Of a stretch of 64,000 nucleotides of DNA, positions 1 through 64,000 are shown piece after piece (positions within the stretch are counted from its first letter, which is position 1; each line of letters opens with the position of its first letter). Under the pieces are notes generated by a model. That model worked only from the letters and a program-made list of their open reading frames with translations. It did not search any database and had not been told where the DNA came from. The DNA lies in contig JANXBW010000023.1 of NCBI GenBank assembly GCA_025060325.1, positions 1-64,000 of the forward strand, written 5' to 3'. Origin of the DNA: Thermoguttaceae bacterium. Lineage in GTDB: Bacteria > Planctomycetota > Planctomycetia > Pirellulales > Thermoguttaceae. The translations under genes and the position numbers were made by a program.

Positions 1-499
1 CCCGCCCAAAGAAATCGTAGTCAGGGCTGAGTTAGTCCGGCCTCACCTGGATTAAGCGAGCCATGTACGCCATTAGGGGACAAAAGTGGTTCATTTCCAC
101 TGCGTTCCCCCGAATGTTCCAAGACCAAACCCACTTACTGAACAGGGGACCTAGATAAGAAGAATTTATCCGCTGTCAGGAATCCAAAGGAGGGGAGCGA
201 ACCCACCCCGGAGGTTACGGAATGTACGATCGCCCGGACGACGTCATCTTGGCACAGTGGGCGTTATCAAGGTTTTGAAAGACCGCCAAGGGCTACGTTG
301 CATTCGCAAAGCTGAAAAATCCACCACCTAACGCGGTGCAGGTTAACACTCTTAAATTTGCAAACTATTTGATATCTCTTCCAGTGCGCTAGTGATTGAC
401 TTGTCGTCAAGCGATGCCTTTTAAACACGCGCGGAGTTTTGACTCTCTTCGCCGCTCAGGTAGAATGAGCTTGACGCGGATCGGACAAATGCGTGTTAA
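1..499. other. non-coding left edge
   Basis: No ORF here has recognisable protein content. A 76-codon ORF at 396-626 runs out of frame with the radical SAM reading frame that begins near 500, so I treat it as a shadow. If the maturase originally began further upstream, its true start has been lost or lies in another frame of this stretch. Confidence 0.5.
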
Positions 500-1600
500 A
501 AGGAAAGTCCCGAAATTGGGTTACACCAGCAGCCTAAGACAAGCAGTGACTTCGTTCGATGGCGGGCTCAAATATCCAAAAACCACCAGATTCCGGCGCG
601 TTCATTTTATTTTCAATGGCATTTAACTAACCGATGCAACTTACGATGTCGCCGTTGTTATCAGTCTGCTTTTGACTGCGCTGATCCTCTGGAAGAGGAC
701 GATCTTCGGGTTGCTCGTCAGTTTGAGCAAGCTTTGTGCGTTTGGAAGCGACGCGGTCGCGTGTCCTTAACAGGCGGTGAGCCCTTTCTTGTGGATTCGC
801 GACTTTTCAGACTGTTGGGCTTTTTTGATACATCACCGTCGTTCGAATGGATCGGTATTTTGACCAATGGGACTCTGATCGATGATGCTAGTGTCAACCG
901 GTTGAAGCGGTATGAACGATTGCGCGAGGTTCAGGTGTCGCTGGACGGTGCGAATGAGTCAACTCATGATGCGATTCGAGGTCCTGGGGCCTTCGCTCGA
1001 GCAATCGAAGCAATAGAGCGTTTGGTCCAAGGAGGGATCCCTATTGCAATAATGTTTACGCTGACGTCCCAGAATTTCCGCGAGATTAATGAGTTTTTGA
1101 GGCTCGCAGGGGAGCTTAAAGTAAATGCTATAACAATTGAGCGGATGGTCCCGGCGGGGTCTCACTGTGATAAGCAACTCGTCCCAAGTAAAGAGATAAT
1201 TAAAGACGTCTTTGTGACTGTAGCGCAGAGGAAGAATCGCTTACTCCGGGAACATGGTGTGCTCGTGCGCACTGCCAGACCACTGTGGTGCCTTCTGGGG
1301 GACGAGTTGGGAGGTTATTGTCCCGCCGGCTTGACTAGTTTATGTGTGATGCCAGATGGAACCTTGTTGCCATGTCGGCGGTTAGAAATACCGATTGGAA
1401 ATGTCCTCAAAGATGGACTTTTAAGGTATGGTACACCTCCGAAGTCTTATGGCACCTTCGTTTGCGGATGAATTGGCCCGCGTCCTGCTCCCGGTGTAAG
1501 TTTTTTTGAAAAGTGTGGCGGATGTCGCGCAGTTGCGTATTACAAGACGGGGAACTTTTTGGAGCGGGATCCGGATTGTTGGAATTCGGAGGTTTGTTAA
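500..1600 (+). pseudogene. radical SAM/SPASM peptide maturase, broken by indels
   Basis: The frame open from 500 encodes HLTNRCNLRCRRCYQ, with Cys codons at 635, 647 and 656. This is the CX3CX2C motif that holds the radical SAM iron-sulfur cluster. SLTGGEPF follows near 768, then the TIM-barrel core and the start of a SPASM domain (CPAGLTSLCVMPDG, then PCRRL). The frame breaks near 1424: the expected WYTSEVLWHLRLR continues in the next frame, as does CSRCKFF. A run of seven T at 1501-1507 then shifts again, after which CGGCRAVAYYKTG and DPDCW appear, ending at TAA 1598-1600. No ATG or GTG start lies in frame upstream of the Cys motif. Family knowledge: such enzymes modify RiPP precursors with help from a PqqD-like protein, and both partners follow here. 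At least two single-base shifts make it a pseudogene unless they are sequencing errors in homopolymers. Confidence 0.85.
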
Positions 1601-1907
1601 TGGATGTTCAAGAGGGGATCGTTGACAAAGTGTTGCGATTGTCCGATCGTTATGTGTTGTATCGGCACCCCGTGGGTAATCGCCGACACTTTTTATTTGA
1701 GATTCATGGTGGTAAGATTTACCGTTTGAATGAGGTAGGATATATCATCCTCTAGTGCCTCGATGGGAAACGCACCGTAAGTGAGGTTGTGGCGAGGGTG
1801 GCTCGGGAATTTAATCAAAAGATTTGACGAAAGTAGAATCGGACGTTTGCGATTTCGTACACAGGTGTTTGTCATTAAGGATCTTAGGAGAATTAGGAGT
1901 GGGGTAA
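1600..1907 (+). pseudogene. PqqD-like RiPP recognition protein, nonsense codon plus frameshift
   Basis: The ATG at 1600 overlaps the maturase stop (TAATG). The frame reads through FLFEIHGGKIYRLNEVGYIIL, then TAG at 1753-1755. Beyond it the same frame continues with CLDGKRTVSEVVARVAREF, which is the classic PqqD pattern of a conserved Asn followed by an Ile-Leu and a DGKRTV turn. Near 1817-1821 (a run of four A) the frame shifts again, and KVESDVCDFVHRCLSL completes the usual C-terminal helix, ending at TAA 1905-1907. PqqD-like proteins bind the leader peptide and hand it to the radical SAM enzyme. The nonsense codon is a substitution and so is harder to explain as a homopolymer sequencing error than the shifts. 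Confidence 0.75.
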
Positions 1908-2098
1908 TGTACGAGAAGGAAAAGCTGTTGTCCTCGGAGAACGGACCTCAATTTGGTGCACTGTGTGGAGATGAGTCGAACAAGGTCTACGAAAAGCCGT
2001 CTTTTGAGGAAGAGGGAATGGTATTCCCGGAGGAGCTGTGGGAAGAGTTTAACAAAGGCAAGTGGTGCTTCGGATGTACGAATTGTAATTGTAATTGA
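1907..2098 (+). CDS. Cys-rich RiPP precursor-like peptide (63 aa)
   Basis: A short intact ORF whose ATG overlaps the stop of the PqqD-like gene (TAATG). The product is acidic in its first 50 residues, with a leader-like stretch (KPSFEEEGMVFPEELWEEF, residues 30-48) that is rich in Glu and aromatics. It ends in a Cys/Asn-rich core with Cys 54, 57, 60 and 62 (C-x2-C-x2-C-x-C). A small acidic leader plus Cys core directly after a radical SAM/SPASM gene and a PqqD-like gene is the normal layout of radical-SAM RiPP cassettes. I do not recognise the exact precursor family. No residue shows which modification would be made. Because both maturation genes are broken, the peptide is probably no longer processed. 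Confidence 0.7.
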   Translation: MYEKEKLLSSENGPQFGALCGDESNKVYEKPSFEEEGMVFPEELWEEFNKGKWCFGCTNCNCN

Positions 2099-3379
2099 GA
2101 ATCAATTTCTCCGTAGCACCGGCAGCCCTTGGTGCCAAGTCACGCGTATATTGCTTAAGGGCGAGATGTTCAAAGCGCGGGTGTGTTTTTCTTGCGCGCC
2201 ACCATTACACCGGGCGGCATGAGGATTGCGAGAGATTAAGAGTGTTCGAACAAGTTCCCGTGATGACCTCCCATCCGACTAAACCGTTTTGGGGCATGAA
2301 ACTTTTTGTGAAAGTCACAACTTGATTATCAACAAGGCTGATTTGAAGAGAACGCCCCGGATTCTGTGCGGCCGTGATCTTGTAATACGGGGAAATTGGC
2401 GAGCGCCATGGCGGGGTGGCATTTCCCGACGCACCGGAAATCGCCGAGTGAGATTCGACGTTTTGGCTGGTTTTTGGGTGTCTCGAGCTCTAGTGTGGTG
2501 TCGCTGCTCAGTCGGAGATTCTAGCAGAGTAGTGATGGCGCCAATCACAAGCGCATCGGGAGCGTGAACCAACGGAGTTTATGGGGTTGGGGCAAGGGTA
2601 ATTTTAGTGAGTCTATAAATGAGTCCGCTACCAAAGGCCTTGTCGCATTACGGAGACCGAGCGCAGAGTTTTACAATCTGCGACCTGCAGGCGTGCGCTA
2701 ATTGTGCACTAGTCTAGCAGCTTTGCAGTATCCTCCGGATTAAATTTTTTGGCCCGATCTCGGCAGGGCTCCGCAAATATTAAAATAATGCACGGGACTT
2801 TCCTAGGTTGAGGGGCTCTTGTGAACCTTTATGTCTATCAACACGACGGACTTGCTGCGCCCTCTCATCCCGGGCGATTGTGCACTCCGATTAGCGTGGC
2901 CATGCGGAGTCCCTTAAGTCTAACAGATCGTTCTTGGAAACGGTGTTAAGCCGGACTCTCGTGGACGAACCCTTGCCCCAAGAGGGAAAGCCGTGAAGGC
3001 CTAGAGCCGCGAACAACCACCATGGCGTCCGGGGGCTGACACCGGTCTCCACTTTTAAAGGCACTCTTTAGCAAACTCCCTTCACAATTGTGTCAGCTTC
3101 AACACTGGCCATCTCCCCATACTCGAAGGTCACACAGTGTGAGGCCTGGCGCCATTGGTCCGCTTGGAGGCCATCGCCCATACCCGAAGGTCAAATTCAA
3201 GACCAAGGGTCAGAGCAAGAGAAAGCGTACCAAATATGCCGCGGGTTTTGAGGAAAAACTTAGAGTAAAGCGACACGCCCCGTGCGGTTCTTCCAACGGC
3301 TTGCGACTTTGAACACACTACCTAGGGCGAATATTGAAGCGCCATTTGTACACTCTATACAACACCAGGTATTATGCGG
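2099..3379. other. 1.3-kb region without a recognisable gene
   Basis: Several overlapping ORFs of 74-92 codons exist on both strands, but none shows a known motif. A possible TTG-initiated ORF at 2095-2325 would overlap the precursor stop and so could be the ruined start of a further cassette gene. An imperfect direct repeat lies at 3107-3193 (separate entry). Confidence 0.5.
3107..3193. repeat. imperfect direct repeat, two copies of about 25 bp
   Basis: Copies at 3107-3132 and 3169-3193 share GGCCATC, then CATAC, then CGAAGGTCA, differing by two substitutions and one single-base gap. The copies start 62 bp apart. There are only two copies, so this is not a CRISPR array. No function is apparent. 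Confidence 0.55.
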
Positions 3380-4591
3380 CTAGCCCGTCACTTCGTTTCT
3401 TTCCTCAACATGTGTAGAGCACGTGTCAACAATATCACGAGCTTTTTCGGGCTGAATTTGACTGGCCATTAAGCTTGCGCCGGGATTCCAACCCACTAGC
3501 CGCACGGAAGGGGAAATCGTCGTTGGAAGCAGAAAATACTCAAGCCGAGCTTCCGAAGACAAAGTAACCTCGAGGAGGGCAGGGGCTTCCGGGTGAAGTG
3601 TGCGCCTGAGATCTTTAAGTTCGGGACAACTCTGTCGGTCAACAAGACTCTGCCAAGAATCTGCCCCCGGATAGAAGAATTCCCGTAACGGTGCCAGTGA
3701 AGTACCAGCCACCTCTTCGAGCAGCCTCACACCTTCGATCACACTGCCTGGGGCGAACGGCATGCGAGAGATCTCCGTATGCCCTACCGGCCTGGACCAT
3801 AATCGCGACTGGAAATACCAACTCCCTTGCTTTCCCGTGAGCCAGCTAACGGCAAGTACGTCAATCTGGCACCTGGTGACCAGAACTTCCTGGTAAGGCT
3901 TCAGGATGCCAGGAGCCTCAGGATTCGTCTCGAAGGGAAAGTGAGCCTGCACACTATTGGCACTCCCGGAAACGTCGGCCAAGGCTGTGTCGCGCCGCCC
4001 ACTTGGAGTTAGCAATCGAACCCGGCTACCATCGGAAAGTTCGATCGGTGCCTTCGTGGTCATCTCCACTAGCTTGTCATACACAGGCCGGAGGTCCTGC
4101 TGCATCGCATGTATCTCTAGACTGATTAGGTCCCGCAAACGTAAGCGGGGTTCCGCGGGAAGTAATTTCTGTTTCTCAAGCCAGTAGCAGAGGAGCACTC
4201 GCGACAAGCGGGCCACTTGCATCGTTTCCAGCGACGGACTCCATGTTCCGCACACCTGCCACCTTCCTGCCGCATCTTGGGAAACTAGGCCAAGGAGCCT
4301 CATTCGGCTAAGGCACGCCTGCACCGCGACCACCGGAAGTGCCAAACCTTCTGCCAAATCCTCGACGCTCGTTCCGGACCGAAGCTCAAGAATGCGATAC
4401 AAAAACTGTAACACTCGGTTTTGCCTATTGCTGGTCTCCACCAAGGCCGGGGCTTCCAAAAACAGCACCTCGATTGGCTCAGGATAAACAAGAAGAAAAA
4501 CGCCCCTTTGTCCGTGGCACAAACTCCGGATAATTTTTGCAGCGAATTTCCAGCGGTCACGGGCCACTTTGCTACTCTGCCTCCCAAACAT
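3380..4591 (-). CDS. unknown protein, helicase partner (403 aa)
   Basis: I do not recognise the family. The ORF could start upstream at 4732, but the ATG at 4589-4591 overlaps the end of the helicase gene by only 20 bp and is the likelier start. Roughly residues 45-120 (SVEDLAEGLALPVVAVQACLS, then MRLLGLVSQD) look like a winged-helix segment: helix, turn, recognition helix, then a short strand pair. The rest alternates strands and helices and contains no catalytic motif I can name. The overlap with the SF1 helicase implies translational coupling and a shared job, perhaps as a DNA-binding or adaptor subunit. That role is inference from position only. Confidence 0.7.
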   Translation of the reverse strand: MFGRQSSKVARDRWKFAAKIIRSLCHGQRGVFLLVYPEPIEVLFLEAPALVETSNRQNRVLQFLYRILELRSGTSVEDLAEGLALPVVAVQACLSRMRLLGLVSQDAAGRWQVCGTWSPSLETMQVARLSRVLLCYWLEKQKLLPAEPRLRLRDLISLEIHAMQQDLRPVYDKLVEMTTKAPIELSDGSRVRLLTPSGRRDTALADVSGSANSVQAHFPFETNPEAPGILKPYQEVLVTRCQIDVLAVSWLTGKQGSWYFQSRLWSRPVGHTEISRMPFAPGSVIEGVRLLEEVAGTSLAPLREFFYPGADSWQSLVDRQSCPELKDLRRTLHPEAPALLEVTLSSEARLEYFLLPTTISPSVRLVGWNPGASLMASQIQPEKARDIVDTCSTHVEERNEVTG

Positions 4592-7500
4592 GAACTCCTG
4601 GCTGCAGCCGCACCAATCCGCCAATTTGGGCGGCGTATTCAAGCAGGGCACCAAGATGCCGGCAGTTTTCCCGTTCCAGTTCGTCTGGTTGACTTCGACT
4701 TTTTGCTCGTTCCACTGTGCTGGCGTCGACAATTACAATTAACTGCGCACGCGCCCGTGATAATGCCACATTAAGCCGTTGGCGGTTGTCGACAAATCCC
4801 AATCGGCCCTCCAAATTACTCCTGACCGTGGAGAAAATAATGAGATCCTTTTCCTGCCCTTGGAAGCTATCTACTGTCCCTAGTTGAAGCCGCCCCGCAT
4901 CAATTAAGCTCCGAAGCCGAGGTCTCTTTCTGACCTCATCGTCAAGGCTCTCGGCCTGGTCTCGATAAGGTGTAATCACCCCAATGGTTGCACCTGAGGC
5001 TCCATGTTCGCCTCGATCCTCAGAAATCCCGAATTCCGGTAAACTAGCATATGCGGTCAACAAGGCTAATGTTATTTCTCGTTCAAGTCGATTGCAGAAG
5101 CCGTAGCCTCGCCGTCTTTCAAACCGGTCAGGTAGGTCCTGGGTATCGAGCACGACTAACCGAGGAAACCGCGATAGTCTTCCTGGACTTGGGAGCTTAA
5201 TATCGTCTACATGCGGAAAGTCGCGCAGCTTACCATCATAGAACTGCATCGAGACGAACGCGGAAATGTGGGGATGCATCCTTCCTTGTTGGTCAAGCAA
5301 TACAAATCGCCCTTTTTCAGCCAAGATCGGCTGTAGCTCCTCGAAAAGTGACCGGGTGAGCATATTTGGGTTAAGACCGGCATCCATTAAAAGGTCACGG
5401 AGACGGTCGTCAAGAAATGGCGGCAATTGCTGATGGTCGCCGACCAATACCCATCGTCGACCTCGAACCAACGCCGGCAGAAGTCGGCGCGTTTCTTCCT
5501 TGCCAGCTTCGTCAACGATCACCAAGTCATAAGTGGCATTTCGTAGGCCAGGTTGAGTAATGCAACCAATCGTCGTCCCACAAATCAAATTAGCACCTTC
5601 TACCAAAAACTCGGAGAAAAAATTGGGGCTCTTCTGAAGGAATGACAACCAATCCTCAATAAGAGCGATGTTTCGCGGCAAGTCGGGAAAAAGTTGCCTT
5701 AGTTTGGTCCATGTGCGTAGTCTTTCCTCGGCAGTCGCAACCGAAATCCCTTGCGGTAAAGGAATTGGCTTCAGCAACTCCGCGACATCCGTCTCTGGGA
5801 GTTTCCCCTCGTGAAGCGCCTGAGTCCAGGCGGCTTTTTCCCTTTTAATAGCTTCGTGAAAGGCTCCTTTGAGCTTCCTCCATGCAACTTCTTCATCCTT
5901 CAAGCGCCTGAGGTGCTCGGCGACCTTCCTCTCAATCAATTGGCAATACTCTTTGTTAACACAATCTGCAGTGAATCCTTGGAGATGTTTTGGGATCCGG
6001 TGCGTGCCTCCTACCCGATACGGTAAGACTCCCATCTCGAAAGGATAATTTCCATTCGCAGTAAAGAGAACTAAGCGCTCTAAGACATTGTCTACCGCCA
6101 CGTGGGTTGGGGCTACAAGCAACACCCGAAAGTCAGGATTACCTCGGTGAAGAAAGAAAACCTGACGCAAAATCTCCAAAATGACTGTCGTCTTTCCGGT
6201 TCCGGGCGGCCCCTGAATAAGAGCAATATCAGGTGTAAACAAAGCGACCCGCACAGCCAATTCCTGTGCCTCAGATAGCGGCACCAACGGCTTAAGAGGA
6301 AGGGGCGGCCATTCCCCACCAATTCTTAGCAAATATCGAGGACAACTCAGAATGACGCCGAGCGTTTGCAGAGTCTGTTCGTCAACAACAAGCTGGTCTT
6401 CTGAGGAGGGAGACGGTAATTCCGGTGCTTGAAGAAAAGTTTCCAATACATCGATCGCCTCGTTAATCGCCCGTATTTGACTTTCGGGCAGGTAAAGCTT
6501 CCAATTGAGGCAACTTTCGGACTGGGTTGACAAACTCTCCGACCACTCACTTAATCTGCTTGCACCAAAGCTACTTGTTGGCATCACCGTTAACACCAAT
6601 CTTGGCTCGGCGTCCTTTTTTTCGGGGCCAAGGTCCTCCCCAGAGATCTTATTAACGCTAACGATCTGAAGCGGTATCTCTGTCTTCTCCCAAGCCAGTC
6701 TCAGCAAGTTGCGCTCCCAAGGTATTCCCTCGGGGTAGATGCTTTGGAGTTCCTCGAGCCATACTTGAACGACTTCTACCTTCCGAGGGACGAGATTCCA
6801 AAGTTCTCCAGACTTACTCACCGATTCCACCCCGACTTCCGCTAGCGAGCGTTCCAAATCGGTCACTTGCCTCCAACCGGAGATGCGCTCAGCTAGACCT
6901 TCCGGCGCAAGCGGCATGCGCTCGAAACGGTGGAGCTTTTCTTTAAGCTGAAGTCGGGAACTCTGGAGACAAGCTAACTCTTTCAACACCTTCACAGCAT
7001 CTCCCTGGCCCGGAGTTTCGTGAGGCTTCCAGGCGATCCACCGGGCTTTGAGTCGGGCAAAAGCCGAGGGCTTTTTTGTAAACGTCCGAAGTTTTACAAG
7101 TACCCAATCGCAGGGATAAACAACTGTCGACGGTGACGCGAGGATCACCTGTCCCGGTTCCTGTTCAAGCACGCCCGTCAGAGTGATCGGGTTATCCTTT
7201 GATTTTCGAACAATGCTAACGCCATCAGCGAGTCGAGAAAGGAGTTCCTCTTCGCTGACTCCGTGCTGGGCCAGTTGCTTCCGGCTAGCTTCAGACAGTC
7301 GCAGCCGGAAGTAGCATCCCCTAAGTTCTTTAGGAGGAGGGTAACTCGATGCATGTTGGTCATATCTTTCGACCCCACGAATCAACTCATCAACCCAGCT
7401 CATGGAGAATGAGCGGGAGGCAAGCTCCCGCGATGCTGCTAACCACTCGATTCTTAGCCGAGCAAGGGTCACACAGCCGGGTTGGATGCCACCTTTCCAG

Positions 7501-8363
7501 TATAGAAGCCAATGCCCGGAACCCGGCGGAGCAAACGGAGCCGGCGATAACGCCACCGACACCTCTCGAGTAGGCAAGTAAGCCCAAATAGAAAGGGTTT
7601 GCTCATCGGCAGAGGCTTCTTTTCTGGAAGGTCGACGCGGATTGCGTATACGCATCTCCAAACCGGAAGCGCGTACTCGATAAACGTGTAGCTCCTTGCG
7701 ATGAGTAGTTAGCAGGTCGTAGATTTCCACCACACCAGGATCTTTTTCCCTCAAGGACTTAGAAAGGTGGAGAACCTGGTTGCCGCCGTACAAAATTGGC
7801 GGCTCCCAGGCCGCCCTGTGAATTTGAAGCGCCCGCTCTTGCGCCATGCACATTTCGTTAACTTTCGACACGTCTCCTGCCGGGAGGTTGACAGGAGCCC
7901 GGTCCTTAAAACCCAACCACCGTGCCTTTATGCGAATAAGAGGGGGAGAAGCCAGTGTCTGGGTAGCCTGCGGTGTAAAGGCGATAAGACGCCACATTTC
8001 GGCGAAGACCTTAAGACTTGGATACTTAAGGGTTAGCCAAAGCGGGGGTTTCTCAATCCAGCACAATAGTTCTCCTTCTTGAGCCTCTTCATTCCACTTT
8101 ACTTTTGCAATGAGGAGGCCCGTTGACATAAGCTCAAGCAGTTGCTCCGGCGACTTAATTGGAAGCTCTTTGTCCCGAAGGAGAATCGGCGGGATCTTGA
8201 GGCAGAAGGTCCCGGAGTAATCTAGTGGAACGATTGCTCGAGCTTGAGCGGAGAGTCGCGCTAGCTCTTGGAAGTGCTCTGAGACCCCAGAGAACCTAGC
8301 TTGATAAAGATATCGGGATAAAGGTGCGGGCGGGCTTAAAGAAAGATGTGCCCCTCCTAACAT
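4572..8363 (-). CDS. Upf1-type SF1 helicase with long N-terminal extension (1263 aa)
   Basis: The C-terminal half is a superfamily 1 helicase of the Upf1/AAA_11-AAA_12 type: Walker A GPPGTGKT at 718-725, VIVDEAG (D951, E952), GDHQQLPP at 975-982, TVDSFQGQEKD from 1163 and NVALSRA at 1198-1204. Family members unwind DNA or RNA with ATP. The first 700 residues match no domain I know and appear internally duplicated: KARWLGFKD...GDVSKV near 146-168 recurs as KARWIAWKP...GDAVKV near 439-458. Start: the ATG at 8361-8363 follows a GGGGG ribosome site by seven bases. It lies 135 bp after the FGE-like gene and overlaps the next gene by 20 bp, so the three minus-strand genes probably form one operon. 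Helicases of this architecture occur in several bacterial defence loci, but nothing here proves that role. Confidence 0.9.
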   Translation of the reverse strand: MLGGAHLSLSPPAPLSRYLYQARFSGVSEHFQELARLSAQARAIVPLDYSGTFCLKIPPILLRDKELPIKSPEQLLELMSTGLLIAKVKWNEEAQEGELLCWIEKPPLWLTLKYPSLKVFAEMWRLIAFTPQATQTLASPPLIRIKARWLGFKDRAPVNLPAGDVSKVNEMCMAQERALQIHRAAWEPPILYGGNQVLHLSKSLREKDPGVVEIYDLLTTHRKELHVYRVRASGLEMRIRNPRRPSRKEASADEQTLSIWAYLPTREVSVALSPAPFAPPGSGHWLLYWKGGIQPGCVTLARLRIEWLAASRELASRSFSMSWVDELIRGVERYDQHASSYPPPKELRGCYFRLRLSEASRKQLAQHGVSEEELLSRLADGVSIVRKSKDNPITLTGVLEQEPGQVILASPSTVVYPCDWVLVKLRTFTKKPSAFARLKARWIAWKPHETPGQGDAVKVLKELACLQSSRLQLKEKLHRFERMPLAPEGLAERISGWRQVTDLERSLAEVGVESVSKSGELWNLVPRKVEVVQVWLEELQSIYPEGIPWERNLLRLAWEKTEIPLQIVSVNKISGEDLGPEKKDAEPRLVLTVMPTSSFGASRLSEWSESLSTQSESCLNWKLYLPESQIRAINEAIDVLETFLQAPELPSPSSEDQLVVDEQTLQTLGVILSCPRYLLRIGGEWPPLPLKPLVPLSEAQELAVRVALFTPDIALIQGPPGTGKTTVILEILRQVFFLHRGNPDFRVLLVAPTHVAVDNVLERLVLFTANGNYPFEMGVLPYRVGGTHRIPKHLQGFTADCVNKEYCQLIERKVAEHLRRLKDEEVAWRKLKGAFHEAIKREKAAWTQALHEGKLPETDVAELLKPIPLPQGISVATAEERLRTWTKLRQLFPDLPRNIALIEDWLSFLQKSPNFFSEFLVEGANLICGTTIGCITQPGLRNATYDLVIVDEAGKEETRRLLPALVRGRRWVLVGDHQQLPPFLDDRLRDLLMDAGLNPNMLTRSLFEELQPILAEKGRFVLLDQQGRMHPHISAFVSMQFYDGKLRDFPHVDDIKLPSPGRLSRFPRLVVLDTQDLPDRFERRRGYGFCNRLEREITLALLTAYASLPEFGISEDRGEHGASGATIGVITPYRDQAESLDDEVRKRPRLRSLIDAGRLQLGTVDSFQGQEKDLIIFSTVRSNLEGRLGFVDNRQRLNVALSRARAQLIVIVDASTVERAKSRSQPDELERENCRHLGALLEYAAQIGGLVRLQPGVHVWEAE

Positions 8364-8498
8364 TTGAAGCCCCCTTTCCTCACAGAAGTGCAGAGTTCTA
8401 GTATGACCTGGGTCAAGCCCTCCGGACAGTCCCTCACTTTAGCGCCGTTTAACGATGTCAGCGATTGCGCCTTCACATGTGTTTATCGATGTAAACGA

Positions 8499-10595
8499 CT
8501 AGCATGACGGCACCTCGATTGCTACCCGAAAGCCTACCGGGAGGCTTAGGCCCTCCTCTATAGGATCCCCAGCTAGCCGGCGGCTTAAGAAGAATTCGTC
8601 AATGGGATGGCTCGCATCGCGCCCACGAATAACGCGCTTCACTTCGCTGGCATTTTCAGGCGCGTCCATCCAGGGGTCGAAAACCTTCGGATTTATGCTA
8701 TAAGCTTTCTCATCGAAAGCATCACGACACCACTCCAAGATGTGGCAAATCCTAATTCCATATGCCGAGACCGGAGGTTCACTCCATTGGTCTCCAGTTG
8801 GATACCGTATTGCTCGCGCTGATCCCCGGGCCGCTTTCTCCCACTGCGCTTCGGTTGGTAAATGTCCACCCCGAATTACGTGACACGCATAAAGCTGAGC
8901 TGCATACCAGGTCACGTAAAGCGCGGGACCCATCTGCTGCGCGGAGGAGGTGTTCTGGACCGGAAAGAAACCCCTATCCAAGCACAACACAGACCCGCGA
9001 TTATGAAAGAACCTCTGAAATGCCTCGTTGCTGACCGGCTCCAAATCAATCAAATAATCGCTCAAGCAAACACGCCGGGCAGGGCTAGACTCGGGAAAAC
9101 TATCGTCTCCACGCACAAACGAGCCACCCTCAATCCACGCCATTCGAGCGGAGTCGAACGGACGTCGAAATATCACGGTGTTGACCCTCTCTGGGTCGTT
9201 CTCTAGTTCGAGTCCCAAAGACAGGATGTGCTTCAGAAGCTCACGCCGCCTCCGAAGTTTAACCTCGGGTCGACTGCAAAGGCGGTCACGGGTTTCCAAG
9301 ATTTCGTCGGTTTCCTCCTTCGAATAACCGGCTTGGACATTCAGATAGCGGATCTGGCTTTCAAGAAGGGCGATGTCTTCCGGACTTCCCAATTGCTCCG
9401 CCGCCTTGCAACAAGCCATGAAAACCGCCGGTTGCCCGCTGGAAAGAGGAAATAACTTGCGAAGGCTACCTCGATAATCCTTCGCGCGCTGCTCCAGCCC
9501 TAAGTCAACCGACTGAGGGGCATGCTTGAGAGCCGTCCCCAGGATCTCGCCAACCGCGATGATTGCCACCGCTACGCGGTGGGGGTTCAGCTTGTGAGAT
9601 CGGGTCTCTAAACCGCGCTGAAGAGTTTGGATGTACCGTAAGGTCCACGCCAACAGATCCGCGCAAATGGAAGGATGCCGCTTCCAACAGCGAAGACCAT
9701 GATGGGCGAAGATCCTCTGTGTGGCAGCCAGAATGCCCCATGGGTCACGATTGTCAACGGCCTCCTGGTCAGGCGGGCATGAAAAGATCTGCACCGCCAA
9801 GTACCGCAAAGCATCTGCTCCGATGCGCTCTGACTGCATCAGGAGAACTTGCTCATGTGGCTCAGGGGACATATGGCCATCGACCACTCTGCTATAGCCG
9901 TACGGCGCCCCCGAAGCACGTGGCTTGCAAAGAGCCAGGAAGGTATCGAACCTTTGTATGCGAAAATTCACCCACACGCGAAGATGGTAAACAACCAGGG
10001 GAAACACTCCCAACGAGAAAACAAAATCAAGCCACCCAAGACTTCGAGCCTCGCTTAGCCAACCCACCTGCCGCAAAAACTCTGCCAGAGGTGGGACCAT
10101 GCTGACAAAAAGCCACCTTGTTCGTTCTAGCACCTCATGCAGTGGCAGCTCACTGCCGATTTCAAATACTCGGGCGAACATCCAGATTGTTATCGCCAGC
10201 GAAGTCAACCACACCGCATATACGGTAATCGGGCAGAACAACACCACTCGAATAAGCGCGTTGGCCCCCGGACGTACGGAGGAGCGAAGTCCCTCGTAAG
10301 CCGTGAGCATCTGAACATATCGAATACTTCCCCCTAGAGTGGCCAACCCAATCCCTGCCCCGACTAAGGTGGCCAAGCCGATGGCAACGAGAGCTTGAGA
10401 TTCTTCAGGCAACAAAGCAAACGAATCAGTTACAATTGGGGGAAGTAAGGGCTGGCTGAAATGAAGAAGGATGAACGCGCCCAGTAAATCGAACCAGAAC
10501 CGACTAGACTGGAGGTAATCTCGCCACACATATCTCCACCCCCTTAGGAGCAACGGCAAAAGCGCGGTCAAGGCGTCGGCTCGGCGAGTTGCCAT
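8499..10595 (-). CDS. membrane protein with C-terminal FGE-sulfatase-like domain (698 aa)
   Basis: The start is the ATG at 10593-10595, preceded by a strong GGAGGG site; the ORF extends further upstream but without one. Hydrophobic segments at about 36-55, 66-92, 112-142 and 186-206 suggest a four-helix membrane anchor. A long soluble helical region follows. Residues about 483-693 form an FGE-sulfatase fold: MAWIEGGSF, VSNEAFQRFF, then HLPTEAQWEKAARG at 578-591. In sulfatase activation this fold makes formylglycine; many relatives instead act as ligand-binding or conflict-system modules. The domain ends in a divergent RVIRGRDASH rather than the usual RGGSW segment, so formylglycine-generating activity is doubtful. 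It is first in the likely operon with the SF1 helicase. Confidence 0.8.
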   Translation of the reverse strand: MATRRADALTALLPLLLRGWRYVWRDYLQSSRFWFDLLGAFILLHFSQPLLPPIVTDSFALLPEESQALVAIGLATLVGAGIGLATLGGSIRYVQMLTAYEGLRSSVRPGANALIRVVLFCPITVYAVWLTSLAITIWMFARVFEIGSELPLHEVLERTRWLFVSMVPPLAEFLRQVGWLSEARSLGWLDFVFSLGVFPLVVYHLRVWVNFRIQRFDTFLALCKPRASGAPYGYSRVVDGHMSPEPHEQVLLMQSERIGADALRYLAVQIFSCPPDQEAVDNRDPWGILAATQRIFAHHGLRCWKRHPSICADLLAWTLRYIQTLQRGLETRSHKLNPHRVAVAIIAVGEILGTALKHAPQSVDLGLEQRAKDYRGSLRKLFPLSSGQPAVFMACCKAAEQLGSPEDIALLESQIRYLNVQAGYSKEETDEILETRDRLCSRPEVKLRRRRELLKHILSLGLELENDPERVNTVIFRRPFDSARMAWIEGGSFVRGDDSFPESSPARRVCLSDYLIDLEPVSNEAFQRFFHNRGSVLCLDRGFFPVQNTSSAQQMGPALYVTWYAAQLYACHVIRGGHLPTEAQWEKAARGSARAIRYPTGDQWSEPPVSAYGIRICHILEWCRDAFDEKAYSINPKVFDPWMDAPENASEVKRVIRGRDASHPIDEFFLSRRLAGDPIEEGLSLPVGFRVAIEVPSC

Positions 10596-12340
10596 TAGCC
10601 TGCCCTCCTGAGTTCGCCGAATGTCAATGCCAATTCCCCGTTTACGATACCTCGCGAGCCCCCAAAATACAAGCCAGCCTCCAGCCAATACTTGGTCTCT
10701 GTTTCTCAATACTTATGGCCACTCGGAATGCGCCATTTTACTTACCAAGAGCACCCACAGTGTCCAAAACAACCATTGAGCCTCGGTGGGCGTTATCGGG
10801 CACACCTTGGAAGAACTCTCGTTGCGTGGGCACTAGTTTTCCAAACTGGTTATGGAAGCAAGGTCGCCAAGTCCATGGAGAACCAAACCGGCTTTTCGAT
10901 CCCTGTTCGGGGTTTGCCCATTCGACCACTGAACAAGAGCGAAAACAGCTTCAGCAAAAGACACCAGGGGTGTGCATGTGAGGGGTGATCCTAAATAGCC
11001 CCTCCCAAAGCTTCGTGCGAGGTGTGCGCCTTGAGTTCGAAGTGCCAATAGCGAGAAGAAACGGAAAGTTACCTAAATGCTAGCGCAATGGCGTCGGAAT
11101 CCCGTTAGCACCTAACTGGGCAAGCACATCGCTGCATCGGGAGCACAAGCTTTCCAAAAAGAAACGCTCCTATCCTGAGAGAGTGTGTTCAAATTGGTGG
11201 TCCGGCCCATTTTACCTGGCAGATCTCGAAAAACGCAAAAGAAATTCCAGGAGGCATGAGATCTTTAGCTGGTGATGGGAGGTCTGGTTTTTGCTATGAA
11301 GGGTCTAGGCGAACGCTTAGATTAGGAGGCCCGGGTAGTTGAGAATTCAGAAGGTCCAGCTTTTTCTCCAGGTCGATGGGGTCAGCTTTTGAAGGCCGGG
11401 CATGGTCAAAAAGTAGCGTTTTCCTTGTCCCTTATCTAGAATCTTACTTGCGAAGTGGAATCCCCGGCTTTGCGTGGCAGGTTCCCTCTTGGGGTTTGCC
11501 CCCTAAGCAGGATTGGAAGCAAAGCTGGGACCTTCAGTGCCGGTGGTCTAGTGACGGAGGGTCCTCCGGTGATTCCCCCGGTTAAAGGGCAGGCGGTGGC
11601 GCTCGAAACACCCACAGCCGGCAAGAGTCTGCAAGCGCGGCATGGGCAGGCATGGGATGAAGATATTCCCTCCGCCGGGTTGGAGCATCTAAGCCCCCGA
11701 ATCTTCCGAGTCATATTATCCCTTGTTGCTTGGTTGACAAGGCCAAGGAAAGCTCACTCACCGAGGAATTCGGCGTTCAGGCTGGATTCCAATTCGCTCG
11801 CACTCGCCCGGGCTTGTGCCCCTCATGCCGGATCTTGTTACAAACCCGAGTTAGTAAGCACGCTTTCCCCCGAACAATTTCCGCCGAATTTAACCACCTT
11901 ATGTTTTCAAAGAAGCGAATCCTCGCGCCTTCAAAAGCTTCGCAGTTTTCTTGACCTATACAAAGCCCATGCTCAACTGATACGGAGACCGTGGGGTAAC
12001 CACCTTGAGGACTCACGGGTCGCGAAAAATCTTAGTAATGGTTCAAGGTTCTGGCTTGTGTACTCATGTAACGGATCTCTCATCCTTATAAGTTGTCATG
12101 CGATTCTGCTGGTTGGCCTTTACCTCCAAAGTCTTGTCCAGATGGATTGGTTCACCTTTTTCCTGTGGATAGTCTCGGGAGGTTCTTTGTGCGTTTGATC
12201 TCGACCAATTGAGTTTGCAAAGATCGCCTATTGTGCCAGGTCTTTTGTAACAAGAGTTTCAGGCTATTCACTGCTGTTGGGTCTAGGCCTTGTGGACCTT
12301 TTGAGGCAAGCTAAGGCCCGGGACCGCGTGGAGAATGTTG
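10596..12340. other. 1.7-kb intergenic region between divergent loci
   Basis: This gap separates the minus-strand helicase operon from the plus-strand cluster, so promoters for both should lie here. I could not pick convincing -35/-10 pairs by eye. It contains one unusually long ORF (11455-12198, separate entry). Confidence 0.6.
11455..12198 (+). CDS. doubtful ORF, 247 codons, possible two C-terminal membrane helices
   Basis: This is longer than the other ORFs found in non-coding parts of the window. It has an ATG start but no obvious ribosome site and no known motif. The first 150 residues are basic and low in aliphatic residues, unlike a normal protein. Only the last 45 residues, from about SLILISCHAILLVGLYLQ onward, look like membrane helices. 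It may be a chance ORF, a relic, or a small unknown membrane gene at the head of the downstream cluster. Confidence 0.2.
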   Translation: MESPALRGRFPLGVCPLSRIGSKAGTFSAGGLVTEGPPVIPPVKGQAVALETPTAGKSLQARHGQAWDEDIPSAGLEHLSPRIFRVILSLVAWLTRPRKAHSPRNSAFRLDSNSLALARACAPHAGSCYKPELVSTLSPEQFPPNLTTLCFQRSESSRLQKLRSFLDLYKAHAQLIRRPWGNHLEDSRVAKNLSNGSRFWLVYSCNGSLILISCHAILLVGLYLQSLVQMDWFTFFLWIVSGGSLCV

Positions 12341-15085
12341 ATGGCTCCCAGCTTTGATCCCCTAGACTTGGTTCGCCCATTCATCCAAAAGGGCACCACC
12401 GCCGCTTTGGCGGATGCTTTCAAGCAGCAACCTGATTTCTGTTGCACATTCTTCAAACTTGAGAGGCTGGTCGAACTCGTTGAGGAACGTTCCCTATGGC
12501 AAGCTGGCGGCAGAGAGTTTGGACTGCTTCGTGATGAGGTGATCCGACGGTTGTTGATTTCAGGGAATCGGGAGGGCTGGAGAGAGACTGCGATTCGGTT
12601 GCTTCAGGTCGAGGGGGTGGCCGAGGCACCTCTTGCGCGGTTTATCAATCAGTGCTACCACCCCCGTTCCCCCAAACTCGCAGCTACCGAGATAGCATAT
12701 GTGAAAGGGCTTGAAGAAGCTTACCAAAGTTCGAGCTATCTTAAGGAGGCAATTGGCCGGGCTTTAGCTTGGCTTGGAGCTTTGCCTGAAAATGCAAGAG
12801 GCACCCGAGTCCGCGTACTTTTCTCCTGTAAGCGGTTTTACGCTGAATTTCCGACCGTTTTCGTTCCTGCGATCTGCGTTTCGTTCTCTGTGACCCAAGC
12901 ACAGAATCGGATGCCCTCCTTAGATCATGGTGTGGATGGCATCGAAAACAACTTTTGGCACAGTGTACTACAGGCAAAGCGTATAGCCAACGAAATCTGC
13001 GGGTTGAGTACTGGACTCTTAGGTCCTGACGAAGTTTGCACCGAAGGAGGCTCAGCAGTTACGCCTATCTTGAATGGAGCGGAAGCGTATTTCAGCTTTT
13101 TGTTGGCATACGTTTGTCTCGCGAAGGGTATCCCACTTTCGCCCTATTTGGGATTTGTAGGGTTTACTCATGATCGGCAGAGACTGAGCTCAGTTAACCA
13201 CTTCTGGGATAAGATCTCTGCTAGTGTCGATGCCGGCATCCACATTCTTTTTGTGCCCCGCAGCAACCTGCTGGCGTTACCTTCGCAGAAAAAGCAAGAA
13301 GCGTTGCCGCTTCGGTTACTGTCGTATGATGAGCAAATGGACATTAAGGAAGTGGTGAGGGATATATTAAACCAGCTTTTGGTTTTGCAGAAGGATTTAC
13401 CTTTTCTGTCGGTTTCACCTCCCTCCCCAAGTGTCAATCACCCGGTCTGCTGGGGCTCAGGTTTAGATTCCTCCCCAAGCAGTGACGATATCCCGCTCGC
13501 CGAGCCAAAAAAGCTGTTTACGCTGGCCCAACTGGGATGCTTCGTCGAGTGTGGTGGTTATGACGGTTTAGGCTCCCCAGCGAAAATGAGCGCATTTAAT
13601 TCTGAAAATGAATGTTTTCTAACTATCTTTCCAGGGAAGAACCGCGTCTACCGATTTGACGCTTTCGGGGCTTTGTACGAGAAGTTCCGCAGCGAAGCGA
13701 GGCCTCTCTCCATAGTGTGGAATGAGTCACGGCGCGAGTATCTCATCGGCTTTGAGAACCGGCAATTGCGCCGCTTTAATGCTCAGCTTCGAGACACTGG
13801 GATGCTCTCACTCCCTATCGAGCCACGGCTCCTTGCATGTGATGGTGACGATGTTTACGTAAGCGACTACAGTGAAGTGGTTCTCCGAGTGAATATCGGT
13901 AACGAGGATGTCCAACAAGTCAGTCTTGCGGGAAAGGTTGGCCAGCTACTTTTCTTGCAAGGAAGAGGGTGTTTGGTGGTGTCAATTCCAAATTACTTGC
14001 TGGGACTCGACCGACAATTAAAGCCGTTGTGGACGATTCCGCACTTTGCCACCCAAGCGACGGTTGGAGGTTCTCCCTCAGGCGAGATGTGGGTAGCTCT
14101 ATCGTCGGGCTGTGTTTGGCGAATTGACAAAGACAACCAAAAAGTTTTTGAAGTTCCCATCTCGGCATTCATGCGTTGCCTTGTTGTGCTTAGCAAGTTT
14201 GTTGTGGCCGGGACATTATCGGGTCATGTTTTTCTTTTTGATCAATTAGGTCGGAAATTAGGCGAATGTAAGCTCGAGACCTCGCTATACCATATCTGCG
14301 CCACAGAGGGGGATATGCTTGTGCTTTCGACTGCGCGAGGTCCTACGGTGGTTAAGATCCTGCCAATGCTGACGCTTCAGACAAGAGAAGCGCTTGTACA
14401 CGAAAAAGCTCTCGCTACTCTCCTCGAATGGGAACAAGCCGCTTCCTCGGCTCCTTCACTTCATAGGGCGTTACGGGAGAAGCTAAAACGTGTTGACCTG
14501 AACCAGTGGCAAGAAGTCTGGGCGCTACAATTACAGTTCGCCCAAAGGAAACAAGTGCGGCCGGCCCTGTACGAAAAAATCGAAAACGCACTTTATCTAG
14601 TCGATCCATTTAAGGCGGCCAGAATTTGTCAAAAGACAACACCGGCAATCATCGACGGTTCCAATGTTTCCCGACACCATTGGGATCATCAACAGAAAGG
14701 TCCACGACGGGCTCGATTGCAGGCGATCTTGCGCGTCAGGGAGAAATTACTTCAAGAAGTCACCCCCACCTTCTATCCAGTGATAGTCGTTGTTGATGCT
14801 AGCGAACGGATGTATACGGATGACTTACCAACCCTCAAACGAATGATCGACGAAGGCGAGATTCTCGAATGTCCCTCGCGCAGGGAGGCTGATGCCCTCA
14901 TTTTGGACTTGGTTCGCACTCACCGATGGATGGATTGCGTCATTGTGTCGAATGACCGGCGATTATTTCAGATGCATGGTCGAATGCTTCCCGAGGCCAA
15001 TGAGCGTTGGTACGACCGCGTACGAGTCGCGTTCACCATCAACCCGAAGACACTTGAAGTTTACTTTCCCGAAAGGAGCGTTTAA
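12341..15085 (+). CDS. Lon-like fold / beta-propeller / NYN-PIN ribonuclease-like protein (914 aa)
   Basis: The ATG at 12341 has GGAG seven bases upstream; the earlier ATG at 12335 is too close to it. Residues about 155-310 resemble the Lon proteolytic-domain fold (GIPLSPYLGFVGF, then WDKISASVDAGIHILFVP). A Lys matches the dyad lysine, but the serine position seems to be Glu in my hand alignment. About 385-715 is a run of short beta repeats typical of a propeller. The C-terminus from about 766 is a Zc3h12a-like NYN/PIN domain: IIDGSN (D772), READAL (D851) and SNDRRL (D872) give the acidic metal site. Family knowledge predicts metal-dependent RNA cleavage. Its stop overlaps the next start (TAATG), and it is first in the long cluster, so it may be the effector. 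Confidence 0.75.
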   Translation: MAPSFDPLDLVRPFIQKGTTAALADAFKQQPDFCCTFFKLERLVELVEERSLWQAGGREFGLLRDEVIRRLLISGNREGWRETAIRLLQVEGVAEAPLARFINQCYHPRSPKLAATEIAYVKGLEEAYQSSSYLKEAIGRALAWLGALPENARGTRVRVLFSCKRFYAEFPTVFVPAICVSFSVTQAQNRMPSLDHGVDGIENNFWHSVLQAKRIANEICGLSTGLLGPDEVCTEGGSAVTPILNGAEAYFSFLLAYVCLAKGIPLSPYLGFVGFTHDRQRLSSVNHFWDKISASVDAGIHILFVPRSNLLALPSQKKQEALPLRLLSYDEQMDIKEVVRDILNQLLVLQKDLPFLSVSPPSPSVNHPVCWGSGLDSSPSSDDIPLAEPKKLFTLAQLGCFVECGGYDGLGSPAKMSAFNSENECFLTIFPGKNRVYRFDAFGALYEKFRSEARPLSIVWNESRREYLIGFENRQLRRFNAQLRDTGMLSLPIEPRLLACDGDDVYVSDYSEVVLRVNIGNEDVQQVSLAGKVGQLLFLQGRGCLVVSIPNYLLGLDRQLKPLWTIPHFATQATVGGSPSGEMWVALSSGCVWRIDKDNQKVFEVPISAFMRCLVVLSKFVVAGTLSGHVFLFDQLGRKLGECKLETSLYHICATEGDMLVLSTARGPTVVKILPMLTLQTREALVHEKALATLLEWEQAASSAPSLHRALREKLKRVDLNQWQEVWALQLQFAQRKQVRPALYEKIENALYLVDPFKAARICQKTTPAIIDGSNVSRHHWDHQQKGPRRARLQAILRVREKLLQEVTPTFYPVIVVVDASERMYTDDLPTLKRMIDEGEILECPSRREADALILDLVRTHRWMDCVIVSNDRRLFQMHGRMLPEANERWYDRVRVAFTINPKTLEVYFPERSV

Positions 15086-16890
15086 TGAAGGAGCAGGAGA
15101 GGGGGATTCTGTGTACGCGATGCGGCTGTAAAAACGAGCCCGCGGCCAGGTTCTGCGTCGACTGCGGAATGGAGCTTTGTTTCGCAGATGGGACAACCAT
15201 TGCAGCACCAGCGCCGCAAAAGCGCCACGTCGTCCTGGCACAATCGTTGTCTTCGAGGGATTTAGATCGATTATGGAATGTTTTTGAAATTGCCCAACAA
15301 AGTGGCTATTTCCTCGGTACTGTCCTTTGGCCGGATGAAGATGAGGATAGAGGATCGCTCGCACAGGAATTGCCCGAAGGCACCGTTTTATTGTCGGAGG
15401 TTCGCGACAGTTGTCAATTAGGAGAGCCAACGCCCGGTTGGCTTGACGTTGTGACCGAGTTGGGATCGGCGATTGATGAACTTCACCGCCTCGGGTGCCG
15501 GCTAAATAGCTTTGGGTTTAACTCCATCCTAGTTCAGGAGGCTACTTTGGGCTTTTCGGGCCTGTGCCTGCCGATCAGTCTTAGTTTTTTAGACACCCCC
15601 CGAAGCGAAATGAGTCCGCTCGGGATCGATTGCCGCTTTGCTTCGCCAGAAGTTCAGGGGTACGTGGACTACCCAGTAGGTTGCGCTTCAGATGTTTATA
15701 ACTTGGCCGTCCTCACGTATTACTTAATGAGCGGCGCAGTGCCCCAGGATTTGGTTAAGTGTGAGTTTCGCCTTGCATTAGAAAAGACCGACCTCGGGCC
15801 GGCAGTTCAGACCTGCTTGGAAGAGGCGTTAGCAATCGACCCCGCATTCCGACCATCTTCTGCTAGAGAGTTTGTAAAGCGATTAAGGGCGGCGCTTGCC
15901 ACAGATGCTTGCCGGCAGGGATTGGTGATCGAGGGAGCGTTGCAGACAGACATCGGTATCGGGGGACGGGAGAATAACGAAGATGCTTGTGGGCTTTGGA
16001 TCTGCTCCAAGACCGACGGCCATGGCTTAAGTTCGTTAGGCGTAGTGGCCGTGGCCGATGGAATGGGTGGCAGTGCCTTCGGGGAGCGCGCCAGCTCCTT
16101 CTGCATCGAGCACGTCCTAGAAAGTGCCAAGGATAACTTGCGGATTCTTGGCGGGGCTTTGGCTTTTCCAGACAACTGGAGAACTGCTTGCCAAGAGTGG
16201 CTCCTGAGGCTGAACCAAGAAATAACCGATTTAGGCAGGAACCTCGGGGTTCCCCACGATTTTGGATCAACATTTACTGCCGTTTTGTTTCTCGGACGCC
16301 GAGCCTTTCTCTTACATGTGGGTGATTCCCGACTATACATAGTCCGCAATTCGACGATCTCCCAGGTAACTTGCAGTCAGACTTATGCAGAGCAGCTATT
16401 CGAAGAAGGTCAGCTAACACGCGAAGAAGCCGACGCGAGCATGTACCGCCACGTGCTCACGAGTTTTCTGGGAACATCCAAGTGCAGGCCTCAAGTTGAA
16501 GAGCTGCAGTTGCAGAGCGGAGATGTACTTGTGCTGTGTACGGATGGCCTGATGGAGGGACTTAGCCCAGAGGATGTGAGAGAGATCGCTTGCCGCTTTC
16601 CCCCGCCTTTGGCTGTTGCCGAAATGATACGGCAGTGCAAAGACCGTTTACAGAACGCCATTTCACAGCAGCAGGATTCATCTGGCCCGGAGAGCGACAA
16701 CATTACGGTGAGTGTGATTCGGGTTTGGTGTCCCGGCCCATCCAATGGATTAGCAGAAAAAGTAGGACGGGAAAGTGCAGCAAGTGAGCAGGCCGAGCCA
16801 GATAACTCAGATAGGTTTGGCAGTGAGGTGGCGGAAGGAGGAAGTCATGCCCGATCCACAGATGACTATGGAAGTCCACATCCATCCTAA
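15085..16890 (+). CDS. zinc-ribbon / pseudokinase / PP2C phosphatase (601 aa)
   Basis: A zinc ribbon opens the protein (C10, C13, C24, C27). Residues about 50-275 look like a Ser/Thr kinase fold without its catalytic core: the HRD loop is replaced (RLNSFGFNSI) and DFG is absent, while the SPE and SDVYNLAVLTYYLMSG segments remain. From about 283 to 547 is a PP2C-type metal-dependent phosphatase: NNED (D300), ADGMGG (D325), FGSTFTAVL, CTDG (D487) and ESDNIT (D538), so the metal ligands are in place. It should remove phosphate from Ser/Thr of partners, presumably those modified by the two kinases downstream. AAGGAG precedes the ATG. It overlaps the upstream stop and its own end overlaps the VWA gene by 44 bp. 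Confidence 0.9.
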   Translation: MKEQERGILCTRCGCKNEPAARFCVDCGMELCFADGTTIAAPAPQKRHVVLAQSLSSRDLDRLWNVFEIAQQSGYFLGTVLWPDEDEDRGSLAQELPEGTVLLSEVRDSCQLGEPTPGWLDVVTELGSAIDELHRLGCRLNSFGFNSILVQEATLGFSGLCLPISLSFLDTPRSEMSPLGIDCRFASPEVQGYVDYPVGCASDVYNLAVLTYYLMSGAVPQDLVKCEFRLALEKTDLGPAVQTCLEEALAIDPAFRPSSAREFVKRLRAALATDACRQGLVIEGALQTDIGIGGRENNEDACGLWICSKTDGHGLSSLGVVAVADGMGGSAFGERASSFCIEHVLESAKDNLRILGGALAFPDNWRTACQEWLLRLNQEITDLGRNLGVPHDFGSTFTAVLFLGRRAFLLHVGDSRLYIVRNSTISQVTCSQTYAEQLFEEGQLTREEADASMYRHVLTSFLGTSKCRPQVEELQLQSGDVLVLCTDGLMEGLSPEDVREIACRFPPPLAVAEMIRQCKDRLQNAISQQQDSSGPESDNITVSVIRVWCPGPSNGLAEKVGRESAASEQAEPDNSDRFGSEVAEGGSHARSTDDYGSPHPS

Positions 16891-18103
16891 GGCGATCCTC
16901 GTTGACTCCGCGGAGCGTGTTATATCGGTGCGACTGGACTTAAATGCCCCACCGGAGAGCGCAGGTGTCGTCGCCCGACCTCTAAATATGGCACTCATTA
17001 TCGATAAGAGCGGGTCGATGGCGGGGCAGAAAATCGAAACAGCCAAGGCAGCCGCCGTGAAAGTGGTTAACTCTCTGGCAGATCATGATGTTTTCGCGTT
17101 GGTTGCTTTTAGTGCCGAACCAGAGGTGCTTGTCCCTGCTTGCCGGGTGGGAGAGCATCGAACGGCCATTGCTTCGTGGATTTCGCGTCTTGGGCCCGAA
17201 TCGTGGACGCTTTTAGCGAAGGGAATGCGGACAGCGCTAATGCAAATTGAGCCACATTGTCGTGAGGATGTCGCTTCGTCGATGTTTATTCTCACAGACG
17301 GGCTAGCTCAGGACCAAGAGGAATGCCTTAAACTAGCGCCAGACATTTTGCAGCGCGGGATTTCTATTTACGCCGGCGGGATTGGCGAGGATTACGACCA
17401 TGCGTTTCTGGAAAAACTTTGCGCCGACCCTGTCGAAAAGGGCAAGTTCTTAGTCGATCATATCGATATGTCAACGCTGGAAAGGGACATGGAAAGGATT
17501 CTACAAACTTACATTAAACGCAAAGGGCACGTTGTTACAAGTAATGTTCGAGTTTTCGTCACTTTTCCCCGGCAGGTCCGTCTTAAAAGCATATATGCTG
17601 AAGAACACGCCCAGACGATCGAACTGGATACTCAACAGTCGTTTCCCGTGGCTGATTTATATGCTGGAAAGCAACAACGCTACTTGTTCGAATTCGTTGT
17701 TATTCCTTCGGCGGTTGGAAATATGCAGTTAGCTCGCTTTCGGTTAAGGTACGACCTGCCGGCCAATAACATTCGGCAAGCCGAGGCTGTGGCGGACGCC
17801 ATCATTGAGATTACCAACGACCCCGCACGCGGCAACATTCCGAATAGTGAGGTGATAAAGGTCGCAAAAAAGCTCCACGCCACAAAACTCAGCGAGGCGG
17901 CAGAGGCCGATCTAGCAAGGAAAGACATCCGCGGAGCTACCAAAAAGCTTGAGCGGGTCACACGCACATTGGAGGAGCTGGGGGAATACGATCGAGCAAA
18001 GGAGGTGAAGGAGCGGGTTACTGAGCTTGAACAAAGCAGCCCCGAAAACTTGGACCTTGAGATCAAAAGGTTAAGAGGTACGACCAAACGGCTTAGCGAG
18101 TAA
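16847..18103 (+). CDS. VWA domain protein (418 aa)
   Basis: The ATG at 16847 follows GGAGGA; the longer ORF from 16775 has no such site. The VWA domain has a complete MIDAS metal site: DKSGS (D53, S55, S57), a Thr-bearing loop (ESWTLLAKGM) and ILTDG. VWA domains bind protein partners through the metal. The central part is beta-rich. The C-terminal third is helical and ends with IKRLRGTTKRLSE, a tail almost identical to that of the second VWA protein in the cluster. No signal peptide or membrane helix is seen, so it acts in the cytoplasm. TerY-family VWA proteins are the known counterparts next to PP2C and kinase genes. Confidence 0.9.
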   Translation: MPDPQMTMEVHIHPKAILVDSAERVISVRLDLNAPPESAGVVARPLNMALIIDKSGSMAGQKIETAKAAAVKVVNSLADHDVFALVAFSAEPEVLVPACRVGEHRTAIASWISRLGPESWTLLAKGMRTALMQIEPHCREDVASSMFILTDGLAQDQEECLKLAPDILQRGISIYAGGIGEDYDHAFLEKLCADPVEKGKFLVDHIDMSTLERDMERILQTYIKRKGHVVTSNVRVFVTFPRQVRLKSIYAEEHAQTIELDTQQSFPVADLYAGKQQRYLFEFVVIPSAVGNMQLARFRLRYDLPANNIRQAEAVADAIIEITNDPARGNIPNSEVIKVAKKLHATKLSEAAEADLARKDIRGATKKLERVTRTLEELGEYDRAKEVKERVTELEQSSPENLDLEIKRLRGTTKRLSE

Positions 18104-18111
18104 ACACAACA

Positions 18112-18975
18112 ATGAAGATTCTCAGGCAAATCTACTTTTGTGGTGTCTCGGGAGCTTTGGGCGCGCTTGTGGCCTGGTTGGTGGTCGGGTGGACAAACCC
18201 CGCAAGCTGGAGGCACCTCTGGCTTTCCAATGCTTTCGTTGGGGGAAGTCTCGGTGGGTTGATCACCATTGCCTTGGTGTGTACACGCGGCTGGGTACAA
18301 CAATGGACCTATAGCCGCATTCTCCGGACCGTAAGAAACGGGTTTATCTGTGGTTCCATTGGGGGTGCCGTGGGATTAATTTTAGGGCAAGTCGCTTTCA
18401 TGTGGATTGGAGGAGAATGGCTTGGGCGTGGAGTAGGCTGGGGCATGCTTGGACTCTTGGTTGGGTTGGGCCAGTCGCTCGGTGACCCCTCTGTACGAAG
18501 ATGTGCGGTGGGCGCCGGCGGGGGCGCCGCCGCTGGCCTATTCGCCGGGTGGATTTACGAGATCTTGACTCAACTTTTCCTCTTTCAGAGTGTCACGGCA
18601 CAACTGTGGGCATCAAGCTTTGGACTTATGGCAGTCGGTGGAATCTTGGCAGCGGGTATTCCTTTCGCCGAAAAACTGGCTGCGCGGGGTGTACTGGTCG
18701 TCCTTTCAGGTCAGAGGCGTGGGACAGAGCACCTCATCTTGGATAAGCTCCTTGTGGGGAGGAGTGAGTCCTGCCAAGTTGTCATAAGCGATGATGGCGA
18801 GCTTGAGCCCGAACAGCTTGCGCTCGAAGTGTGTCCAGAAGGAATCCGTGTTTCGAATGTTGGTCAGTGGCGTTCCGTGTTAGTTAAGGGCGAGACTTTG
18901 CCACCTGGTGCAGCCGCGGTTTGTCCCTCCGGAGCGCTTATCCACGCGGGCAAAACGGGATTGAGGGTTCTCTGA
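18112..18975 (+). CDS. Gly-rich membrane protein with FHA-like tail (287 aa)
   Basis: The gene starts 8 bp after the VWA gene. The first 195 residues hold about six hydrophobic, glycine-rich segments (for example GALGALVAWLVVGW at 14-27 and GWGMLGLLVGLGQ at 109-121). The cytoplasmic tail, about 198-287, resembles an FHA fold: LLVGRSESCQVVISDD corresponds to the first strands, but the SRRH and NGT residues that grip phosphothreonine are not evident. Similar membrane-FHA proteins accompany kinase/VWA clusters. Probable role: membrane anchoring of the complex (inference). Its TGA overlaps the next ATG (TGATG at 18973-18977). Confidence 0.75.
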   Translation: MKILRQIYFCGVSGALGALVAWLVVGWTNPASWRHLWLSNAFVGGSLGGLITIALVCTRGWVQQWTYSRILRTVRNGFICGSIGGAVGLILGQVAFMWIGGEWLGRGVGWGMLGLLVGLGQSLGDPSVRRCAVGAGGGAAAGLFAGWIYEILTQLFLFQSVTAQLWASSFGLMAVGGILAAGIPFAEKLAARGVLVVLSGQRRGTEHLILDKLLVGRSESCQVVISDDGELEPEQLALEVCPEGIRVSNVGQWRSVLVKGETLPPGAAAVCPSGALIHAGKTGLRVL

Positions 18976-21280
18976 TGGGCCGAGTCAGCATCGTCCTTCT
19001 CTTGAGCTTGCTGGTGTGGGCAAGCGGCACCGCCAGCACTTTAGGACAGGGTGGTAGAGTCGATATCACCCAGGTCGATATCACCCGGTTTCCGGAAGTG
19101 ACTGTGTTTTTTAGGGTACTCGATTCTAGTGGGAAAAGCCTTGGGCAACTCTGTTGTGACAAAGTTGATGTCGAGGAGGACGGAAGGCGCGCCAGGATTC
19201 TGCAAATTCTCGATAAGGGATCTTTTCCGATTACGACGGCGTTAGTTGTGGATTGTAGCGGTAGCATGGCAGATGCAGTAGCAGGGGCTACGAAACTTGA
19301 CGCAGCAAAGAAAGCTTGTCATGAGTTTTTGAAACTCTCCCGACCTACGGACAAAAATTGCCTTATTCAATTTAACACTGTCGCTACAGTTGTTTGTCAG
19401 TTTGAGGCACCACTCGATCATTTACATCGATCGGTAGATGCTCTGCAAGCGGGGGGTAACACCGCCTGGCGTGATGCGGTGGTTGAGGCCTTAAACATGC
19501 TTGCGGTTCGACAAGGCCGAAGGAGTGTCATCCTTCTGACCGACGGGCAAGATAACAGCAGCGTGCGGAGCATCGCCTTGGTGATAGAAAACGCACGGAA
19601 GATTCAGGTTCCCGTATATGCAATCGCACTAGGAGAGTATCACCAAATTGATGAAAGGGAACTGCGTCAACTCGCTCAGGAGACCGGGGGTAGTTACCTC
19701 CTAATGCCCTCCCCGGCGCAGTTGGCTCAGCTTTATGAGGAAATGGCCAAGTCCTTGCAAGAGGAAGTGGCGGTAACTTACATAACGAATCGACCTTACC
19801 CTGACGGGACTCGTCGGAGGATTCGACTGTCGGTGCAGATCGGGAGCACGGTGTTCTCCGGCGAGGGCTCATACCTTGAACCCCATGTGTTAAACCCCGG
19901 ATCTCACTTCGGCGTTTTCCTCTTCTGGTTAGTTGTTCTGGGCCTTTGCTATGCCGGTCCGTTTGCACTTGATGCACATCGGAAGCAAGCGTTCCGACGT
20001 GCCTGTAAAGAGGCCTTCAGAGAGGAATCTGATGAAAACAAGGTCGTCTCCGCACTTTTACCAAGAGGGGAGTTAGTAACCCAAGTCCATCCGAAGGCCG
20101 TCCTTCGGGAAGCAGCTCCCCGGGTCGTCTCGGTGCGAATTGATACTATCCTCCGGCCACCCGAAGGAACCACTATCCTCCATCAACCGCTCCATCTAAT
20201 TGTTTTGCTCGATTTAAGCGCCTCCATGGAGGGAGAACGGTTGATCGCCGCTTATTCCGCTATCGAGTCTTTAGTGGGCGGAATGGCGAACCGAGACTCC
20301 TTCTGCCTCGTCGGTTTCAGCGATACCGCATCACTGGTAGTGCCGCCAATTCGTATACAATCGGGTCGCAAGCTTATCCTGTCCCAACTAAAAGACTTGT
20401 CCACGGGAGCTAGAACAATCCTGGCTCCCGCACTTGAGATGGTCCCCTCTTTGTTACCGCCAGCGCGATCTTCAAATCAACGCAGGACTTGCGCAGTGAT
20501 TGTCTCTGACGGCATGATCGAGGACCGGTTCCCAGCTTTAGAGACGGCAAGCAACTCAGCGGCCGAGTGGAAATCTATGCCATGGGCATCGGCGCCGACT
20601 ATGACCATGAACTCCTCGCGGATCTTTGCGGTGACAAACACAAAGTGGACCACCTGGATACGGCCCAGGAAGCGGCAGGTGCCTTCGAAAGATTCATGAG
20701 ATTATTTGGGCACACGGTGACGGCTCGGACGCGGTTGCGATTTCGAACCTCATCGGGCGTAATCCTGAAGAGTGTGACTGCTCAACGATACGCTAAAGAT
20801 CTTCCGATTGTCAACGATACAGTTACTGTGGGAGATTTAACCCCTTTGGGAGCCTTAACTTACTTAGCGGAGTTCGAGTTTTGGCCTAGCACGAGGGGGA
20901 CCATTGTTCTCGGAAGTTGTGCTCTTGTTTTCGATTTACCGGCGTATGGCAAATCAGATTGTGAAAGTGAGACTTCTCTAGTAGTAGAAGTAACCGAGGA
21001 TCCCGCTCGCGCCAATGTGCCCAATCCCGAAGTTGTGCGGGTGGCCCGGACCATTCAAGCAATCAAACTGGCGGAGAAGGCTGAAGAACACCTTCGCAGC
21101 GGTGATCTCCGGACGGCCACTCAAAAACTTAAGCAAGCGACTCGCCGTTTGGAAGAATTAGGTGAACAAGAAAAGGCCCGAGCCTTAGACCAGTTACGCG
21201 ACCGGATTGAGGCAGAACCGGAAAACACCGACCTCGGAATAAAGCGTATCCGTGGGACAACCAAGCGTTTAACCGAATGA
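18975..21280 (+). pseudogene. double-VWA membrane protein, frameshifted near 20566
   Basis: A signal peptide (VSIVLLLSLLVWASG) precedes an exported VWA domain with MIDAS DCSGS (D93-S97) and LLTDG. A membrane helix spans about 312-332, then a cytoplasmic VWA domain follows with DLSAS (D413-S417). The frame breaks after about residue 530: the continuation EIYAMGIGADYDHELL lies in another frame from about 20567 and runs to 21280. The first VWA gene has the same layout at this point (YAGGIGEDYDHAFLEKL), so the two ORFs were one gene of about 768 codons. A single lost G in GAG-GTG-GAA would explain it. The tail IKRIRGTTKRLTE matches the paralogue at 16847. If the shift is real, the cytoplasmic VWA half is lost; if it is a sequencing error, the gene is intact. 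Confidence 0.85.
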
Positions 21281-21296
21281 AAAGAAGGAGTCCGCC

Positions 21297-22148
21297 ATGC
21301 CTCGCTGCCCCTACTGCGATGCCGAGTATACGCTCGGGGAGTTGTACTGCAAAAGCTGCAACGAAGATTTGAGTTCCATCGATGTGCCACCAACTCCCCC
21401 GGTGGCGGAGCCGGAGGAAGGGGGCCCAGCCTGGGAAGGGGAGGCACTGCCGGAAGTTGCCTCCACGCTTTCCGGCCAAGAAAAAGTTGAGGAACCTATT
21501 GCCAGCGAAATTCCTGAGGTGCCTCGGCCCTCTTTGCCACCGGTTCATACACCAGCCGGGATTCCGGATTCGTTGGCTCCTCCACCAGTTCCTGAACCCC
21601 TGGGGCCGGTGTGTCCGTCATGCGGAAGGCCAAACGAGAGAGAGTCCAGATTCTGTGACAATTGCGGTCAGCCATTAGGAAGGACGTGCCCTTCGTGTCA
21701 AGGGGCCAATCGTCCTGGAGCCAAGTTTTGCCAACATTGTGGTTCTCGGCTGGGCGGGCCCCCAAGTGCTGCGCCTCCACCCGCCTCCCCCATGAGGCAG
21801 GCGGTTCAGGCAGTTCCCTCTCACTCGTACATGCTAGTAGTGTACAGCAAGGACGGCCGGGAATTAGGAAGGTTTCCACTTCGCGAAGGCGTTAACCAAG
21901 TGGGAGCGCAATCCCCTGGAGAGGGAATCTTTCCCGATGTAGATCTTAGCCGCGTAGACAATCAGCACATTATAAGTCGGCGGCATGCGGTAGTGCGAGT
22001 AACAAGGCATCAAGTGACTATCGCAGACTGTGGATCAACGAATGGTACCTATGTTGACGGAAAGCGGATCTCAACAGAAGAAGTTGCTGTGAACGAAAAT
22101 AGCAGCATTAGTTTTGCCAATATTCATGCCAAATTGGTGCGGGGTTGA
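21297..22148 (+). CDS. zinc-ribbon FHA protein (283 aa)
   Basis: GAAGGAG precedes the ATG. There are three zinc-ribbon-like Cys clusters (residues 4-21, 106-123 and 131-148) with a Pro/Glu-rich linker between the first and second. The C-terminal FHA domain, about 195-282, has the phosphothreonine-binding signatures SRRH (227-230) and STNGT (247-251). It should read Ser/Thr phosphorylation made by the cluster's kinases and could recruit partners to them. The zinc ribbons are of the same double-CxxC type as those in the PP2C and kinase proteins, which ties these genes together. Confidence 0.92.
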   Translation: MPRCPYCDAEYTLGELYCKSCNEDLSSIDVPPTPPVAEPEEGGPAWEGEALPEVASTLSGQEKVEEPIASEIPEVPRPSLPPVHTPAGIPDSLAPPPVPEPLGPVCPSCGRPNERESRFCDNCGQPLGRTCPSCQGANRPGAKFCQHCGSRLGGPPSAAPPPASPMRQAVQAVPSHSYMLVVYSKDGRELGRFPLREGVNQVGAQSPGEGIFPDVDLSRVDNQHIISRRHAVVRVTRHQVTIADCGSTNGTYVDGKRISTEEVAVNENSSISFANIHAKLVRG

Positions 22149-22250
22149 AACCTCAAGCTGGGCGTGACGGAAACAGTGCTATCCGATCGTTGTCAAAGGT
22201 AGGTGTTGACTTTACTAAGCTCCTGGCCTAGGGATAACAGGGGCATCCAC

Positions 22251-25200
22251 ATGCAGCAGGATAACTTAATCGGTCAGACCATCGCCGGTTACCGAATTGT
22301 GGGGGTTCTGGGCGAAGGTGGGATGGGACGCATTTACTTAGGGGAGCAAAACGGGATAAAAGCGGTAATAAAGAAGCAATTGGACGGTGACCCAGAAACG
22401 CTCCTTCGTGAAGCAAGGTTTCTAGCAGCTCTAAAACATCCGCATCTCCCTCAGGTACTCGATTTCGAAAAGGGGTTCATGGTGATGGAGTTTGTGGAGG
22501 GTAAAACCCTCGAGGAGCATATCGAAAGTTTAAAACAAAATGCCGGATGGAATACTCAAGAAGCTTATCTTCGCCAAGTCGTGGACTGGGGCCTCCAGAT
22601 GGCCGATGTCCTCCATTATCTGCACAGCCAAAAGCCGTACCCTATCGTCCACCGCGATATCAAGCCCTCCAACATCCTTCTTCGTCCGAACGGCCAGCTC
22701 GTGCTAATTGACTTTGGGATCGCTCGTCGTGTTGACCCTGAAAAGCTGGCGAAACGGATCAAAGATACCTGTCCTGCCGGCACCGAAGGGTACATGGCGC
22801 CGGAGTTCGTCACATTCCAAATCTCGGACCCACGGTGCGATATCTATTCGCTAGGTGTTGTGCTTCATTATTGGCTATCTGGGGAGCAACCTGATCCCAC
22901 CGGCCAAAAACGGCTCAGTAAATTAACCCGCACTGGAGACCTACTTTGGGACACTTTGGTCGAAATATCGGAAAAGTGCCGACATCCGGAGCCCACCAAG
23001 AGGTACCAAAGTGCTGTTGAACTAGCAGCAGCTTTGCGGCGACTTGCGAAAGATGATAAGGACCAGGAGATTCGCGAGAAGAAATGCGTTGTGTGCCAAG
23101 CCGTGGTTCGAGCAAGCTGCCGATTCTGTCCGACATGTGGAAGCACGTTCACGGACACCACCCGGGCTAGTTCACAAGCCGTTCAGTTAAATGTCAGTAT
23201 TGCTTCCGAAACCTCCTCAGTAATGAATGCGATTCTCGACGCCGCTATTAAAGGGCAGGTAGCTTCCCTCGAACATTTTCGAGCTTACCAAAGACTCTTG
23301 GAGCTCGAGCAAGACCCAGGCTTCAGCGAGCTTGTCTCTCTTGAATGCTTACCCCGAATAGAAAAACTGCCTCATCAAATTGAGGCGGTAAAGACGGCCT
23401 TAGGCAAAATGGGCGGTTACTGTCTTTTAGCTGACGAAGTGGGCCTCGGCAAGACAATCGAGGCAGGAATCATCATTAAGGAACTTCTGTTGCGAGGCCT
23501 TGTACGACGCATTCTCATCCTTACCCCACGCGCCCTTTGTACCCAATGGCAGCAAGAGCTATTCGAAAAGTTTGATGTCTTCTTTTTGGTCTTTGGTCGC
23601 GACGTGGACTATAGCCTTGCATGGGAATGCGACCGGGTGATCGCTCCGTACGAGACCGTAGAGGACCGATTTCATAGACAGGGCATTCTCGGTCGAAGAT
23701 ACGATCTTGTCATTATGGACGAAGCGCATCATTTGATCGGGGAGACAGATCCGCGACGAAGCTGGATGTTGACTGAGTTTGCTCGAATACTCGGCCGTCA
23801 AACCACATATTTCCTGATGCTCTCAGCCACTCCTTTACACAACGATCTTAAAGAATTGCACACATTATTGACTCTTCTCAAGCCGGGATCAGTTGATGAC
23901 TTCAACCGGTTTAAGGAGAGGTATATAGACCCCAATGATCCCTACAAACCGAAAAACGTGGAAGAACTGCGGCAGCGGCTGCAATCAGTAATGATTCGCA
24001 ACACTCGCCGGCGGGTAGCAGAGTTACCTTTTCCGCGGCGTATGGCGTTTCGTGTCCCTGTGCAATTAAGGCCCGAACAACAACAGCTTTTTCTTGAATT
24101 CCGGACTTTTGTCCGCAGTCGTCTTTGGCAACTGAATACGGAAAACGCCTATTTCCGTCGTTCGCTACAGATCTTGGTCGAGAGTTTTCATAGTTCGCCA
24201 ACTGCTTTCGCCTCCAACTGCAACGGATTTATCCGCTCATTCCGCAACATATTACAATCAGATGTATTGGAAACCCTAAGGAACTTTCAGCGCCGGATGA
24301 GGTTAGACCTCCTTGCCGAAAAATTTTCTCAAACCGTTTCCATCTTGCAACAACTAACAACCAACTTCGATAACAAAGTACTTGTGTTTACAGAATATGA
24401 GGACACAGCGGAGTTACTTTACCGGAAAATACACGGCGCGGGATTATCAGTGGTTAGATATCCAGGTGAGGACGTAGATGATGATGGCCAGCAAGCATTG
24501 GATGCGCTAAACGCCTTCTATCGGTTTGCTCGGGTCATGGTGTGCACCCAAAATGCCGCAGAGGGACTCAATTTGCAATTTGCCAACTGTTTAGTGAATT
24601 TCGACCTTCCGTGGGATCCGATGAAGCTGGAGCAACGTATAGGCCGGATCCAACGAATTGGTGGTAAGCCAAAAGTCTTTATTTACAATGTGTTTCTCCA
24701 AAGGACCGTCGAAGAAGATATCCTGGAGGTTCTGGAAAAAAAGATTGAAATGTTCGGGGAAACAATCGGGCAGGTAGAAGAGATTCTTGGCAATCTGGCA
24801 GAAGATGAGAGCTTTGAACAAATCTTCCTCGACCTTTTTGCGGGAGAGGACCGCCAAAGTTTAGAGCAGAAGATTAACCAAATGGTAAACCGTAGTAAGG
24901 AAACCACAGTTGCCGATGAGATCCTTGCAGCGATTTTTGAAGAGGGAGCCCCGTCGGAACGCACACCTAGAGGCAGAGACCTGAAAAGTTATTCTCCTCC
25001 CCCCGCAGCGTGCCCAAACTGTCGCCAGATGGTCGTGCCGGGCGCAAAGTTCTGCGACAACTGTGGTTGTTTGTTGGTGGCGGAGGCTCAGCCGGAGATC
25101 GAACCTAGTCATTCCCTGCCTGAATTTCCGCAGACTCCTCAGGACAAATTAGAAACGAAACGCTGTAGGGCTTGTAAGACCGAGCTATTACCCAACGCCC

Positions 25201-25340
25201 AATACTGCGACAACTGTGGCGAGGCGCAGACCGATTCGTCTCCAGTCGCAGTGAACAATAACTTTTGTCCAGATTGCGGAAATGAAATCCCCGGCGGGGC
25301 TTCGTTTTGTGATGCCTGTGGACATAGGGTTCGCCTATGA
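22251..25340 (+). CDS. Ser/Thr kinase - SNF2 helicase - zinc-ribbon fusion (1029 aa)
   Basis: The N-terminal kinase (about 10-265) has all catalytic parts: GEGGMG loop, VIKK lysine, HRDIKPSN (134-141), DFG (154-156) and APE (183-185). A zinc ribbon (C279, C282, C290, C293) links it to an SNF2/RapA-like ATPase: DEVGLGKT (395-402), DEAH (490-493), LSATP, then QRIGRIQRIG (795-804). Three zinc ribbons close the protein at about 921-940, 972-990 and 1006-1023. SNF2 proteins translocate on double-stranded DNA. Direct fusion to an active kinase is rare and suggests that DNA engagement and phosphorylation are coupled. I chose the ATG at 22251 because it sits just before the kinase fold; the ORF also opens at 22203. 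Its stop overlaps the next start (ATGA). Confidence 0.93.
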   Translation: MQQDNLIGQTIAGYRIVGVLGEGGMGRIYLGEQNGIKAVIKKQLDGDPETLLREARFLAALKHPHLPQVLDFEKGFMVMEFVEGKTLEEHIESLKQNAGWNTQEAYLRQVVDWGLQMADVLHYLHSQKPYPIVHRDIKPSNILLRPNGQLVLIDFGIARRVDPEKLAKRIKDTCPAGTEGYMAPEFVTFQISDPRCDIYSLGVVLHYWLSGEQPDPTGQKRLSKLTRTGDLLWDTLVEISEKCRHPEPTKRYQSAVELAAALRRLAKDDKDQEIREKKCVVCQAVVRASCRFCPTCGSTFTDTTRASSQAVQLNVSIASETSSVMNAILDAAIKGQVASLEHFRAYQRLLELEQDPGFSELVSLECLPRIEKLPHQIEAVKTALGKMGGYCLLADEVGLGKTIEAGIIIKELLLRGLVRRILILTPRALCTQWQQELFEKFDVFFLVFGRDVDYSLAWECDRVIAPYETVEDRFHRQGILGRRYDLVIMDEAHHLIGETDPRRSWMLTEFARILGRQTTYFLMLSATPLHNDLKELHTLLTLLKPGSVDDFNRFKERYIDPNDPYKPKNVEELRQRLQSVMIRNTRRRVAELPFPRRMAFRVPVQLRPEQQQLFLEFRTFVRSRLWQLNTENAYFRRSLQILVESFHSSPTAFASNCNGFIRSFRNILQSDVLETLRNFQRRMRLDLLAEKFSQTVSILQQLTTNFDNKVLVFTEYEDTAELLYRKIHGAGLSVVRYPGEDVDDDGQQALDALNAFYRFARVMVCTQNAAEGLNLQFANCLVNFDLPWDPMKLEQRIGRIQRIGGKPKVFIYNVFLQRTVEEDILEVLEKKIEMFGETIGQVEEILGNLAEDESFEQIFLDLFAGEDRQSLEQKINQMVNRSKETTVADEILAAIFEEGAPSERTPRGRDLKSYSPPPAACPNCRQMVVPGAKFCDNCGCLLVAEAQPEIEPSHSLPEFPQTPQDKLETKRCRACKTELLPNAQYCDNCGEAQTDSSPVAVNNNFCPDCGNEIPGGASFCDACGHRVRL

Positions 25341-27712
25341 GTACGGGTTTCGGGACCCGAACGAAGGAAATTCAAGAAATAGTGTTGACCTACTTCCAGT
25401 CCTGGGGTAGTGAGGCGGAGGTGCGGCCAAAGCCAAACCTTCCCAGTGCCGTTGACGTCGTTTTGCGAGGGGCTCTTGCACATCGCTTTGAGACGGTTTC
25501 CGTTCCGGACAAGGGACAACCTAACACGCGATTGTTACGTTTATTGTTTGACCGAACCTTCGCATCAAGCGCGCCGGGTTACGAACTTGTCGTGCCCCGG
25601 AGTCACCTGCTTCGGCTAATCCGAAACGACCTGGCCACTCGAGCAAGTTTCACCCGTGCTGGCATTCTTCTTAACTTAGAGGAGAGTTTTGCCGACCTGG
25701 AGGCGATGGGTGTTGTTATTCGATATGCAGCCCCAGAGGCAACCTCTCGCTATGTTTTTCGGCGCTTCTATGCCGTGCGATATATGTTGCGGCAATCTGC
25801 TTACGAGCGCTTTGAGGACATTGTGCTGATCTTGGTGGACCCGGATAAAGGAGTTGTGCTGTCAGCGGTTGAGGCAGCGAAATTTGCCGAACTTAATCTT
25901 GTTGATTACAACCGCGCGCCCTATCGAGATAAGATCTTTCTTACCCCGCCCACGCGGGATTACCTGTTGCGCGTGTTCCAGTTGGCTGAGGATGTTGCCA
26001 AGAAGCGTGCGGCTGAAACGCTAAGTAAGCGGGCAAATGAATTATATCAAAAGTTACAAGAAGAATGTCATCGCGTATCGCGACATTATGAGGCCGAGAT
26101 GAAGGACGCCAGCCCTGCCCGCTGCCGCGAATTGGAAAAGCTCCGGGATCAAGAACTTCGGGAGTTACAGCAGCGCTACCAAATTCACTGCGAACTTGAA
26201 CTTCTTTCGCTTGAAGAGATCGTTGTTCCTCTTGTGGAATACACCCTTTCAATTCCAAGGCCCTCACCTGCGAAGTTAGCCCAGGTTTTTGTGTTCGATC
26301 CCCTCACCAATATCGTCAACACCACCAATTGTGCGAAATGCAAACAGCACCTTTCCTGGGCATATTGCTCTCGGGGTAAGCACCTAGAGTGTGCGAAGTG
26401 TGGGGCGGTTGAGCCATGCTGCCACCGTGACTGCGGGCTAGGCTTTTGCCCCGCGCATGGGGTACGGTGTAAGCAATGCTCTAGAATGATTTGTGAGAAT
26501 CATGAGGTGGCATGTAGCTACTGTATGAGCGATCGGCGTTACTGTGCGGACCATATTCTGCGGAGCTTCGAAGGACGGTATATCTGCCCCGAGTGTGCCC
26601 GCTTCTGCGGAGAATGTGGTCAAGCTTTCCCGCCAAAACGTTCGACGAAATGCATAGTTTGCTATCAGGATTTTTGTGATGTGCACTCCTTGGTTTGTCC
26701 TTCGTGCGGTCAACATCATTGCCAAAAACATGGTGCTACTCCGCGTTTTCGCACACAGGTTTTTTGTCATCACTGCCTTTCTCGTTGTGGGTTTTGCAAA
26801 GACGATCTTTGCTACTTAAAAGCCGATTTGATGCATTGTACTGAGTGTGGGACCTCGGTTTGCCCTGACCACCTTAAGACTTGCGTCTCTTGCAAGAGTG
26901 GACTTTGCCCAACGCATGCCCTGTCCACTTCAAGTGGAGATGGGTGTGCTGCCTGCTTTGCCTATTGCCGCAGTTGCGGCAAGATCGCCCATCGTTCGCA
27001 CTTGAAGCACTGTCATTTTTGTCCACGAAATGATCAAGGCCTCCACTGTGGTACGCATCTCAGACAATGCGATCTTTGTCGGGCTTTTACATGCGACGTA
27101 CATAGGTATCAGTTGGCCGACGGGCGTCAGGCGTGTCCGTCCTGCTCTGTCGCGTGCGCTGTATGTTCCCGCAGGTTTGCACACAACCAACTTGTCAATT
27201 GCCGTAAGTGCCGACTGCCGGTTTGTTCCGAAGATAGCGTTTGCTCCCAATTTCGGAATGAAGTCTATTGTTTAGCCGACGCTCAAAATTTTGTTCAGTG
27301 TGGTGGATGTGACCGAAGGGGGCCTCAATCCCAACTTGAGATCTGTACCCTTTGTAACATGCCATACTGTCCTCACTGCATACCAAACGGAAAGGACACG
27401 CGTTGCATTTACTGCGATAACCTCCGGCCTATTCGAAGTGCAAGCGAGCTGGGCGGTTGGTACCAAGCAGTGTACTCGAATCCATTGTCAAACCTGTCTG
27501 CATCACATCGGAAAGAAATCATGAGGGCTCTAACAAGCTTGGACACATGCTTTTCGTTCACGGCAACTGAAACCGCACAATACTATATCCTGTGCGCAAC
27601 ATGGAAGTCGGGCATAAGAAATTTCTTTCGCAAATGGTTCTGGAGCGTCAAGGGCTTCGTGTTAGTACGGGACAAACATTCCTCTCAGCTCAAAGTGAGG
27701 ATTAACCCGTGA
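25337..27712 (+). CDS. coiled-coil protein with giant Cys/His zinc-binding array (791 aa)
   Basis: I do not recognise a named family. The first 210 residues are globular, about 215-295 is a charged coiled coil, and about 332-690 is packed with CxxC, CxxH and HxxC pairs. These alternate like RING or B-box treble-clef fingers (for example CGECGQAF, CIVCYQDFCDVH, CPSCGQHHCQKH). That is enough for roughly ten or more zinc sites. The last 90 residues carry a basic patch but no Cys cluster. Its start overlaps the kinase-SNF2 stop (ATGA at 25337-25340), so it is probably made in fixed ratio with that helicase and acts as scaffold or nucleic-acid reader. RING-like ubiquitin ligase activity is possible by shape only; no E1 or E2 gene is seen here. 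Confidence 0.75.
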   Translation: MSTGFGTRTKEIQEIVLTYFQSWGSEAEVRPKPNLPSAVDVVLRGALAHRFETVSVPDKGQPNTRLLRLLFDRTFASSAPGYELVVPRSHLLRLIRNDLATRASFTRAGILLNLEESFADLEAMGVVIRYAAPEATSRYVFRRFYAVRYMLRQSAYERFEDIVLILVDPDKGVVLSAVEAAKFAELNLVDYNRAPYRDKIFLTPPTRDYLLRVFQLAEDVAKKRAAETLSKRANELYQKLQEECHRVSRHYEAEMKDASPARCRELEKLRDQELRELQQRYQIHCELELLSLEEIVVPLVEYTLSIPRPSPAKLAQVFVFDPLTNIVNTTNCAKCKQHLSWAYCSRGKHLECAKCGAVEPCCHRDCGLGFCPAHGVRCKQCSRMICENHEVACSYCMSDRRYCADHILRSFEGRYICPECARFCGECGQAFPPKRSTKCIVCYQDFCDVHSLVCPSCGQHHCQKHGATPRFRTQVFCHHCLSRCGFCKDDLCYLKADLMHCTECGTSVCPDHLKTCVSCKSGLCPTHALSTSSGDGCAACFAYCRSCGKIAHRSHLKHCHFCPRNDQGLHCGTHLRQCDLCRAFTCDVHRYQLADGRQACPSCSVACAVCSRRFAHNQLVNCRKCRLPVCSEDSVCSQFRNEVYCLADAQNFVQCGGCDRRGPQSQLEICTLCNMPYCPHCIPNGKDTRCIYCDNLRPIRSASELGGWYQAVYSNPLSNLSASHRKEIMRALTSLDTCFSFTATETAQYYILCATWKSGIRNFFRKWFWSVKGFVLVRDKHSSQLKVRINP

Positions 27713-29718
27713 AAGAGGCACTTCGGATTGGCAGCGAGCACCGAGGGCGGTATCGAGTGCAACGGCAGATTGCCACCGGTGGTACTAGTTGCGTTTACTT
27801 ATTGCGCGACTTTCGCTTGAATCGGGATGTGGTCCTGAAACAGGGGATTGCTAGCGATCGATACAAGATACAGGATCTCCGCGAGATTTTTGCCAATGAA
27901 GACCGGATCTTGGGACGCCTTAACGGGCGATTTGCTCCACGACGCTATGAGTTTCTCCCCGACGAGCTAGAACTTTACATGGAGTACTGCCCCGGCAAAA
28001 CATTGGACACTTACCTTCAAGGATGGATACTTCACAAAAAATTCCCTCCGGATGATAAGCTTATCCGCCTTGCTGCCACCATTCTTGAGGCTGTTCAAGC
28101 CTGCCACGAAGCGGGGGTCATTGTGGCCGACCTAAAACCGCGCAACATCCAACTCGGGCGTGGAGCAGAAGAAGGAGAGGTCTCCGTCACGCTCCTTGAT
28201 TTTGGAAGTGCCTGGCTCACAAGCGGTGCGACGATGCGCCATGGTGTGGACTACACAGTGGGCTATGGGGCGCCTGAGCTCCTAAAAGGGCAAACACCTA
28301 CCGAAGCCTCAGATTTGTATTCCTTCGGAGCTATTTTGTTTGCGCTTTTTGCCCAACGGGAACCGGGCCTTGAGGTCCCGCCTCGGGACTTTGCCGATCG
28401 TCGGACACTCGTCCTTCCGGCGTTGCAGGAGCTAGTGTTGCAGCTCACAGAGGAAGAACCTTCCTGTCGCCCAACGCTACAGCACACGGTAAAGGCCCTA
28501 CATGATTGCTTAGAAGATCTGGTGGAGCTTTCGCGGGCTAAGTGGCACTGTCCCAAATGTCAGCAACTAATCCCTGATCAGAGTGCTCGCTTTTGCCGAC
28601 ACTGTGGTGCTAAGGTATCTCGAGAGACGATCGTCCTCACGGACGTTCATACACGCTTTCGGGATGGTGCAGACCCAATTTCTCAGATGTTGGAATGCCT
28701 TCGTGTGGGCGAGTTGATGAATGCCCTTTTCTGGGCCAAGAAGGCACGCGAATTAAGCGTTTTGACCACGGAAACTACGGTAATAGCCGTAGAAACCGCC
28801 CTGCAAGTGCCTGGCCAGTCTGACTTCGCTTATGATTTAGCTTTGTCCATTGCTTCAGAGCCGTTGACGGGAGACCTGAAACGCAGGTACTTGGTTTGTC
28901 TGGCGCAGGTCTTGAAAGCTAAGAAAATAAACTTTGCCCCGTTTCAAGACTTGTTTGCCGACGGAGTAAAGAATTGGCCCCGCGAGGAGTGGCTGTGGCT
29001 TGGGCTTTACTTCGCAAGCCCCGCAGAGCGAAGTGAGGAAATCCTTCGGGAGGCCCTTCGGCACAATCTGGAAAGCTCCATGATTCGGCGCGAACTGGGT
29101 TGGGTACTTTTCCGGAAAGGTGCTCGCGCCGAGGCGTTAGCAATCTGGGTTGACGCGGTCCAGCTCGGAGATCGTGATCCGCGGTTCCTGCGAGGTGTCT
29201 TCCAATTAGCCAAGGAGTTAGAAGATCGTCATCATGCTGAGATTCTGCGGGAAATTATTTTGGGCCAACAACCACGGGATTCTGCCGAGGCTTTGGCGCT
29301 TGCTGACTTTGCTTATCAGGAGGGTTGCATTTCAAAGGCCTTAGAATTAGTCGACAAAGGACTTTCGCACGACCCGTACGATTCCAGCCTTCGCCGGTTT
29401 AAGGCTAAGATTCTGTTTTCTCAACACAAGTACGAATTAGTTCTTGAACTTCAGTGGATGAAAGATCCGCAAATGGATGTCGAGCTACGCACGATAAAAG
29501 GCCGGAGCCTCTATGAGCTAGGGCGTTACCTTGAAGCCGCCCAAGAACTGTGCGCCATACTCCGGACCGGCAAAGGTACACCAGAAACTTGGTACTATTT
29601 AGTGAGATGTTACCAACGTCTAGGGAAGTTTGAGCATGCCCGGGAAGCTTTGCGTGAGGCGCGGAAAGCCTTCCCCAACGACGAGCTGTTGCGCCTCCTC
29701 GCGGAACGTGAGAGGTAA
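27709..29718 (+). CDS. non-RD Ser/Thr kinase with zinc ribbon and TPR-like tail (669 aa)
   Basis: The start is GTG, overlapping the previous stop (GTGA). The kinase (about 12-270) has TGGTSCVY, a VLK lysine (K44), VADLKPRN (D141, K143, N146), DFG (164-166) and GAPE. HRD is replaced by VAD, so the proton-acceptor Asp remains but the Arg that normally makes kinases dependent on activation-loop phosphate is gone. It may therefore be constitutively active. A zinc ribbon follows (C281, C284, C296, C299). The rest, about 320-669, is helical repeats of TPR type (for example ALRHNLESSMIRRELGWVLF and RSLYELGRYLEAAQELC), used for protein docking. Confidence 0.9.
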   Translation: MKEALRIGSEHRGRYRVQRQIATGGTSCVYLLRDFRLNRDVVLKQGIASDRYKIQDLREIFANEDRILGRLNGRFAPRRYEFLPDELELYMEYCPGKTLDTYLQGWILHKKFPPDDKLIRLAATILEAVQACHEAGVIVADLKPRNIQLGRGAEEGEVSVTLLDFGSAWLTSGATMRHGVDYTVGYGAPELLKGQTPTEASDLYSFGAILFALFAQREPGLEVPPRDFADRRTLVLPALQELVLQLTEEEPSCRPTLQHTVKALHDCLEDLVELSRAKWHCPKCQQLIPDQSARFCRHCGAKVSRETIVLTDVHTRFRDGADPISQMLECLRVGELMNALFWAKKARELSVLTTETTVIAVETALQVPGQSDFAYDLALSIASEPLTGDLKRRYLVCLAQVLKAKKINFAPFQDLFADGVKNWPREEWLWLGLYFASPAERSEEILREALRHNLESSMIRRELGWVLFRKGARAEALAIWVDAVQLGDRDPRFLRGVFQLAKELEDRHHAEILREIILGQQPRDSAEALALADFAYQEGCISKALELVDKGLSHDPYDSSLRRFKAKILFSQHKYELVLELQWMKDPQMDVELRTIKGRSLYELGRYLEAAQELCAILRTGKGTPETWYYLVRCYQRLGKFEHAREALREARKAFPNDELLRLLAERER

Positions 29719-29736
29719 ATTCGAACGAGGTGGGCA

Positions 29737-31599
29737 ATGTTTAAGGCAATCGCTTTACGAGATTTTTACAATCGGCTTGAGGCCTTTTATGACTCCGATC
29801 CTTTAATCCGGATTGCAGCAATTCACCACGCCGGAAACAAGCTGGAGCGAAACCCTCGTCTGCGCAATATCCTTTATCAGCTCCTCAACGACCGTGAGCC
29901 TTTGGTTGCCCGGTATGCAGCAGTCACCTTGGCCCAAAATGGCGACTTTCGTGGTCTGCAATTCTTCCTGAAAGCAATATCCGGTTCACAGGGCGAGGAG
30001 CGCCGGGAACTAGAAAACTGTTTACGTAACTGTGTACGATTTCCCTTCGCTGTGCTTCTCAATGAACGCATCCTCATTGAAAGTATTCCCGAGGGCAAAG
30101 ACGTCGCGTATCGCGAGGTTCTCGAAAAAACCCTTTTGCTAACAAGTGATCACTTTTACGCGGAGGCCGAGAAAGATCCATCGTTTCGTGATATTTTCTT
30201 AAAAATTATGTGCTCTTTAGAACGAGTTGAAGGTTTGCGAATACGCCCTGACAGATTCCTAGACGAAGGCTATGTACTCTCTATTCCCCTTGGCAAGCAA
30301 CCGGGATTCCTTTATTGCCCTAGCCGTAAACTTTTCCTGAAATTTCAAAACGAAGTGGTGATGAACCGATGCTACCTTCAACGGGGCCGACAGACTCTGT
30401 TCGTGGGACGGGAAGGCGGTATCGAAGTTAACTGTTTATATGTGCTTGAAGATGCGGAACCTTGCGATGTTCGGCCTTTGCTTCAGGGTATATCGAATTG
30501 GGTTGTGCAGGGCGGTCTGTTGCCCGGTATCGTATGTGCCAAAGAATCGCCGGACCGAGCGTTCGTGATATGCGCCAACGGCAGGTCCTTTACAGAGACT
30601 TACCGAGCGCAGAAGTCGAAGCCGGGACAGTTCGTACTAGTGGAGCTTGAAACAGAGTTAGGACGGCCCCAATGCCACTTTGTGCCCGCAATTCAACTTA
30701 TTCTTGAGGAAATTCGAATGATCGTTTCAACGTTTGCAGCTTTCAACAACTCGGTGATGGCCCAGGTGAAGGAAGTCCGCGAAGAAAAACATCCCAAGAC
30801 TGGCCACACCTGTTGTGTCGTAAAGACTGAAAAAGGTGAGGAACTGACGGCCTATGTGCCTGCACCTCGCTTAAGAATGCATGTTTTGCTCGGCCAATGC
30901 CATGTGTGTAATGGATCAGGAAAGCTCACTTGTGACGGCTGTGGGGGTCAAGGTGCTAAAAGATGCAGTGGTAGATTCACTTGTCCCCGGTGCGACGGAA
31001 GCGGATCCTTAGATGACGGCAAGGACTGTGTATTTTGTCGCCAGACAGGATGGGTGTCCGGCTGCGATGGAGATGGAACAATTAATTGCCCCTTTTGTAA
31101 GGGAAAAGGAAAGATAAAATGCAATGCGTGTAACGGCACAGGTGAGTATTTGCCGCGTCGAAATTGTCCTAAGTGTTCCGGATCCGGCAAGTTTACGGTA
31201 ACGTGCCGAAAGTGCAATGGGAGGGGGCGCTTTAAAGTCGAGTGCCGTAAATGCGGGGGATCGGGGCGAGTGGGGTACGGTTCATGTTGGAGCTGCGGTG
31301 GCTCCGGAACAAAAACCCTAAAATGCACTATCTGCGAGGGCCGTGGGGAGAAAATCTTAGAATGCACCGCTTGCAGTGGCCAGGGCTATTGGAACGCCCA
31401 AGAATGCATTGCTTGTAGTGGCCAGGGGTCAAAAGAGTGTTTTTATTGCCATGGGGATGCGCAGATCCAATGCTCTGTGTGCCACGGCTCTGGCGAGTTA
31501 AAGTGTAAGAGATGTGGGACCGATGGCCAGGTCCGCTGTCCCTACTGCAGGGGCAACCGACTTGTCTTTAATACTAGGCTCGATTGCCTGCCTTGTTGA
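29737..31599 (+). CDS. HEAT-like N-terminus plus about 17 CxxCxGxG zinc motifs (620 aa)
   Basis: AGGTGGG precedes the ATG, 18 bp after the kinase-TPR gene. The first 100 residues look like HEAT repeats (DPLIRIAAIHHAG, then EPLVARYAAVTLAQNGD). A middle region of unknown fold follows to about 385. From C388 to near the end are about 17 CxxC units, most in the DnaJ-type form CxxCxGxG (CHVCNGSG, CPKCSGSG, CTACSGQG). DnaJ itself has four. No J domain is present, so this is not a co-chaperone of the normal kind. Such arrays bind zinc and can hold unfolded proteins or act as a scaffold. It is the last gene of the plus-strand cluster. Confidence 0.85.
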   Translation: MFKAIALRDFYNRLEAFYDSDPLIRIAAIHHAGNKLERNPRLRNILYQLLNDREPLVARYAAVTLAQNGDFRGLQFFLKAISGSQGEERRELENCLRNCVRFPFAVLLNERILIESIPEGKDVAYREVLEKTLLLTSDHFYAEAEKDPSFRDIFLKIMCSLERVEGLRIRPDRFLDEGYVLSIPLGKQPGFLYCPSRKLFLKFQNEVVMNRCYLQRGRQTLFVGREGGIEVNCLYVLEDAEPCDVRPLLQGISNWVVQGGLLPGIVCAKESPDRAFVICANGRSFTETYRAQKSKPGQFVLVELETELGRPQCHFVPAIQLILEEIRMIVSTFAAFNNSVMAQVKEVREEKHPKTGHTCCVVKTEKGEELTAYVPAPRLRMHVLLGQCHVCNGSGKLTCDGCGGQGAKRCSGRFTCPRCDGSGSLDDGKDCVFCRQTGWVSGCDGDGTINCPFCKGKGKIKCNACNGTGEYLPRRNCPKCSGSGKFTVTCRKCNGRGRFKVECRKCGGSGRVGYGSCWSCGGSGTKTLKCTICEGRGEKILECTACSGQGYWNAQECIACSGQGSKECFYCHGDAQIQCSVCHGSGELKCKRCGTDGQVRCPYCRGNRLVFNTRLDCLPC

Positions 31600-32809
31600 T
31601 CTTATTTCCGGGCGTAGTCTCAAATCTTTTGGAAGCGTCCAACAAAATAACCTAGAGAGGGTAGGACGGAGTGCCTACGCGCGGTCCAGACGGTTTGTCG
31701 GTGCGGAAAAAGGGCGCAAACCACACGGAGCTGAAGGAATGGCCGAGTCAATTCACGGCGCCGAACTTCTGGCGGAAATTGGATTCTTCCGTCCTCCGCG
31801 CAAGCCGAGGCACCTTCGGTAGCCGGGTTGTAAACGCCTGACCAACCGGCGCGTGTCAACCGGAATTCTCTTCGTCATCAAAACAGACATGGCCTACGGG
31901 CACTTTCCCGAAGCTCTGAGTTGCAAAAACGGGATGACCTGCTGACGGCGCCCCTACGAATATAAACGAGCCGCTGGGTGGAACAAGACCGCTCAATAGC
32001 TCCACAGCGAAACCGGTGCAATGGGCAGCGCATTTCGAGACCCCGCGAGGAACTTCATCTCGTGGTGAAACTCGCGCTCTTGGAAAGGCCTGGGACGTAT
32101 TAGCTGAAACTGGGCGGAACCCTAGTGGTGTCTCGGGAGCCCATGCCGCGAGAAAGCTGCTCCAAAGCCTCGTCGCCAAGCGAAGAATGCTGCTCCCCTC
32201 CATGACTTGGCTACCCTGCTGACCCTATAGCAGATCGATCACCAATTCTCCGGTCAGCCCTTTTGTGCAAGAAGATCGATTCTACCACCTTCCCCCCGGC
32301 ACTTCCGATGCGCGACCATTTAGGTTCATATCGGAAGCTGACACAGAAGCAGAAAATTAAGAGCGTCTAATAGAATCGTCTCCAAGGGCCACCGGGCGGG
32401 GGTAGACTTCGGCCAGATATCTGCTCGGCAAGGGCAAACTAGCTTAAGCCCACCGAGGTGCGAAACCAACCGAACCAAGTCTGAACGAGGCACCTCCGGG
32501 CCAAAACTGAACCCGTCTTTCCTCCTCCCACGCCAGGAGGCTTCCAATGCCTGGTTGCAAACCGTTGAGCAATCGCTAGGTGTTGCCCGGGATTCTCTTT
32601 GTCCTCAGGACAGGGATCCCGCTGAGGCTCTGCCCCAAGGGGCTCGGCTGCGGGCGCGGCAAGACCTGCTAGCGGCGGCTGCGGGGTTGGCAACAGGTCG
32701 GGTGCGGGACAACATGTGTGAGGTGTTCCCTGGCAAGCCGGCGAAGGCGGACAAACACCGATCGTGGGCGGTGGCGGACTCGGCCCGCGGGGGGACTGGT
32801 TTTGGGGAA
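31600..32809. other. 1.2-kb region downstream of the cluster, no gene seen
   Basis: Only overlapping ORFs under about 120 codons, on both strands, without motifs. No clear stem-loop plus T-run terminator follows the cluster's last stop at 31599. The right part may hold the unrecognisable N-terminal half of the transposase remnant at 32810-33229. Confidence 0.5.
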
Positions 32810-33229
32810 CCAGCGGGGACCGAATCCTACCGATCAGGAAAAAAGCTGCAATTATCATGTGTTGACCGTTGCACGAGGGATTCCCCGGGTTGTCTAGGTC
32901 GGGCCAGGCAATGAGCACGATGTTAACCAGCTGCGCCCTCTTGTGGACAAATTCCCTTCTGTCCCTCACCCTAAGCCTGGCTCCAGAGACCCCAGCAACT
33001 TTGTGCCGATCGGGCCTACGGGAGCGATTCTCACCGCCAAAAGCTCCGCCACCGGGGCACCAAGTCGCTGCCGCCATGGCGCAACACCCAGCTGGCCCAT
33101 GCTCTGGGCCAATACCGGAGGGTGGTAGAACGGAAGATCAGGTGGCTGCATCAATTCCGCCGGCTCCGCATTCGCTACGAGCGTCGCGCCGACCGGGACC
33201 CAAGCCTTCTTTTCTCTGGCATATCCTGA
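32810..33229 (+). pseudogene. degenerate IS5-family transposase remnant
   Basis: Pieces of a DDE transposase appear in shifting frames. GKKLQL near 32840 resembles the strand before the first Asp region. VGPGNEHDVNQLRPLVDK starts at 32898, the IS5-family GNxHD segment. Then KLRHRGTKSLPPW leads into VVERKIRWLHQFRRLRIRYE from about 33122, the signature carrying the third catalytic residue (Glu), and a stop follows at 33227-33229. At least one frame change and one stop lie between the segments, so it cannot be active. I could not define terminal inverted repeats or the N-terminal part. Confidence 0.75.
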
Positions 33230-34478
33230 GTCGGTAAAAATGCCTCTGCGGGTCACTTTGAGGGGCGCTCGGAGGTTAACCTGCGGCCAAACCGCGTTTA
33301 CCGCCAAAACTCTGCGAGCTAGTAAAACAGCCGCGGGTTCCACCTGCCGACGTGATAGACCACAGAGCCCGTTCCTAAGCCCCCTAAGGCAGAGCCGGGG
33401 CAGGTAGCTCCCTCCCTTTTGCCGAGCCGATCGAAACTGTCTTATCTGAGGTCTTCGTTCGAAAGTTTACTACATTTGCAGATTTAATCACCTTAGAAAC
33501 GATACCACTTCCCGGAACTGGAGTCGTAAGGTTTACCGGTTGTCCAGGCTGAATTTCCTCGACCGCCAAAATTTGGCGGCCAATCTTCCAGGACCGAAGC
33601 CTGAGGCTAACCCCATTTGGGATTTCTGGGATGCTATAATCCCCGGTTTTTCCAAATGGGTCACGCCGAGAAAACTCGAGCGTGGCAAAGCTTAAATGTC
33701 TTTTAGGAACGAAAAGGGACCGAGTGAACCGCCTAAAACGATTGTGGTCGGGGGCGGCGAGCAGAGTCGGGCAACTGTGCTCCGACATTCCGAAATCGCC
33801 GCGATCTTCGAGTCGGGGAATGTTCAGAACGGCTAATTTTTCAAGATGGAAAGACCAGAGAGGTGGTGTAACTTTTTAAGTTGCAGGTTTAGCCGCGCCC
33901 CCGGAGGGTCTCTACCCAGAGGGTGCGGGTTGAGCGAACTAAGAAGGGTCTTCAAGTCCCCTCTCTCGTTGAGTGACTTCGCTACGCACAGGAAGGACTT
34001 TCGCGTGTCGGGCTCCCCCCGACTCTAAAAGTGCGTGCGTCCGAGCAGATCGGCGTTTAGGACGTTGGAATCCTTGGCTTGTGCCGCGGAACTTGTAGCG
34101 AACTGGCAGCCAACCCGCGCGGGAGGGCGTTGAGCTTCGCTTTAACCGTCAAGAAACACTCAGCCCTCGCGACGACTGTTTACCCCCCGACGGTTTCGCG
34201 GCTTTTTGCGGGCCCTGAGTTCAATCCGCTTCAAGTTTGGACCAAATGGCCTCACAACTTAAATTCCGCCGAGTTGCCCGGAAGTGGTATCGCGTCTCAC
34301 AATCCTCAGGGGACGTGCGAGATGTTTACTACAAAAGCCCGAGCTGATGATCCAGTTTTAGGGGGCACGCTGATAGCATACGTCCGCGACGACCAGTAGC
34401 GGCTGGAACTTCGCAACCGGATAACGGAACAGTTGAGTCGCAGCATTGGATTATACGAAAGTGCTCTGTCAACTAACG
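33230..34478. other. 1.2-kb intergenic region with a possible gene fragment
   Basis: Besides the minus-strand fragment at 33384-33788 (separate entry), I see no gene and no clear promoter for dapL. Confidence 0.5.
33384..33788 (-). pseudogene. possible fragment of a regulatory-like (carboxypeptidase/transthyretin fold) domain
   Basis: The central part of this 134-codon ORF, DPFGKTGDYSIPEIPNGVSL followed by a W-containing strand, resembles the DxxGxFxIxxVPxG beta-hairpin of carboxypeptidase-regulatory-like domains common in planctomycete secreted proteins. There is no signal peptide and no convincing start; the flanking residues look random. It may be a decayed end of a larger gene. The assignment is weak. 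Confidence 0.3.
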
Positions 34479-35720
34479 ATGGCTAACGGCGACCCTTATT
34501 TTCAGGCTCTTTTTGCTGATCGCATCGGGGGGCCTCTTTACGGCAAAGGGACCCAGATTTACAAGTTCGAGCGGATCAAGCGGGCAAAGCGCCGGGCGCT
34601 GGCCGAGCATCCCGAGCGCCGGCTGCTTGATTTTGGTATCGGGGAAAACGACGAAATGGCCCCGGAGCCGGTTCGGGCTCGGATGGCCGTGGAGATTAAT
34701 CGCCTGGAAAACCGCGGTTATGCGGACAACGGCATCCCGGAGTTTAAAGAAGCCGTTGCCCGCTTTATGCTGGAAGAGTTTGGCGTCCAGCTTGACCCGG
34801 GCCGGGAGATCAACCATTGCATCGGTTCGAAAAGCGCCCTGGCGATGTTGCCGGGGCTATTTATCAACCCGGGCGACGTGACGTTGATGACTGTCCCGGG
34901 TTATCCGGTGGCTGGAACGCATACCCGCTATTACGGCGGGGTCGTGTACAATCTTCCCCTGCTTCCCGAAAATGACTTTTATCCGGACTTCAGCTCCATT
35001 CCGCCTGACGTCCTTCGCCGGGCGAAACTTCTCGTTCTAAATTACCCGAATAGCCCAACCGGTCAGGTAGCCACGGAAGAGTTCTACCGTCAGGTGGTGG
35101 AATTTGCCCTGCGAAACCGAATCGTCGTCATCCAAGATGCCGCCCACATCATGTTTACTTACAATCGGCCACCGCTTAGCTTTCTCCAGATACCCGGCGC
35201 TAAGGAGGTCGGGGTGGAGGTGCACTCCCTGTCGAAAGGTTGGCACATGATCGGTTGGCGGTTGGGATGGGTCTGTGGTCATGAACGAATTGTCCGCGCC
35301 TTTGCGGACTTTAAAGACAACTGCGACTCGGGGCAGTTTATTGCCATTCAAAAGGCAGGAATTACGGCCTTGGAGCACCGCGAGGTACCGCGGCAAGCCC
35401 GGGCCAAATACCAGCGTCGGCTGGAGAAGCTGGTGGCTACTCTCTCGAAAGTCGGTTTTCGCTGCCGGATGCCCGGCGGAACATATTTCCTTTATGTTCC
35501 GGCCCCGAAGGGAATCCGCGGCGGCCCGATGTTCCCCACTGCGGAGGCCTGTGCCGAGTACCTCATTACGGAACACTCCGTTTGCACAGTCCCGTGGGAC
35601 GATGCCGGCCCTTACCTCCGCTTTTCAGTCACCTATCTTGCTGCAACTGAGGACGAGGAGGATCAGCTCATGAAAGAAACGGAGGCCCGGTTGGGGGCAA
35701 TTCCGTTTATGTTTGATTAG
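34479..35720 (+). CDS. dapL: LL-diaminopimelate aminotransferase (413 aa)
   Basis: A fold-type I PLP enzyme. In the DapL route it converts tetrahydrodipicolinate directly to LL-2,6-diaminopimelate for lysine and cell-wall synthesis. Seen in the sequence: YADNGIPEFKEAVARF, the NYPNSPTG segment, QDAAHIMF and the PLP-lysine motif SLSKGWHMIGWRLGW. The ORF opens with a TTG at 34446, but the ATG at 34479 (MANGDPYFQALFADRIGG) matches the usual DapL N-terminus better. Planctomycetes are among the groups that use DapL. Related aminotransferases share these motifs, so the substrate is inferred from overall resemblance. Confidence 0.8.
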   Translation: MANGDPYFQALFADRIGGPLYGKGTQIYKFERIKRAKRRALAEHPERRLLDFGIGENDEMAPEPVRARMAVEINRLENRGYADNGIPEFKEAVARFMLEEFGVQLDPGREINHCIGSKSALAMLPGLFINPGDVTLMTVPGYPVAGTHTRYYGGVVYNLPLLPENDFYPDFSSIPPDVLRRAKLLVLNYPNSPTGQVATEEFYRQVVEFALRNRIVVIQDAAHIMFTYNRPPLSFLQIPGAKEVGVEVHSLSKGWHMIGWRLGWVCGHERIVRAFADFKDNCDSGQFIAIQKAGITALEHREVPRQARAKYQRRLEKLVATLSKVGFRCRMPGGTYFLYVPAPKGIRGGPMFPTAEACAEYLITEHSVCTVPWDDAGPYLRFSVTYLAATEDEEDQLMKETEARLGAIPFMFD

Positions 35721-35913
35721 GTCACCTGGGAGAAGTGGCTCATTTTGTCAACAGCCCGAAACCTAATTTGTTAGGGCAATCTCCCGCAAAGTTACTGGGA
35801 GCTAGGGCTAATTGTTTACTGCTTGGTGCGGGTGGGCATGCCAATTGAAAACCTGATGGATACATGCGGCTATGCCCACCGGCCAAGTTGGCATAAAGTC
35901 CCGATAGCTACCG

Positions 35914-36654
35914 ATGGGATCGACGGACCTCAATTCCCTTCTGGTAATAGTCACAGGCGGAAGTAGCGGAATCGGCCGAGCAACGGCCTTAGCTTTCCAC
36001 CGCGCTGGAAGCCGGGTAGCAATTCTCGGCCGAGACCAGGCGAAGCTTGAGCAAGTCTTACGGGATGTCAGTCCCGCCGATCGCCTTCATGCCTTTGTCT
36101 GCGATGTATCGGACCGCTTGGCCGTGGAACGTGTTTTCGAAGAGATTTTTCGCCGGCTGGGAACACCGGATGTCCTCGTCAACAACGCGGGCATCAATGT
36201 TCCTAACCGCGATCTCCGATCGCTTCGGCCGGAAGATTGGGATCGGATGCTAGCCGTCAACGCCACTGGTGCTTTTAACTGCCTGTGGGCTGTCTTACCG
36301 GCGATGCGCCGCCGAGGCAGTGGGCTTATCGTTAACGTGGTGTCGGTCTCCGGCAAGCGCGTCTACCAAGTGGCCGGGGCCGCTTACTGTGCATCCAAGT
36401 TTGCTTTGGCGGCCCTGGGGCTGGCCACGCTTATTGAAGAAAAGCAACACGGGATTCGCGTTACCAATATCTATCCTGGTGAAGTGAACACACCCATTCT
36501 TTCCCAGCGGCCGACGCCTGTGCCTCCGGAGCGACTTCAAAGCATGCTTCAACCGGAGGACGTGGCTGAGATGATCCTTGCCGTGGCTCGTTTGCCGGCA
36601 CGCGTCTGTGTCCCTGAGATCGTCATCACGCCGCTTTATCAGGAGTATGCCTAG
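35914..36654 (+). CDS. short-chain dehydrogenase/reductase (246 aa)
   Basis: A classical SDR with TGGSSGIG at the nucleotide-binding turn, CDVSD, the NNAG motif, and the catalytic Ser and YCASK pair. It is an NAD(P)-dependent oxidoreductase of full family length (about 250 aa). LGRDQ after the second strand lacks an obvious acidic residue at the end of the strand and has an Arg, which leans towards NADP(H). The substrate cannot be told. It stands alone, with gaps of about 190 bp upstream and 230 bp downstream. Confidence 0.9.
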   Translation: MGSTDLNSLLVIVTGGSSGIGRATALAFHRAGSRVAILGRDQAKLEQVLRDVSPADRLHAFVCDVSDRLAVERVFEEIFRRLGTPDVLVNNAGINVPNRDLRSLRPEDWDRMLAVNATGAFNCLWAVLPAMRRRGSGLIVNVVSVSGKRVYQVAGAAYCASKFALAALGLATLIEEKQHGIRVTNIYPGEVNTPILSQRPTPVPPERLQSMLQPEDVAEMILAVARLPARVCVPEIVITPLYQEYA

Positions 36655-36886
36655 GCGGGCTCTCCCCTGGCGAGGAGTTTACCTCCTCGGACTTTTAGGG
36701 TGCGTCAGTTACGGAAGCCAAAGGAGCCTCTTGCCGGCAGTCCCTCCTAGGTGCTTCCGCAAGCTGACTAAAAGCTCGATGGTCCTTGTTGACAAGTTAA
36801 TTGGCTTAGAGCGAATTCCGGAAAAAAACCAGCCTTTCGTGCGCCTGGCAAGCGCCTCTTGTCGATCTTTGTCCCGGAGCAACAAA

Positions 36887-38095
36887 ATGAATGTCCTTTG
36901 CTTGTGCGTTGACCGCCTGCATCGCAACTTCGTCGGCGCCTATGGCAACACGTGGATCCACACGCCAGCGCTCGATCGTTTCGCGTTCGAGTCGGCTGTT
37001 TTCGATCAATTCCTGGTGGAAACACCAGAGCCGGCGGCAGTTTTGCAAGCCGCGTGGACGGGACTTCATCCACTCCAGTCACGAAGTTCCGATGCCTCGC
37101 TAATCCTCGCTTTAAACGATGCAGGGTTTGACACCCTGCTTGTGACCGATAGTTGGGACCTCCTTCCGGTTGAATTAGCGTCCCAATTTCGCCGGCGCAT
37201 TTTAACCGATGTTCCCCTTCCAGAAAGACCTGTGGACGAGATAGGACAAACATATTTGGCTGGTGTTTTTGCCCAATGTGTCGCTGTTTTGGAAACAGCC
37301 ACCGAGCCGTTTTGTGCATGGGTGGTGCTTCGGGGGCTTGGTGGCCCCTGGGATGCCCCTATTGACTTACGGGCCCATTACGCCGACGAAGGCGATCCCC
37401 CACCGTATGAAGCGATTCTGCCGCCCAACTTACCGTTCCGTAAAGAGGACGATCCGGACATCCTGCTTGCGATCCTGCAAGCCTATGCGGCCCAAGCGAC
37501 GGTCCTGGATAGCTGTCTTGAGGCGTTTCGCGAATGGTTCATCAACTGGCCGGGGCGGGATCGGACAGCCATCCTGTTCCTGTCTTTAAGGGGGTTCCCC
37601 TTGGGCGAACACGGATGGATAGGAGCAGACGCTCCTCAGATTTTCTCAGAGGTTATCCACACACCGCTCATCGTCCGGTTGCCGGAACGCGTGCCGGCTG
37701 CCTTGCGCATCCCCGCCCTTGTTGAACCGGCGGATCTTTGTCCCACGGTCGCCGAACTTGCGGAGCTTGCTGGCCAGCCCAGCTTTGGCATCGGACGAAG
37801 TTTGTTGCCTCTGATTACGGAGCAAACAGCCGAGCTTCGCAATCGGATCGTGCTAACGGAGACGAATGGTGTTCGGGCTTTGCGGACCGGCTATTGGTTT
37901 TTCCGAGATACGGACCCGCCGGAGCTTTATATCAAACCGGACGATTTTTGGGACTTTAGCAACGTGGCCGACCGATGTGCAGATGTGGCCGAAGCCATGA
38001 AAAAGACGATCGCAGCCGATATCGAAGCCTTAAGAGAAGGGCGATGGGAAGACTTTGCGGTTCTGGACGAATGTGTCACAACTCGGCCTGAATAA
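36887..38095 (+). CDS. sulfatase-fold protein lacking the formylglycine motif (402 aa)
   Basis: The ATG at 36887 follows CGGAG; the long ORF from 36578 overlaps the SDR gene and is unlikely. The layout is that of the alkaline-phosphatase/sulfatase superfamily: an N-terminal strand with one Asp (LCLCVDRLHRNFVGAYG), TPALDRFA, and further on LSLRGFPLGEHGW and a TPLIVRLPE segment. Active sulfatases have C/S-x-P-x-R after TPALDRLA; here the matching place reads ETPEPAAVLQAAWTG, with neither Cys/Ser nor Arg. The second Asp of the usual DD pair also seems missing. Sulfatase activity is therefore doubtful; it could be another hydrolase or a non-enzymatic relative. Confidence 0.75.
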   Translation: MNVLCLCVDRLHRNFVGAYGNTWIHTPALDRFAFESAVFDQFLVETPEPAAVLQAAWTGLHPLQSRSSDASLILALNDAGFDTLLVTDSWDLLPVELASQFRRRILTDVPLPERPVDEIGQTYLAGVFAQCVAVLETATEPFCAWVVLRGLGGPWDAPIDLRAHYADEGDPPPYEAILPPNLPFRKEDDPDILLAILQAYAAQATVLDSCLEAFREWFINWPGRDRTAILFLSLRGFPLGEHGWIGADAPQIFSEVIHTPLIVRLPERVPAALRIPALVEPADLCPTVAELAELAGQPSFGIGRSLLPLITEQTAELRNRIVLTETNGVRALRTGYWFFRDTDPPELYIKPDDFWDFSNVADRCADVAEAMKKTIAADIEALREGRWEDFAVLDECVTTRPE

Positions 38096-38215
38096 CTGCA
38101 TGAAGTCGCCAAGGAGAGCAAAGCAACTGCGGAAACGGCACCACACGTCGCCCACATTCGATTGAGCAAATTGCGGGATAGCCAAAAGGAGGTACCCAGG
38201 CATCTCTGCGGGCTG

Positions 38216-38671
38216 TTAGAGGAGCTTACCGTTTCGGCACTCAAGCTCGCGGATCTTCTGTAAACGAACCAGGTGCCGGCCCCCTTCGAATTCCGTCTTA
38301 AGCCATGTGTTAACGATCCGCTCGACCAAGCGCGGACCTAGCATATCGCCGGAAAGGCAAAGCACATTAGCATCGTTGTGAAGTCGACTTAGCTCAGCGG
38401 TGAGTTCATCGTGGCAGGGAGCTGCCCGAACTCCCGGGAACTTGTTGGCCGCAATGGCCATACCCAAACCTGTGCCGCAGATGAGAATCCCCCGATCCAC
38501 CTCCCGGCGGGCCACGAGCCGCGCTACCTGGCCGGCAATGTCCGGATAATCACATGGACCATCGGAAAAAGTACCGACGTCGACCACCTCGTGTCCCCCT
38601 TGGCGGAGTATCTCTACCACCTTCCGCCGAAGGGAGATCCCGCGGTGATCACTCCCGATAGCCACTTTCAT
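38216..38671 (-). CDS. rpiB: ribose-5-phosphate isomerase B (151 aa)
   Basis: RpiB/LacAB family, interconverting ribose 5-phosphate and ribulose 5-phosphate in the pentose phosphate pathway. Seen: the GSDHRG start, DVGTFSDGPCDYPDIA, the ILICGTGLGMAIAANK stretch with the active-site Cys, and a C-terminal helix that reaches into the partner subunit. The length is normal for the family. It converges with the sulfatase-fold gene, 120 bp apart. Confidence 0.92.
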   Translation of the reverse strand: MKVAIGSDHRGISLRRKVVEILRQGGHEVVDVGTFSDGPCDYPDIAGQVARLVARREVDRGILICGTGLGMAIAANKFPGVRAAPCHDELTAELSRLHNDANVLCLSGDMLGPRLVERIVNTWLKTEFEGGRHLVRLQKIRELECRNGKLL

Positions 38672-39541
38672 CTGAGTTGGTTCAAAAAGAAAGGAAGTTA
38701 ACCAATGAGGGCATTAAGCCGACGGGGACACCGAGCCGGCCCATGCAACCATACCTACCCCAGACACGGGCATCGCACACTGCTTTGAGCAGTCCCGATG
38801 CTCTTCCCGGCAAGCGCCTCCGCCACTTATCGAGCCAAAGCCTTTAAAGTGCCGACTTGTCACACACTCAGCTTTGTCTTCTTAAGTGTGACACGAGTTA
38901 TCACTTTCACTTTACAAGACTCCTATCGGCCCGTCAATCAACCGCCCTATCCCCAGGTAATGGCCCGAATTGAGCTCCCGACTTCCCGCTTCATAACACC
39001 TCCGCTTTATTGGGTCTCACATCAAGGAGTATCCAGCATCCCTGCGCAGAAGTCTCAAATTCTGGTTTAGCGCTACAGTTTGACACGCCTGTTCCCGGTG
39101 TGGCGATTTCCAGAGATCTTGTGGTCTGCCCCGGCAACTGGATTCAACGTCCCGAAGTGACGGGTGATGTCGTTTAGAAGGGCGGACTAATTCTTGGGGC
39201 GGGACGTCGGCGCCCTCCTGGCTTACCGGACGAGGCCCAGCTAGGTTGCGTTATTTAGCGCTTACGGAAAAACGGCTGAACGGGAGGGGATATTATCCGT
39301 AAAATGGCAAGTTTGAAGGCGACCATTTTCCCTTAAAGATGGGGGAAAGGACCCGCCCCGACGTGTTGTTTAACCAATGGTGGGGGTGAACTTTTTCGGA
39401 CTGTCGCCTTGGCTTGCCGAGCCTCTGAAAAGGGGGGCGTATCGCTCCTGATGACTTGCCTAGGGATTTAGGTTCAGGTTTGAGGGTCGGCAAGAAACGG
39501 TAAAGCGAAGATATCGCACCTTTCCAATCCCAAAGGAAGCC
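38672..39541. other. 870-bp intergenic region, no gene seen
   Basis: Upstream of both the minus-strand rpiB and the plus-strand aminotransferase, so two promoters are expected. A 90-codon ORF at 38798-39070 has no motif or ribosome site. No RNA structure was recognised. Confidence 0.5.
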
Positions 39542-40780
39542 ATGACGGAATTCACCGAGAATCTCGATCCCAATCAACGCTTTTCTATCCCGGTGGCCGA
39601 AAGGCTGCGTCGATTGCCGCCTTATCTTTTCGCCCAGATCAACAAGCTCCGTAAGGAAAAACGCCGGGCTGGGGAAGATGTCATCGATTTGGGGATGGGC
39701 AACCCCAGCGATCCTCCGCAAGAGATTGTTATCGAAAAACTTGCGGAGGCGGCTCGTGATCCGCGAAACCACGGTTATAGCGAGGCCTGGGGGCTGCTTA
39801 ACTTGCGGCGAGAAGTGGCAGCCCGATACTTCCGCCGGTACGGCGTTCGGCTTGATCCGGAGCGCGAGATTATCGTCTGCCTCGGCTCCAAGGAGGGCTT
39901 TAGCCACATGTGCCTCGCCCTGTTGGGGCCAGGGGATACGGCAATTGTTCCCACGCCTTCCTATCCGGCACACACTTTCGGTGTGGCCTTGGCTGGGGCA
40001 AATCAAATACTGCTTGAGGTCACCGACCCGGAAAAATTCCTAAGCAACGTAGCGTATACATGCCAGTTTATGCAGCCTCGGCCGAAGGTGGTCATCGTCA
40101 ACTTCCCGCACAATCCCACGACTACCGTTGTGGAGATCGATTTTTATCGGGAGCTGGTGAAGCTTGCCAACAAGTTTGAGTTCATGGTGATTAGTGACCT
40201 TGCCTATGCCGACGTGTGCTTCGACGGCTACCAGGCTCCGAGCTTTCTTGCCGTTCCTGGGGCAATTAAGGTGGGCGTGGAACTGACCACGATGTCCAAA
40301 GGTTACAACATGGCCGGCTGGCGAGTGGGATTTTGCTGCGGAAATGCGGAAATGGTCCGGGCATTAGCGACCATAAAAACGTACTATGACTACGGGATGT
40401 TCCAGCCGATTCAGGTCGCTACGATTATTGCGCTACGGCACACGGAAGCGGCCGTCGAAGCCCAGGCAAAAGTTTACCAGCGCCGCCGCGACGTGTTGTG
40501 CGAAGGACTAGCGCGGCTTGGCTGGCCTATCGAAAAGCCCAAGGCCACGATGTTTGTCTGGGCTAAGATCCCGGAACCGTGGGCTAGCCAAATGACCTCG
40601 TTTGAGTTTGCTATGAAGCTTTTGGAGGAGGCCAATGTAGCCGTCAGTCCCGGCGGAGGTTTCGGGCCGGCTGGCGAAGGCTATTTAAGGCTTGCCCTTG
40701 TGGAAAACGAAAACCGCCTTCGTCAGGCGGTGCGTCAGATCGGACGTGCGTTGGGATTAAAAAGCGTTGCCAGGACATAA
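39542..40780 (+). CDS. alanine/aspartate-type aminotransferase, AlaC-like (412 aa)
   Basis: A fold-type I PLP enzyme with GMGNPSDPP, the NFPHNPTT segment, [12 protein letters not shown] and the PLP-lysine motif [19 protein letters not shown], then the substrate-carboxylate Arg near the C-terminus (GEGYLRLAL). This set matches AlaC-type glutamate-pyruvate transaminases better than aspartate transaminases, but the split is subtle. An AAGGAAG site precedes the ATG. It is a distant paralogue of the DapL-type gene at 34479. Expected to supply alanine from pyruvate. Confidence 0.8.
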
Positions 40781-40873
40781 CCCACTAAGCCGATCAGCCC
40801 TTGTTGGGGGGCAATTAGTCAACATATTCGCCAGAGTTGAGAAAGCTAAACGAGCTAGGGAGTTGTACTGCTG

Positions 40874-42025
40874 ATGCCGCAGGTTGCCAAACTTGCTTTG
40901 GAAGATGGTAAGGTTTACACCGGCCAGTCCTTCGGTGTAGACGGAGAGGTGTGTGGTGAAGTGTGTTTTAACACCTCAATGGTGGGGTACTTGGAGATCC
41001 TCACCGATCCAAGCTACCACAACCAAATTGTTGTGATGACCTATCCTCATATCGGCAACTACGGGGTTAACGAAGAGGATATGCAGAGCGCCCGCCCACG
41101 GGTGGCGGGGTTTGTTGTCCGCGAATATAGCCGGATGTACAGTAATTGGCGGGCACAATATTCGCTCCAGGAATTCCTCGTTCGACACGGTGTGGTGGCG
41201 ATCGAAGGAGTCGATACCCGCTCTATCACCCGGCGAATCCGCTCTCTGGGAGCCATGCGGGGTGTATTGTCAACGATTGATTTGGATGATCAGTCCCTGG
41301 TGGCCAAAGCCCGCAGCTGGCCAGGCCTCGTGGGTCGGGACATTACCCGGGAGGTGATGTGCGATGAACCTATCGCGTGGACAGAGTCTTTAGAGGCTGT
41401 CGCTGAATTCCGGATGGAATATCCCAATCGCGTTTTCCGCCTTTACCCGACAAACGGCCAGGCGGGAAAAACCCCCCATGTGGTACTTCTTGACTTCGGC
41501 ACCAAGTGGAATATTGCCCGGCGGCTTGTGGACGTCGGCTGTCGTGTGACAGTAGTGCCGGGAAGGATGTCCGCCCGAGAGATCCTTGAGCTGAATCCCG
41601 ACGGCATCATGCTATCCAATGGACCCGGAGACCCTGAGCCAGTGGCATATGCCCAGGAGACTATTCGTCAACTTCTGGGCAAAAAGCCGATATTTGGCAT
41701 CTGCCTAGGGCACGAGCTGCTAGCCCTTGCCTGTGGGGCACGCACATTCAAGCTTAAGTTTGGTCATCGGGGGGCAAATCATCCGGTCATGAATTTGGAA
41801 ACAAAAGTAGTCGAGATCACCGTCCAAAACCACGGGTTTGCCGTCGACGCGGACTCGCTGCCCGATTGCCTCGAGGTAACGCACATCAACCTCAACGATC
41901 AGACAATTGAAGGACTACGGCACAGGCATGTGCCGGCGATGTGCGTCCAGTATCACCCCGAAGCTGGCGCCGGCCCGCATGATTCGAAGTACCTTTTCCG
42001 GCAATTCCGGGAAATGATGAGCTAG
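40874..42025 (+). CDS. carA: carbamoyl-phosphate synthase small subunit (383 aa)
   Basis: Glutaminase subunit of carbamoyl-phosphate synthase, which passes ammonia to CarB for pyrimidine and arginine synthesis. The N-terminal domain shows LEDGKVYTGQSFG, FNTSMVGYLEILTDPSY and THPHIGNYG-like spacing (YPHIGNYG). The class I glutaminase domain carries SNGPGDPEP, GICLGHELLALA with the nucleophile Cys, and QYHPEAGAGPHDS with the His/Glu. GGGAG precedes the ATG. No carB lies in the window. Confidence 0.96.
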   Translation: MPQVAKLALEDGKVYTGQSFGVDGEVCGEVCFNTSMVGYLEILTDPSYHNQIVVMTYPHIGNYGVNEEDMQSARPRVAGFVVREYSRMYSNWRAQYSLQEFLVRHGVVAIEGVDTRSITRRIRSLGAMRGVLSTIDLDDQSLVAKARSWPGLVGRDITREVMCDEPIAWTESLEAVAEFRMEYPNRVFRLYPTNGQAGKTPHVVLLDFGTKWNIARRLVDVGCRVTVVPGRMSAREILELNPDGIMLSNGPGDPEPVAYAQETIRQLLGKKPIFGICLGHELLALACGARTFKLKFGHRGANHPVMNLETKVVEITVQNHGFAVDADSLPDCLEVTHINLNDQTIEGLRHRHVPAMCVQYHPEAGAGPHDSKYLFRQFREMMS

Positions 42026-42436
42026 CGGCAAAACCTTCCGTGCCGCGGGTCGTATTAAGCTTAAGACGGTTAGTCGCTTTTTCCTGCCGGGAAATTGCTG
42101 CCTGATAAGACTTTCGGCTCAGCCCCGTAAAGGTTTCCGCCCCAACCAATTTCCGATCCCACCCTCGACCAGGTAAAGGCTTTTCGCCCGGAGGCCCCTA
42201 TCTCGCGGTTCCCAGGGGTGCTACTAGGAACGCCTCGGGCACCTGGGTGGCCCGGGAAGAGCGCATCGCCATTCCAAAGTGAATAAGAGGCAATCTGTTA
42301 GCCAATTCACTTAGCCGGACTTAAAAACCGTGCCGTCCGAACTAGCAAAAAGCCCGATCCGCAAATCTACCAGGCCATAGGAGTCCAGTCACTCCTTCTT
42401 TACCAGTACAGAGACCCTCGTGGCGGCGCGAAACTT
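42026..42436. other. 410-bp intergenic region
   Basis: Lies between the ends of carA and the convergent metallopeptidase gene. A 6-bp stem (42025-42030 with 42041-42046) directly follows carA but lacks a T-run, so I do not call a terminator. Confidence 0.5.
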
Positions 42437-43126
42437 TCACGCCTCCCGGTCTTGGCCTCGGGCCAGCATGACATAGTAGACAAGTGTCATGACTGCCTGA
42501 AGTGTGGCAGCGACATAAGTTAAAGCCGCTGCCGTCAGCACACTGTTTACCAAACGCTGGGACCGCGGATCAACCAAACCCATCCGGGCCAGGAGGGCCT
42601 TTGCTCGGGCGCTTGCGTTAAACTCTACGGGAAGGTTGACAAGTTGGAAAAAGACGACACCGCTAAAGAGCACAAGGCCCAGCCACATCAGCACGGGCAG
42701 AGATAAGATCAATCCCAAGATGAAAAGCAAAATTCCCGAATTGCTACCCAGACTGGCAATACCCACTGCAGCGTTCCGAATGCTAAGCGGCGCATACCTC
42801 TCAGCGTGCTGAAGGGCGTGGCCGGCCTCATGAGCGGCGATTCCCATGGCAGCTACGCTTCGGGAGGCAAAAACCTCGGGACTCAACCGAATGACCTTAT
42901 TTTGCGGATCGTAATGGTCCGCCAGGAAGCCCTCAACCGGTCGGATGTCAACGTCCTGAATTCCCGCAGCTCGCAAAATCGCTTCCGCTGTTTCGGCACC
43001 CGAAAGCGGGGCAACCACACGCTGGGCCCGGGCAAAGGCGAATCGGACCCAAATCTGAGCGATCACGCCTAAAAGAACCGCGGGACCCACGAGCATCCAA
43101 AAAAGGGGGTCAAATAAACCAATCAT
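42437..43126 (-). CDS. YugP-like zinc metallopeptidase, membrane (229 aa)
   Basis: The HEAGH zinc motif (AAHEAGHALQHAE) sits in the middle of a protein with an N-terminal membrane helix (PLFWMLVGPAVLLGVIAQ) and two or more hydrophobic stretches after the motif (ILLFILGLILSLPVLMWLGL). This is the layout of the neutral zinc metallopeptidase-2/YugP family. The ATG at 43124-43126 follows GGAGAAGGGA; an upstream ATG at 43198 lacks a site. Substrate unknown in the family. Confidence 0.9.
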   Translation of the reverse strand: MIGLFDPLFWMLVGPAVLLGVIAQIWVRFAFARAQRVVAPLSGAETAEAILRAAGIQDVDIRPVEGFLADHYDPQNKVIRLSPEVFASRSVAAMGIAAHEAGHALQHAERYAPLSIRNAAVGIASLGSNSGILLFILGLILSLPVLMWLGLVLFSGVVFFQLVNLPVEFNASARAKALLARMGLVDPRSQRLVNSVLTAAALTYVAATLQAVMTLVYYVMLARGQDREA

Positions 43127-44064
43127 CGACTTCCCTTCTCCTTCGCTTCCCTCACCATGCCACCAAATTAACCGCAGTATCCCCAAACTGGCCGGCAAGC
43201 AACTCGTGCCGGTCTTCTTCGCCTCCCACCAGGGTCAATCGGTAAGCAGAAATTCGCGCTCAACACGCGCAGTTTTATGCTTCAAACCCCGGAACTTGCC
43301 CTACGCAAGCCGGATAAGCCAGTTCCCCGCCAAGTTCCACGTCGTTCTTCGGCCGACCAAAAAGATCACCAGCCAAGCCTCCCCAGATTCCAAACGGGGG
43401 AGCTAACCGGCCGTGGAAAGTATCTCACCCAAAGATACGCCTTGGCAGCAGCCGGGTCAACAAAAGGTAAGTTTAGTAACAGAGTTACCGAACAATCTTC
43501 GCATTTTTTCATCGGACGTTTTGGGTTGTCGGCGAACCGGTCCAAATTTTTTAATGGGCACCTGCTTCACATCGGCTTACGAGCCAGCGTGCACACGAGT
43601 TCGCAAAAGGCGTCCGTTCGGTGCAACGAGGCAGTCCCGGCTCTGTCCGCCAACAACCGCGGGGGCGGATGGAGCAAACCTCAAGAATTAAAGACTTCAA
43701 AGGTTGCCCTTTGCCTTTTCAGTTCCAACTTAAAGAAAGGCTGGCTTCGGCAAGACGCGGCCCTGTAGCGCTTGTTCTACCGCGGCCACACTAGACTTTG
43801 GGCCCAGGCCCCAAAGGCCCTCCGGGTGGCCTCCATTACCTCGAAGGTGCTTTAGAGCACACCTCCTTTGCCCCAGGAGCTTGTGCTCCTTGAAAAACAT
43901 CCCCCAGTGTTTGACTGCCCACAAGCGCCGGCCGCCTCGCCCGGTAGATCCCGGACCTTACAATCCCCCGGAAAGTGGCTCCCAGTCGCGCGTAGCTTAA
44001 TTTGGTGGGTTTCGGGTTTAAGGCATCTAGCCTTAGTAGCCGCTCCGACGAGGGAGCAATCCAA
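43127..44064. other. 940-bp intergenic region, no gene seen
   Basis: A divergent promoter region between the metallopeptidase and the helicase. ORFs of up to 163 codons (43277-43768) have no motif, no ribosome site and odd composition; I read them as chance. Confidence 0.5.
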
Positions 44065-46350
44065 GTGCACGATGATTTTCTCGCCGAGCTAACAGAGCCG
44101 CAGCGCCGCGCGGTGACCCACGGGGAGGGACCGCTCCTTGTCTTGGCCGGTCCGGGTAGCGGTAAAACCCGGGTGATCACCTTCCGAATTGCCTTCCTCC
44201 TAAGCCAGGGAATTCCTGCCAGCCAAATCCTTGCGCTTACTTTCACCAACAAAGCAGCTCAGGAGGTTGCAGAGCGGGTCACACGTCTTGTGGGTCAAAG
44301 CAGTATCTGGGTGGGGACTTTTCATGGGTTTTGCGCTCGATTGCTGCGGAGGCACGCTCGGCTAGTAGGTTTGGAGCCGAACTTCACTATCTACGACGAC
44401 TACGAAAGCGAGCGGGTCCTTCAGAAAGCAGCCACTCGGGTCGCCGGCGGCAAGAGTCCCCTGCCGCTTTCTGCTATCGCTCAGGCAATTCACCGTGCGA
44501 AAAACAACCTTCAGTTACCGGAGTTCTTTCGGCCCCGAGATCCTACCCTGCCGGCCGACCTGGTTAGAGCCGTTTACGCAGCCTACCAGGAGGAACTACG
44601 GCGACTTAACGCCGTGGACTTTGACGACTTGCTTGTTCACGTCGCCCGAATCCTCGGCGAGCAACCAGATATTCGTGCAGCACTGGACGACCAGTACCGC
44701 TTCGTTCTAGTGGACGAATACCAGGACACTAACCTTGCTCAATATGCGATTGTCCGAGCAATCAACGTGGACTACCCCAACCTCACCGTTACTGGTGACC
44801 CGGATCAGTCCATTTATTGCTGGCGAGGAGCCACCACCCGCAACATCCTCGAGTTTGAACGCGACTATCCACAGGTGACTGTCATTCGTCTTGAGGAGAA
44901 CTACCGAAGCACCGCGCGGATTCTGCGAGCAGCCGATGTCATAATCGCGCGCAACACCCGGCGAAAACCTAAGCGGCTTTTTACACGCAATCCCGAGGGC
45001 AGCCCGATTCGTTTGGTTATCTTCCGTACTCAAGAGGACGAGGCCGCAGCTATCGCCGAAGAGATCGCGCAGGCCGTAGCGGGAGGACAGCGACACTTTC
45101 GCGACTTTGCCGTCTTCTTCCGCGTCAACACGCTTAGCCGCCACTTAGAACAAGCCTTCAAGCGCGCCCATGTCCCTTACCAAGTCGTCAACGGAATAGA
45201 GTTCTTCCGTCGCAAAGAAATTCAGGACATCCTTGCCTACCTGCGACTTGTCGTCAATCCCAAAGATGACGAAGCCTTCCTGAGGATGCTTCAAGCGCCG
45301 CCGCGGGGCATTGGACCCCGAACGGTAGAGCAGCTTATAGCCTTAGCCCGCGTGGAAGGAGTCTCTCTTGCCGAACTAGTTCAAAGTGGATTTGTCTTTG
45401 CATCAATCTCTTCCCGAGCGCGGAAGCCGCTTGAGGAAATCAACCGGTTGCTCGAAGTTTTGTTCTCTTATCGTTATAGGTCGTTGGAAGAATTTGTCAA
45501 CAATATCCTTGAGCATTCGGGCTATCGCGCTTGGTTAGCCAAGGCCAGCCCGGATGGTGAAGAGCGGCTTATTCACCTGGGAGAATTTTTGGCCACCGTT
45601 CGCGAGTTTGATGAGCGGCACCCGGGCCAGCCCGACGTGGCCTCCTTCCTTGAAGAGGCCGCTCTTGTGGGGGAAACCGATCGCTGGGACCAAGGGGCCG
45701 ACCGTGTTGCTCTTATGACCCTTCATGCCGCTAAGGGTTTGGAATTTCCGATGGTTTACATCGTGGGCTTAGAACAAGGGATCCTACCTTACGAAGATAC
45801 ATGGCGGGACATTGACGAGCTAGAAGAAGAGCGTCGACTCCTCTTTGTGGGAATCACGCGGGCTTGTGAAGAGCTAGTGTTAACGCGAGCTGTCTACAGA
45901 GACTATCGAGGGCAGCGGCGCCTGACAATACCCAGTCCCTTCCTCCTTGAACTTCCCCGGGAGGAAATTACGATCGAAGACCGCTCGCAAGAAAACGTGG
46001 GATTTGTTCTCGGCGCACGCGGAGAGAGAAGTATGGACAGTGAGCCCACCCTGGACCAGCCCTTGTCGCAAGCCGGACACAGCACCGTGTCAGGTGAGAA
46101 AATGGGTAACCTTTTTATCGCCGCCGAATTCTTCGGTGGCCGAGCAAAGTCCCCCTCCAGAGAAAATTTAGACGTTGGTGCAGTCGTACTTCATCCACAA
46201 TACGGAATCGGTCGGATTGTCCAAATCGCCGGGGAGCCAGCGGGTACCAGTTTGGCCGTCCAATTTGGCGAACCCACCGGCATTGTTTGGTTAACACCCA
46301 AAGACAGCAATCTAAAGATCATTCGCAAAGCAGGTGGCGAGGATCATTAA
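44065..46350 (+). CDS. UvrD/PcrA-type DNA helicase (761 aa)
   Basis: An SF1A 3'-5' DNA helicase of repair and replication restart. Motifs seen: LTEPQRRAV (Q motif), GPGSGKT (Walker A), TFTNKAA, VDEYQDTN, GDPDQSIY, WRGA, ENYRST, TLHAAKGLEF and LLFVGITRA. The C-terminal tail has HPQYGIGRIVQIAGEPAG, the Tudor-like motif of PcrA that contacts RNA polymerase. The GTG at 44065 follows GAGGGAG and begins just before the Q motif; the TTG at 44002 would add a tail without support. Length fits PcrA/UvrD. Confidence 0.93.
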   Translation: MHDDFLAELTEPQRRAVTHGEGPLLVLAGPGSGKTRVITFRIAFLLSQGIPASQILALTFTNKAAQEVAERVTRLVGQSSIWVGTFHGFCARLLRRHARLVGLEPNFTIYDDYESERVLQKAATRVAGGKSPLPLSAIAQAIHRAKNNLQLPEFFRPRDPTLPADLVRAVYAAYQEELRRLNAVDFDDLLVHVARILGEQPDIRAALDDQYRFVLVDEYQDTNLAQYAIVRAINVDYPNLTVTGDPDQSIYCWRGATTRNILEFERDYPQVTVIRLEENYRSTARILRAADVIIARNTRRKPKRLFTRNPEGSPIRLVIFRTQEDEAAAIAEEIAQAVAGGQRHFRDFAVFFRVNTLSRHLEQAFKRAHVPYQVVNGIEFFRRKEIQDILAYLRLVVNPKDDEAFLRMLQAPPRGIGPRTVEQLIALARVEGVSLAELVQSGFVFASISSRARKPLEEINRLLEVLFSYRYRSLEEFVNNILEHSGYRAWLAKASPDGEERLIHLGEFLATVREFDERHPGQPDVASFLEEAALVGETDRWDQGADRVALMTLHAAKGLEFPMVYIVGLEQGILPYEDTWRDIDELEEERRLLFVGITRACEELVLTRAVYRDYRGQRRLTIPSPFLLELPREEITIEDRSQENVGFVLGARGERSMDSEPTLDQPLSQAGHSTVSGEKMGNLFIAAEFFGGRAKSPSRENLDVGAVVLHPQYGIGRIVQIAGEPAGTSLAVQFGEPTGIVWLTPKDSNLKIIRKAGGEDH

Positions 46351-46540
46351 GCCGGCCCACAAGAATCTGTAGGGCAGCTGTGGGCACCGCTCCTCTTGTT
46401 TTTCAACACATTGCCCAGCGGCGACAAATTGCCTTTGTGCAAGTACTAAGTCTGCCGGTAAAATCTATTTTTTTAGCGGAAGCTCAAGCGCTGCCGGCCT
46501 TCTGTTTAGGGCCGTGGTTAATTCAAAGGGGAGTACGCCG

Positions 46541-47386
46541 ATGAATGCCGACACCGCTTCCACTCAGACCCAAAGAACTCCCAAATGGCAGCCAATTGGC
46601 CCGGTGGAAAGGCGTGTGCTTGGCGTCCTTATCGAAAAAGCAAAGACCACACCCGATTATTACCCGATGACGGTAGCGGCGATCTGCGCAGGGTGTAATC
46701 AAAAAAGTTGTCGCTCACCCATCATGCAGCTTGAACCCGAAGATGTAGAGGAAGCCCTTGACCGACTGCGGCAGATCGGAGCGGTAGGTTTGGTGGAGAG
46801 TTCCGGGCGGGCACTCAGATTCCGGCACTACGCTTACGAATGGTTTGGTGTCAACAAGGTGGAGCTGGCAGTGCTAGCTGAGCTTCTTTTGCGCGGGCCT
46901 CAGACCGAAGGCCAACTTCGGGCGCATGTGAGCCGGATGGAACCCATCGCCGATTTGGCAGAGCTTCGCACGGTAATTAAGAGCCTTAAAGAGAAGGGTT
47001 TGGTCATATCTTTGACGCCGGAAACTCGTGGCCACGTCGTTTGCCACACGCTTTACCTGCCAAGAGAGATGGAAAAAATTCGCGAGCAATTTGCCCGGGA
47101 ATCGCTGCCGGCTGAGATGTCGGAGGCGGCCGAGGGAGAAACTCTGGCCGCTGGTGAACCGCTCACGCACAGGGTCGACGCGGAAGGAGAGCTCCCCGAG
47201 ACCAGAGCACAGATGCCGGCTCACCGCGCCTCTGAGGCGCCGTGGGAGCGGATACTTGGGGAAATTGAGGTCCTCCGCCGAGAGATGCTTGAGATCCGCC
47301 AAGAGCTTAATCGTTTGTCCCAAAGCCTCGCGCAGAACGGCTGGGAATTGGGCGAGCTTCGCCGCCGGGTGGAACAGCTCTTTTAA
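46541..47386 (+). CDS. YceH/DUF480 family protein (281 aa)
   Basis: Starts with the family signature PIGPVERRVLGVLIEKAKTT and YYPMTVAAICAGCNQKS, then SPIMQLEPEDVEEALDRL, which together form paired winged-helix domains. A second domain follows (VLAELLLRGPQTEGQLRAH). The extra C-terminal 80 residues end in a coiled coil (EIEVLRREMLEIRQELNRL). Function is not settled in the family; a DNA-binding role is suggested by fold only. The ATG at 46541 follows GGGAG. Confidence 0.92.
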   Translation: MNADTASTQTQRTPKWQPIGPVERRVLGVLIEKAKTTPDYYPMTVAAICAGCNQKSCRSPIMQLEPEDVEEALDRLRQIGAVGLVESSGRALRFRHYAYEWFGVNKVELAVLAELLLRGPQTEGQLRAHVSRMEPIADLAELRTVIKSLKEKGLVISLTPETRGHVVCHTLYLPREMEKIREQFARESLPAEMSEAAEGETLAAGEPLTHRVDAEGELPETRAQMPAHRASEAPWERILGEIEVLRREMLEIRQELNRLSQSLAQNGWELGELRRRVEQLF

Positions 47387-47969
47387 TCTCAAATTTGAAG
47401 GACTTCTCCGCGGGTGACCCATTTGCGCACCGCAGATGACAAAGGGATGCACGCCGACTTGCGAGCCCGGGTTTTCCAGTGGCAGCGTTTGGAAGATTAT
47501 TCACAACTGAACCGGAGCTCGGGAGGTTAACCCAAGGAACAAGCAAAGGGAGTCGCGCGGGGCATTGACCGTTAAGCCAACATCGCACTCGCCTTTACCA
47601 GGAAATTTAACTAACGGCGGAGTAGCCAGCTTTTTGGAATTGGAGCAAGGGCTGACCGGAGGTAGCACGACGCGCGGGAAACGTCGGGGCTTGAAAACAA
47701 GCGATGGGTACATGAATGGCGTCAATCGGCGGGGCCTGCGGGTGTCCCATCGGGGCGAAGCCACTGAAATTCCGATGGCCAAGTACGCAGTTCGGCGCTT
47801 CGGAGCGAACACTCCGGAGGGTAGAAGGCTTTATCCAGCAGGAATCAAATTTCCGGATTTTTCGGCCGTTCGGATGAAGCTTCGGGCGTTGCCAAAGGCT
47901 ATGCATTAATAGACATGGGCATTCGGAAGCGTTGGGCAGCGTAGCATTCCTTGCTGGGGGGACGCCTAT
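47387..47969. other. 583-bp intergenic region, no gene seen
   Basis: Two opposing ORFs of about 115-125 codons cover the same bases and neither has a motif. Nothing else was recognised. Confidence 0.5.
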
Positions 47970-48761
47970 ATGTTCCGTTTTCTCCAAGGGCTCGCGAATC
48001 TGGTGGGCTCGCTTCTGACCCTGCTAGTTGTAGCCCTGCTAGGGTATGGAGCATGGACCCTCTATCAGCGCTACGCGGAAGGTCCCCTGCTCCGGGAGCA
48101 AGTCAACAAACTGGCTCAACAATTGGAGGAAAAAACTCGGGAACTTGAAGACCTTCGGCAGGAAAACCTCAAATTGACCCGCGAGCTTGAAAAGCTTCGG
48201 CTTGCCAATCGCCTTTTGAAGGTCGACAACCGGGTGGCGATTATCGACGTACTGGGCCAAAAAGGCTCGGCAGAAGAAGACACACTTGAAACCACGTTCG
48301 CTTTTCAAGAGGTGGACAGCGACGGCCGGCCTATCTCTCCCCGCTACCAATGGTCTATTAAGGGAGACATCCTTTACGTAGACGCTTGGGTAGCTAAGTT
48401 TCAGGATGAGTTTGTTGAGCTTGGTGACGCTGTTCGAGGCGGGTCGATTTACCTGTTCCGGCGGCTATTCGGCGAACACCAGGAGCCGGCCCAAGGGTTT
48501 AAGCTGGATCCGGAAGGGGATCTGCCGACAGTCTATCGGAGCGGAAAAGAAATTAGCGACTTTGAAAAGGAGATTTGGGCGAACTTTTGGAAACTTGCTA
48601 ATGATCCCAAACTGGCTGCGGAGAAAGGACTGCGGGCTATTCATGGGGAAGCCCCGTACGTCAAACTAATCCCGGGCAAACGCTACCGGGTGCAGCTGAG
48701 GGCATCCGACGGCTTGAGTATTGTGCCGGAAGGAGAAATCATCCCCGCCCGGGCGGGGTAA
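47970..48761 (+). CDS. membrane-anchored coiled-coil protein (263 aa)
   Basis: I do not recognise the family. One N-terminal membrane helix (LLTLLVVALLGYGAWTLY, about 15-32) is followed by a heptad-rich coiled coil to about residue 85 (QLEEKTRELEDLRQENLKL). A globular region of about 175 residues follows, with strands such as YQWSIKGDILYVDAWVAKF. It probably spans the membrane once with the coiled coil outside the cytoplasm, or the reverse. No neighbour hints at function. Confidence 0.75.
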   Translation: MFRFLQGLANLVGSLLTLLVVALLGYGAWTLYQRYAEGPLLREQVNKLAQQLEEKTRELEDLRQENLKLTRELEKLRLANRLLKVDNRVAIIDVLGQKGSAEEDTLETTFAFQEVDSDGRPISPRYQWSIKGDILYVDAWVAKFQDEFVELGDAVRGGSIYLFRRLFGEHQEPAQGFKLDPEGDLPTVYRSGKEISDFEKEIWANFWKLANDPKLAAEKGLRAIHGEAPYVKLIPGKRYRVQLRASDGLSIVPEGEIIPARAG

Positions 48762-49266
48762 GGGTAAAAAGGCACGCGGGGCCCTCCGGATGCACAGCGA
48801 AAGGACATCAGCCGGAAATTAGGTTTGCCCGGCTCGTCAAATATTTATCTGGCTTCTCAATCGTTTCGTACGATTGGAGTCGCTTCCAGGACCTTTGATG
48901 GGCGGTAGCTGAAGCACTTTTTGGCCATTGGACACTTTGAAGAATAAAGGGACTTCAAGGGGTTCGCATCAGGTTTGGAGTGTGCGGCCGGCTTAATGGC
49001 CCGGTAGGGCCGGTAATGGAAGCCACCCCAGGTTGGCTTTTCGAGGCGGCCAAGCCACTGCGGAATTGCATGAGCAAACCTGCTTTGGATTGGTGGGCTT
49101 CGGCCGCACAGCAGGCCCCCACCAACGCTTACGTAAATCCGGCGTTAGCTCTGCTGGTGGATCCGCCTAAACCGCATCCCCACGGAACTCGGTGATTGCA
49201 TCGGTGGTTATGACTACCAGGTCCCGGTCTTGGAACAACCCTAACGATTTAGATCTTCAAACCAAG
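48762..49266. other. 505-bp intergenic region before mqnD
   Basis: A 71-codon ORF at 48980-49195 has no motif. If mqnD starts at an upstream ATG (49210), the gap is slightly shorter. Confidence 0.45.
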
Positions 49267-50118
49267 ATGGAGCTTACCCTCGCCCATAGTCCCGACGCCG
49301 ACGATGCGTTCATGTTTTACGCCTTAGCTACGGGAAAAGTTAACCCAGGAACTTATCATTTTTCCCACTTTTTGGCCGACATCGAAACCCTCAATCGGGC
49401 CGCCGCGGAAGGACGGTACGACGTCACGGCCCTTAGTGTGTTCGGTTACGCCTTTGTGGCCGACAAATACGTTCTGCTTGAATCGGGTGGAAGTATCGGC
49501 GACGGTTACGGGCCAATCGTCGTCGGCCGGGATCAACTCCTGTGCGAGGATCTCCGCATTCGCCCCATTGCGGTACCTGGCACCCGCACCACCGCGTTCC
49601 TTGCTCTTTCGTTGTGGCTAGGCTCCGCGCCTAACTATATCGAGGTCCCGTTTGACCGGATTTTGGAGGCGGTGCGCCAGGGCCAGTGGGCGGGCCAACC
49701 GGTGGATGCAGGCCTTATCATTCACGAAGGCCAGCTAAGTTACGAAGACGAGGGGCTACTTGCCCTTGTGGACCTCGGGAATTGGTGGAAGAAGCAAACG
49801 GGCTTGCCCCTCCCGCTTGGTGTCAATGCCATTCGTCGCTCCTTAGGTCCCCGCGTCCATGCCGATGTGGCGGAACTCTTGCGGCAGAGCGTCCTTTATG
49901 CGCGGGAGCATCCCGAGGAGGCTCTTTCCTACGCAGCTCAATTCGGGCGCGGACTGAGCCGGGAACGGTTGCGCCGTTTCGTTGACATGTATGTCAACGA
50001 CTCTACCGTCCGCATACCGCCTGAGGCAAGAAAGGCGATTGAGCTTCTGCTCTCCGAAGCAGCAAAAGCTAGGTTGATCGAGCAGCTTGTTCAGCCGGAA
50101 TTTGCCCAAGGCAGCTAA
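49267..50118 (+). CDS. mqnD: 1,4-dihydroxy-6-naphthoate synthase (283 aa)
   Basis: MqnD converts cyclic dehypoxanthine futalosine to 1,4-dihydroxy-6-naphthoate in the futalosine route to menaquinone. The protein has the periplasmic-binding-protein-like fold of MqnA/MqnD; LAHSPDADDAFMFYAL at the N-terminus is the MqnD form of the SPxxDD motif. GLIIHEGQLSYEDEG holds the His/Glu of the active site, and LPLPLGVNAIRR matches the family. I start at ATG 49267 by family length; an ATG at 49210 would add 19 residues. No other mqn gene is nearby. Confidence 0.88.
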   Translation: MELTLAHSPDADDAFMFYALATGKVNPGTYHFSHFLADIETLNRAAAEGRYDVTALSVFGYAFVADKYVLLESGGSIGDGYGPIVVGRDQLLCEDLRIRPIAVPGTRTTAFLALSLWLGSAPNYIEVPFDRILEAVRQGQWAGQPVDAGLIIHEGQLSYEDEGLLALVDLGNWWKKQTGLPLPLGVNAIRRSLGPRVHADVAELLRQSVLYAREHPEEALSYAAQFGRGLSRERLRRFVDMYVNDSTVRIPPEARKAIELLLSEAAKARLIEQLVQPEFAQGS

Positions 50119-50561
50119 GCCCCCGGCACCCCCTGTCGAAAGGCAGGGCAGGTAAATCGTGGCCCCGGTGAGAAAGTTGCAACTGGTACTCCTTTGAGAT
50201 ATTCCGGAATTGCAAATCCCCGGGCCGCTGGCGAAACTTCCGGGTTAAAGTTCAAACCCCAGATCCGCGACCCCGACCTCCGCCCCACTAGCGCCGGAAA
50301 AACGGCGACAGGGTTCCAATTGTGGCCTGGGGGACTCATTGCAACGCTCGAAGGATAAACTTTTTCTGTGTTCCCACACCGTCCGTATGGTAAACTGAAA
50401 CCCCAGGCGGTCCGATCTTGCGGACAACTTTTGGCAAAAACATTCCAAGTAGTTAGCCAACGAACCTGTGTGCCGGGGATTTGTTTGCTAGTTCAGTCTG
50501 GAACTCAAACCCGCCTGGGTGGGGGAGTATGAGGGCGGAAAGTTTCGCGGAGGCAGGGCTT
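50119..50561. other. 443-bp intergenic region
   Basis: No gene seen. It should contain the promoter of the DUF1559 gene. The ORF of that gene extends up to 50481 in frame, without a ribosome site. Confidence 0.45.
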
Positions 50562-51653
50562 ATGTCGCAAAAGCGCAACCCAACCGATGTTCCGGCAAAG
50601 TGCTGGAAACATAGGGGTGGCCAAAGCCATCCATATCCGTCACCTGTGCGATGGCAAACCGGGGGGCCGCTACCGTGGGTAAGAAGTCGTCGCCTTTGGG
50701 CTAGGCAGTTATGCGGCTTTACATTGGTCGAGATCCTGGTGGTCATTGCCATCATCGGGATTCTTATCGCACTCCTCCTCCCGGCGGTGCAAATGGCCCG
50801 CGAGGCAGCACGTCGGATGCAGTGCAGCAACCACCTCAAGCAAATCGGGCTGGCCATGCACAACTACTTAAACAACCACCAGGTCTTTCCCCCCGGCTAT
50901 ATCGCCGTTAAGCCAGAGCGGCCGGAGTGGGCCTGGCCCGTATTTTTGTTCCCTTATTTGGAACTTGACACGATGGCCCGGGAAATGGACGTCAACCGAT
51001 TTCGATTTCCGGACGTCCTGGCGGACAACTATTTGCGGCTAAATTTGGTTTCGCCGCTTTTTATCTTCCGATGCCCATCGGATCGCACTCCGAACAATCT
51101 TCCTCGAGAAGTGCGGCATTTTGACATGAGTTTCTGGCCTTATCGCTTTGAACCTGCCACCTCCAATTACATGGGCAATCTGGGTTTTTGGGATAGGGCC
51201 GGCGGCTTGCCAAACAATGGAGTTCTTTATGGTAACAGTGCTGTTTCCATCCGGGACATCGCCGATGGAACCAGCTTCACCTTTTTGGTTGGGGAACGAG
51301 ACCGCCGCTGTGGTGCGGGGACTTGGTGCGCGGTCCGCGATCCGTTTAACAACGGCCAATTCGGCATTTACTACGCGGTGGGCCGAGTCAGTTTAAAACT
51401 GAATTACCCCCTTGACACCGGCGAGGACAGTTGCCGGGAAGGTTTTAGCAGCCCCCACGCTGGCGGTGGACACTTTCTGCTTTGCGACGGCTCGGTACAG
51501 TTTGTGGCCAATACCATCGAATTCTCGAATGCCGGGGTCGACCCCTTGTGGCAGGAGGGTGAGATCACCCCGCAAGTCGCCCGAGAGATGGGGCTCTACC
51601 AACGCCTAGGAATGCGCAACGACGGCATCCCGATTCGGGGCGAATGGCCATAA
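50562..51653 (+). CDS. DUF1559 prepilin-like protein (363 aa)
   Basis: The N-terminal prepilin signal [20 protein letters not shown] has the cleavage Gly before Phe and the Glu at +5. It follows an unusually long leader of about 50 residues when started at 50562 (GGAGG nine bases upstream). The body has the DUF1559 signature: [39 protein letters not shown] and the C-terminal H-x9-DG motif ([14 protein letters not shown]). This family is massively expanded in planctomycetes and is processed by a type IV prepilin peptidase. Precise role unknown. Confidence 0.93.
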
Positions 51654-51937
51654 CCTGAGCGGTTAGAGCTGCTCGTAATGAAAACCGGTTGCACACCCAC
51701 CGGCTCGCGGTAGACAGTTCGCAAGTAAACGCTGTCTTTCCATTGATTGTGTGGCAGTTTTCCTCGATTGCCCTGCAGGTTTCCTCGTTGTAACTTGCGG
51801 ATGCAAACTTGTTGACACGGACCACCGGGTAAAGTCCCCGAGGCAAATTGGAGGGCATACTTCTAGGCGCAAGGGGCAGGTACTCCGGTGGCCGGTGTTT
51901 CCTTTCGCTACCGAGCCAAGTCCTTTATCGCCGGGGT

Positions 51938-53830
51938 TTAGTTGGCAAAACAGAAAAGATGTTCTCTCCCGCGGATATAAAGTCGGCCATCTTTGAAGGC
52001 CGGGCTGGCTGTGCATCCTTCACCTAAAGGATTTTTCGCCACAATCTCCGCACCCTGACGTGCCGGCCGGACCACCCAACAGGTACCGCTATGGTGCGAG
52101 GAGCCATCGGGGGTCGCCTCCTCTTTCTCCCCTATGACGTAAAGAAGCTCGCCAGCCATTCCCGGGGATGAAATAAACGACCCTTCGAGTTCGTGTTCCC
52201 AAAGCTTCGTCCCCGTCTTGGCGTCGTAACACGTCAACAGGCCCCAGCTGGCAAGCAAAAAAACAAACTCGTCTGTGGCAAGCGGGCTGCACAGATCAGG
52301 CAGGTTTTCCTCGGCCTTCCACACGAGGTGCGTCGCCGTCACATCCCCCGAACCGTCAGCCCGGATCGCAAAGCAATAACAGTATTCGTTGCCGGTGTAA
52401 ACAACTCCGTTAGCGGCTACCGGCGATGGACCTTGGTCGCCTTCAATCCCTGCAAAGCGCCAGATCTCCCGGGCATCCTGCGGATCGTAAGCTATCACCC
52501 AGGGGGTTGAGCTAGTAATTAACTGCCACGACTGTCCACAAAGTACCACTGCCGGGCTTGCCCAGCTATTCTGAACCGGCCGTGGGACCTCCTGGACAAT
52601 TTCCCCCGTAGCGCCAGAAAGGATGAACAATCGCGACTTGCCGTCTTCCGGCCGGCTCCCTTGATCGAACTGAACAAATACCCGGTCCACAAAACACTCC
52701 AGCGAAGCCGCATGACCGTAGACATTGTCCGGAACGCCTAGATTCCTCGACCAAACAAGATTGCCCTCAAAGTCCAGGGCGGCAACATCGCCTGTGGCAA
52801 ACATGACGTAAACCCGCTGGCCATCGGTTGCGGGTGTGGGGGAAGCAAACCCGGTTTCCCGGGAGACTTTCTTGGGATCGAGGGGTGGACTTGCTTGGCT
52901 GGGGATTGTCCGCTCCCAAACCAGTGCCCCGGTGTCTACATCGAAGCAAAACACGGACAGCCTTTCCGGCGTGGCCCCTGTTAGAAACAGCTTATTCCCC
53001 CAGATTACTGGGGAACTATTTCCCGGGAGGGGAACCTGCACCTTCCATTTAACACCGTGCCCGGAGACAGCGTCCCACGTCTGAGGAGCGCCCCCGGTGC
53101 GGGAAATGCCTGAACCTTCGGGCCCCCGAAACCGCGGCCAATTCCGGCAATACTCGGCCCAAAACTCGTTCGCCGACTTAGGGGTGGTAACCACCGGTTT
53201 GGGGGTAATAAGTTCAGCCGATTGGGGGGTTTCAACCGCCGGTTTGGGGGTGCTAACCGCACCTACTTCTTGAGGAAGGAGGGGCACCTGAAGCGGCTGG
53301 AGGACCTTGGACCACTTCACTGGTGGGGCTAGGGTTACGCTAACTCCCCCAGCAACTACAAAAAACACAACCGTGCCGGCCAAGAGTGCTCGGATTGCTT
53401 CCCGGCGTTCCCGCAGTTCCGGATCTTCGAAAAGCCCCGGGGTCCCCGGCAGAAAAAACCGCTGACGGAGTTGGCCCACGGTTACCCAACAAACGACGCT
53501 AAGAACCCCCCCGACAAGTGCCAGGATCGAACCACCTACAAGAAGCCTTGTTGCCCAGAAGTAGTTACGGCGAAGCGCTAAATCCAGCCGGCGAAACTCC
53601 TCTGCAACTGCTTCATTTTGCGGATCTGCCACAGACTTTTGACGAAGCTCCTGCCAGCGGGGATCTTCCGCAGGATTAACCGGGCGGTGGAAAAAGTGTA
53701 CCCACAGGACAATCACCAAGACCAAAAGGGTTAGACCCGCTGTCACCCATCCCGTGCGCGAAAGTGCCCGCAACAAGGCTTTTTGAGCGGATTGAGCTGG
53801 CTCGAGGATCACCTCAATTTGTTCTGCCAT
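51938..53830 (-). CDS. membrane-anchored PQQ-type beta-propeller protein (630 aa)
   Basis: Two membrane helices near the N-terminus (WVTAGLTLLVLVIVLWVHFF, and GGSILALVGGVLSVVCWVTV), with a third later (ALLAGTVVFFVVAGGVSV). A TPKPAVETPQ/TPKPVVTTPK-like Pro linker follows, then WPRFRGPEGSGIS, which opens the planctomycete version of the PQQ-binding-like (BamB-type) propeller. Repeats such as VFCFDVDTGALVWERTIP and TCYDAKTGTKLWEHELEG are the blades. There is no dehydrogenase active site, so it is probably a binding or scaffold protein outside the cytoplasm. I start at ATG 53828-53830, which follows GGAG. Confidence 0.88.
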   Translation of the reverse strand: MAEQIEVILEPAQSAQKALLRALSRTGWVTAGLTLLVLVIVLWVHFFHRPVNPAEDPRWQELRQKSVADPQNEAVAEEFRRLDLALRRNYFWATRLLVGGSILALVGGVLSVVCWVTVGQLRQRFFLPGTPGLFEDPELRERREAIRALLAGTVVFFVVAGGVSVTLAPPVKWSKVLQPLQVPLLPQEVGAVSTPKPAVETPQSAELITPKPVVTTPKSANEFWAEYCRNWPRFRGPEGSGISRTGGAPQTWDAVSGHGVKWKVQVPLPGNSSPVIWGNKLFLTGATPERLSVFCFDVDTGALVWERTIPSQASPPLDPKKVSRETGFASPTPATDGQRVYVMFATGDVAALDFEGNLVWSRNLGVPDNVYGHAASLECFVDRVFVQFDQGSRPEDGKSRLFILSGATGEIVQEVPRPVQNSWASPAVVLCGQSWQLITSSTPWVIAYDPQDAREIWRFAGIEGDQGPSPVAANGVVYTGNEYCYCFAIRADGSGDVTATHLVWKAEENLPDLCSPLATDEFVFLLASWGLLTCYDAKTGTKLWEHELEGSFISSPGMAGELLYVIGEKEEATPDGSSHHSGTCWVVRPARQGAEIVAKNPLGEGCTASPAFKDGRLYIRGREHLFCFAN

Positions 53831-54625
53831 TGAGTTCACGATCTCCAATTGCAATGAGGCCGACGCGCGCCCGGATTCACACACTACCCTAAATGGTCAT
53901 GAGGGCCGCCGAGCTTAAAACGGCCTGCCAGGGGGAAGCCGGCCATCCGAGAAATACCCAGCAACCAATCTTGGCGCCAATTAGGGAAACTTTGGCCAAA
54001 CGAATCCGGAGCATCGCCAAAGTTCGCGCACCGGATGGGCCTTCCCGGAACCTCGAGCGGGACTCTCTTATCACGGCTCCGGAGGACTCCATGTCAGCGA
54101 AGGCCAAGCGCTTTTCCGCCAGGAATTAAGATCCGCCGCGAATTAAGAATTGACGGCTTACTTCCGAACAAAGGATTGCCAACATCGCTTCAGGAAATTG
54201 CCGGTGCTGCTTGAGGAATTTTCCCCTTTCGCAAAGGCGTAGGATGTGCCGGCTTGACTGAATCGAAGGCTCCGGGGTGCCTAGGGCAGGGTCGTCCTTT
54301 CCCTTACAACGTGCCCGGCCAGCCGCCATGCGCGGAAGACACCAGCAGGAAGGCTCCCTCTAGCTTTCCGTGTTCTAGGCGAGAAAGATCCGGCCTGAGC
54401 CGATTAAGCCTCCGCGAAAGCTGTCGGGCCACGCGCTCGAAGTGCCGGGCGGAGGGAGCTCGGACCCCGACTTCTTGTCGGTGGCGAAATGTTGCAAACA
54501 AGCTTATGATTATAGTTGGGATGCCCGGCCGCGGGTGATTTCTAGGACCTATTGTTGCGGGCGGGGCTTCTACCGGGGAAAGGCCTCTTGGCCAAATATC
54601 ATCGTCCTCTCCGGGAGCATTCACC
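53831..54625. other. 795-bp intergenic region between divergent genes
   Basis: Several short overlapping ORFs without motifs. It should hold promoters for the propeller gene and the 1128-aa gene; none is obvious by eye. Confidence 0.45.
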
Positions 54626-57600
54626 ATGTCACCGCTTGCGGAACCCATCCTTCGCCGTCTGGAACAGATTCGTCAACAGTGGTGGCTCTTTAGCTTGATG
54701 ACAGCCATTGTATTAGGCTGCGCATTGTCAGGGGCACTGCTTCTTATCTTCGTACTGATTGATGCGATCTTTGCCTTGCCGCAGACAGGGCTTGCTATCC
54801 TGGCCGGCAGTTGGCTCGCTATTACTCTTGTCATCGTGGTGGCCATCCTAAGACGAGCGAAACGGAATTTTCGGTCGCTAGAGGCAACTGCCCGACGAAT
54901 CGAGGCGGAGCTTCCCGAGCTGGAAAGTAACCTCATCAACGTTGTGCAGCTTGCTTTCGACACCAAGAATGTCAACCGAGAGTTCGTCGAAGCGGCTTTG
55001 GCCGACGCTGCCGCCAAGCTGCGACATGTCAACCTGGCGGAGTCTGCGTATCGGGAAACCCGCTGGCGGCGATTCATTTACGCAATGAATACTCCCCGAG
55101 ACTTCACGGAGGCCCTTGGGCTTTTAGCACTGGTGGTATGCCTATTGGTGTTGGCCCAGGTAGTCTGGCCGAACGCAAGTTCTGCGGCCAGTCGGCTGAT
55201 GCGCCCCTGGGAGTACGTGCCGCTTGTAGGAACCGTGCGGATTCTTTCCGTGACCCCGGGGGACACCGAAGTCCTCGCGGGATCAAGCGTAGAAATATCT
55301 GCCGTGATTGCCGAACGCGAAGGCACGGTTGCCGCTCCAGCTGGCCGCGTTGTTATTAAAACGCCCGGCGAAAGCGAGCAAATCTTCCCGTTGACTTCCG
55401 GCGAACCGTTCGAGGAAGCAGCTTCCGAGGGCGGCGCCCGGCTTAGGCGGCGATATTCCCTAGTATTGCCGGCAGTTGTGAAGCCCTTCCACTACCGCGT
55501 GGAGATTGGCGATTCCCAAAGCCGGTTCTTCCAGGTAACCATCGGGGAAAAGCCTGTTGTTTCCGAAGTTGAGGTGACGCTTCGCTATCCGGCGTACATG
55601 AATCGGCCGGAACGAACGTTTGCAGTGAAGGAACCAGACCTGGAAGGGCCGCAGTTTTCGACGGCCGAGCTGAAGATCCGCCCGTCTGTGCCAATTGTTA
55701 AGGGCCATATTTCGGTTTACGGCGAGACCTATGTAGGCCGCGTCGAACAAGACGGCAATGTGCTGCGCGTGAACTTGCCCCTCTTGCGGGATGGCACGTT
55801 TACTATTCATCTTTTCACTCGGGCCGGGCACACGGATCCTAATCCGCGAGTGAACCGGATTCGGGTCATTCCGGACAATCCTCCTCGCGTGGAAATCCTC
55901 AAGCCGCCCAAACAAATTGCCGCGGCGGTAGGTGACGAGATCCCAATTGCCTTCCGAGCCTCTGACGATCACGGGTTAGGAAAAGTGCGGTTGGAAATGC
56001 TTGTGCAAACTGCAAATGCGGAGGCCCCGGCTCAGTCGGAGGAAGCGTCCACAAAACCGGTTATTCTGCGGGAGTGGACCGACATCCCGGCCAACACAGC
56101 CGGTGCCTGGGAGCACACGCTTAAGTTGTTAGCAGATTCCTTCTCCGTGGGTCAGACTGTGCGGCTCCGGGCCGTAGCTGTGGACAAAAGGCAGGTTCGC
56201 GATTGGGGGCTTGACCTTCGGCCGCAGGAGACGGCTTCGCCCTGGCACGAAATCCGCTTGGAGGATCCGCAACAGAAAAAACAGGAACGAGCTAGCCAGT
56301 TAGGCAACCTCCGAGTGGAACTTTTCCGGATTTTGGAAAAACAGATCCGGGCTAATGCGCAAACCGCCCGACTGCGCCTCACCTCTGCTTTATCGGATGC
56401 TGTCCCGTCGGCTCGGGGTGTCCGCGATTTGCAAGTTGACATTCAGAAGTCCACGTTGGCTTTGGTCAAGGGTATTGGGGCCGACTCTCCGCAAGAACAT
56501 CAGAAGGTAAAGCCAACTTTGAGTCGGCTGGCCTTTGGCGAGATGCTGGAGGCGATCAATCATGCCGAAGAGCTGGCGCGCAGCAAATCGCTAGAGGTAG
56601 TAAACCAAACTGCCGAGGCCCTTTTGCCTATTCAAAAGAAGATCATCGACACTTTGCGACAACTCCTTGATCAGGTCCGCACGGCCGAGATGGAGCTTGT
56701 GGCCGAACTTGGCAAACGCCGGGGAGACGATCTACCGGATGAAACCCGAAAGAAGTTCGAGGAATTGGAAAAGAAGCTCGAAGCGGCACTTGAGGCGCAG
56801 CGCCGGGTGGTGGAGGCGGCTGAGAATTTAGCCAAAGCGCCGGTCGAGGACTTTACCGAAGCCGAGGAGCAACTCATCAAGGCCTTAGCTGCCGCTGAGG
56901 ACGAATGGTCGCGATTCCTCACTGAGCTGTCGATGGACCTAAGCAAACTGCCGGAACAAGACTTTGCCAATCCGTCGCTCCTTAAGGAGCTTATCGAAAT
57001 CCAAACGGAAATCAAAATGGCTGAAGACGCTCTGTTAAAGAAGACTGTGGACATTGCTGTTCCGCTCGAACAGCTCGGTTACGAGATGGCCGAGGAACTG
57101 AAAACGAATCTGGAAAAGTGGTTACCTGACACTCCGGATCGTGAGCGATGGAGCCAGGAAGAGTCACTCACCGACCAGGACAAGGAGGCGCCCATGGCGG
57201 AGCTGCCCGGAGAGTTGGAGGACCTAATCGGTGAGCTGATGGAGGAAGAAGAGGCACTTTTTGACGAAATGGAGGACGTGTCGTCAAGCGCGGCAGACTC
57301 GCTTGACGCCGGGGCCGGTTGGGATGCGCTGGACGGGCCAATCTCCAACATGAGTGCCAAGGGGGTCACCGGCAACCGCTTGCCCAACACCAACGAAATC
57401 GGTGGCCGCTCAGGCGAGGGACGTTCCGGCAAAGCAAGTGGCGAGATGGTAGGCGAGGAAGCAGTGGGCAAAGGCGGACGTCGGACGCCTAGCCGGCTGA
57501 CACCCGATCCGTACATGAAAGGCCAAATCAAAGACCACAGCCGCGATCCAGTCGGTGGCGCTACAGGTGGTGGAAAAGAAAGTGGCGAAGGGGGTGCCGG

Positions 57601-58012
57601 ACTGGAGGGCCCACCGCCGCCGCAGCGGGGAGAGCGCGACCGGCACCGGTTGGCCGGCAAGCAGGCCGCCCTCCGCAACAAAGCCGAGGCTATCGACCTG
57701 CAGTTCCAGGTGATGAATTTCCACCGGACGGACCTCCAGCGGTTGATCGAGCTAATGCGGCAGGTGGAGGCGGATATCCGCGCCGGCCGGTATCAAAATG
57801 CTTTACGTCAACGGCAGATCATGTTGGAGGGATTGCGTGATCTGAAACAGTACGTAGCCGGGGAGTTCCAAGTCCGCCAGGACTACACTCCCAACTTACC
57901 GGCCGACGTGCAGAAGGAAATCTTAGGCAGCATGCAGGAGCCGTCCCCGCCCGGCTGGGAAGAGCTCAATCGTCAATACTTCGAGCGCTTAAGCACGACT
58001 GGTCAGCGATAG
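54626..58012 (+). CDS. large membrane/coiled-coil protein of planctomycete type (1128 aa)
   Basis: Two N-terminal membrane helices (MTAIVLGCALSGALLLIFVL, then ILAGSWLAITLVIVVAIL) and a third near 160-180 (LGLLALVVCLLVLAQVVW). Then beta-sandwich-like domains occupy about 200-440, and long Glu/Lys coiled coils about 550-900 (KKFEELEKKLEAALEAQRR). A Gly/Ser/Arg-rich low-complexity stretch (about 925-1020) and a final helical segment close it. Proteins of this layout occur across planctomycetes beside MoxR/VWA gene groups and carry DUF4175-like annotation; that placement is from memory. No catalytic motif seen. The beta domains probably face the periplasm. Confidence 0.75.
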   Translation: MSPLAEPILRRLEQIRQQWWLFSLMTAIVLGCALSGALLLIFVLIDAIFALPQTGLAILAGSWLAITLVIVVAILRRAKRNFRSLEATARRIEAELPELESNLINVVQLAFDTKNVNREFVEAALADAAAKLRHVNLAESAYRETRWRRFIYAMNTPRDFTEALGLLALVVCLLVLAQVVWPNASSAASRLMRPWEYVPLVGTVRILSVTPGDTEVLAGSSVEISAVIAEREGTVAAPAGRVVIKTPGESEQIFPLTSGEPFEEAASEGGARLRRRYSLVLPAVVKPFHYRVEIGDSQSRFFQVTIGEKPVVSEVEVTLRYPAYMNRPERTFAVKEPDLEGPQFSTAELKIRPSVPIVKGHISVYGETYVGRVEQDGNVLRVNLPLLRDGTFTIHLFTRAGHTDPNPRVNRIRVIPDNPPRVEILKPPKQIAAAVGDEIPIAFRASDDHGLGKVRLEMLVQTANAEAPAQSEEASTKPVILREWTDIPANTAGAWEHTLKLLADSFSVGQTVRLRAVAVDKRQVRDWGLDLRPQETASPWHEIRLEDPQQKKQERASQLGNLRVELFRILEKQIRANAQTARLRLTSALSDAVPSARGVRDLQVDIQKSTLALVKGIGADSPQEHQKVKPTLSRLAFGEMLEAINHAEELARSKSLEVVNQTAEALLPIQKKIIDTLRQLLDQVRTAEMELVAELGKRRGDDLPDETRKKFEELEKKLEAALEAQRRVVEAAENLAKAPVEDFTEAEEQLIKALAAAEDEWSRFLTELSMDLSKLPEQDFANPSLLKELIEIQTEIKMAEDALLKKTVDIAVPLEQLGYEMAEELKTNLEKWLPDTPDRERWSQEESLTDQDKEAPMAELPGELEDLIGELMEEEEALFDEMEDVSSSAADSLDAGAGWDALDGPISNMSAKGVTGNRLPNTNEIGGRSGEGRSGKASGEMVGEEAVGKGGRRTPSRLTPDPYMKGQIKDHSRDPVGGATGGGKESGEGGAGLEGPPPPQRGERDRHRLAGKQAALRNKAEAIDLQFQVMNFHRTDLQRLIELMRQVEADIRAGRYQNALRQRQIMLEGLRDLKQYVAGEFQVRQDYTPNLPADVQKEILGSMQEPSPPGWEELNRQYFERLSTTGQR

Positions 58013-58242
58013 CGGCTGCTCCGTGGCACGGTTTGACGACGGTCCTTCCCACTTGGGGGAAGGTAGCTTTCGTTCGCCCACCCAGCTCGGAAATTTACTT
58101 GCTTGGCTCCTGGAGGATATAAGTCCTCACCTCGGCCGGGAAAATCCACACCTTTTTAGGCCGTCGGCTGAGCCGGCTGCTTCTGCGCCCCATCACGATG
58201 GTTGTGCAACAACTGCTTTGCCGCCCACGGGAGTTCGAAACG

Positions 58243-60048
58243 ATGCGTTCCAAGAAGGAACCGTACCGGGAGCTCTTTTGTCAACTAATCCTCGTTTCTA
58301 CGTGTCTCAGTTTGGCGATCGGGTGTGGTGGGCAATCCGGGAAAAGTTCTTCCTCAACTTCTGGTGGATCAGCTGCGCCGGCTTTCACTCCGGGGAACAA
58401 GTCGCTGCTTGGCTCGAAAGAGCAAGCCTCCGGAAGGGAGGAGCCCCCGCGTCAGCCGGAAGCTGCGGTGACCTCGCGCGCCAAAGGTGAACAACAACCG
58501 CCTTCGCAAGTGCGCGAAACGATCGGAGTGTCCGCCGGGCGGAAGTGGCGAAGCGCCGAGGGACAAATCTTGGCCGTGGGCGAGTTCGTTGATCTTCTCG
58601 ACGACCAAGTCTGTATTGAAACCCCGGATGGTATCGGGAAGAAAATCCCGCTTGCGCAGCTTTGCCCGGACGACCAGGAGTATGTTCGGGGACAAATGGC
58701 CGGCAGACAGGCTCCCACCGTCCCCACCCCATCCTCCGATCAAGAAGTCCTGCCTAGCGATCTAGTTGCTGATGACGAAGTTATCGTCGAGCAAATTCAG
58801 GGGAGCGACACTCATTCTACCGGGGGGACGGAATTAAACCCGGCTGCCGCTTCCGCCCCAACGGAGGATCCCCGGAAATTCGTGATCCCCTTTGACTTTG
58901 TTTCCCGGTTTGATGGCGGGCGTTATGGCCAAATGGTGGCGGAAATGTTTTGGAAAAGACTGCAGCGCGAGGGCGGTTTCGTGCTGCCCGGCTCGATGCT
59001 TGAGGTAAGAGATTTTTGCGCTTCGCACCAGATTCAGGTCACTCCGGACACACCGCTCGAGGAAGTGGGCCGGATCGTTCGCGAACTTTTTGGGGGCCAC
59101 ATCGCCATTTGGGGCAGCGTAGAAAGAGCGCCGGGGGCTACCTGGGACGTTTATGACCTGGTGATTAAGTGCGCGGACTTTTCCGGTGATAAGCCGCAGA
59201 TCATCTTCGATCTAGTTGCCCGCACGAACACGGTAAGCGAAATTCCGCATCTTTACGGGGAGCAGCTCCTGGACAAGCTTTATGGACGTCAGCCTGGCGG
59301 GCCGCGGCCTCTGGACCCCTTGGCCGAGGAAAACTGGGCGAAAAACCCCAACTTGGTCGCCGGCGGCGATTTTGAGCAAGGAACCGGGGGGGTACCCATC
59401 GGCTGGGAGCGAGGTGGCGGTCAACACCGGGAACCGCTTGGCCGGCTAGTGAAATGGATCCCCGAGCCTGGGAATCCGAGCAACAAGATCATCCGCTTTG
59501 AATTCTCCGCCGATGTCGGCGACACCTACGGGGTAATGTACTACAGCGAGCCGTTCCCGGTCGAAGAGGGGGCCACTTACCGCTTCCAGTGCCGATGGCG
59601 TTCAAATGGTCCTGCCGTCAAAGTGTTTATTAAATGCTACGATCTTTTCGAATCGGAGTATCAGCCGGCCTCGGTTATTGCGGCGGGAAAATCGCGCGAG
59701 CCTGGATCATATACGCCTAGCGAGAAACAGCTCCGCGAGGTCTACCGCAGCCAGCAAAACCTCAAAGGACCGCTTAACCAGTGGAATGTGCATACAGAGG
59801 ATTTCACCCCAAGACACACCAAGTACACTCCGCGTTGGGGCAAAGTGATGCTCTACGCCTACCTCGGGGCCGGTGTTGTGGACTTCGACGATGTCGTCGT
59901 CAAGCAAATACTACCTCCATCGCCCGGCGAGAAGCAAAAGGAACTGCGCCACTCGCTAGCAAGCCCTGTGACAGTGAAAGAAATGGAGGAAAACATTCGC
60001 CGGGGCGAGGAGGCAAGACGGCGGCGACAAGTCTCCGAACCTAAGTAA
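58243..60048 (+). CDS. SHD1-domain lipoprotein (601 aa)
   Basis: The N-terminus LILVSTCLSLAIGCGG is a lipoprotein signal with lipidation Cys 28, best read from ATG 58243; the ORF opens earlier at 58198. A Ser/Gly/Pro-rich spacer follows. Then KWRSAEGQILAVGEFVDLLD through IPLAQLCPDDQEYV is an SHD1 (Sla1 homology 1) domain, frequent in planctomycete exported proteins. A middle domain of unknown fold follows. From about 390 NLVAGGDFEQG, then GWERGG, begins a carbohydrate-binding-like jelly roll. Ends in a charged helix. Probably held at a membrane, binding polymer or protein. Confidence 0.82.
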   Translation: MRSKKEPYRELFCQLILVSTCLSLAIGCGGQSGKSSSSTSGGSAAPAFTPGNKSLLGSKEQASGREEPPRQPEAAVTSRAKGEQQPPSQVRETIGVSAGRKWRSAEGQILAVGEFVDLLDDQVCIETPDGIGKKIPLAQLCPDDQEYVRGQMAGRQAPTVPTPSSDQEVLPSDLVADDEVIVEQIQGSDTHSTGGTELNPAAASAPTEDPRKFVIPFDFVSRFDGGRYGQMVAEMFWKRLQREGGFVLPGSMLEVRDFCASHQIQVTPDTPLEEVGRIVRELFGGHIAIWGSVERAPGATWDVYDLVIKCADFSGDKPQIIFDLVARTNTVSEIPHLYGEQLLDKLYGRQPGGPRPLDPLAEENWAKNPNLVAGGDFEQGTGGVPIGWERGGGQHREPLGRLVKWIPEPGNPSNKIIRFEFSADVGDTYGVMYYSEPFPVEEGATYRFQCRWRSNGPAVKVFIKCYDLFESEYQPASVIAAGKSREPGSYTPSEKQLREVYRSQQNLKGPLNQWNVHTEDFTPRHTKYTPRWGKVMLYAYLGAGVVDFDDVVVKQILPPSPGEKQKELRHSLASPVTVKEMEENIRRGEEARRRRQVSEPK

Positions 60049-60173
60049 ACGCTCCCGCGCATACGTGCCACCGGTTGAGTCGAGCTCGCGGGAATTTGTC
60101 CGCGGCGGAATTAATCGCGTTTCCGCACCGAGCTGCGCAGTTTATCTAACAGGCCGCTCCCAGGCCAATGACC

Positions 60174-61862
60174 TTATGCCTCGTCGTTCATCGTCCTGAG
60201 ATTCTCAAGGAGACTTAGCAAGGCAGACGCCGCTTCCACCTCTTCTGCTACCACAACGGTTGCACCTGCACGTCTTAATTGCCCCTGATTGGCTTGGTAC
60301 CGACACCGCACCAGAATTGGTGCTTTTTTGTTGAGTGCTCGCACTTGCTTAACAATTTCCAACGCGACACTGTCGTCCGGCACCGTTACGACAACAAGTT
60401 TAGCGCGATCTGTCCCGGCATGTTGGAGAACATCTCTTTGTTGTCCGTCACCAGCTACGGTACGAAAACCCTGTTGATCAAAAGCATAAAGATTAACAGG
60501 GCTTAAATCTACAACACAGACATCCATCCCAAACGTTTCTAATCGTGCGGCGACACCGCGACCAATGGGACCGGCGCCAACGACGACGGCTTCGTCGACT
60601 TTTTCTGGTTCTGCTCGCGGTGCAAGTCGGGCCGTAGGCTCCTCCGGCGTGCTCTCCACCCAGGAAAGCCCAAACCGGAGTAGTTGAGGAGTCACCACAA
60701 GCGTCAGCACAGCTACAACGAGCAGGTATTCGTAAGCCGCCCGCGATAACGCCCCCGCCTGCATGGCCGCAAAAAGAAGAAGGAACGAAAACTCGCTCAT
60801 TTGACCCAACGCCGTTCCTAGTCCAAAGCTACTTGGCCAGTTGAGCCCGGAAAGCCTCAGGGCAATTGCCCCAGCGACCATCTTTAGCAAGACAACAACA
60901 GCAAAGCTCACCAAAACGCCTGTTGGATAAGTCAACACAAGTGATGGCCGCAGTACGGTGCCCAAAGCGACAAAGAAGACTGCCGCTGCCGTCTCACGAA
61001 AAGGTAGGGTGACAGCATCGATTTGTTTGCTCCACCGGCTTCCGCCAAAGACAAATCCCGCTGCCAAAGCACCGATTGCCGGCGGCAAGCCAATGTGATA
61101 GACAGCCAAACAGATGCCTCCAAGCACAGCGATGGTAAACAACACAACAACTTCGGTACTGCGGAGGCGTGAAAGACGCTCAAGCGCAATCTGTCCGATG
61201 AGGTAACGGGCCACTGGCACTCCCAAAAGCAGAACAACAAATTGGCCAATCAGTATCGCGAACCTGTCAAGCCCTGGCGGCTCTCCCCGACCAGTAAGAA
61301 AAGGTACCAGAAGTAGGAAAGGGATGAGAACAATATCCCCGAAGAGGAGGAGAGCCAACGTCCGTTTGCCGGCCGCCGTGCCCGCAAGTCCCCATTCTTC
61401 CAAAGCTTTAAAGACAAGAACAGTGGAACTATTTGCGACCGCCACCCCGATAAGTATAGCCGCTCCCCAGTCCGCCCCCACGAACCGTGCAATGAGGGCA
61501 GCCGGAATCAGAATTAAGATAGTCTGAGTCGCACCGCCTACGAAAAATGCCCGCCGCACGCGCCATAACCCCTCAAGCGATAGTTCAATTCCGAGCGAAA
61601 AGAGGAGTAATAGCACGCCGGCTTGAGCAATTTGCTCAAGTTGATAAGAAGCGCCCGGGGGAGCGACCGTCTCGGCCGGGGAAGGTCTCGCGGGCATCTG
61701 TGGTAGTGTTGCAATTCCCAAGACGTTTGGCCCGATTAGTGCCCCGGCAATCAGGTAACCCACTAGCGGCGCAACATTCCACCGGCGGCATAAGACGCCG
61801 CTCACCAGTCCCGCCGTCAACACCGTAACCAAATTGGTTGCCAAAAGAACCTCTGCGTTCAC
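60174..61862 (-). CDS. KefB-like cation/proton antiporter with TrkA-N domain (562 aa)
   Basis: A CPA2-family antiporter: about a dozen membrane helices with YLIAGALIGPNVLG, LLLFSLGIELSLEGLW, then ANSSTVLVFKALEEWG and a FGLGTALGQMSEFSFLLLF segment. A cytoplasmic TrkA-N (Rossmann) domain with VVVGAGPIGRGVAARLE and an acidic strand end (VCVVDLS) binds NAD(H) to gate transport. Probable K+/H+ exchange. I prefer GTG 61862 (GGGAA upstream); a TTG at 61913 is also in frame. Confidence 0.9.
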   Translation of the reverse strand: MNAEVLLATNLVTVLTAGLVSGVLCRRWNVAPLVGYLIAGALIGPNVLGIATLPQMPARPSPAETVAPPGASYQLEQIAQAGVLLLLFSLGIELSLEGLWRVRRAFFVGGATQTILILIPAALIARFVGADWGAAILIGVAVANSSTVLVFKALEEWGLAGTAAGKRTLALLLFGDIVLIPFLLLVPFLTGRGEPPGLDRFAILIGQFVVLLLGVPVARYLIGQIALERLSRLRSTEVVVLFTIAVLGGICLAVYHIGLPPAIGALAAGFVFGGSRWSKQIDAVTLPFRETAAAVFFVALGTVLRPSLVLTYPTGVLVSFAVVVLLKMVAGAIALRLSGLNWPSSFGLGTALGQMSEFSFLLLFAAMQAGALSRAAYEYLLVVAVLTLVVTPQLLRFGLSWVESTPEEPTARLAPRAEPEKVDEAVVVGAGPIGRGVAARLETFGMDVCVVDLSPVNLYAFDQQGFRTVAGDGQQRDVLQHAGTDRAKLVVVTVPDDSVALEIVKQVRALNKKAPILVRCRYQANQGQLRRAGATVVVAEEVEAASALLSLLENLRTMNDEA

Positions 61863-62173
61863 CCTAAGCTTCCCTATCGGTTGATCAAACCCCAGGCTTC
61901 CTAAAGAACCCAAAGCTGGGAATTATTAACGCCAACGGAGGCAAAATGCCATCGGGTAGGAGCTTAATTCCGCTCCTACAACTCACCGCCTACCTGGGCC
62001 ACAGATGAAAGCAGCAAAAACGTTTGCCCCCAGGCCGGCATCTTGTCGCATCCCAGGGAGGAATGCTGGGACCTGCGTACCGAGACTATACAAGGAAGAG
62101 ATTACCCCGATGCGGCTTGCGATCTCCCCTTACAGCTATGGGGAGTTTGAGCTTATCTTTTGTTTGCGAAAGC
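61863..62173. other. 311-bp intergenic region
   Basis: Between the response-regulator stop and the antiporter start, both on the minus strand. No gene seen. Confidence 0.45.
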
Positions 62174-63553
62174 CTAAGACGCTTCGGCGGCGCCGGGCCG
62201 TTGGCCAACCGGGGGTGGAAGGGAGATCCCTTGAGCTTGCATCGCCCGAAGTTTATACAGAAGTGCCCGCCGGCTAATTCCGAGCTTTTCGGCGGCTCGA
62301 GTGCGGTTACCACCGCATTCGGCAAGCGCAGCTAAAATGGCCGCCTGTTCTAACTGCGAAAGCCGTCCCGAACCTGCTCTGACGCTTTGGCCGGCGGTTG
62401 CCCCGATCACCGCTGGGGGTAGATGCTCAGGGAGAATAACATCGCCTCGACTTAGTAAACAAGCCCGATGAATTGCATTGCGTAGCTCGCGGACATTGCC
62501 CGGCCAAGAGTAAGCCAGCAAGCACTCTTCAGCCTGCGGCGAAAATCGCACGGGTTGTCGGGTGATCTCGCTGGCAAAATGTCGGGCGAGAGGCAGGATT
62601 TCATCAACACGTTCTCGCAGCGGTGGCACACGGATTTCAATAACGTTGAGCCGGTAGTATAGGTCCGCGCGAAAATTGCCCTTTTCCACCATTTCCGGCA
62701 AATTGCGATTGGTGGCTGCTACTAAACGTACGTCCACCCGGCACGGAGTGTCTGATCCTACAGGGAAGATCTCGCCGGTCTCAATCGCCCGGAGGATCTT
62801 CGCCTGCAAATGGAGCGGCAGCTCACCGATTTCATCAAGAAATAAAGTCCCTTTTTCGGCACTGCGGAAAAGTCCCAGCCGACCCTGAGCCGCCCCGGTA
62901 AATGCGCCTTTCGTATGCCCGAAAAGCTCGCTTTCAAGCAGACTTTCCGAAACCGCGGCACAATTGATCGCCAAGAAAGGCCCTTGGGACCTTCCGCTCC
63001 ACAAATGAATAATTCGGGCAATCCACTCCTTGCCGGAGCCACTCTCGCCAGTGACAAGGACAGGAATCTCGTTGGGGGCGACTGCAGCTGCCACCTTCAG
63101 CACGTGCTTGAGGGCCGCACTAAGGCAGACAAAACCTGGCGGTAGGGGCGGTAACTTCCCCTCCCCTTCTTTGGAGTGACAACTTGATCCCGCGGCGTCG
63201 GCAACTACCGCTAGCAGTTCGTCCAAATCAAGCGGCTTGGTGAGGTAATCAGTTGCCCCCGCTTTTATCGCCGCAACTGCCTGCCGAACCTCCCCGTACG
63301 CTGTGATGAGGATGATCGCGGCCGCCGGCAATAGCGCCTTCAGTTCCGGGACAATTTCTAGCCCGGACCTCCCTGGCAAGCGGACGTCAAGAAGCACCAC
63401 ATCGGGCAGAACCCGACCGGCCTCCCGCAATGCCTCTTCGGCCGAGCCGGCTTGGGCGGTCTGGTAGCCATGGTGGGAAAGAAAGTCGGCAAGCACCTTC
63501 CGCTGCGCGGCATCGTCGTCGACGATTAAGACTGTGCTGTGACTAGGATTCAT
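62174..63553 (-). CDS. NtrC-family sigma-54 response regulator (459 aa)
   Basis: A receiver domain with DDD near residue 12 and phospho-acceptor D56 (LLDVRLPG), ending TKPLDL. The central AAA+ domain has GESGSGKE (Walker A variant), ELFGHTKGAFTGA with the sigma-54-contacting GAFTGA loop, FLDEIGELP and ATNRNLPEMV. A C-terminal Fis-type helix-turn-helix (GGNRTRAAEKLGISRRALLYK) binds DNA. It activates sigma-54 promoters when phosphorylated. ATG 63551-63553 overlaps the histidine kinase end by 11 bp, so both are co-translated. Targets are not evident. Confidence 0.95.
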   Translation of the reverse strand: MNPSHSTVLIVDDDAAQRKVLADFLSHHGYQTAQAGSAEEALREAGRVLPDVVLLDVRLPGRSGLEIVPELKALLPAAAIILITAYGEVRQAVAAIKAGATDYLTKPLDLDELLAVVADAAGSSCHSKEGEGKLPPLPPGFVCLSAALKHVLKVAAAVAPNEIPVLVTGESGSGKEWIARIIHLWSGRSQGPFLAINCAAVSESLLESELFGHTKGAFTGAAQGRLGLFRSAEKGTLFLDEIGELPLHLQAKILRAIETGEIFPVGSDTPCRVDVRLVAATNRNLPEMVEKGNFRADLYYRLNVIEIRVPPLRERVDEILPLARHFASEITRQPVRFSPQAEECLLAYSWPGNVRELRNAIHRACLLSRGDVILPEHLPPAVIGATAGQSVRAGSGRLSQLEQAAILAALAECGGNRTRAAEKLGISRRALLYKLRAMQAQGISLPPPVGQRPGAAEAS

Positions 63554-64000
63554 GCCGACCCGCGATTTCGAAAATCGCCCCACCTCCTGCTCGCGGCCGG
63601 TAAGTCACTTGCCAACCACAGGCCCGACAAAGCCGAGCCACAATGGCCAATCCTAAACCGCTTCCCCCTGGCCGGGTGGAAAAATAGGGCGTAAAAAGCT
63701 TGGAGCGATGCTCCTCCGGAACTCCCGGGCCGCGATCCATAACCTCAATTCTCCAATTATTGCCCCCGATGGGAAGGATTTTCACTTCCACCGTCTCCAT
63801 CGGCGGAGAAAACGCAATGGCATTGCTCACCAGGTTAAAAAGCACCTGCCTTAATATTTCCCTATCTGCACGGATGCGTCGCAGTGTCGGAGCAACATCC
63901 CAAACCAAACTCACCTGGTGCAGCTCAAGATCCGGCCGAAGTACCGCTTCAAGATCGCGCAACACCTCTTCGCACTCGACCCATTGCTCTTCCCGCTCCA
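63543..64000 (-). CDS. sensor histidine kinase, C-terminal part (cut by window edge)
   Basis: HATPase_c domain with the N box (NLVSNAIAF), G1 (DRGPGVPEEHRSKLF), the F box and G2 (GGSGLGLAI). The frame continues past the right edge of the window, so the sensor and His-acceptor parts are not seen. It overlaps the response regulator downstream by 11 bp, which makes it its cognate kinase. Confidence 0.93.
   Translation of the reverse strand, partial: EREEQWVECEEVLRDLEAVLRPDLELHQVSLVWDVAPTLRRIRADREILRQVLFNLVSNAIAFSPPMETVEVKILPIGGNNWRIEVMDRGPGVPEEHRSKLFTPYFSTRPGGSGLGLAIVARLCRACGWQVTYRPRAGGGAIFEIAGRHES

What the first reader, a model, noticed from the sequence alone, without database searches (positions are those of the whole stretch)
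22251..25340. Active Ser/Thr kinase fused to an SNF2 ATPase and four zinc ribbons
All catalytic motifs of both enzymes are present (HRD, DFG, APE; GLGKT, DEAH, QRIGRIQRIG) in one 1029-aa chain. This would let DNA translocation control phosphorylation, or the reverse. Such a fusion is unusual among bacterial proteins I know.
Basis: partly seen in the sequence, partly recalled or inferred. Interest (0 to 1): 0.82.

Follow-up and report, generated by a model that had tools for sequence, protein, structure and literature searches.

The report
Kinase-fused half of split RapA motor
A planctomycete protein joins a protein kinase to a DNA motor; the motor looks like only the front half of a RapA-type machine whose back half is encoded by the next gene, inside an operon of protein-phosphorylation genes.

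Summary
In detail: window 22251-25340 is one 1029-aa frame with an intact-looking Ser/Thr kinase, a SNF2 ATPase and four zinc ribbons. It is not an assembly join: a full-length homologue (56% identical, residues 3-1029) lies in another planctomycete. The interpretation needs changing. The SNF2 part aligns to RapA 141-684. The first 300 residues of the next gene's product (25337-27712, 4-base overlap) are predicted to fold like RapA 703-968 (five RapA entries, Z 9.3-12.6). So the motor appears split over two genes, with kinase and ribbon where RapA has its N-terminal domain. The split pair is widespread: 53 of 61 SNF2 loci examined have the partner within 1 kb downstream. The partner has no Pfam or NCBIfam match over cut-off. 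The kinase fusion is rare: 4 of these 61. Six genes of the operon recur in the same order in the second genome, though two window genes are missing between them there. Best reading: a phosphorylation-controlled RapA-type translocase, more likely for stress or anti-invader response than RNA polymerase recycling. That function is inferred. New variant of a known kind.

The parts
22251..25340 (+). Ser/Thr kinase - zinc ribbon - RapA-type SNF2 ATPase core - three zinc ribbons (1029 aa)
22290..22985 (+). Pkinase domain, aa 14-245, catalytic motifs present
23238..24926 (+). SNF2 core, aa 330-892; counterpart of RapA 113-684
   Evidence: sequence, from RapA 113; structure, 8t0l_F: model 358-892 to RapA 141-684, 469 residues
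25011..25319 (+). three C-terminal zinc ribbons, aa 921-1023
25337..27712 (+). 791-aa partner; its ATG overlaps the end of the kinase-SNF2 gene by 4 bases (ATGA)
25337..26326 (+). partner domain, aa 1-330; predicted fold of RapA 703-968 (Spacer and CTD)
26330..27415 (+). cysteine-rich, probably zinc-binding array, aa 332-693; 64 Cys and 26 His in aa 335-791
21297..22148 (+). zinc ribbon - FHA protein
   Evidence: 34% homologue directly before the kinase-SNF2 gene in L009
16847..18103 (+). vWA protein (ATG chosen by me; frame opens at 16775); C-terminal part of a homologue in L009, 54%
15085..16890 (+). zinc ribbon (below cut-off) - kinase-like fragment without D.K..N motif - PP2C phosphatase
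18112..18975 (+). hydrophobic N-terminal part (read by eye) - FHA-like domain; not seen in L009
   Evidence: (Yop-YscD_cpl below cut-off)
18921..21280 (+). double vWA protein, reading frame changes near 20567-20699; not seen in L009
27709..29718 (+). second Ser/Thr kinase - zinc ribbon (below cut-off) - TPR; HRD replaced by VAD, DFG and APE kept
   Evidence: 35% homologue in L106
29737..31599 (+). HEAT-like and DnaJ-type zinc-finger protein (both Pfam matches just below cut-off)
   Evidence: 51% homologue in G089 only, of 8 genomes
12335..15085 (+). 916-aa protein with a possible C-terminal NYN/Zc3h12a RNase domain; membership of the system unproven
   Evidence: PF11977 E 0.0013, below cut-off; no match in 8 genomes, no positive control

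Best explanation
The kinase-SNF2 protein and the product of the next gene assemble into one RapA-type DNA translocase whose two halves are encoded by two overlapping genes. In the front half the place of RapA's N-terminal regulatory domain is taken by an active Ser/Thr kinase and a zinc ribbon. The back half carries a long zinc-finger array for contacts with proteins or nucleic acids. The kinase phosphorylates itself, the motor or operon partners. The FHA-zinc-ribbon protein reads the mark, the PP2C protein removes it, and vWA, STK-TPR and zinc-ribbon proteins scaffold the complex, so phosphorylation sets whether the motor runs. The most likely job is surveillance or clearance of foreign or damaged DNA; clearing stalled RNA polymerase is the alternative. 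Shown by computation: catalytic motifs present, the gene pair, the predicted RapA fold of the partner, and partial operon conservation in a second genome. Inferred: kinase activity, physical assembly, direction of control, substrates, biological role.
For: RapA is the best solved relative of the SNF2 part by sequence (E 6e-34, window 330-557 to RapA 113-345 and 701-838 to 497-635; profile E 7.4e-77). The structure comparison extends this to RapA 141-684 over 469 residues. The partner model (pLDDT 85.8) has only two Foldseek matches under E 0.001, both RapA. VIA ranks five RapA entries first (Z 9.3-12.6, 235-248 residues, RapA 703-968), the next, unrelated row at Z 7.2. The two halves tile RapA. 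53 of 61 SNF2 loci have the partner within 1 kb downstream on the same strand. 16 of 16 loci scanned, fetched after the profile was made, carry it. The same profile finds nothing in the 1.5-kb surroundings of other SNF2 and kinase loci of this genome (L071 is the window locus itself). In G089 the order vWA, FHA, STK-SNF2, partner, STK-TPR, HEAT-zinc holds across two contigs that end and begin at partner residues 539 and 536. [quoted passage not shown] Defence leaning: best PADLOC match BrxHI|BrxHII; DUF1156 annotated near the SNF2 gene in 7 of 9 haloarchaeal plasmid loci read.
Against: No experiment shows assembly or kinase control. The full-length model is modest (pLDDT 69.5, pTM 0.51), and kinase-motor contacts were not assessed. 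Other SNF2 ATPases score as high as or higher than RapA on the SNF2 part in structure (Z 24.6-26.3 against 24.7). The RapA match of the partner has rmsd 4.6-5.5 and 10-17% identity. Its profile against PDB sequences gives RapA only weakly (E 0.044 and 0.11, two of eight rows), and against seven one-chain alphaproteobacterial SNF2 proteins gives probability 10%. PMC8501970 itself reports that deleting the N-terminal domain raised ATPase activity only slightly. The L009 contig lacks the FHA-like and double-vWA genes between vWA and FHA, and shows no PP2C because it ends. Kinase fusion and the vWA/PP2C/FHA set are absent from most loci of the pair, so the pair does not need them. No methylase or BREX ATPase showed among the ten operon proteins scanned (the listing is capped at 25 rows for two of them). 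No background rate was computed for DUF1156 near haloarchaeal loci.
Confidence: 0.55

Rival explanations
1. A kinase-regulated RNA polymerase recycler: the complex does RapA's known job on stalled or post-termination RNA polymerase, tuned by phosphorylation, and has nothing to do with defence.
For: RapA is the top solved relative of both halves: by sequence for the front half, by fold for the back half.
Against: The pair is patchy and often plasmid-borne; same-genus G424 has no match to the fusion or to the HEAT-zinc protein. BrxHII and related defence helicases share the RapA architecture (PMC12839542 section 27), so the fold does not decide.
Confidence: 0.25
2. The motor controls the kinase: DNA binding or translocation switches the kinase on and sends a phospho-signal to the FHA proteins, so the protein is a DNA-structure or invader sensor.
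For: Kinase fused in cis to the motor; FHA, PP2C and a second kinase in the operon. Downstream of the L067 kinase-SNF2 gene lies a HerA-like ATPase with an FHA domain.
Against: Nothing in sequence or model tells the direction of control.
Confidence: 0.3
3. The fusion only tethers two unrelated activities (shared localisation through zinc ribbons), with no allosteric link.
For: Zinc ribbons recur in four operon proteins (over cut-off in 21297-22148 and 22251-25340, below it in 15085-16890 and 27709-29718). The L060 fusion shows no zinc-ribbon match in Pfam.
Against: The whole architecture is kept at 54-56% identity between two distant planctomycetes.
Confidence: 0.15
4. Assembly error joining two genes.
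For: None found.
Against: Independent full-length homologue with the same motifs and ribbons; further kinase-SNF2 frames in L060 and L067.
Confidence: 0.01

Closest known systems
RapA (HepA), RNA polymerase-associated Swi2/Snf2 ATPase
   Same: SNF2 core by sequence and structure; Spacer/CTD fold predicted in the partner
   Different: Two chains instead of one; N-terminal domain replaced by kinase and zinc ribbon; zinc array on the back half; 179.2 bits against NCBIfam RapA cut-off 576
BrxHII and BREX-related (BR, DUF499/DUF1156) helicases, PADLOC BrxH / HmaA, DISARM DrmD
   Same: RapA-like architecture (PMC12839542 sections 27 and 29 read); best PADLOC and NCBIfam matches; the unfused pair occurs near DUF1156 genes in haloarchaea
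   Different: No methylase, BrxC or DUF499 ATPase seen in the window operon proteins scanned; the helicase is split; NCBIfam scores far below equivalog cut-offs
TerY-P phosphorylation triad (vWA, PP2C, kinase; recalled) and the vWA-PP2C-kinase-zinc-ribbon genes linked to GAP1-N2 systems (Kaur 2020, PMC7159879, passages read)
   Same: vWA, PP2C, kinase and zinc ribbons in one operon
   Different: Kinase fused to a SNF2 motor; FHA proteins and RapA-like partner added; GAP1-N2 components were not searched for
PglW / MAD6 / DndF kinases of defence systems
   Same: Ser/Thr kinases inside DNA-targeting systems (PMC12839542 passages; NCBIfam and PADLOC MAD6 matches)
   Different: In the passages read, PglW and DndF kinases follow a NERD nuclease domain, not a SNF2 motor; NCBIfam scores below cut-offs

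Membership tests
RapA | Swi2/Snf2 ATPase core | tested here: met
RapA | Spacer and C-terminal domain after the core | tested here: met
   present as a predicted fold, but in the next gene
RapA | N-terminal domain (two beta-sheet subdomains) before the core | tested here: not met
   RapA sequence alignment starts at RapA 113; the N-terminus is kinase and zinc ribbon
RapA | NCBIfam RapA equivalog score | tested here: not met
   179.2 bits, cut-off 576
RapA | binds RNA polymerase | not testable with these tools
   needs pull-down
BREX / BREX-related system helicase | methyltransferase and BrxC or DUF499 ATPase in the locus | tested here: not met
   none listed among the ten operon proteins scanned with PADLOC (listing capped at 25 rows for two proteins, rest of the window not scanned)
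DISARM DrmD | NCBIfam equivalog score | tested here: not met
   224.6 bits, cut-off 610
TerY-P triad (features recalled) | vWA + PP2C + Ser/Thr kinase gene set | tested here: met
TerY-P triad (features recalled) | TerY-type vWA | tested here: inconclusive
   no PADLOC match to the vWA proteins; whether the library holds a TerY model was not checked

The most novel reading that the evidence does not exclude
A widespread, unannotated split form of RapA exists in Bacteria and Archaea as a two-gene, often plasmid-borne cassette. Planctomycetes have, perhaps twice, put it under a built-in protein kinase, in one lineage with dedicated phosphatase, phosphopeptide readers and zinc-finger scaffolds, making a phosphorylation-switched DNA translocase used in anti-invader defence.
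Probability: 0.25. Interest if true: 0.8.

Novelty: new variant of a known kind. Interest (0 to 1): 0.6.

Why it matters
I know of no other bacterial Ser/Thr kinase wired directly into a SNF2 motor, and my paper searches showed none. If control runs through the fusion, it gives a simple two-protein test of how phosphorylation gates a Swi2/Snf2 translocase. The split-RapA partner, present beside 53 of 61 SNF2 genes examined and without a Pfam or NCBIfam match over cut-off, would give a function-linked name to 'hypothetical proteins' in Bacteria and Archaea. It could also let defence-system searches find split BrxHII-like helicases.

Tried and rejected
Assembly error: rejected by the full-length homologue. 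L020 as a third copy: rejected, same contig as L009 (G651 gives the same coordinates). The first ORF picker chose antisense frames in GC-rich loci and was replaced by six-frame profile searches. One-chain alphaproteobacterial SNF2 proteins as proof of a fused form: probability 10%, E 0.0031. Partner profile against PDB sequences: weak only. SNF2 tree: window and L009 pair at 100/100; L060 is a long branch and L067 was left out, so one or two origins of the fusion is not settled there. Kinase tree: the window kinase (as L001) pairs with L009 at 100/99, and L060 (as L042) with L067 at 96/92, which favours two lineages; but it has 12 rows, and my group label left out the window copy and L042, so its change counts are not used. 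Insertion site not mapped. GC of the operon (0.519) is close to the left flank (0.522), right flank 0.565: no clear island signal. Viral contigs: no relative confirmed (one pattern scan). The 916-aa gene: no match in 8 genomes, no positive control. Other phyla (Actinomycetota, Cyanobacteriota chromosomes and so on) were not surveyed for the fusion.

Rows not examined: of 40 matching genomes, 31 were read as loci; of 25 plasmid records (9 of 18 haloarchaeal ones); of 27 genomes, nine new loci plus the window; of 8, six. The genome searches scored 2-3 candidates per genome.

Eight exceptions to the pair: L028, L032, L045, L057 and L061 are one genus (g121; partner 3.0 kb away in L061, a partner-like gene 12.6 kb away in L057), plus L034, L068 and L081. 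L028, L032, L034 and L045 hold only 1.0-1.5 kb after SNF2.

Full report
Observation. The frame 22251-25340 is real and complete. Pfam places a protein kinase at residues 14-245, a SNF2 domain at 375-638, Helicase_C at 697-804 and zinc ribbons.

Not an artefact. A pattern scan of one genome per GTDB species confirmed 11 relatives, of which one, L009 (Planctomycetota MAG RA.bin53), matches residues 1-1028. A sample of 392 genomes of the phylum gave 40 with a match at E 1e-45 or better, of which only the window genome and G089 match over the full length. G089's contig and L009 are the same. In the window's own class, 27 of 297 genomes match at E 1e-40, none but the window over the full length, and G424 of the same genus has no match. 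In 249 genomes of the phylum of Sphingomonas corticis (Pseudomonadota), 8 match, none over the kinase part. These searches scored only 2-3 candidates per genome. No plasmid record covers 80% of the query (0 of 25 matching), and no viral contig was confirmed as a relative. Two further kinase-SNF2 frames exist at low identity: L060 (G173, Pfam-confirmed) and L067 (G084, where the SNF2 part changes frame). In 12 genomes of G173's class only G173 itself matched the L060 protein. The kinase tree pairs L060 with L067 and the window with L009, so two fusion lineages are likely but not proven.

The next gene completes the motor. Reading the neighbourhoods of plain SNF2 relatives showed a second gene right after SNF2 again and again. 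A profile built step by step from these genes matches the window's cysteine-rich protein 25337-27712 at residues 71-334 (E 1.8e-62). Across 61 distinct loci (31 Planctomycetota loci including the window, 9, 6 Pseudomonadota, 15 plasmids), 53 have this partner within 1 kb downstream on the same strand. All 16 loci scanned, fetched after the profile was finished, carry it. Of eight plasmid loci fetched before that but after the profile, seven carry it; L081 is the miss. In the control (other SNF2 and kinase loci of this genome with 1.5-kb flanks, and the whole window) only the window partner matched, once directly and once through L071, which is the window locus again. Partner proteins have no Pfam or NCBIfam match over cut-off (five and four proteins) and no PADLOC match below E 0.01 (six proteins).

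What the partner is. AlphaFold2 with 38 aligned sequences gave a good model (pLDDT 85.8, pTM 0.67). Foldseek gives two matches below E 0.001, both E. coli RapA. VIA-align puts five RapA entries on top, Z 9.3 to 12.6 over 235-248 residues, RapA residues 703-968; the next, unrelated row is Z 7.2. Identity is 10-17% and rmsd 4.6-5.5, so the fold is supported but the detail is not. The SNF2 part matches RapA best among solved structures by sequence, and by structure aligns to RapA 141-684 with 469 residues at Z 24.7, where other SNF2 ATPases reach 26.3. The two chains thus tile RapA. PMC12839542 (section 27 read) describes the same C-terminal pair of domains in RapA and BrxHII: a degenerate restriction-endonuclease-like fold, then a beta sheet with two long inserted helices. 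The secondary structure of the partner model (helices 207-255 and 260-280 before strand 284-306) fits that description. No invariant column exists in the partner alignment; only R246 reaches 90%, so no nuclease active site is conserved.

What the kinase replaces. RapA's alignment with the window begins at RapA residue 113, window residue 330. RapA's N-terminal domain contacts the ATPase core; PMC8501970 (abstract and passages) calls it autoinhibitory, though the same paper found only a slight effect of its deletion. Kinase and first zinc ribbon occupy this place in the chain. That is why gating of the motor by the kinase is my preferred reading; it is an inference from position.

The operon. 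Ten genes on one strand, 12335-31599, several overlapping: 916-aa protein with a possible NYN RNase end (below cut-off), PP2C with a sub-threshold zinc ribbon, vWA, FHA-like protein, double vWA with a frame change, zinc ribbon-FHA, kinase-SNF2, partner with zinc array, second kinase with TPR, HEAT/DnaJ-type zinc protein. In G089 two contigs hold vWA (its end), FHA, kinase-SNF2 and partner to residue 539, then partner from residue 536, kinase-TPR (35%) and HEAT-zinc protein (51%). There the vWA gene, closest to the first window vWA (54% against 40%), is followed directly by FHA, so the FHA-like and double-vWA genes of the window are missing between them; the contig ends before any PP2C could show. 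The HEAT-zinc protein was found in G089 only, of 8 genomes tried. By my profiles PP2C occurs in the window only, FHA in the window and L009, vWA in the window and, 8 kb from the pair, in L083; Pfam added an FHA domain on a HerA-like ATPase downstream in L067.

Role. In cyanobacteria, haloarchaea and one alphaproteobacterium the unfused pair lies on plasmids. Seven of the nine haloarchaeal loci read (of 18 matching records) have an annotated DUF1156 protein within about 9 kb, three of them also an annotated DUF499 protein. The L082 DUF1156 and L084 DUF499 proteins match PADLOC HmaB and HmaC (E 9e-37 and 6.6e-18). PMC12839542 (section 29 read) describes DUF499-DUF1156-SNF2 loci as BREX-related defence systems; a word search of that paper for 'split' found nothing. 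The other two haloarchaeal loci carry a cysteine-rich long partner and an annotated restriction endonuclease. This favours a DNA-directed defence or stress role over RNA polymerase recycling, but no background rate was computed, and no methylase or BREX ATPase showed among the ten window operon proteins scanned.

Literature. In the listings of searches (open-access library; one search listed 10 of 335) I saw no description of a kinase-SNF2 fusion or a split RapA; I read passages or sections of six papers only. A 2005 survey of prokaryotic kinase architectures (PMC1262709, word search) contains neither 'helicase' nor 'SNF2'. Kaur 2020 (PMC7159879, passages) mentions zinc-ribbon kinases with PP2C and vWA genes next to GAP1-N2 systems. 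A planctomycete proteome paper (PMC8567305, passages) mentions RapA homologues without kinases. PADLOC's Hma is from PMC8565338 (passages). The TerY-P triad is cited from memory.

Verdict. The finding is sound and somewhat more interesting than stated: a kinase-fused front half of a split RapA-type motor in a phosphorylation operon. It is a new variant of known kinds, with function inferred.

Noticed in passing
window 18921-21280: The double-vWA gene is split by a frame change near 20567-20699; the second frame continues the same protein. Real mutation or assembly error cannot be told.
   Followed up: partly
window 12335-15085: First gene of the operon may end in a Zc3h12a/NYN RNase domain (PF11977 E 0.0013, below cut-off); a possible effector.
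   Followed up: partly
L083 frame 10224-14357; L104 10617-13904: Haloarchaeal plasmids encode SNF2 followed by a long cysteine-rich partner (46 and 36 CxxC after the partner domain) and an annotated restriction endonuclease, like the window's zinc-array partner.
   Followed up: partly
L067 16306-18390: A HerA-like ATPase carrying an FHA domain lies downstream of the L067 kinase-SNF2 gene.
   Followed up: no
L028, L032, L045, L057, L061 (one genus, g121): Here the partner was not found directly after SNF2; in L061 it is 3.0 kb away, in L057 a partner-like gene is 12.6 kb away.
   Followed up: no
window near 31600: GC content steps from about 0.52 to 0.565 at the right end of the operon.
   Followed up: no
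window 27709-29718: Second kinase has VAD in place of HRD while DFG and APE are kept.
   Followed up: no
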